IMG/VR virus record: IMGVR_UViG_3300034108_001291
Coordinates: 1 to 23,738 of that record
DNA: 23,738 nt
From: a virus
Strand: one strand, 5' to 3'
The position numbers and the translations under genes are program-made. Shown here one piece after another: positions 1 to 23,738 of this stretch. The stretch's first letter is position 1; the number at the start of each line of letters is the position of its first letter. The notes under the pieces were generated by a model. That model did no database searches. It saw nothing but the letters and a program-made list of their open reading frames with translations, and had not been told where the DNA came from.

Positions 1-1
1 G

Positions 2-52
2 TTTAAAAATAATCCAGATAACATATGGTATGTGGGTAATAAAAATAAATAA
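2..52 (+). CDS. C-terminal end of an unknown protein (5' end outside window)
   Basis: An open frame runs in from the left edge and ends with TAA three bases before the lipase start. The last residues read FKNNPDNIWYVGNKNK. Only 16 codons are visible, so the product cannot be named. The tight spacing to the next ATG and the protein-like composition (Trp, Tyr, Asn, Pro) suggest a real upstream gene in the same operon as the lipase, not a random frame. Confidence 0.45.
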   Translation, partial: FKNNPDNIWYVGNKNK

Positions 53-55
53 AAT

Positions 56-799
56 ATGACAAAAGAAGAAATTCTATATAATGTTAGTTTAACCGAGAAC
101 GTATATTCAGAAGAAAAAGACATTGATTTTAAGGCTAAAAGATTAAAATTAATTAAATGGATCGAAGATAAAAAATCAGATACACAAGGGTTTGTTGCAA
201 CAAAAGACAAATCTATCTATATCGTTTGGAGAGGTAGTTCATCTAAAAAAGATTTTCAAAACGACGCGTCAATTGATAAAGTACCATTTGTTCAAGATGG
301 AGAAAAGGTTCATATTGGTTTTAAATCGTCTTGGGATTCTGTAAAAGATAAAACATATGAAGCATTTGAAAAAGCATTATCGACGTTAGGTGGTGAAGGT
401 GAAGTCAATAATATCATTGTTTGTGGCCACAGTTTGGGTGCCGCAGTTTCTACCTTATGCGCATATGAAATTTATTCAATTTATAAATCAAATAAGATTA
501 TATGTTGTACTATCGGTAGCCCAAGAGTGGGGAATAAAGTATTTAAACAAAACTTTGATAAATCATCAATCGAGTCATTAAGAATTGTTAATAATTTAGA
601 CGTCGTTACCCGTGCTCCAAATATTGGATATCATCACGTTAATACTGAATTACGTATTGACGGTGAGGGTAAAATAAAAAAATGGATGGTTGATTGGCAA
701 AGAGTTGGTGAATATCTTAAAGCAGTATTCACGGGTAAAACCGCTAAAGATCATATGACAAGTAATTACATAAGTGCATTAAATAAATGGAACCCTTAA
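56..799 (+). CDS. Class 3 (fungal-type) lipase/esterase
   Basis: This 247-residue protein has the layout of the class 3 lipase family (alpha/beta hydrolase). The nucleophile elbow is GHSLGAA at residues 124-130, with Ser126 as catalytic serine. The acid is probably Asp182 in NNLDVV, and the base is probably His233 in DHMTSNY near the C-terminus; a conserved-looking YHHVNTEL stretch lies at 192-199. An oxyanion-type segment VWRGSS is at 57-62. No signal peptide or membrane helix is seen, so it would act in the cytoplasm or as a virion part. The family hydrolyses acyl esters of glycerides or phospholipids; the substrate here is unknown. It sits six bases before a run of exported-protein genes, so a role in attacking or remodelling host lipids is plausible but inferred. 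Family confidence is high, role is open. Confidence 0.88.
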   Translation: MTKEEILYNVSLTENVYSEEKDIDFKAKRLKLIKWIEDKKSDTQGFVATKDKSIYIVWRGSSSKKDFQNDASIDKVPFVQDGEKVHIGFKSSWDSVKDKTYEAFEKALSTLGGEGEVNNIIVCGHSLGAAVSTLCAYEIYSIYKSNKIICCTIGSPRVGNKVFKQNFDKSSIESLRIVNNLDVVTRAPNIGYHHVNTELRIDGEGKIKKWMVDWQRVGEYLKAVFTGKTAKDHMTSNYISALNKWNP

Positions 800-805
800 A
801 AAAAT

Positions 806-1528
806 ATGAAAAAATTATTAATATTATTAAGTGTTTTTTTACTAAGTGTTGTTGCTACTAATGCTCAAACAATCGGTAAAACAAAAACAGAAGATTACAA
901 GGCTGATTTTGAAAAAAAGAAAGACATATCAGCTTACTTAGATTATGATGGCCCTCAAATACCAATTCAAATATTAAAAGCCGGTATATCAGATGAAATA
1001 TATGAAATGTATCCTGAATTAAAAGAAAAACGCGTTGGTTTAGGGGTTGCCAATATTTCTATGGAATATCTGGAGAATTTAAATAGATTTATTTTTACTG
1101 AGGATAAAACAGAAATAAAGAACCGTATGGTTAAACAATTTCAAGCGTCACAATCAGGTATTTCAGAAGATAAATTAGATGGTCGAGGTAAAATTAGATT
1201 AGCAAAATATTTTGTAACAATTGAGTGTTATGATTATTCAATATCTGAAGACGAAACAATTAATCTAAAAGATGGTATAAAAGATAATATGGTAACTCGT
1301 ATAGGTCTTCAGGTTAGATTTACCGATGCGGAAACTGGGGCTATGTTTGGGGCATCCGGATTAGGTGAAGCGACAACAAGAAGAGAATTAACTCTTTTAT
1401 CTGATGCAACAATCGACCCAATTAAATTCAACCAATCAACAATTTCAATTGCAACTAAAAAGGCATTAGACATTGCTTGCGCAAATATTCTTGATAGAAT
1501 GATTAAAAAGGGTGTTTTTACAAAATAA
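806..1528 (+). CDS. Exported CsgG-like protein
   Basis: The 240-residue product begins with a clear Sec signal peptide (basic MKK, long hydrophobic core, likely cleavage in TNA-Q near residue 20). The mature part ends with a segment resembling the CsgG/curli-transport family: a strand with RFTDAETGAMFGASG (about 168-182) followed by a helix SIATKKALDIACANIL near the C-terminus. In CsgG the corresponding parts are a 'D-x-TG' strand and a terminal helix of the periplasmic domain. Known CsgG proteins are lipoproteins forming outer-membrane pores; this one has no lipobox cysteine, which weakens the match. It follows the lipase by six bases and is closed by a terminator. It may form or assist an envelope pore during exit, but that is inference. 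A generic periplasmic protein is the alternative. Confidence 0.55.
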   Translation: MKKLLILLSVFLLSVVATNAQTIGKTKTEDYKADFEKKKDISAYLDYDGPQIPIQILKAGISDEIYEMYPELKEKRVGLGVANISMEYLENLNRFIFTEDKTEIKNRMVKQFQASQSGISEDKLDGRGKIRLAKYFVTIECYDYSISEDETINLKDGIKDNMVTRIGLQVRFTDAETGAMFGASGLGEATTRRELTLLSDATIDPIKFNQSTISIATKKALDIACANILDRMIKKGVFTK

Positions 1529-1550
1529 TAATTTTTTAAATAATGGTATA

Positions 1551-1576
1551 AAGGGGTTTAATTACCCCTTTTTTTA
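1551..1576 (+). terminator. Intrinsic terminator after the CsgG-like gene
   Basis: A seven-base stem (AAGGGGT with ACCCCTT) encloses a six-base loop and is followed by a run of T. It closes the lipase/CsgG-like unit and runs straight into the next promoter-like motif. Confidence 0.8.
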
Positions 1577-1584
1577 TATTTATA
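1577..1584 (+). promoter_or_regulatory. Late-promoter-like motif TATTTATA
   Basis: TATTTATA lies 15 bases before the ATG at 1600 and directly after a terminator. The same octamer recurs in this position before several other genes in the window, which is the main evidence for a promoter. Confidence 0.55.
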
Positions 1585-1599
1585 ATAAAACGATAAAGT

Positions 1600-2415
1600 A
1601 TGAAAACGTTATTAATTACATTATTATTCATTCCAACAATTATGTTAGGACAGGTTTCATCTTGGAGAAGTAATCCTCCGCAACCACAAAGAACGGAAAC
1701 CCCTAGAGTTCAACCAACAAGCCCACAAAGAAATGATGTGAGTAGATGGAGAACACAAACAGAACCAATTAGACCTGACCAACCTGTTCCACAACAACCA
1801 TTGGTTAGAAGATGGAGAAGTAATGTAGCAAACCCATATGGTTACTATTGGGGAAATTGGGGTTGGTATCAACCGTTTCCTTACATTTGGTATGACGATT
1901 TTGGATGGAGACAAAGAAGTGTAGTTAGAATATACGAAAACGGTAAAAGAGATACAATTAGAAAAGAAACAGTTTACACATCTTTTGGTATTGGACACAC
2001 AAATAATAAACAAGCATCTTTTTGGGGTGCGGTAGGTGGTAAAAAAAGTTATTTTATTTTAGATTATACAATGTCATATGATATTGATCAAAATCAATAT
2101 TATCCATACGGTAGAATTAATGAGGTAGATTTCACACTAAGTAAAAATGATTTTATTAAACAAGGAACTTTATATCTTGGCGGAGGTAAAAGATTTGGTA
2201 AGTTAGGTGTTCATGGTATGATTGGATTTGGTAATGAGAATATTAGATATCAAGGTAGAGACGATCTTGGTGGTATATCATTTCCAAAATCAAATTCAAA
2301 TTTTACAACATTTAAAATTGGTATTATTAGAGATTTCAAATTTTTTACAATAAAATTAGATAGAGATCCAATAAGAAATTATAACCAAATAAGTGTTGGT
2401 TTCCATAACAAGTAA
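1600..2415 (+). CDS. Exported W/P/Q-rich protein with beta-barrel-like C-terminus
   Basis: The 271-residue protein starts with a Sec signal peptide ending in MLGQ (about residue 18), a form common in Bacteroidota. Residues 20-80 are rich in Pro, Gln and Arg and carry three spaced copies of a W-R-[ST] motif (SWRSN, RWRTQ, RWRSN). Residues 80-105 are very rich in Trp, Tyr and Gly. From about 125 onward, alternating aromatic/polar strands with Gly turns (for example GTLYLGGGKRF and KLGVHGMIGFG) look like outer-membrane beta strands, ending in QISVGFHNK. I do not recognise the family. Its stop codon overlaps the next start by one base (TAATG), so the two are probably co-translated. It is likely delivered to the outer membrane of the infected cell; the function is unknown. 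Confidence 0.7.
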   Translation: MKTLLITLLFIPTIMLGQVSSWRSNPPQPQRTETPRVQPTSPQRNDVSRWRTQTEPIRPDQPVPQQPLVRRWRSNVANPYGYYWGNWGWYQPFPYIWYDDFGWRQRSVVRIYENGKRDTIRKETVYTSFGIGHTNNKQASFWGAVGGKKSYFILDYTMSYDIDQNQYYPYGRINEVDFTLSKNDFIKQGTLYLGGGKRFGKLGVHGMIGFGNENIRYQGRDDLGGISFPKSNSNFTTFKIGIIRDFKFFTIKLDRDPIRNYNQISVGFHNK

Positions 2416-3815
2416 TGAAAAAAATATTATTTTTTATTTTTATTTTTATTTCAATAAGATCATTTGGTCAAACATATACACAAACATTCATTGATAAATG
2501 TAGTGGGGAAAAAAAGGTTGCCACAACAACAATGATGAATGGTTATGCAACAGTATCATTTTATAATCAAGTAAGGACATTTTCACCATTAGAGGTTCAA
2601 TCAGGGGTTGTACAAGCTTGGTTATTAACAACTAAAACCACATATGAAGCGATTACATGCCCAGTAATAAACAACCCTGTTGTACAACAAGCAGTAACAA
2701 ACGCTGCGGCACAAACGGCAGCAAATGCAGCATCAGCGGCAGCTAGTAGTGCGGCTTCTACGGCCGCCAGTAGTTCAGCAAGTTCTGCAGCAAGTAGTTC
2801 TGCAAGTAGTGCTGCAGCAAGTTCAGCGGCATCAACACCACCACCTGTGACACCACCGCCAGCTAGTAGTGGTTCAACACCACCACCAGCTAGTAGTTCC
2901 TCTTCATCAAGTGGTTCATCATCTTCTAGTTCATCATCCTCATCAGAATCTAAAACAGAAACAAAAACAGAGGCTAAAACAGAATCTAAGTCTGAAAGTA
3001 AAAGTGAGTCCAAATCAGAAAGTAAAAGTGAGGAAAAAAAGGAAGAGTCAAAATCAGAATCTAAGGAAGAAAAGAAAGAAGAATCTAAATCAGAAGAAAA
3101 GAAAGAGGAAGAAAAAAAGGAGGAAAAAAAAGAAGAGAAGAAAAAAGAAAAGGCTGTTGCATCAAACCCTATGTTGTTATCTTCTGATTTGTCTGTTATT
3201 GAATCACCAGATGGTAGATGGTTACAATCGGCAACAGTTGGGGTATCAAAATCTTCATTAATGGGTGATGAAAGCTATTCTGCCAACGCGGTAATCATGA
3301 GTGATCTAAAAACGTTTATTGTTAGTGGAGGATATACTAAAATGGATTTTTCTAGTGGTAAGTTAAAAGCAATACATTCATATTCGACAGCCTTTGCATA
3401 TCTAAATGGTGTATACATGAATTTGATGGGGTATACATACATTAAGCCAACAACAAAATATGGCGTGTTTGGATATAACGTTGGTTTAATAAATTTACTT
3501 ATTAAGAACTCTACAGGTGGTTATGATCATAATATGTCATCATCTGTTGTTGGATTTTGGACAAAGCCATATCAATACAATAAAAAATTAAGTATTTCAC
3601 CACAGGTGTTTACTATGTTTGCACCATTATCTTGGAATAGTGTTACTGGTGGATCAACAGTAAACAGAAGTGTTGGGTTTTTATTAGGTTCTTCTTTTGA
3701 TTATAAAATAACAAAAAGATTTGGATTTACAATAAACTATAAATTAAGCGGTAATACATCAGCAGGATCGCCATTTTTAAGTAACTTTTTAATTGGGTCA
3801 AGGATGATTTTATAA
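2415..3815 (+). CDS. Exported protein with Ala/Ser and Glu/Lys/Ser tracts and barrel-like C-terminus
   Basis: This 466-residue protein has a Sec signal peptide ending in SFGQ (about residue 19). A compact region (20-85) holds two cysteines (C29, C82). Then follow an Ala/Ser tract (about 93-140), a Pro/Ser stretch (141-178) and a long Ser/Glu/Lys tract (178-246). The C-terminal 215 residues are rich in Gly, Ser and aromatic residues in alternating patterns, such as AVIMSDLKTFIVSGGYTKM, and end in NFLIGSRMIL, resembling an outer-membrane barrel. The tract architecture suggests a flexible spacer between two folded parts. It overlaps the preceding exported-protein gene by one base and is followed by a terminator. 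The low-complexity DNA makes several open frames on the other strand, which are shadows. I recognise no family. Confidence 0.7.
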   Translation: MKKILFFIFIFISIRSFGQTYTQTFIDKCSGEKKVATTTMMNGYATVSFYNQVRTFSPLEVQSGVVQAWLLTTKTTYEAITCPVINNPVVQQAVTNAAAQTAANAASAAASSAASTAASSSASSAASSSASSAAASSAASTPPPVTPPPASSGSTPPPASSSSSSSGSSSSSSSSSSESKTETKTEAKTESKSESKSESKSESKSEEKKEESKSESKEEKKEESKSEEKKEEEKKEEKKEEKKKEKAVASNPMLLSSDLSVIESPDGRWLQSATVGVSKSSLMGDESYSANAVIMSDLKTFIVSGGYTKMDFSSGKLKAIHSYSTAFAYLNGVYMNLMGYTYIKPTTKYGVFGYNVGLINLLIKNSTGGYDHNMSSSVVGFWTKPYQYNKKLSISPQVFTMFAPLSWNSVTGGSTVNRSVGFLLGSSFDYKITKRFGFTINYKLSGNTSAGSPFLSNFLIGSRMIL

Positions 3816-3825
3816 AATAAAAAAA

Positions 3826-3850
3826 CCCTTGTAAAAACAAGGGCTTTTTT
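3826..3850 (+). terminator. Intrinsic terminator closing the left-hand plus-strand cluster
   Basis: CCCTTG and CAAGGG pair across a six-base A-rich loop and are followed by C and six T. It sits just after the stop at 3815 and faces the convergent minus-strand block ending at 3901. Confidence 0.8.
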
Positions 3851-3900
3851 GGCAAGAAATGACTAAACGCACTCTCTATACGTTTATGATATAATATAAA

Positions 3901-4254
3901 TTATTTTTTATTTTTTGTCAAGCTTTTATACAAACTTATTATTTCAGAACATTTTTCATAATCTTCTATATCTTCAAAATATTGGATTACATGATCAATA
4001 AGAATATCGGGATCTTTTTTAGATAATTGAAATTCTGTTTTCCAGTCCATTATCTCACCTTTACTCAATAATAAACTAGCATTAACAACAAATTTAATTT
4101 CTTTTTTTCTTGTTGTTATTAAATGTTTAAACGAATCAACAACACCGCCATAAATTAATGGTTTGTTTTTATCTAAAAAATCTTCAAAAGATTTGTATTT
4201 TCCAGTTACATGAACATCCAGTGTTTCTGGTTCGTTGGCGTTAGTTGTTCTCAT
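3901..4254 (-). CDS. Unknown protein downstream of RNA ligase
   Basis: I chose the ATG at 4254 (MRTTNANEP, 117 residues). It overlaps the ligase end by 14 bases, whereas the upstream ATG at 4320 would overlap it by 80 bases and adds residues that read like a shadow of the ligase frame. The protein has no signal peptide or membrane helix. The visible core is GKYKSFEDFLDKNKPLIYGGVVDSF, shown here only by its ends (SFEDFL, YGGVVDS), followed by KEIKFVVNASLLLSKG and an acidic helix HVIQYFEDIEDYEK near the C-terminus. I recognise no family. Its position as last gene after ligase and kinase suggests that it belongs to the same minus-strand operon, but this does not fix a function. Confidence 0.65.
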   Translation of the reverse strand: MRTTNANEPETLDVHVTGKYKSFEDFLDKNKPLIYGGVVDSFKHLITTRKKEIKFVVNASLLLSKGEIMDWKTEFQLSKKDPDILIDHVIQYFEDIEDYEKCSEIISLYKSLTKNKK

Positions 4255-5434
4255 TTTTAAATGGTTTTGAGTATGTTGGGTATAATAATTTCCAAATAGT
4301 TTGTTTAGGGTTTGTTCCATCTAACATGTTAAATAAAATGTTAGAGTGTCTATATTGTTTTGCTCTTAAAGCAAAGTCTTTTCTACTTAAATTTCGATTA
4401 TTTAAATTTTCAAATATTTCTCTATAATCTTTTTCTATATTTTCAAATCTTACTGTTAAATCGCGAGCGGTTTCTTTTACCCAATTATTAAATTCGTCGG
4501 GTACCTTTTCGAGCAGCTCATCAAATGGTTTATTGTCTTTCAAGTATTCCCAAATATCTCTATTTGATATATTTGTTAAAATGCGGTGAAGTCTAATATA
4601 TTCTTCACCTTTTATTTTCATTCGAAAACCATTCTTAAATCGGATCACATACCCTTCTTTATCGTTACTGATTTCTTCTTTAAGTAAATCATATCCTTCT
4701 CCCCAAGTTTTATATAGGGTAACAACTTTAATGTTTAAATTTTTTATTAGATTTTTTAATCTAATATCTTCATTATTATCGTTGTGTATATTAACCTCAT
4801 CACCGGTTTTGGTGTGGATCATACCAAGTAAAATTAAATCTTCAAAATCATAGTTACAAACTATTCTGTTTTCTGGATAAATAATTTCAAATAAATAGGT
4901 ATAATCTTTGGCCAACCTATTGTAATCATATTTTTCCAATAATTCTCTTCCTTTGATTGCTTGTGTTGATGTAAATGAACCGCGTGTAGCCAATATCCAC
5001 TCACCTTTTGTTTTTGGTGTTGGGTCATAATAAGTGTTATCAAAATCAGGTAAATTCTTTGGATCAAAGAATCTTTCCATTCCGGTTTCATAATTATTAT
5101 TAAACCATATGTTATATCTTCTTTCATCAGTTAATTCTTCTTCATAATAAAAAAGAATACCTAATGAACCATCCATTTTTTCATATACCTCAAAATTTTC
5201 ATTTGGTAAATCCTCAGGTTTATGTTCCTCATAATTGAAAAATTTCTTGAATGGTCTTGCAACAATTTCACCTTTAGTGTTTGTAACTAACCCACGACAT
5301 TGTATAGTAATATCATCCCATAGTCTCTCATATTGAACTCTTGGGGAATAATTCCAAATAGTTAAATCAAGAGTCGGGTGAGTTTGTTTATGTAACAAAC
5401 CATCTTTGTAATATTTTTCTAATGTGTTTAACAC
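4241..5434 (-). CDS. rnlA: RNA ligase, T4 Rnl1-type
   Basis: The 397-residue product carries the nucleotidyltransferase motifs of ATP-dependent RNA ligases. Motif I is EKMDGS with the AMP-accepting Lys86. RGS is at 151-153, motif III-like YLFEIIYPENR is at 180-190 with Glu183, motif IV KEGYVIRF is at 259-266, and motif V MKIKGEEY is at 272-279. The N-terminal CRGLV and RPFKKFFNYEE segments match the Rnl1 layout, and the length is close to T4 Rnl1 (374). Such enzymes rejoin RNA ends, in T4 to repair tRNA cut by host anticodon nucleases. The kinase gene just upstream provides the matching end-processing partner. The frame as given starts with GTG at 5434; an ATG at 5501 abuts the kinase stop but is one frame off (see findings), so the true N-terminus is uncertain. 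Confidence 0.92.
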   Translation of the reverse strand: MLNTLEKYYKDGLLHKQTHPTLDLTIWNYSPRVQYERLWDDITIQCRGLVTNTKGEIVARPFKKFFNYEEHKPEDLPNENFEVYEKMDGSLGILFYYEEELTDERRYNIWFNNNYETGMERFFDPKNLPDFDNTYYDPTPKTKGEWILATRGSFTSTQAIKGRELLEKYDYNRLAKDYTYLFEIIYPENRIVCNYDFEDLILLGMIHTKTGDEVNIHNDNNEDIRLKNLIKNLNIKVVTLYKTWGEGYDLLKEEISNDKEGYVIRFKNGFRMKIKGEEYIRLHRILTNISNRDIWEYLKDNKPFDELLEKVPDEFNNWVKETARDLTVRFENIEKDYREIFENLNNRNLSRKDFALRAKQYRHSNILFNMLDGTNPKQTIWKLLYPTYSKPFKNENN

Positions 5435-5446
5435 AGTATTTGAAGA

Positions 5447-5457
5447 GGGGTTTTTTT
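5447..5457 (-). other. A7C4 homopolymer junction, possible frameshift or indel at RNA ligase start
   Basis: On the minus strand, seven A are followed by four C. An ATG at 5501, directly after the kinase stop (TAAATG), opens a frame (MSKFIESFTKSVNPPKK) that would join the ligase frame if one base were skipped or absent here. Confidence 0.5.
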
Positions 5458-5501
5458 GGTGGATTTACTGACTTGGTAAAAGATTCAATAAACTTACTCA
5501 T

Positions 5502-5924
5502 TTACAATTTGATTTGAAACCTATTTTCCATTTGCTTGAGTTTGTCTTCGGGGACATTATGTACGTTTTTACTATCATGCCTGTTTTCAACAATTAAAGT
5601 GTGAATTCGATATTTGTATCTTTCTGCCATTTCAAAATACGGTTCCATTTCCCACTCTTCAGTAAAAGTATTGGCAATAACAATTTTTGAAAATTCTAGT
5701 TTCATTCTATCTGCGCATATTTGTTGACAATTAATATGTGCCTCCTTAAGTTTACTACCATCAAAGTGGTAAACACCCTTATCATCAGTAAAATAATTGT
5801 CTGCAGAAATAATATCTGGTTTAGTTCCCTGATTTGAATGAAGTATTACTTCAGCCAATGTCGTTTTACCGGCACCTGGCAATCCTCTTAGTAATATCAC
5901 ATCGCCGATCCATTCTTTTTCCAT
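5502..5924 (-). CDS. Small P-loop kinase (AAA_33 / polynucleotide-kinase-like)
   Basis: The 140-residue protein is a single P-loop kinase domain. Walker A is GLPGAGKTT at 14-22 (Lys20). SADNYF at 40-45 and the segment IANTFTEEWEMEPY at 83-96 match the kinase family that includes T4 polynucleotide kinase and N4BP2-like proteins. HNVPEDKLKQMENRF near the C-terminus looks like the lid. In T4 Pnkp a 3'-phosphatase domain follows; it is absent here, so only 5'-phosphorylation of RNA or DNA would be expected. The gene starts one base after the stop of a small membrane-protein gene and sits directly before the RNA ligase, which supports an RNA end-repair role. A zeta-toxin-like or other small-molecule kinase is the alternative. 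Confidence 0.8.
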   Translation of the reverse strand: MEKEWIGDVILLRGLPGAGKTTLAEVILHSNQGTKPDIISADNYFTDDKGVYHFDGSKLKEAHINCQQICADRMKLEFSKIVIANTFTEEWEMEPYFEMAERYKYRIHTLIVENRHDSKNVHNVPEDKLKQMENRFQIKL

Positions 5925-5925
5925 G

Positions 5926-6078
5926 CTACTTATCTTTATTAATAATTACTTCCAATTTCTTAATTCTAACGTCTAAAGACTTCATTTCGTCTCTATAATG
6001 GTTTACAATCGAGAGGACCATTAACAACATTAAAATGGTAACTATAAATAAAATAAAGGTATTAATTGTCTTGTTCAT
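5926..6078 (-). CDS. 50-residue single-pass membrane protein
   Basis: This frame is short but looks real. It starts with ATG at 6078 and stops with TAG one base before the kinase ATG (TAG-C-ATG), which suggests translational coupling. Residues 6-27 form one strongly hydrophobic helix (NTFILFIVTILMLLMVLSIV), followed by a charged, helix-forming tail with leucine/isoleucine spacing (LDVRIKKLEVII). The product is therefore a small membrane-anchored protein with a possible short coiled coil. Similar small proteins occur in phages as holin, spanin or superinfection-exclusion components, but nothing here decides between them, and its neighbours are RNA repair genes, not lysis genes. Function unknown. 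Confidence 0.65.
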   Translation of the reverse strand: MNKTINTFILFIVTILMLLMVLSIVNHYRDEMKSLDVRIKKLEVIINKDK

Positions 6079-6126
6079 ATCAATTATTATTAACTAAAGA
6101 TAGATAAAAAAAACGAAAAAAAAAAA

Positions 6127-6465
6127 TTACTTACTTTCCCAATAACTTTTTCTAATTTTCCCACCAAGTTCTGAGTCATTTGGTGTGTTTAAAATTGTAG
6201 AAACGGGCACCAATATTTGCTCCCTATTTGTACCAAGATTATAACATTTTTCACATAATTGGCCACATCCTTCAATATACCCATATCTCATGTCAATATG
6301 TTCATAAAATTTATAAGGGGTTTCTTCGCCACATAAAACACATGTTTCAATTTTATCGGCTTTTTCTGTTTGTAAAACACAAGACAAATGATCGGTACCA
6401 ACTAGGTAATCATAATCAATACTAGAGGTGTCTTTATTACAAATACTGCATACATATTTTTCCAT
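6127..6465 (-). CDS. Zinc-binding protein with two Cys-rich sites
   Basis: The 112-residue protein has ordered metal-ligand pairs: C6-x2-C9, H26-x2-C29, C42-x2-C45 and C71-x2-C74, with an extra C67. This spacing fits two zinc sites, in treble-clef or zinc-ribbon style, possibly one from C6/C9/H26/C29 and one from C42/C45/C71/C74. The segment ETCVLCGEETPYKFYEH between the pairs resembles small HNH-like or zinc-ribbon proteins, but no HNH catalytic motif is seen. The C-terminal 35 residues lack ligands. It may bind nucleic acid or protein. It stands alone, with A/T-rich spacers of about 50 to 100 bases on both sides. Family not recognised. Confidence 0.65.
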   Translation of the reverse strand: MEKYVCSICNKDTSSIDYDYLVGTDHLSCVLQTEKADKIETCVLCGEETPYKFYEHIDMRYGYIEGCGQLCEKCYNLGTNREQILVPVSTILNTPNDSELGGKIRKSYWESK

Positions 6466-6529
6466 ATTAGTAGTTTATAAACTAAAAATAAGTAAAAAAT
6501 ATAAATTAAGGAATATTTTATTGTATTTT

Positions 6530-6560
6530 TAAAAGAAAAGGGCCGAATTAACGGCCCCTT
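6530..6560 (-). terminator. Terminator after the lipoprotein gene
   Basis: On the minus strand a GC-rich stem (GGGCCG with CGGCCC, six-base loop) is followed by TTTTCTTTT. It begins a few bases after the lipoprotein stop at 6563. Confidence 0.8.
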
Positions 6561-6562
6561 TA

Positions 6563-6745
6563 CTATTTTACCTCGGTAGAACTTGTAGTGTCTACGGCCG
6601 CTTTCGTAGAATCAACTGCAATTACAGCAGATGTGTCAGCTTGAGTACCGGTTGAATCTGTTGTTTCATTTGTGGTAGATCTTGAACCACATGCTGTTAG
6701 TGTAACTGCTACACCAATAGCAAAAATAAATATATATTTCTTCAT
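6563..6745 (-). CDS. Small lipoprotein
   Basis: I chose the ATG at 6745 because the frame then opens with a lipoprotein signal sequence: MKK, a hydrophobic core, and the lipobox LTAC at 16-19 with Cys19. The longer upstream frame would put charged residues and a terminator hairpin in front of it. The mature part (about 41 residues) is almost entirely Thr, Ser, Asp, Ala and Val with no aromatic residues, so it is probably unfolded and surface- or periplasm-tethered. It is preceded and followed by terminators and is thus probably its own unit. Phage lipoproteins of this size sometimes block superinfection or act in lysis; nothing in this sequence shows which applies. The Gly-Ser after the cysteine suggests outer-membrane sorting, but that is inference. 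Confidence 0.75.
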   Translation of the reverse strand: MKKYIFIFAIGVAVTLTACGSRSTTNETTDSTGTQADTSAVIAVDSTKAAVDTTSSTEVK

Positions 6746-6774
6746 ATAGGTTAAATATAAGGAAAAAAAATGAT

Positions 6775-6803
6775 AAAAAAAAACCCCAACGAGAAGTTGG
6801 GGT
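6775..6803 (-). terminator. Intrinsic terminator, minus strand
   Basis: AACCCCAAC and GTTGGGGTT pair across a five-base loop. On the minus strand the stem is followed by eight T, so it stops minus-strand transcripts. It could end the unfoldase mRNA or a separate small RNA. Confidence 0.85.
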
Positions 6804-6878
6804 TTAAGGTCTTTCGGCGGGTTCAACTCCGCTTACTTTTTGAAAAAAAACGAAAGGTAATCGACAAAGAGAACCTAT
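6776..6878 (-). ncRNA. Candidate structured small RNA (or 3' UTR of the unfoldase gene)
   Basis: This roughly 100-base minus-strand stretch has no convincing reading frame. It starts just after a minus-strand TATTTATA motif (6891-6884) and ends at a strong terminator. Inside it, CTTTCG pairs with CGAAAG over about 30 bases. That helix encloses a GCGG/CCGC hairpin, whose loop region (GAACC) can pair with an upstream GGTTC, making a possible pseudoknot. These pairings were found by eye. The alternative is that this is only the 3' UTR of the unfoldase gene, whose stop is at 6931. Confidence 0.35.
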
Positions 6879-6883
6879 AGACA

Positions 6884-6891
6884 TATAAATA
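6884..6891 (-). promoter_or_regulatory. Late-promoter-like motif TATTTATA, minus strand
   Basis: TATTTATA reads on the minus strand here, between the unfoldase stop and the candidate small RNA. The same octamer precedes late genes elsewhere in the window. No protein start follows within 100 bases. Confidence 0.4.
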
Positions 6892-6930
6892 TATGTGATT
6901 TTGGTAAAAAGCCACATATTTAGTTAAAAA

Positions 6931-8949
6931 TTATATAATCTTCGTTTTTATCAATAATTTTTCTTTAAATGTTATTTTTATGGGTGTATTTTCTTTGATA
7001 TTACCCTTTAAAATTTCATCACTGAGAAAATCTTCACAAAGAGATTGAATAATTCTTTTGATTGGTCTGGCTCCATACTGTTCATCTTTGTTTCTTTTAG
7101 CAATTTCACTCATAACACTAGCATCGAAGGTGATAAAATATTTTTTCTCATTTAAACGATCTATTAAACGATCCATTTCAAGTTTTATAATCTTCTTAAT
7201 TGCTTCTTCACCTAATGGATTAAATAAAACTATATCGTCAATTCTGTTCAAGAACTCAGGATTGAATTGTTGCTTAAGCGATTTCTGTATAATTGTTTTT
7301 TTAACCTCATATTGTTGATTTTCACTACTACTAGTATTAAACCCAACACCACTACCAAATTCAGATACTTTTTTAGCACCAATATTAGATGTCATAATGA
7401 TCAATGTATTTGTGAAGTTTACTTTCCTACCAAAGGCGTCAGTTAAATGACCTTCGTCCAGTATTTGTAATAATAAATTAAACACATCCTTGTGTGCCTT
7501 TTCTATCTCATCAAATAAAATAACAGAAAACGGATTATTCTTAATTTTTTCTGTTAATTGACCACCTTCTTCATAACCAACATAACCTGGAGGCGACCCA
7601 ATTAATCTAGATACCGTGTGTTTTTCCATGTACTCACTCATATCAACACGAATAACATTATCTTCTGATCCAAAAATTAATTTAGATAATGTTTTTGCTA
7701 GATATGTTTTACCAACACCGGTAGAACCAAGAAATATAAAAGAACCAATTGGTTTTTTACTATCTTTAATTCCAACTCTGTTTCTTCTAATTGATTTAGA
7801 TATTGTACTAATAGCTTCGTCTTGCCCAATAACCCTTTCTGATAATTTAACTTCTAAATTTATTAAATTAGAAACCTCATTACTATCCATTTTCGAAATT
7901 GGAATACCAACCATACTCGATACCATATCATAAACATCATCAACACTAACTGGTATCAACGAATCGTTTTGTTTAGCTAACCATTTAGCTTTTTCCTCAT
8001 CTAATTTTTTGATGACCTTTTTTTCTTCATCTCTTAGTTTTGCAGCTTCTTCATAAACTTGTTTTTTAACAACTTCATGCTTCTTTTCTTTAATTGTTTC
8101 TATTTCTTTTTTTAATTTCTCAATTATTTCAGGAGCCTTTGTTACAACACGTTTTTCTGAACCTAGCTCATCTAAAACATCAATAGCTTTATCTGGAAAT
8201 TGTTTATCTGTCATAAACCTTCCTGATAATCTTACTATTGTTTCAACAACCTCATCACCATATGATACTTTATGAAATCCCTCATATGATTTTTTTAAGT
8301 TTTTTAAAATCTCAACCGTTTCATCTTCAGTTGGTTCTTTTAAAATAATTTTTTGAAATCTTCTTACTAATGCGCCGTCCTTTTCAATGTGTTTTTTAAA
8401 TTCATCAAATGTTGTTGCGCCAATACACTGCATTTCACCTCTTGCTAATGCTGGTTTTAAAATATTAGCAGCATCCATTGAGCCAGATGCATTTCCGGCA
8501 CCAACCATTGTGTGTATTTCATCAATAAAAACAATAACATCAGGGTTTTCTTGTAGCTCATGTAAAATTGCTTTAATTCTCTCTTCAAATTGGCCTCGAT
8601 ATTTTGTACCCGCGACCAATGAAGTTAAGTCAAGTGATAGTAATCTTTTATCAATTAGATTAGATGGGCAATCTCCCTTAGATATCATTAATGCTAATTT
8701 TTCAACTAATGCAGATTTACCAACACCAGCATCACCAACAATAATCACATTATTTTTTTTCTTTCTTGAAATGATTTGCGCAATTCTTTTAACTTCTTTA
8801 TCCCTACCAACAACCGGATCAATTTTATCTTCTTCTGCTAACTTAATTAAGTCTCTAGAAAAATTGTCTAAGATTGGTGTGTTTGAATTAACTCTTTTGT
8901 TTTTAGGGTTAGTTCTGGGGTTTTCTTCATAACCAAATTCTACTGCCAT
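6931..8949 (-). CDS. clpC-like: ClpC-like AAA+ protein unfoldase lacking the N-domain
   Basis: The 672-residue protein has two AAA+ modules. The first has Walker A GDAGVGKS (72-79), Walker B VIVFIDE (138-144) and arginines R196/R197. The second has Walker A GSTGVGKT (408-415), Walker B VILFDE (476-481), sensor-1 region TSN (520-522), arginine finger R569 and sensor-2 GAR (626-628). Between them, residues 295-316 resemble the UVR-type helix of ClpC. The usual N-terminal Clp repeat domain is missing; only about 25 residues precede the first module. A VGF tripeptide at 535-537 sits where ClpA/ClpC carry the loop that docks to ClpP, so it may use host ClpP. Family members unfold proteins with ATP. 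A TTTG-N20-TATGTTTG host-type promoter lies upstream, and hsp20 diverges from it. Confidence 0.93.
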   Translation of the reverse strand: MAVEFGYEENPRTNPKNKRVNSNTPILDNFSRDLIKLAEEDKIDPVVGRDKEVKRIAQIISRKKKNNVIIVGDAGVGKSALVEKLALMISKGDCPSNLIDKRLLSLDLTSLVAGTKYRGQFEERIKAILHELQENPDVIVFIDEIHTMVGAGNASGSMDAANILKPALARGEMQCIGATTFDEFKKHIEKDGALVRRFQKIILKEPTEDETVEILKNLKKSYEGFHKVSYGDEVVETIVRLSGRFMTDKQFPDKAIDVLDELGSEKRVVTKAPEIIEKLKKEIETIKEKKHEVVKKQVYEEAAKLRDEEKKVIKKLDEEKAKWLAKQNDSLIPVSVDDVYDMVSSMVGIPISKMDSNEVSNLINLEVKLSERVIGQDEAISTISKSIRRNRVGIKDSKKPIGSFIFLGSTGVGKTYLAKTLSKLIFGSEDNVIRVDMSEYMEKHTVSRLIGSPPGYVGYEEGGQLTEKIKNNPFSVILFDEIEKAHKDVFNLLLQILDEGHLTDAFGRKVNFTNTLIIMTSNIGAKKVSEFGSGVGFNTSSSENQQYEVKKTIIQKSLKQQFNPEFLNRIDDIVLFNPLGEEAIKKIIKLEMDRLIDRLNEKKYFITFDASVMSEIAKRNKDEQYGARPIKRIIQSLCEDFLSDEILKGNIKENTPIKITFKEKLLIKTKII

Positions 8950-8971
8950 ATACTATCTTTTAAGTTTAACA

Positions 8972-9003
8972 CAAACATACGTAAAAAAAGTTAAAAAAAC
9001 AAA
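8972..9003 (-). promoter_or_regulatory. Bacteroidota-type promoter for the unfoldase gene
   Basis: On the minus strand TTTG (9003-9000) is followed after 20 bases by TATGTTTG (8979-8972), matching the TTTG / TAnnTTTG pattern known for Bacteroidota primary sigma factor promoters. The expected start lies about 15-20 bases before the ATG at 8949. Confidence 0.65.
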
Positions 9004-9012
9004 ATATGGTTC

Positions 9013-9067
9013 AGACAAAATGTCTAAAAAAATGTCTAACGAATGTCTAAATGTCAGCTTTAGACAT
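9013..9067. promoter_or_regulatory. Repeat array ATGTCTAA in the unfoldase/hsp20 divergent region
   Basis: ATGTCTAA occurs at 9020, 9032 and 9043 (spacings 12 and 11 bases), with a partial copy at 9051 and an inverted copy TTAGACAT at 9060-9067. CAGACA at 9012-9017 is a further inverted partial. Spacing near one helical turn on one face suggests a cooperative protein-binding site between two divergent chaperone genes. Confidence 0.6.
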
Positions 9068-9074
9068 TTGGTTC

Positions 9075-9090
9075 ACAATTTGTAAATTGT
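9075..9090. repeat. Short inverted repeat before hsp20
   Basis: ACAATTT and AAATTGT are separated by GT. The site lies 20 bases before the hsp20 ATG and could be an operator; it is too AT-rich and has too short a loop for a terminator. Confidence 0.45.
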
Positions 9091-9109
9091 AAAAATAAAA
9101 TAAAACTAT

Positions 9110-9478
9110 ATGATTACATTATTTAAAGATCCGTTCTTTGATGCGTTTGATAAAGTATTAGATGCATCTCGCTACAATGTTAGCCCACAAACTAATATTC
9201 ACAAAACAGAAAGTGAATATAAAATCTCAATGTCAATACCTGGTTTAACTAAGGATGACTTAAAGATTACCATAAAAGAAGGTGTTTTAAAAATCTCTTT
9301 TGAAAAGGATGAGAAGAATGAAAGAACACATTTCATTGGTAATTTTATAAAATCTTATACAATACCTGATGATGTTAAAGAAAAAGACATTGTGGGTAAT
9401 GTTGAGAATGGTGTGTTGGTATTAACACTACCAATCGATAAAAAGAAGTCAATTGAGAGACTTATTTCTCTTAATTAA
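9110..9478 (+). CDS. hsp20: Hsp20 / alpha-crystallin small heat shock protein
   Basis: The 122-residue protein is essentially one alpha-crystallin domain (about 30-112). Typical parts are YKISMSIPGLTKDDLKI (37-53), the segment EGVLKISFEKD (57-67), and the signature NGVLVLTLP (100-108). The N-terminal arm is short (about 28 residues) and the usual C-terminal I-x-I anchor is not evident. Family members hold unfolding proteins without ATP and hand them to ATP-driven chaperones; similar proteins are known in cyanophages and other T4-like phages. The gene diverges from a Clp-type unfoldase across a repeat-rich control region, so the two may be co-regulated and act on the same clients, for example capsid or host proteins. 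A terminator follows directly. Confidence 0.93.
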   Translation: MITLFKDPFFDAFDKVLDASRYNVSPQTNIHKTESEYKISMSIPGLTKDDLKITIKEGVLKISFEKDEKNERTHFIGNFIKSYTIPDDVKEKDIVGNVENGVLVLTLPIDKKKSIERLISLN

Positions 9479-9482
9479 ATGT

Positions 9483-9508
9483 AACCCCGATAATATCGGG
9501 GTTTTCTT
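9483..9508 (+). terminator. Terminator after hsp20
   Basis: AACCCCGAT and ATCGGGGTT pair across a three-base loop, followed by TTCTTT. It starts four bases after the hsp20 stop. Confidence 0.85.
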
Positions 9509-9511
9509 TAC

Positions 9512-9519
9512 TATTTATA
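9512..9519 (+). promoter_or_regulatory. Late-promoter-like motif TATTTATA
   Basis: The octamer follows the hsp20 terminator and precedes the ATG at 9533 by 13 bases. Confidence 0.55.
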
Positions 9520-9532
9520 ATAAATAGAAATC

Positions 9533-9718
9533 ATGAATAAATTAGAAATGAAACGTAAGCACATTGAAGAAGCTAACATTTTACTGGACAAAAGGTCTAA
9601 AGAAGTTAACAATAAGGTGACTGCAGTTAGAGACACAACAAAAAAAGACCAGTTAAAAGACAAATTAATGAGTCAATTGAAAACCGGTAGTGGAAATTCC
9701 TTTGGTTTGGTGAAATAA
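9533..9718 (+). CDS. Short charged helical protein, unknown
   Basis: This 61-residue protein is highly charged (many Lys, Glu, Asp), lacks cysteine and aromatic residues apart from one Phe, and is predicted by eye to be mostly helical (KLEMKRKHIEEANILLDKR), with a Gly/Ser-rich end. It has its own promoter-like motif and terminator, so it is probably a real monocistronic gene. The composition fits a small nucleic-acid- or protein-binding factor or an internal virion peptide. I recognise no family. Confidence 0.6.
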   Translation: MNKLEMKRKHIEEANILLDKRSKEVNNKVTAVRDTTKKDQLKDKLMSQLKTGSGNSFGLVK

Positions 9719-9721
9719 ATT

Positions 9722-9748
9722 AAAACCCTCAATATTGAGGGTTTTTTA
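9722..9748 (+). terminator. Terminator after the 61-residue gene
   Basis: A perfect 24-base inverted repeat (AAAACCCTCAAT with its complement) is followed by TTATTT. It begins three bases after the stop codon. Confidence 0.85.
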
Positions 9749-9760
9749 TTTAATATTTAT

Positions 9761-9768
9761 TATTTATA
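9761..9768 (+). promoter_or_regulatory. Late-promoter-like motif TATTTATA
   Basis: The octamer follows the terminator and precedes the KTSC gene start at 9785 by 16 bases. Confidence 0.55.
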
Positions 9769-9784
9769 TTACAATAAAAAAATC

Positions 9785-10030
9785 ATGGCAATATTATCAG
9801 AAAGAATTGAGGGTACAAGTATATCTGTTGATATTAAATCGACTAATATTAGATCCGCGTCATATAATACGGAAAGCAAGTTGTTGACAGTTGTATTCAA
9901 TAACGGTAGTATTTATGAATACGCAGATGTTTCATGGGAATTGTTCACCAAGTTTAGGATGAGTGATTCGCAGGGAGCATTTCTAAATGCAAAAATAAAG
10001 AATGCACACGCCTATAAAAAGGTAAGTTAA
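9785..10030 (+). CDS. KTSC-domain protein
   Basis: The 81-residue protein matches the KTSC domain pattern. After a short lead come STNIRSASYNTESKLLTVVF, where the family has a 'S-x-I-x-x-x-x-Y-D/N' start, then NGSIYEYADV, an aromatic turn, WELFTKF, and SQGAFLNAKIKNAHAYKKV as the terminal 'S-x-G-x-x-F/L-N-x-x-I' segment. KTSC is a small fold often found in phages and next to lysyl-tRNA synthetase-like or other enzymes; its biochemical role is not settled. Its stop overlaps the next ATG by one base (TAATG), so it is probably co-translated with the nucleotidyltransferase. Confidence 0.8.
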   Translation: MAILSERIEGTSISVDIKSTNIRSASYNTESKLLTVVFNNGSIYEYADVSWELFTKFRMSDSQGAFLNAKIKNAHAYKKVS

Positions 10031-10818
10031 TGAAAAATCTAGTAGACGAACTTTTAGAATTATCAGATCCGGAGACAGACAGTAAGATTATTAAGTCATT
10101 TCAGCTTAAGGATACGTTGTGTCCAACAATATTTGATAAGAACGAAACTGGGGAATTTACAATTAAAAAGGAAATTTCGGATAAGTTATTAGAGATAACA
10201 GATTCATTTATTGATTTCCTAGGTGTTGATTTTTTTATACATGATGTTATATTAACAGGCTCTTTAGCTAATTACAATTGGTCAGAATACTCGGATGTGG
10301 ATTTACACATATTAATAGATATGAATGAGATCAGTGAAGGTGATAGTGCTTCAAACGCTATGCACGATATCGTTAAAGAGTTTTTTGACGCAAAAAAGAA
10401 TGTTTGGAATGAAAAGAATGACATTAAAATAAAAGGATTTGATGTTGAATTATATGTTCAAGATGTTAATGAAGAACACGTTTCATCTGGGGTATATTCG
10501 GTTTTAAACAATGAATGGGTTGTTGAACCATCTATGAAAAAAGAGAATATCGACACCAAAAAGATACTAGAAAAGGGTGAATTTTTTGCCAAAAGAATTG
10601 ACCAACTAATTGATTATCATGAACATGGTAAGGATGTTGATAAAATGGCTTTAGACCTAAGAGACAAATTAAAAAAATTTAGAAAAAGTGGGCTAGAGGC
10701 TGGTGGGGAATACTCATATGAGAACTTAACTTTCAAGCTTTTAAGAAGAAATGGGTATATTGAGAAGTTAATGGATCTTAGAAATAGTATTTCAAACAAA
10801 AAATTATCCCTACCATAA
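10030..10818 (+). CDS. Nucleotidyltransferase-fold protein (minimal pol-beta type)
   Basis: The 262-residue protein carries the signature of the pol-beta-like nucleotidyltransferase superfamily: ILTGSLANYNW (74-84) with G77-S78, followed by SDVDLHIL (88-95) with the metal-binding pair D89 and D91. A third acidic residue is probably D138 in GFDVELYV. The C-terminal half is helical and basic (LRDKLKKFRKSGLEAGGEYS). Members transfer nucleotides to RNA, proteins or antibiotics, and MNT-type versions act as antitoxins that modify toxins. The start ATG overlaps the KTSC stop. Its place just upstream of structural genes, and its expression from the same late-type promoter, is unusual for a toxin-antitoxin gene; the target is unknown. 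Confidence 0.82.
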   Translation: MKNLVDELLELSDPETDSKIIKSFQLKDTLCPTIFDKNETGEFTIKKEISDKLLEITDSFIDFLGVDFFIHDVILTGSLANYNWSEYSDVDLHILIDMNEISEGDSASNAMHDIVKEFFDAKKNVWNEKNDIKIKGFDVELYVQDVNEEHVSSGVYSVLNNEWVVEPSMKKENIDTKKILEKGEFFAKRIDQLIDYHEHGKDVDKMALDLRDKLKKFRKSGLEAGGEYSYENLTFKLLRRNGYIEKLMDLRNSISNKKLSLP

Positions 10819-10849
10819 TTGTTATCTGTATTTTTTTCCTTTTCCCCTG

Positions 10850-10880
10850 TATTTATAGGGTAAGAATAAGCTTATTTATA
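10850..10880 (+). promoter_or_regulatory. Two TATTTATA motifs before the 347-residue gene
   Basis: TATTTATA occurs at 10850-10857 and again at 10873-10880, the second 11 bases before the ATG at 10892. The first copy lies in a weak hairpin (CCCTGT/ATAGGG). Two starts may be used. Confidence 0.5.
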
Positions 10881-10891
10881 ATTTAAAAACA

Positions 10892-11935
10892 ATGGGAGAT
10901 ATTAAACCTATCGGTAGTGAGAAATTACAAGGGGATGAAAAGTTCAAAAGAATCCTCGAATTAACTTACTATAATCAGAAATCGTCTAATCAAAAAACGT
11001 CTAATGCTGAATTAGTTAAAGAAGGTAAACATGGGGTTTACGGTATCGTTAGAGAAAAAGACGGATACTATGTTAAAAAAGGATTGAATGAATCATCACT
11101 AGATTATATTGGTGGTATGTTCATGAAAAATAAAAACAAATTTAGTTCATATGCTGAAGCTCTTAAAAGATTAGAACTTTTAAAGGGTCAAGAAATGCTG
11201 AATGAAGACATAACAAAATATGTTTTAAAAACAACCAAACCAACACAGGAAATGCCAATGCCAGAACCGGCTGTTAATAGTGCACCAGCACCTTCGATGC
11301 CACCTTCTGATACTGAAGCACCTGCTGATAGTATGGACAATATGGATGCCCCTATGCCAGACGCTGAAGGTGAACCCGAAGCAATGAGCCCAGAAGAAAG
11401 TAAGCGTTCTGATTATATGGCTGAGATTCAAAAGTTTTCTGGTAAATTAGGCCAAGAACTTAGAGATCAACAACCTAAAATGGAAAGTGATGATATAAAA
11501 TATGTTTTAAACATGATAATTTCTGCGGTTGATTTGGATAAATTAGACGAAGATGATATCGAAGAGATTGGTAAAAAGTTTGAAAGAGATGAAGAGATGG
11601 GTTCTGAAGAAATGCCACAAGCAGATGCTGAGGCTCCAGAAGCTGAACCAGAATCTGACGAAGTTGTACCAGCACCTGAAGATGATTTAGCAGAAAGAAT
11701 GTCTAAATTAGAAGAACTTATTAATACAAAATTTGGTGAAGAACCAGAGGAAGAGGCTTTAGATGAAGTATATTTTGATTTTGAAGACGGTGGAGAAGAT
11801 GCTTATGATAAACATTTAACAAAAGATTCTGAAGAAGAGGAAGATGAGGAAGGTAACTATAATTTAGATATCACTCATGAATTATCAAATATCAACGAAG
11901 CAATTAATACAACCTTAAGTAAATATTTTGAATAA
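10892..11935 (+). CDS. Acidic protein with Pro/Ala/Glu linkers, probable head-region structural protein
   Basis: The 347-residue protein has a mixed alpha/beta N-terminal part (1-105) with a repeated Tyr/Gly motif (YGIVREKDGYYVKKG), which fits a small substrate-like or assembly domain. A Pro/Met/Ala/Glu linker follows (about 115-165). Then come a helical block (SDYMAEIQKFSGKLGQELRD and YVLNMIISAVDLDKLDEDDIEEIGKKFE), a second acidic linker, and an acidic C-terminus ending LSNINEAINTTLSKYFE. The INE-A at 334-337 resembles the prohead-protease site proposed for the capsid protein. Gene order (directly upstream of three other unknown genes and the terminase, from a late-type promoter) suggests a virion or prohead component. 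The next ATG follows its stop with no gap. No family recognised. Confidence 0.7.
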   Translation: MGDIKPIGSEKLQGDEKFKRILELTYYNQKSSNQKTSNAELVKEGKHGVYGIVREKDGYYVKKGLNESSLDYIGGMFMKNKNKFSSYAEALKRLELLKGQEMLNEDITKYVLKTTKPTQEMPMPEPAVNSAPAPSMPPSDTEAPADSMDNMDAPMPDAEGEPEAMSPEESKRSDYMAEIQKFSGKLGQELRDQQPKMESDDIKYVLNMIISAVDLDKLDEDDIEEIGKKFERDEEMGSEEMPQADAEAPEAEPESDEVVPAPEDDLAERMSKLEELINTKFGEEPEEEALDEVYFDFEDGGEDAYDKHLTKDSEEEEDEEGNYNLDITHELSNINEAINTTLSKYFE

Positions 11936-12337
11936 ATGTACCTTCTATACATTAATGAACTAGGTCAAGATTATAAAGGACAAAGACAATATGAATTTAT
12001 CTTTGGTAACGACCCAGACACATTAGTTGAAGAATGGTTTATAATTCCGTCTGCCGGTAGAGCTATACCACCAGAAGTAGAATCAATCGATTTGGTTGGT
12101 TTACTTAAGAATTCTGATTTAAAACTTGAATTAGTACAGAATTCTGATTATTTTGGTGTTATCGATGCGGTTGATGGAATTATTGCATTAGGGTGGGAAG
12201 CTTTTGATATTGAAGCAGAAGAAAGACCAATAAGGATTTCATTTCATTTTGCTGAAGAATTAAAAAGCGTAACACAGAAATTAGCAACGAAGGGGCTTAG
12301 ATTAATTAATGAAGAAATTAAATATAAATTAAAATGA
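11936..12337 (+). CDS. Unknown protein of the head-region operon
   Basis: The 133-residue protein starts immediately after the preceding stop (TAAATG). It begins MYLLYINELGQDYKGQRQYEF and continues with an alternating hydrophobic/acidic pattern, including EEWFIIPSAGRAIPPEVESIDLVG and ALGWEAFDIEAEERPIRISF (each shown only in part: EEWFIIP, PPEVESI, GWEAFD). A helical C-terminus (EELKSVTQKLATKGLRLI) follows. It has no signal, membrane helix or cysteine. It overlaps the next gene by four bases (ATGA). The tight coupling suggests a complex with its neighbours. I do not recognise the family. Confidence 0.7.
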   Translation: MYLLYINELGQDYKGQRQYEFIFGNDPDTLVEEWFIIPSAGRAIPPEVESIDLVGLLKNSDLKLELVQNSDYFGVIDAVDGIIALGWEAFDIEAEERPIRISFHFAEELKSVTQKLATKGLRLINEEIKYKLK

Positions 12338-12996
12338 AAAGAACAGAAATAATAGAAAAACTTATTAAAGAAGGATTTTCAGAAAAAACATTGGTTAGAT
12401 TCAATGATAATCAGTTAATGAAATTTGCTGATAAAATGTTAAAAGAGGCTCAAACTGTAACAACAACTAAAACTGTTTATAATAGTAAAGATCCTAAAGA
12501 TATCGCAGCGTTAAACACGGTATTACAAACTCCAGACGCTTTAAAAGATCAATCAGTTGAAGTCAAAGAAGTTGATGCGGCTAAAGTACCAAAAAAGAAA
12601 AAAGGTAAATCTATTCTTAATTTAAAAGACCCTAGCGCATTTGTTGAAAATGTTGTAAGTAAGAAATATCATTCAGTAACAACAAAATCGGAAATTATGG
12701 AAATGGTTAAATTAAAAATGAATGGAACAGTGTCTGAAGATTTATCTGAAAGAAAAATGCCTAAGTTACCTGAATTTTTATCTTTTGATTCTATTGTATC
12801 TGCTGGTAAACCAGAAGAAGCTCCAGTTCAACCTGAAGTAATTCCTGACACACCAACAAGAGAGAAACCAAAAAGAGAGGATGACCCAAGAAGAAGACCC
12901 TTTAGAAATCCAAATGAAGAGCCGGTTCCAGAGTCAGATCCAAAAGCTAAAATAAAAAAATTACATAGAAATAAAATGTCTATGGCTGCCGAATAA
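12334..12996 (+). CDS. Basic protein with a probable protease-processing site, unknown
   Basis: The 220-residue protein starts with a short basic amphipathic helix (KRTEIIEKLIKEGFSE) that resembles N-terminal targeting peptides seen on many T4-like head proteins. The middle is mixed and Lys-rich (VPKKKKGKS at about 85-93). LSERK at 137-141 repeats a motif also found in the portal, core and scaffold proteins. The last 70 residues are Pro/Arg/Glu-rich and probably unfolded (EKPKREDDPRRRPFRNPNEE). The ATG overlaps the previous stop (ATGA), and the next gene starts eight bases after its stop. Composition and motif suggest an internal head or core protein packaged with the DNA. No family recognised. 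Confidence 0.7.
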   Translation: MKRTEIIEKLIKEGFSEKTLVRFNDNQLMKFADKMLKEAQTVTTTKTVYNSKDPKDIAALNTVLQTPDALKDQSVEVKEVDAAKVPKKKKGKSILNLKDPSAFVENVVSKKYHSVTTKSEIMEMVKLKMNGTVSEDLSERKMPKLPEFLSFDSIVSAGKPEEAPVQPEVIPDTPTREKPKREDDPRRRPFRNPNEEPVPESDPKAKIKKLHRNKMSMAAE

Positions 12997-13004
12997 ATTT
13001 AACT

Positions 13005-14324
13005 ATGAAACTAACAAAAAAATCGTTATTATTGAAGATAAAAGAAAATATTAACGAAATGCCAATGACATTTGATACACCTGATAGCAGGCCAAATCCT
13101 GACGTTGAAAGAGATTTGGCTAGTAGAGATCATACATTTAAGAAAGTAAACTTCCCTAAAAATGTTAATGAACCACACTCAAATTTTGAGGAATTATTAG
13201 CATCTAAGCGTTATAAGCAAATTGTTGATAACGTTAGAAATAATTTAGGGATGCCATTAGGTGTTGGTGATGAAATCAGTCCAACGTTAAATAGTATAAT
13301 GGGTCGAACTCAGTATGAAGTATCGCGTATCGAATCAACACATTTAAGAGAGTTAGAAGCATTGGCTGTTGAGCTAGTGATGAAAGAATTGGGTGTTGAG
13401 GAAGGTGATATTGTTTATGAAGCAAAGATTGAATTACCATCAAATGAGGGCTTCAAGAACTCACCTCCAGGTGAAATGGAACCAGAAGAAGTTGAATTGG
13501 AAAAGGAACTTGCCGATGAATTAGATAATTTTACATTAGAAAGAGCAAAAAGAAGGATGATTAACGCTATGATGCAAGGAGCATCAAGTACGGGTCATTT
13601 TATGTATCACTATGCAAGAGAAGGTTTACAACAAATAACTGGTCAAGCAGACAGACTAATATCAATGTATGGCGCTTTAATGTCAGCAGCTGATGCTATG
13701 TTATGGCAAGGAAGTAATAGAGCTATGGGTGTTGGTGGAGGTGGTGGAACACCACAAGTTGGGGGTAAGGAAAAATCTTATCCAAATGAGAAGCCGCCAA
13801 GAGTTGTTGCAACAGCAATTAATTTTCCAATATTAGTTCATGAATTAATTAAAGGAACATACGAAGTTATTGCAGACCTTCATAGTAACCCAAAAGATGC
13901 TGATGGTAATATAGATATGGAATTAGCCAGAAGAGTAAAGGATAAGGAAGATAGTAAGAATAAAGAGATTTGGGATTTTAGATTAGGCCCAGCAATATGG
14001 GACATTCTTAAAGATTCGTTCCCAGAAGAAACAATTACAGATGAAGATAAGGCTGGAATTCAATTAATTATGTTTCAAACTATTGTTTCTAAACCAGCTA
14101 AACAGTTTTTAGTATTCATGAGAGAAGTCCTTTCTAACACCGATACTAGCAAGAGATTAATGAAATCATTATATGATATGATCAATGGTGAAATTAATGA
14201 TTATGATTATAAAGTAGCAATGGAAGAATTTGACAAACAATTGGATGACATTACCAAGGGAATTGATGATGACGATTTATATGGGGAACTAGGTGGTTTG
14301 GGAATAGATAAACCAAGAGATTAA
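13005..14324 (+). CDS. Unknown protein upstream of terminase; possible capsid-targeted internal protein
   Basis: The 439-residue protein begins with a basic amphipathic peptide, MKLTKKSLLLKIKENINE, followed by MPMTFDTPD. From memory, environmental T4-like phages have many proteins with such 'MKLTK...IKE...NE' starts, and T4 uses a short N-terminal targeting peptide cut by gp21 after I/L-x-E. The INE at 16-18 would be such a site. The body has a helical region with an aromatic/His segment (ASSTGHFMYHYAREGL, about 195-210), a Gly-rich turn (MGVGGGGGTP), and several alpha-helical stretches toward the acidic C-terminus (DIIKGIDDDDLYGELGG, in part). No enzyme motif was recognised. It ends the unit before the terminator in front of the terminase gene. 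Confidence 0.7.
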   Translation: MKLTKKSLLLKIKENINEMPMTFDTPDSRPNPDVERDLASRDHTFKKVNFPKNVNEPHSNFEELLASKRYKQIVDNVRNNLGMPLGVGDEISPTLNSIMGRTQYEVSRIESTHLRELEALAVELVMKELGVEEGDIVYEAKIELPSNEGFKNSPPGEMEPEEVELEKELADELDNFTLERAKRRMINAMMQGASSTGHFMYHYAREGLQQITGQADRLISMYGALMSAADAMLWQGSNRAMGVGGGGGTPQVGGKEKSYPNEKPPRVVATAINFPILVHELIKGTYEVIADLHSNPKDADGNIDMELARRVKDKEDSKNKEIWDFRLGPAIWDILKDSFPEETITDEDKAGIQLIMFQTIVSKPAKQFLVFMREVLSNTDTSKRLMKSLYDMINGEINDYDYKVAMEEFDKQLDDITKGIDDDDLYGELGGLGIDKPRD

Positions 14325-14338
14325 TGAGAAATTAAGTT

Positions 14339-14367
14339 AAAGTGGTCAAATTTGACCACTTTTTTTA
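14339..14367 (+). terminator. Terminator between the unknown cluster and terminase
   Basis: A perfect 24-base inverted repeat (AAAGTGGTCAAA with its complement) is followed by T. It lies directly before the terminase promoter-like motif. Confidence 0.85.
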
Positions 14368-14375
14368 TATTTATA
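14368..14375 (+). promoter_or_regulatory. Late-promoter-like motif TATTTATA before terminase
   Basis: The octamer lies only three bases before the ATG at 14379. If it acts like a -10 element, the mRNA would be leaderless or nearly so. Confidence 0.5.
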
Positions 14376-14378
14376 TAT

Positions 14379-16163
14379 ATGAGTCAAAAAATAGAACAAT
14401 TAAAGGAGTATGCTCGTATAATAAAAGATACTCCATACGCACTTAAAACATATCTCCAAACCTTTGATAATACACAGAGAAAGTTTGTGCCATTAGAGTT
14501 GTTTCCTGATCAAATACAATTATTAAAAGATTACGAAACATATAATGAGAACATCACAAGAAAATATCGTCAAGCTGGTGTAACAACAGTAACGGCCGCA
14601 TGGTTATCAAAAAAATTACAATTAGCAAAACCAGAAAATCCAGAAAGGGTTTTGATTATCGCAAACAAACGTGATACCGCAATTGAGATGGCGAATAAAG
14701 TTCGTCACTTTTTAGATCAATGGCCAGAATGGATAAATGTTGGGTTTTCACCAGATAAAAATTCAGAAAGTAGATTTAGATTAAATAACGGATCTGAGGT
14801 AAAGGCTGTGGCCACATCTGCGGATGCTCTTCGTGGTTTTACACCAACAATATTAGTATTTGATGAGGCAGCATATATTGAGGCTGGAGATGACTTCTGG
14901 GCGGCTTCTATGGCCTCGTTATCAACCGGTGGTAAGATTATATTAATATCAACACCAAATGGCTACGATCCAATTTATTATGGTGTTTATGAACAAGCAA
15001 TTAGGGGTATTAATGATTTTCACATCACTGATTTAAGATGGTTTAAAGATCCTAGATATACTAAAGATTTGGTTTGGATTAAAGTTCCAGATATTGTACA
15101 TTATATGTTAAATAGAGAACAATATAATGATGATGAGGTTATTTTAAAAGAATTCGACATAACAAAATACAAAGAATTAATGGATAATGGGTATCAACCT
15201 TATTCATCTTGGTTTGAGTCAATGTCCAAAAAATTCAAATATGATAAGAGAAAAATTTCTCAAGAACTTGAATGTGATTTCTTAGGATCTGGTGATAGCG
15301 TAATACCAACCGAGACAATGGAAAAGATTGCTAAAACCATGATTAAACAACCAAAAGAAAAATATATGCAAGGATTGCTTTGGCAATGGAAAGAACCTGT
15401 TCAGGGGCATAGGTATATTATGGGAGTTGATGTTAGTAGAGGTGATAGTGAGGATTTTTCATCAATCAATATTATTGATTTCGATGAAAGAGAGCAAGTT
15501 GTTGAATATGTTGGTAAAATGCCACCAGATGATTTAGCGTCTGTTGCTTATAAATGGGGTATATTATATGATGCGTTTATTGTAATCGATATCACAGGTG
15601 GTATGGGTGTTGCAACATCAAGAAAATTGCAAGAAATGAATTATAAGAACTTATTCATTGATGGTATTAATACCAAGAATGTTTGGGAATATAATGCAAA
15701 AGCAATGGAAAAAATACCTGGAATTAATTTTAATAATAAAAGAACACAAATTGTTTCAGCATTTGAAGAACAACTCAGACATGATTTTATTGTTAGATCT
15801 AATAGGCTTTTAAATGAACTAAACACTTTTGTTTATATAAATGGTAGACCAGATCACATGAAAGGACAACATGATGATTCAATCATGAGTTTAGCTATTG
15901 CTTTGTATGCTGGAGAAATATCATTTACACAATTAGTTAGAAACGAACAACAGAATAAGGCTATGCTAGATTCTTGGGTTATGTCAGAAAGAACATATCA
16001 GTCACCACAAACAGAAAATTATTCATATGGAACTAGTTTCGATCAGGTTGGTATGATGCAAATTGATAGCTCACCATACGCAAAGAGTAGTTCTAACGGT
16101 ATACCAGCGAAAGAACAGTACAATCAATATTCCTGGTTATTCGGAACTAATAAAAAGGCTTGA
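14379..16163 (+). CDS. 17: Terminase large subunit (T4 gp17-type)
   Basis: I chose ATG 14379 (MSQKIEQLKEYAR, 594 residues), because the longer TTG start at 14352 lies within the upstream terminator. The ATPase domain has the motor signature YRQAGVTT (63-70) in place of a classical G-K-T/S Walker A, Walker B ILVFDE (158-163) and the coupling motif STPNG (191-195). The nuclease domain has GVDVSRGDSEDF with Asp351, FIVID with Asp404, and HDDS with Asp499/500, matching the acidic triad of gp17. It cuts concatemeric DNA and pumps it through the portal into the prohead. The portal gene follows after 48 bases. The T4 tail sheath and tube genes that lie between gp17 and gp20 are absent here. Confidence 0.96.
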   Translation: MSQKIEQLKEYARIIKDTPYALKTYLQTFDNTQRKFVPLELFPDQIQLLKDYETYNENITRKYRQAGVTTVTAAWLSKKLQLAKPENPERVLIIANKRDTAIEMANKVRHFLDQWPEWINVGFSPDKNSESRFRLNNGSEVKAVATSADALRGFTPTILVFDEAAYIEAGDDFWAASMASLSTGGKIILISTPNGYDPIYYGVYEQAIRGINDFHITDLRWFKDPRYTKDLVWIKVPDIVHYMLNREQYNDDEVILKEFDITKYKELMDNGYQPYSSWFESMSKKFKYDKRKISQELECDFLGSGDSVIPTETMEKIAKTMIKQPKEKYMQGLLWQWKEPVQGHRYIMGVDVSRGDSEDFSSINIIDFDEREQVVEYVGKMPPDDLASVAYKWGILYDAFIVIDITGGMGVATSRKLQEMNYKNLFIDGINTKNVWEYNAKAMEKIPGINFNNKRTQIVSAFEEQLRHDFIVRSNRLLNELNTFVYINGRPDHMKGQHDDSIMSLAIALYAGEISFTQLVRNEQQNKAMLDSWVMSERTYQSPQTENYSYGTSFDQVGMMQIDSSPYAKSSSNGIPAKEQYNQYSWLFGTNKKA

Positions 16164-16199
16164 TAATTCAATAAAAATTGATTAGATTAATTACAATAG

Positions 16200-16207
16200 T
16201 ATTTATA
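16200..16207 (+). promoter_or_regulatory. Late-promoter-like motif TATTTATA before portal
   Basis: The octamer lies four bases before the portal ATG at 16212, in the only gap between terminase and portal. Confidence 0.5.
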
Positions 16208-16211
16208 TAGT

Positions 16212-18017
16212 ATGGCGAATCAAGATTTGACAGTTTTTCAGAAATTAACTAAGATATTTGGCTTCCAGAATAAGGGAGAACAAAGTCCTCCGTCTTTTAA
16301 TTTTTCAAGAGAAGAGTTATTAAAGACCGATGATCCCGTTGAATTTGAAAAAGCTAGGTTACAAGCACAACAGTCTCAATATCTTTTTGATAAGTGGGCA
16401 AAATTAGATAATTCATTATATAACCAATCAGTATATTATGAACCAAATAGACTATCAGCATATTATGATTATGAGTCTATGGAGTTTACACCTGAGGTGT
16501 CAGCAGCATTGGACATTTATGCGGAAGAATCTACAACGGTTTCTGAAAAGGGATATATTTTAAATGTATATTCCGAATCAAAAAGAGTAAAGAACGTTTT
16601 AATAGATCTATTTGAAAATAGATTAGATATAAACACTAACCTACAAATGTGGGCTAGAAATGTGTGTAAGTATGGTGACAACTTTGTTTATTTAAAGAGT
16701 GATCCAGAAAGAGGTATTGTTGGTTGTCAACAATTACCTAATATTGAAATTGAAAGACTTGAAGGTGCACAATCAAGAACACCAAACTCTGGTGATCTAA
16801 AATCCCCAATTCGCGAATTGAGATTCCAATGGAAAAATAAGGATATGGAATTTCAGTCTTGGGAACTTGCACATTTTAGATTATTGGGTGATGATAGAAA
16901 GTTACCATATGGTACTTCTATGTTAGATAAGATTAGAAGAATTTGGAAACAACTTTTACTTGCTGAAGATGCCATGTTAATTTATAGAACATCAAGGGCT
17001 CCAGAAAGACGTGTATTCAAGATTTTTGTTGGTAATATGGATGATAAGGATATTGAACCATATGTACAACGTGTTGCAAACAAATTTAAAAGAGATCAGG
17101 TAGTAGATAGTAGAAATGGTCAAGTAGACATGAGATACAATCAAATGGCTGTTGATCAAGATTATTTTATTCCTGTTCGTGATCCTGCGGCCCCAAGTCC
17201 AATTGAAACATTAGCCGGTGCGCAAAACTTAGGTGAGATTGCGGATATTGAATATATTCAAAAGAAATTATTGGCAGCACTTCGTATTCCTAAGGCGTTC
17301 TTAGGGTTTGAAGAGGTTGTTGGTGACGGTAAGAATCTTGCTTTAATGGATATTCGTTTTGCAAGAACAATCAATAGAATTCAAAAATCTTTAATACAAG
17401 AATTAAATAAAATCGCTTTAATTCACTTATATCTTTTAGGATTAGAGGATGAATTAGAAAACTTTACATTAGGTTTAACAAACCCTTCTTCACAAGCAGA
17501 TTTATTAAAAATTGAGCAGTGGAAAGAAAAGGTTACATTATATAAAGATGCAACTTCAGATCAATCTCAAGTGGGTATATTACCAGTATCACATACGTGG
17601 GCTAAAAAGAATATTCTTGGTATGAGTGATAATGAAGTGTTGTTAGATTTACAACAACAACGTCTTGAAAGAGCTATGGGAGCTGAATTACAAAATACAG
17701 CACAGATCATTAAAAGGTCTGGTGTGTTTGATGAGGTTGATAGTAAGTATGGTATTCCGGAAGAAGAAAGAGCGGAAATTGAAGCACAAGCGAACGCTGA
17801 CGGTGATGAAGGTGCATTGGGCGGAGGTATGCCACCTAGTCCATCATCAGAACCACCTGGAGAGGCTTCTGAACCATTAAGTGAAAGAAAAAAGTTTAGT
17901 AAAATCAGAAGTGTTTTAGGGGAATCACAAGAAAATAATGATTTATTTAATCTTGAAAAGGCACAGAAGAATATTTATGAAATAGAAAATAAATTGAACG
18001 ACATTATAAACGATTAA
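16212..18017 (+). CDS. 20: Portal vertex protein (T4 gp20-type)
   Basis: The 601-residue protein (T4 gp20 is 524) has the gp20 layout: LSAYYDYESMEFTPEVSAALDIYAEE (in part DYESMEFTPEV) near 75-105, then KYGDNFVYLK, SWELAHFRL, a segment with PYGTSMLDKIRRIWKQLLLAEDAMLIYR (key part MLDKIRRIW), and APERRVFKIFVGN. These are hallmark portal segments that precede the stem and clip. The C-terminal 100 residues are Glu/Gln/Pro-rich and include LSERK at 556-560, a possible prohead-protease site. It forms the ring through which DNA enters and the tail attaches. It follows the terminase and is followed two bases later by the core-protein candidate, in the T4 order apart from missing tail genes. Confidence 0.95.
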   Translation: MANQDLTVFQKLTKIFGFQNKGEQSPPSFNFSREELLKTDDPVEFEKARLQAQQSQYLFDKWAKLDNSLYNQSVYYEPNRLSAYYDYESMEFTPEVSAALDIYAEESTTVSEKGYILNVYSESKRVKNVLIDLFENRLDINTNLQMWARNVCKYGDNFVYLKSDPERGIVGCQQLPNIEIERLEGAQSRTPNSGDLKSPIRELRFQWKNKDMEFQSWELAHFRLLGDDRKLPYGTSMLDKIRRIWKQLLLAEDAMLIYRTSRAPERRVFKIFVGNMDDKDIEPYVQRVANKFKRDQVVDSRNGQVDMRYNQMAVDQDYFIPVRDPAAPSPIETLAGAQNLGEIADIEYIQKKLLAALRIPKAFLGFEEVVGDGKNLALMDIRFARTINRIQKSLIQELNKIALIHLYLLGLEDELENFTLGLTNPSSQADLLKIEQWKEKVTLYKDATSDQSQVGILPVSHTWAKKNILGMSDNEVLLDLQQQRLERAMGAELQNTAQIIKRSGVFDEVDSKYGIPEEERAEIEAQANADGDEGALGGGMPPSPSSEPPGEASEPLSERKKFSKIRSVLGESQENNDLFNLEKAQKNIYEIENKLNDIIND

Positions 18018-18019
18018 AA

Positions 18020-18763
18020 ATGAACAGAATTGGGATTATAAAGAGCAAACTCTTAAAAAAACTAACAGAATCATATGGTTCTAACAATAAATCTGAAATG
18101 AAAAACATTTTAAAATCTGTTGTTGAGAATAAGGAGTTCAAGGAGATGTATCTTTTCTACGAGGAAATTGAAAATAAATATTTTGAAGATAAGGAAATAG
18201 CTAAATTATATGTTGAAGGTATTGATACCGAAATGGTAAAACAACAAGTTAAAAATTTAAAAACATTCTGTGAATCACTAGATAAGAAGTTAGGGGATAT
18301 TGAGGTGACAACAAATGAAATATATGAGGCTTTAGATCAATTGGGATCTGAAGATTCGTTATCAAACCTTGAAAAGAAAATTGTGGCAAAAAAGAGACTA
18401 ATTGAACATTTAACAACTAAAAAATCAGTAGAAAACATCTCTGAGAGTAAAACTTACACAGCAAATGAAAATTTGTTACATGCAGTATTGGTAAATAATT
18501 TCAATAATCTATACGAAAATACATTATCTAAAGAAGATAAAGAGGCACTTAAGAATATTTTGGATATAAACGGTGAAGAGTTATTAACTAAAACATCTGA
18601 ACTAAAAGAAACAATTCTTTCTAAAGTTACAAATATTTTATCAGAATCTAAAGATGCTGATTTGGAAACAAAACTTAAATCAGTTAGAAATGAGGTTAAT
18701 TCGATGACTCCATCAAAATACAATTATTACAGATTAACACAACTTAAAAATGGTCTTGATTAA
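18020..18763 (+). CDS. Helical prohead-core candidate downstream of portal
   Basis: The 247-residue protein is Lys/Glu/Leu-rich and almost entirely helical by eye, with long heptad-like stretches (VKQQVKNLKTFCESLDKKL around 73-91; LSNLEKKIVAKKRLIEHL around 114-131). In T4, small core proteins (gp67, gp68) follow the portal at this place, so a core or scaffold role fits. It carries a basic N-terminal peptide with LTE-S at 15-18, plus ISESK at 140-144 and LSESK at 207-211, all candidate sites for the gp21-type protease. The ATG lies two bases after the portal stop. Its own stop overlaps the stop of the convergent bS21 gene inside a two-way terminator. Homology to gp67/68 was not seen; the call rests on position and composition. 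Confidence 0.7.
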   Translation: MNRIGIIKSKLLKKLTESYGSNNKSEMKNILKSVVENKEFKEMYLFYEEIENKYFEDKEIAKLYVEGIDTEMVKQQVKNLKTFCESLDKKLGDIEVTTNEIYEALDQLGSEDSLSNLEKKIVAKKRLIEHLTTKKSVENISESKTYTANENLLHAVLVNNFNNLYENTLSKEDKEALKNILDINGEELLTKTSELKETILSKVTNILSESKDADLETKLKSVRNEVNSMTPSKYNYYRLTQLKNGLD

Positions 18764-18779
18764 ATCAGACCATTTTTTA
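18746..18779. terminator. Bidirectional terminator spanning both stop codons
   Basis: AAAAATGGTCT and AGACCATTTTTT pair around TGATTAAATC, with T runs on both strands. The stem holds the stop codons of the core-protein candidate (plus) and bS21 (minus), which overlap in TTAA. Confidence 0.85.
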
Positions 18780-18951
18780 ATTTTTCCACATAAACGGCTT
18801 TTAATACTTCAGCACGTTTTTTAACAGAGGGTTTTGTAAACGATTGTCTTTCTCTTAGATTTTGAATCTGTTTAGTTTTTTGTACCTTACTTTTGTAAGT
18901 TTTAAGAGCAGACTCAATGCTCTTTTCTTTTTTCATATCAATTATAATCAT
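18760..18951 (-). CDS. rpsU: Ribosomal protein bS21
   Basis: The 63-residue protein matches small-subunit protein bS21, especially the Bacteroidota form. An initial II-I segment leads to KSIESALKTYKSKVQKTKQI, then the hallmark NLRERQSFTKPSVKKRAEVLKA (key part RERQSFTKPSVKKR), and a short C-terminus. bS21 sits by the 3' end of 16S rRNA and the mRNA exit channel; in Flavobacteria it helps to hide the anti-Shine-Dalgarno tail, as is known for that group. Viral bS21 genes have been reported in other phages. Here it is the only minus-strand gene in the head module, has a TATTTATA motif just upstream (18963-18956 on the minus strand), and no Shine-Dalgarno site. It would replace or supplement host bS21 to favour phage mRNAs. 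Confidence 0.9.
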   Translation of the reverse strand: MIIIDMKKEKSIESALKTYKSKVQKTKQIQNLRERQSFTKPSVKKRAEVLKAVYVEKLKNGLI

Positions 18952-18955
18952 ATAT

Positions 18956-18963
18956 TATAAATA
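18956..18963 (-). promoter_or_regulatory. Late-promoter-like motif TATTTATA, minus strand, before bS21
   Basis: Read on the minus strand, the octamer lies four bases before the bS21 ATG at 18951. Its presence on the strand of the only reversed gene supports a strand-specific role. An imperfect repeat GGAAT...ATTCC lies upstream at 18981-19000. Confidence 0.55.
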
Positions 18964-19050
18964 TTTTCATTTAATCTTTTGGAATATTAAAAAAAATTCC
19001 TTATTTTATATCTTATCACCATAATATAATTAAAATTATGAAAAAAATTA

Positions 19051-19479
19051 ATGAAAATCGGAAAATATATTCCATTAGGCGATCACAAAGATGTAAAAGT
19101 TGGCTATGGAACAGTAGATTTTAAAAATCTTAAAACAGTTTATGTAAAAATGAATGCATGGGTAGAACCCAATAATGAAAATGAAGACTTTAACAAAACA
19201 ATCTCTAAAGCAAGAAAAAAAATGAAAGACTTTATTAGAGAGTATAATTTAGGTGAAAATTTCAAAAAAGAAAGTATTGTTGATTTAGATATTAGGACAA
19301 AAGGGATAAAGATGAATAAAAGATCATTTATGAATTTAGAAATCACATTATTCGTAGATAAATTTTTTGATGTTAAGTCTAATTTAGTTAAAAACTTACT
19401 TAAAACCTTCACTCACGAGTCAATAGATAGTTGTTTAGCGGATAAAACATTATTCAATTTTAATAAAACTAAGATTTGA
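19051..19479 (+). CDS. Unknown protein between bS21 and prohead protease
   Basis: The 142-residue protein has a beta-rich N-terminus (KIGKYIPLGDHKDVKVGYGTVDF, in part DHKDVKVGYG; then TVYVKMNAWVEP), a charged helix (SKARKKMKDFIREY at about 51-64), a strand pair (SIVDLDIRTKGIKM; LEITLFVDKFFDV), and a final helix. No signal peptide or known catalytic motif is visible. A nearby ATG at 19038 is out of frame and gives only a short peptide. Position next to gp21 suggests a head-assembly role, but no homology was recognised. It diverges from bS21 across about 100 bases of AT-rich sequence. Confidence 0.65.
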   Translation: MKIGKYIPLGDHKDVKVGYGTVDFKNLKTVYVKMNAWVEPNNENEDFNKTISKARKKMKDFIREYNLGENFKKESIVDLDIRTKGIKMNKRSFMNLEITLFVDKFFDVKSNLVKNLLKTFTHESIDSCLADKTLFNFNKTKI

Positions 19480-19493
19480 TTCTATTATCCTTG

Positions 19494-19501
19494 TATTTAT
19501 A
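19494..19501 (+). promoter_or_regulatory. Late-promoter-like motif TATTTATA before protease gene
   Basis: The octamer lies 20 bases before the protease ATG and overlaps by one base the start of a perfect 20-base palindrome (19501-19520). Confidence 0.55.
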
Positions 19502-19520
19502 TGATATATTAATATATCAT
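19501..19520. repeat. Perfect 20-base palindrome at the protease leader
   Basis: ATGATATATT and its reverse complement abut with no spacer, ending one base before the protease ATG. It could be a dimer-binding operator or, as RNA, a weak hairpin near the start codon. Confidence 0.6.
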
Positions 19521-19521
19521 A

Positions 19522-20211
19522 ATGAAAATATTAGGACCTAACGACTCTGGAAGAGGACTACTGATTGAATATGACGCAGGTCACATATCTCCAGAAGAAT
19601 TAAAAAACAAAAATATAATAACAGAAATACAGAATAAGGATACCGACCAGGATCTTATTCTGTATGCTGTTTTACAAAAATACGATACCCCAAATAAGAA
19701 CGGTAGGATTTATCCTGAGATGTTACTTAAAAGGGAAAATGAAAAGTATCAACAAATAATGAGCAAGGGTTCCGCCCTTAATGAGCTCAATCATCCGTCA
19801 TCATCACTTATTGATTTAGATAGAGTTTCCCATACAATCACCGAAACGTGGTGGGATGGTAAAACTTTAATGGGTAAAATAAAAATATTAACATCTCCAG
19901 GTTGGAAAAAAATGGGGATTGTTAGTTGTAAAGGTGATCAAGCAGCCATGCTACTTCTAAATGGCGTTACATTAGGTATATCTTCAAGAGGTGTTGGATC
20001 ATTAAAACAAATAAAGGGACAAAACATTGTACAAGATGATTTTGAATTAGTTTGTTTTGATTTGGTATCATCACCATCAACACCAGGTGCTTACGTTTTT
20101 CAAGACATTGCGGATAAAGATAAATTTAACGAAACCGTTGAAGAAAAGTCTACTATGGATGATAGAATGAAGAAATTAATGGGTAATCTTGATACTTTTC
20201 TTAAACGATAA
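19522..20211 (+). CDS. 21: Prohead core protease (T4 gp21-type)
   Basis: The 229-residue protein matches the T4 gp21 family of serine proteases with the herpesvirus-protease-like fold. The His is His91 in ELNHPSS (88-94). The Ser is S154 or S155 in LGISSRGVGS (151-160), and a central PNKNGRIYPEMLL (58-69) is family-typical. Near the end, FELVCFDLVSSPSTPGAYVF (174-193, key part DLVSSPSTPGA) is the conserved C-terminal motif. It is assembled in the prohead and cleaves scaffold, capsid and internal proteins after I/L-x-E. Candidate sites in this window fit that rule. A TATTTATA motif and a perfect palindrome precede the start, and the scaffold gene follows after 91 bases. Confidence 0.95.
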   Translation: MKILGPNDSGRGLLIEYDAGHISPEELKNKNIITEIQNKDTDQDLILYAVLQKYDTPNKNGRIYPEMLLKRENEKYQQIMSKGSALNELNHPSSSLIDLDRVSHTITETWWDGKTLMGKIKILTSPGWKKMGIVSCKGDQAAMLLLNGVTLGISSRGVGSLKQIKGQNIVQDDFELVCFDLVSSPSTPGAYVFQDIADKDKFNETVEEKSTMDDRMKKLMGNLDTFLKR

Positions 20212-20274
20212 TATTAAAACAATAAAAAATCATCTATTTTGATATTAAAAAAGAGATTTTTTTAAATATACACA

Positions 20275-20282
20275 TATTTATA
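20275..20282 (+). promoter_or_regulatory. Late-promoter-like motif TATTTATA before scaffold gene
   Basis: The octamer lies 20 bases before the scaffold ATG at 20303, matching the spacing at the protease gene. Confidence 0.55.
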
Positions 20283-20302
20283 TAGTAAATCAAACAAAAA
20301 TA

Positions 20303-21502
20303 ATGAGCGAAAAATCGATTTTAGAACAAGCACTACTTCAAGTAAATACACTTGAAGAAGCAGTAAAGCAAAATGCAAAAGGTATACTTTCTTCAGTAAT
20401 GAAGCAAGAACTAAACGAATTGCTTAAAGAATCAGAAGAAGAGGAAGAAGTAGCAGATAATGCTATGGATCCTAAAGTAGAGGAAAACGACATGTCAGAG
20501 CAGCCAGATTCAGATGATGAAGAAGCTGATGATGAAGATGAAATGCCCTCGATAAATGATGAACCATCAAAAGATATCGATGGTGAAGACGAAGAAGATG
20601 AAGACGATATGTTTTCAACTGACGACGAATCACCTGAAATGGAAGACGATGAGTTACCATCTATGGATGATATGGCATCAGATGATGACGATACATTAGA
20701 CATGACAGGAGCTCCAGATGAGGAGGTTCTAAAGGTGTTTAAAGCAATGTCAGATGAAGATGGTATTATTGTTAAAAAAGACGGTAATAATATTGAACTT
20801 ACAGATGCTGATGATGAGTACATTATTAAGTTAGACGAATCAGAAGAAGAGGAAGAAGAAATGTCTGAAGACTGGACTGAAGAGGAAGCTAGCGATGATG
20901 TTGCAGATGACGAAACCATCTATGAAATTGAGTTAGATGATGAACCAGAAGACGAAACTGAAATGTCTGAAGAAGATATGCCAGCTGAAGAAGAGGTTGA
21001 TGAAGCTGCTCGTACTAAGTGGAACGTACATGGTGGTAAAAGATCTGGTTTAAAAAGTAAAAAAGTTTTTGCAGCTGGTGCTAAAAATGAATCTAAAGCA
21101 TCAACAAATGCAATTAACGAAGAAGTAGAAAATCTTAAAAAACAAAACAGCGAATATAAAAAAGCGTTGATTATGTTTAAAGATAAACTAAATGAAGTTG
21201 CTGTATTTAACGCAAATCTTGCTTATGCAACTAGATTATTCACTGAACATTCAACAACAAAACAAGAGAAATTGAATATTTTGAAGAAATTTGATTCAAT
21301 TTCAAATATAAAAGAATCTAAAAATCTTTACAATACTATTAAATCAGAATTAGATACTAAAAAACCAGTAACTGAATCTATAGTTAATAAGATTGTTAAT
21401 ACCGCATCAACATCTTCTTCTCAAGAAGTTTTATCTGAGTCAAAAGCTTATGAAGCACCTCAATTTAAGAGAATGAGAGATTTGATGAGTAAAATAAAAT
21501 AA
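20303..21502 (+). CDS. 22: Prohead scaffolding core protein (T4 gp22-like)
   Basis: The 399-residue protein has a helical N-terminus (1-48), then a very acidic and low-complexity region (about 49-235) with runs of Glu/Asp and repeated DDE/DEE motifs. A basic patch follows (KWNVHGGKRSGLKSKK, about 242-257), then a helical C-terminal domain with coiled-coil character (EEVENLKKQNSEYKKALIMFK). Between protease and capsid genes, and with this acidic/helical make-up, it fits gp22, although the sequence itself is too simple for a firm homology claim by eye. Two motifs stand out: LLKE-S at the acidic boundary and LSESK near 377-381. Cleavage there would help clear the core before packaging. Reverse-strand Ser-rich frames over this gene are shadows. 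Confidence 0.87.
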   Translation: MSEKSILEQALLQVNTLEEAVKQNAKGILSSVMKQELNELLKESEEEEEVADNAMDPKVEENDMSEQPDSDDEEADDEDEMPSINDEPSKDIDGEDEEDEDDMFSTDDESPEMEDDELPSMDDMASDDDDTLDMTGAPDEEVLKVFKAMSDEDGIIVKKDGNNIELTDADDEYIIKLDESEEEEEEMSEDWTEEEASDDVADDETIYEIELDDEPEDETEMSEEDMPAEEEVDEAARTKWNVHGGKRSGLKSKKVFAAGAKNESKASTNAINEEVENLKKQNSEYKKALIMFKDKLNEVAVFNANLAYATRLFTEHSTTKQEKLNILKKFDSISNIKESKNLYNTIKSELDTKKPVTESIVNKIVNTASTSSSQEVLSESKAYEAPQFKRMRDLMSKIK

Positions 21503-21535
21503 TAAATAAAAAAAACAAAAACCAAATATTTTAAA

Positions 21536-23269
21536 ATGGGAGCATTATTAGAATCAGGTATGGTAGGTAACATCGGTCTTAAGCACCTTCGTGTTATCAA
21601 AGAAGATACCATCAAAAAATGGGATGACTTAGGCTTTTTAGAAGGTCTTGACGGTCACCAAAAAGATAACATCGCGCAATTGTATGAAAACCAAGCGTCT
21701 TATTTAATCAACGAAGCAGCAGTTTCTGATGCTAGTGGTTCATTCGAGACAGTGGTATTCCCAATTATCCGCCGTGTATTCTCTAAATTATTAGCAAACG
21801 ATATCGTTTCTGTACAAGCAATGAACTTACCAATTGGTAAATTGTTCTACTTCGTACCTAAAATTCAAGAAAGACAATCAAACTTACACAAATCACCTTA
21901 TGGTATGCCAGGCAATAGCGACGCATCTACTTTAGGTTATGAAACTGGTACAACAGATCCAAGAAGCTTGTATGATCGTTTTTACGAAGCAAATGATGCA
22001 GCTGATGCTGGTATCTATGATTACTCTAAAGGAGCGTTCTCTGCTGTAACTTTAACAGGTTCTTCAGTTGTAACTTTCTCTAACGGAGCAACTACAGATG
22101 TAGCTAACGCTGATTTAACTGGTGATACAGTTTCTGATATCATTGTTAAATTCACAGGATTTGCAAAAGATGGTCAAGGTAAATTGATCGGGCCAAATGG
22201 TTCTGTAATGGATACTGAAGAATTCTTAGCTTCTGCTGTAGTTAACTACGCAGGTGCAGCAAGAAACTTTAACATTGTTACACAAAAGTATGGTAAAGGT
22301 ATTGTTGAATATGGTCAAAAATCAACTTCAGCAACATATCCTTCAGGAAGATACCAAGATATTTGTGACGAAGAAGGTACAATTTACGTAAAAGTAGATT
22401 TACAATCTTACAGCGCAACTTCAGGTTTCTCTGACTTTACTATTCCTTCAGGTTTCACTTCAAGTGCAGTATCATTAGTTTTCAGAGTTTATGATACATT
22501 AGAATTTGAAGATCAAATTGGTGAAGTATCGTTTGATTTAGCTTCAGTAACAGTTTCTGTAACTGAAAGAAAATTAAGAGCTAGCTGGTCTCCAGAATTA
22601 GCACAAGACGTTTCTGCTTTCCATAACATCGATGCTGAAGCTGAATTAACAGCTTTATTATCTGAGCAAATCGCTGCTGAGGTTGACCGTGAAATTTTAC
22701 GTGACCTTAGAAAAGGTGCTGCTTGGACTGCTAAGTGGGATTATAATGAGTGGAAATATGGTGCAACTGGAAACACTCCGTTCATGGGTTACACTCAAAA
22801 GGATTGGAACCAAACATTGGTGACTAAAATCAACCAATTGTCAGCTCAAATCCATAAGACTACATTAAGAGGTGGTGCAAACTGGATCGTTGTTTCTTCA
22901 GAAGTATCTGCAGTATTCGATGATTTAGAATATTTCCACGTATCTAATGCTGGTCCAGAGCAAGATCAGTACAACATGGGTATCGAGAAAGTAGGTACAC
23001 TTGCTGGACGTTATCAAGTATACCGTGATCCATACTTACCAGCAGGTAAGATCCTTGTAGGTCACAAAGGTAAGTCACTATTAGACGCAGGTTATATCTA
23101 CGCTCCATATGTGCCGTTACAGTTAACTCCAACAATGTACAATCCATTTAACATGACACCGATTAAAGGTATCATGACACGTTACGCAAAGAAAATGGTA
23201 AACAACCGTTACTTCGCTGTAATCAACGTAAGTGGTTTACAAACGTTCGATATGAATACTTTAAGATAA
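21536..23269 (+). CDS. 23: Major capsid protein (T4 gp23-type)
   Basis: The 577-residue protein matches gp23. The segment FPIIRRVFSKLLANDIVSVQAM (key part RRVFSKLLANDIVSVQ, 79-94) and the core ERKLRASWSPELAQDVSAFHNIDAEAEL (key part KLRASWSPELAQD, 346-358) are characteristic. LINE-AAV at 57-63 aligns with the known T4 cleavage site (LTE-AEI) and predicts a mature start at Ala61. A large Gly/Ser/Thr-rich insert (about 165-340) separates conserved parts and may form an outer surface domain. Codons with C in third place (ATC, AAC, TTC, CGT) are more common than in neighbours, which suggests selection for high expression. It forms the HK97-like hexamer lattice of the head. A terminator follows at 23291. 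Confidence 0.96.
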   Translation: MGALLESGMVGNIGLKHLRVIKEDTIKKWDDLGFLEGLDGHQKDNIAQLYENQASYLINEAAVSDASGSFETVVFPIIRRVFSKLLANDIVSVQAMNLPIGKLFYFVPKIQERQSNLHKSPYGMPGNSDASTLGYETGTTDPRSLYDRFYEANDAADAGIYDYSKGAFSAVTLTGSSVVTFSNGATTDVANADLTGDTVSDIIVKFTGFAKDGQGKLIGPNGSVMDTEEFLASAVVNYAGAARNFNIVTQKYGKGIVEYGQKSTSATYPSGRYQDICDEEGTIYVKVDLQSYSATSGFSDFTIPSGFTSSAVSLVFRVYDTLEFEDQIGEVSFDLASVTVSVTERKLRASWSPELAQDVSAFHNIDAEAELTALLSEQIAAEVDREILRDLRKGAAWTAKWDYNEWKYGATGNTPFMGYTQKDWNQTLVTKINQLSAQIHKTTLRGGANWIVVSSEVSAVFDDLEYFHVSNAGPEQDQYNMGIEKVGTLAGRYQVYRDPYLPAGKILVGHKGKSLLDAGYIYAPYVPLQLTPTMYNPFNMTPIKGIMTRYAKKMVNNRYFAVINVSGLQTFDMNTLR

Positions 23270-23290
23270 TCTTAAAATTATCATAATAAG

Positions 23291-23320
23291 AACCCTCACA
23301 GAAATGTGGGGGTTTTTTTT
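23291..23320 (+). terminator. Terminator after the capsid gene
   Basis: CCCTCACA and TGTGGGGG pair (one G-T wobble) around a GAAA tetraloop, followed by eight T. It lies 24 bases after the capsid stop. Confidence 0.88.
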
Positions 23321-23335
23321 GTAATAAAATTAACC

Positions 23336-23343
23336 TATATTTG
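23336..23343 (+). promoter_or_regulatory. Promoter-like motif TATATTTG before the SAP-like gene
   Basis: TATATTTG differs by one base from the TATATTTA seen at the other late-type sites (for example 1575-1582) and also matches the TAnnTTTG core. It lies five bases before the ATG at 23349. No TTTG at the expected -33 distance was found. Confidence 0.4.
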
Positions 23344-23348
23344 TAATA

Positions 23349-23666
23349 ATGGGTGAAAATGTTGATTATAGTAAACTTAGACTAGATGTCCTTGAAAAAA
23401 TGATATACCAACGAGGTATTGATTGTAAATTGAAGAAGGATGAAATGATAAGAATGCTTAAACTATATGACGAGGGTAAGTATGTGGAGCCAATGTTGGA
23501 AACCACCTATGACAAATATGAAAGTGGATTTACTATAGGTATAGATTTAAAAAATCATGCGCAATTGGTACAAATCGGTAAATTGGTCGAAAAAAAAGAA
23601 GCTAAGAGATTAAATCGATATGCTTCTGGTAGGGTCTATTACTGGGGGCCAAATAAGCTCATTTAA
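23349..23666 (+). CDS. Small protein with SAP-like helical N-terminus
   Basis: The 105-residue protein opens with YSKLRLDVLEKMIYQRGIDC followed by KKDEMIRMLKLYDEGKY. This fits the SAP-like helix-loop-helix pattern (L-x-L-x-x-L-x-x-x-x-x-x-x-G ... K-x-E-L-I-x-x-L) found in DNA- and RNA-binding proteins. The C-terminal half (about 50-105) has a strand-rich pattern with Tyr/Trp (GRVYYWGPNKL) and no known motif. It probably binds nucleic acid or acts as a small regulator or head decoration partner. It lies after the capsid terminator, and its stop overlaps convergently with the partial minus-strand gene ending at 23663. The SAP call is by pattern only. Confidence 0.6.
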   Translation: MGENVDYSKLRLDVLEKMIYQRGIDCKLKKDEMIRMLKLYDEGKYVEPMLETTYDKYESGFTIGIDLKNHAQLVQIGKLVEKKEAKRLNRYASGRVYYWGPNKLI

Positions 23667-23738
23667 GGGGCTTTCTTATCTTTCTTGCGTTCTTCATAGC
23701 TAGGCTCAAAATAAGCCTCAATTAGGTCATGAAACTCC
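23663..23738 (-). CDS. C-terminal end of an unknown minus-strand protein (5' end outside window)
   Basis: The minus strand is open from the right edge to a TAA at 23665-23663. The visible end reads EFHDLIEAYFEPSYEERK followed by KDKKAP. It is a charged, partly helical C-terminus; the product cannot be named. The stop codon overlaps the stop of the plus-strand SAP-like gene, the same convergent-overlap arrangement seen at bS21. Confidence 0.5.
   Translation of the reverse strand, partial: EFHDLIEAYFEPSYEERKKDKKAP

Follow-up and report, generated by a model that had tools for sequence, protein, structure and literature searches.

The window analysed here (the whole stretch of 23,738 nt) carries on its minus strand a real phage gene for the ribosomal protein bS21, correctly located, conserved and of a known kind, and the best explanation of the data as a whole, which we hold with moderate confidence, is that in this lineage of T4-type phages of Bacteroidota a late-made phage bS21 replaces the host bS21. 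The identity of the gene, the purifying selection that acts on it, its genomic context, a hairpin with co-varying arms, an enriched motif with a preferred spacing and the absence of a Shine-Dalgarno (SD) site can be read directly from the window and its relatives. Late ribosome substitution as such is prior art (PMC6375957, PMC9723584; discussed in PMC9976891). To the study of Chen et al. 2022 (PMC9723584), in which this hypothesis was already proposed, our analysis adds the hairpin-coded C-termini of two convergent genes, the octamer with its fixed spacing and the prediction of leaderless mRNAs, the contrast between the SD-less leaders of phage bS21 and the strong SD sites of the sampled host rpsU leaders, and the apparent loss of bS21 in one relative. 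bS21 is by far the commonest ribosomal protein encoded by phages and a candidate for the making of specialised ribosomes by viruses.

The bS21 gene (18760..18951, minus strand) runs from an ATG to a TAA and encodes 63 aa, including Tyr54. Its assignment to the Bacteroidota-type bS21, proposed in the preliminary description, is borne out by matches that all fall inside this family: Pfam PF01165 (44.5 bits, 1.3e-11, cut-off 27, near-full domain length), NCBIfam TIGR00030 (33.9 bits, curated cut-off 28.95) and, as the closest solved structure in a PDB search, F. johnsoniae bS21 (7jil_z, E 5.9e-13); a comparison of the locus with known RNA families gave no match. The median pairwise dN/dS across relatives is 0.12, and the reading frame is therefore regarded as a gene under purifying selection; a chance ORF is excluded by the profile matches, the dN/dS and the conservation. 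We also rejected Met6 as the start, because the M[IL]I start is conserved, as is the distance of 12 nt between Met1 and the upstream octamer. According to the alignment and residue tables, host and phage proteins share residues including KPSV, R46, A52 and Tyr54, and the platform residues are retained. Residues 21, 23, 24, 26 and 28 of helix 1 are unlike those of the hosts, and V23, Q24, T26 and Q28 make up a consistent phage-versus-host difference across phages, which suggests that helix 1 of the phage protein differs near the mRNA path and may make altered contacts there. Chen et al. 2022 (PMC9723584) likewise reported conservation of Tyr54 (or another aromatic residue) and divergence at residues 21, 23, 25 and 28.

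The gene lies in a T4-type head module, in which the large terminase TerL (14379..16163, plus strand) and the T4-type portal protein (16212..18017, plus) are followed by a convergent gene with no assigned function (18020..18763, plus), the reversed bS21, a divergent gene with no assigned function (19051..19479, plus) in the slot of T4 gp68, the S77 prohead protease (19522..20211, plus), an acidic gene placed in the scaffold slot by position and composition only (20303..21502, plus) and the gp23-type major capsid protein (21536..23269, plus). TerL, portal, protease and capsid are supported by family matches, and profile searches returned no family match for the two genes flanking bS21 or for the scaffold-like gene. 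The TerL ORF was listed from TTG 14352; the octamer spacing favours ATG 14379 as the true start. The ORF listing confirms that bS21 is the sole minus-strand gene from portal to capsid in the window. The word "antisense" that had been applied to it is loose, since it shares with the neighbouring gene no more than the 4 nt where their stop codons overlap (18760-18763). The label of "core protein" given earlier to a neighbour is based only on position (the T4 gp67/gp68 slot), neither flanking gene having a family match, and we rejected the gene at 19051 as T4 gp68, given a negative hhalign profile test and no match in the phage collection. Among 160 IMG/VR loci fetched by bS21 or portal queries, bS21 is reversed in every locus that holds it and the same gene order recurs, while exactly one bS21 is present per record in 6/6 larger records. 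The same arrangement was described in 47 Bacteroidetes jumbo phage genomes (Chen et al. 2022, PMC9723584). Near the head module, the window also encodes a ClpA/ClpB-like AAA ATPase (minus) and an Hsp20 (plus) at 6931-9478, and Clp and Hsp20 were listed among the common bS21 neighbours in phages (PMC9723584). Elsewhere in the window, a T4-type RNA ligase 1 (PF09511) adjoins a small AAA_33 kinase-like gene (4241-5924, minus), and it is conceivable that the two form an RNA repair pair. A class 3 lipase-like protein (PF01764, 9.6e-28) is encoded at 56-799 (plus), and a protein with long low-complexity stretches, rich in serine/alanine or in Lys/Glu/Ser, at 2415-3815 (plus), where the opposite strand also has long ORFs.

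We placed 107 bS21 sequences in a tree, which is built from only 64 columns and hence has many unresolved inner forks; a branch with SH-aLRT support of 96 has on one side the phage copies, among which one of a 735-kb phage also falls. The phylogeny against host copies that had been called for thus sets the phage copies apart, but it does not agree with sequence identity on the nearest host type: the closest copies by identity (up to 63%) are Chitinophagales-type, whereas the tree places the phage clade with modest support beside F. johnsoniae-type copies, and we have dropped any assignment to a host order. One relative, L192, whose portal is 84.6% identical to that of the window, lacks bS21, and the two flanking genes are adjacent there (L192:8571-8680), the first of them retaining a hairpin whose T-run lies on the side of that gene. 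L192 nests with the window in a clade of 22 rows (support 99), and since the other rows with data have bS21, loss is the simplest reading; L192 seems to represent a natural empty site, albeit on a single contig in which an assembly fault is possible. Because L192 is without bS21, the gene is not essential to the lineage. In an isolate, Flavobacterium phage immuto (portal 37% identical), the module is comparable, but no bS21 is annotated in it.

The late-type motif that the preliminary description had attributed to bS21 is indeed present. The octamer TATTTATA occupies 18956..18963 on the minus strand (18963-18956), with its first base 12 nt ahead of the ATG of bS21, and the same 8-mer precedes TerL (11 nt from ATG 14379), portal (at 16200, 12 nt), the protease (at 19494), the scaffold-like gene (at 20275) and several smaller genes; the exact octamer is absent just upstream of the capsid gene. 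At 60 nt or less upstream of the start it is found in the sense orientation in 9/26 window genes and in the antisense orientation in none (shuffles 0.5), and the corresponding sense versus antisense counts are 42 vs 9 in a 251-kb relative (G001) and 24 vs 6 in a 151-kb one (G002). A family search with 20 octamer-bearing genes of G001 could name only a head-tail adaptor and, weakly, a virion structural protein, with no gene of DNA metabolism, and one with 10 control genes returned an exonuclease, SbcC, a radical SAM protein and a tail fibre, a sample too small for statistics. No -35 signal was seen upstream of the octamer, and a sigma-70 scan gave no excess over shuffles. The distances from the start of the octamer to the ATG show a sharp peak at 12 nt precisely (15 genes, vs a mean of 1.45 at neighbouring distances), and TATTTATA-N4-ATG occurs at 33 sites in five records vs 2 for the reversed control. 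In 64 distinct bS21 leaders, TA[C/T]TTA stands at 12-13 nt in 35 (vs 2% in shuffles) and the motif core is absent from the last 25 nt in 15.

The late promoter octamer of T4 is TATAAATA, and T4 late transcription starts about 12-13 nt from its first base. A start at such a distance would make the mRNAs of bS21, portal and TerL begin at or beside the AUG, and by this analogy we predict that bS21 and the other mRNAs with the 12-nt spacing have no leader or almost none. Where the octamer lies at a greater distance from the ATG, position +12, the start predicted from sequence, is occupied by A in 31/38 cases (p 0.006 against the A-rich background). A lack of leaders is described as frequent among phage transcripts (PMC5312081), whereas in F. 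johnsoniae 87% of predicted leaders are longer than 10 nt (PMC6847099). Other candidate signals for bS21 were discarded. A conserved CACCATAA lies ahead of the 19051 gene (19012-19050, plus), with TTTTGG further upstream; both persist in L192, where bS21 is gone, and therefore belong to the 19051 gene, and the CACCATAA element may represent a separate promoter class. A candidate TAnnTTTG host-type promoter for bS21, in the form TATATTTG, occurs in many relatives and is absent from the window.

As had been stated beforehand, the bS21 leader has no SD site: it pairs with the 16S tail at -1.8 kcal/mol. The mean is -0.9 kcal/mol in 80 phage bS21 copies vs -10.9 kcal/mol in 80 sampled host copies (mostly Chitinophagales, picked by similarity to the query), 85% of which are at or below -7 kcal/mol; SD sites are generally absent from phage genes, and the bS21 leader lacks the extended SD that marks autoregulated rpsU. 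In the hosts, rpsU is subject to SD-dependent autoregulation via bS21-less ribosomes, a context in which phage bS21 has been discussed (McNutt et al. 2023, PMC9976891), and in F. johnsoniae, SD-dependent translation goes up when Tyr54 is mutated (PMC9976891). Since its mRNA is without SD, the phage gene should escape feedback of this type; the escape foreseen in the preliminary description fits the lack of SD and the probable lack of a 5' leader, and we infer no more than that. The preliminary interpretation as a whole is partly supported, and a change of mRNA preference in the SD versus non-SD sense is weakened: the anti-SD-blocking Tyr54 is retained, so that ribosomes with the phage bS21 should still make no use of SD sites, which argues for continued masking of the anti-SD rather than a switch of the ribosomes to SD mRNAs.

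The scenario that we favour can be formulated as follows. bS21 would have a late-type promoter of its own, TATTTATA, from which it would be transcribed in the direction opposite to the head genes, the mRNA probably being leaderless. A single hairpin, which also encodes the C-terminal residues of both bS21 and the convergent protein, would halt transcription arriving from either side. The late-made phage bS21 would then compete for the bS21 site, with Tyr54 masking the anti-SD. The synthesis from its SD-less mRNA would not be limited when the ribosomes are full of bS21, whereas the host rpsU, whose long SD lets bS21-less ribosomes boost it, would be kept in its low state by ribosomes filled with the phage protein, and the host bS21 would become diluted as the phage form gradually takes over. 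We infer from this picture a late timing in the phage of the window, a transcription start at or near the AUG, incorporation into ribosomes, replacement of the host protein and a benefit to the phage; in favour of it, co-expression of bS21 with head genes late in infection was reported for related phages from lake metatranscriptomes (Chen et al. 2022, PMC9723584), and the bS21 of another phage, pelagiphage HTVC008M, enters E. coli ribosomes (Mizuno et al. 2019, PMC6375957). A takeover of the ribosome would be plausible. Against it stand the absence of bS21 from L192, that of the motif core from some bS21 leaders and that of the exact octamer from the capsid gene, as well as the outcome with the pelagiphage protein, the sole phage bS21 that has been tested, which left the E. 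coli ribosomes with about 5% activity on a GFP message (PMC6375957). The prospect that an SD-less, probably leaderless mRNA bypasses the SD-dependent host rpsU feedback makes the idea of specialised ribosomes testable.

A simpler scenario, less probable but worth keeping in mind, is one of supply only, in which the phage protein equals that of the host and tops up bS21 late, after host mRNA has decayed, with no selection among mRNAs. The retention of the core residues and Tyr54 and the exchangeable nature of bS21 (PMC6375957) agree with it, but the consistent departure of V23, Q24, T26 and Q28 from the hosts suggests altered contacts. We find it rather improbable that, on the contrary, the phage protein acts as a selector which directs initiation towards the late mRNAs of the phage, e.g. 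leaderless ones or those with very short leaders. Such a role would suit the phage-specific helix 1 and the 12-nt spike that predicts leaderless late mRNAs, as well as the finding that protein-depleted E. coli 61S ribosomes, without bS1, uS2 and bS21, selectively translate leaderless mRNAs (PMC4929434). Because of the latter, bS21 variants would be plausible modulators of leaderless initiation by analogy, but those particles miss several proteins and not bS21 alone. A fuller version, in which many late mRNAs (portal, TerL, bS21 and others) are approximately leaderless in contrast to most mRNAs of F. johnsoniae, and a bS21 altered next to the mRNA path remodels the 30S subunit to favour them, while it still masks the anti-SD and leaves the feedback on host rpsU switched off, appears to us similarly doubtful.

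The two-way terminator that had been postulated between bS21 and the convergent gene corresponds to an inverted repeat at 18741..18782 (arms 18741-18756 and 18767-18782), with T-runs on both sides and RNA folding z-scores of -3.9 and -3.6 on the two strands, and predicted to be a bidirectional terminator; the terminator scan did not report it, its 10-nt loop being above the limit of the tool. Both stop codons lie inside the repeat, where they overlap in TTAA (18760-18763). One arm encodes the KNGL of bS21 and the other the KNGL of the convergent protein (C-terminus LKNGLD), and in 125/142 relatives both proteins have KNGL-type ends. Synonymous third bases match between the arms, with AAT/AAC and GGT/GGA shifting on both sides, and GGT->GGA occurred in at least 4 separate lineages on the portal tree (L043/L256; L054-L063; L031; L045/L049), each time mirrored on the other arm. 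The co-variation rests on 10 distinct arm pairs, with the paired fraction and double changes equal to, and not above, the maximum of 1000 column shuffles, and a few relatives (L193, L205, L247) have one-sided changes. The 17 relatives without the KNGL pattern mostly have no strong hairpin and carry unrelated bS21 tails (EKSN, DENEQ, GPQD and others), and their convergent protein often still ends in LKNGL. Such a repeat is missing from 120/129 host rpsU genes, and the stem never exceeds 9 bp. Since synonymous changes in one arm are matched in the other in several lineages, the terminator probably dictates the phage-specific C-terminus of bS21, whose tail would mirror the neighbour's arm and be held by the terminator; template-switch homogenisation of the palindrome could also maintain the match. 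Retention by the terminator would be an alternative cause of the C-terminal conservation within clades, which Chen et al. tied to ribosome substitution, and their suggestion that KNGL is an adaptation of the protein, although in keeping with its retention within phage clades (PMC9723584) and the importance of the bS21 C-terminal region in F. johnsoniae (PMC9976891), is in our view the least probable of the alternatives, in the face of the mirrored GGT->GGA changes, the unrelated tails of the pattern-less relatives, the identical end of the neighbour and the scarcity of comparable repeats in hosts. The hairpin should therefore be taken as a warning against reading the phage bS21 C-terminus as a ribosome adaptation. 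A literature search on bidirectional terminators in phages, with all terms required together, retrieved no paper.

With respect to known systems, the putative promoters of the window resemble T4 late promoters in that head genes of a T4-type phage are preceded by an octamer of A and T and no -35 signal, but the octamer here is TATTTATA and is known from sequence alone. The host rpsU of Bacteroidota (PMC9976891) belongs to the same protein family and shares Tyr54, while the phage gene differs in the lack of SD, the probable lack of a leader, the distinct helix 1 and the C-terminus located in a terminator hairpin. The bS21 of pelagiphage HTVC008M (PMC6375957) is similarly phage-coded, but it is of alphaproteobacterial origin and host, and a protein other than the bS21 of the window. 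The closest counterparts are the bS21 jumbo phages of clades a-e (PMC9723584), whose report contains neither the word terminator nor promoter. They share with the window the reversed bS21 between two unknown genes in the TerL/portal/protease/capsid region, the Bacteroidetes-type bS21 with Tyr54 and its inferred late use, and from them the phage of the window shows no difference in kind.
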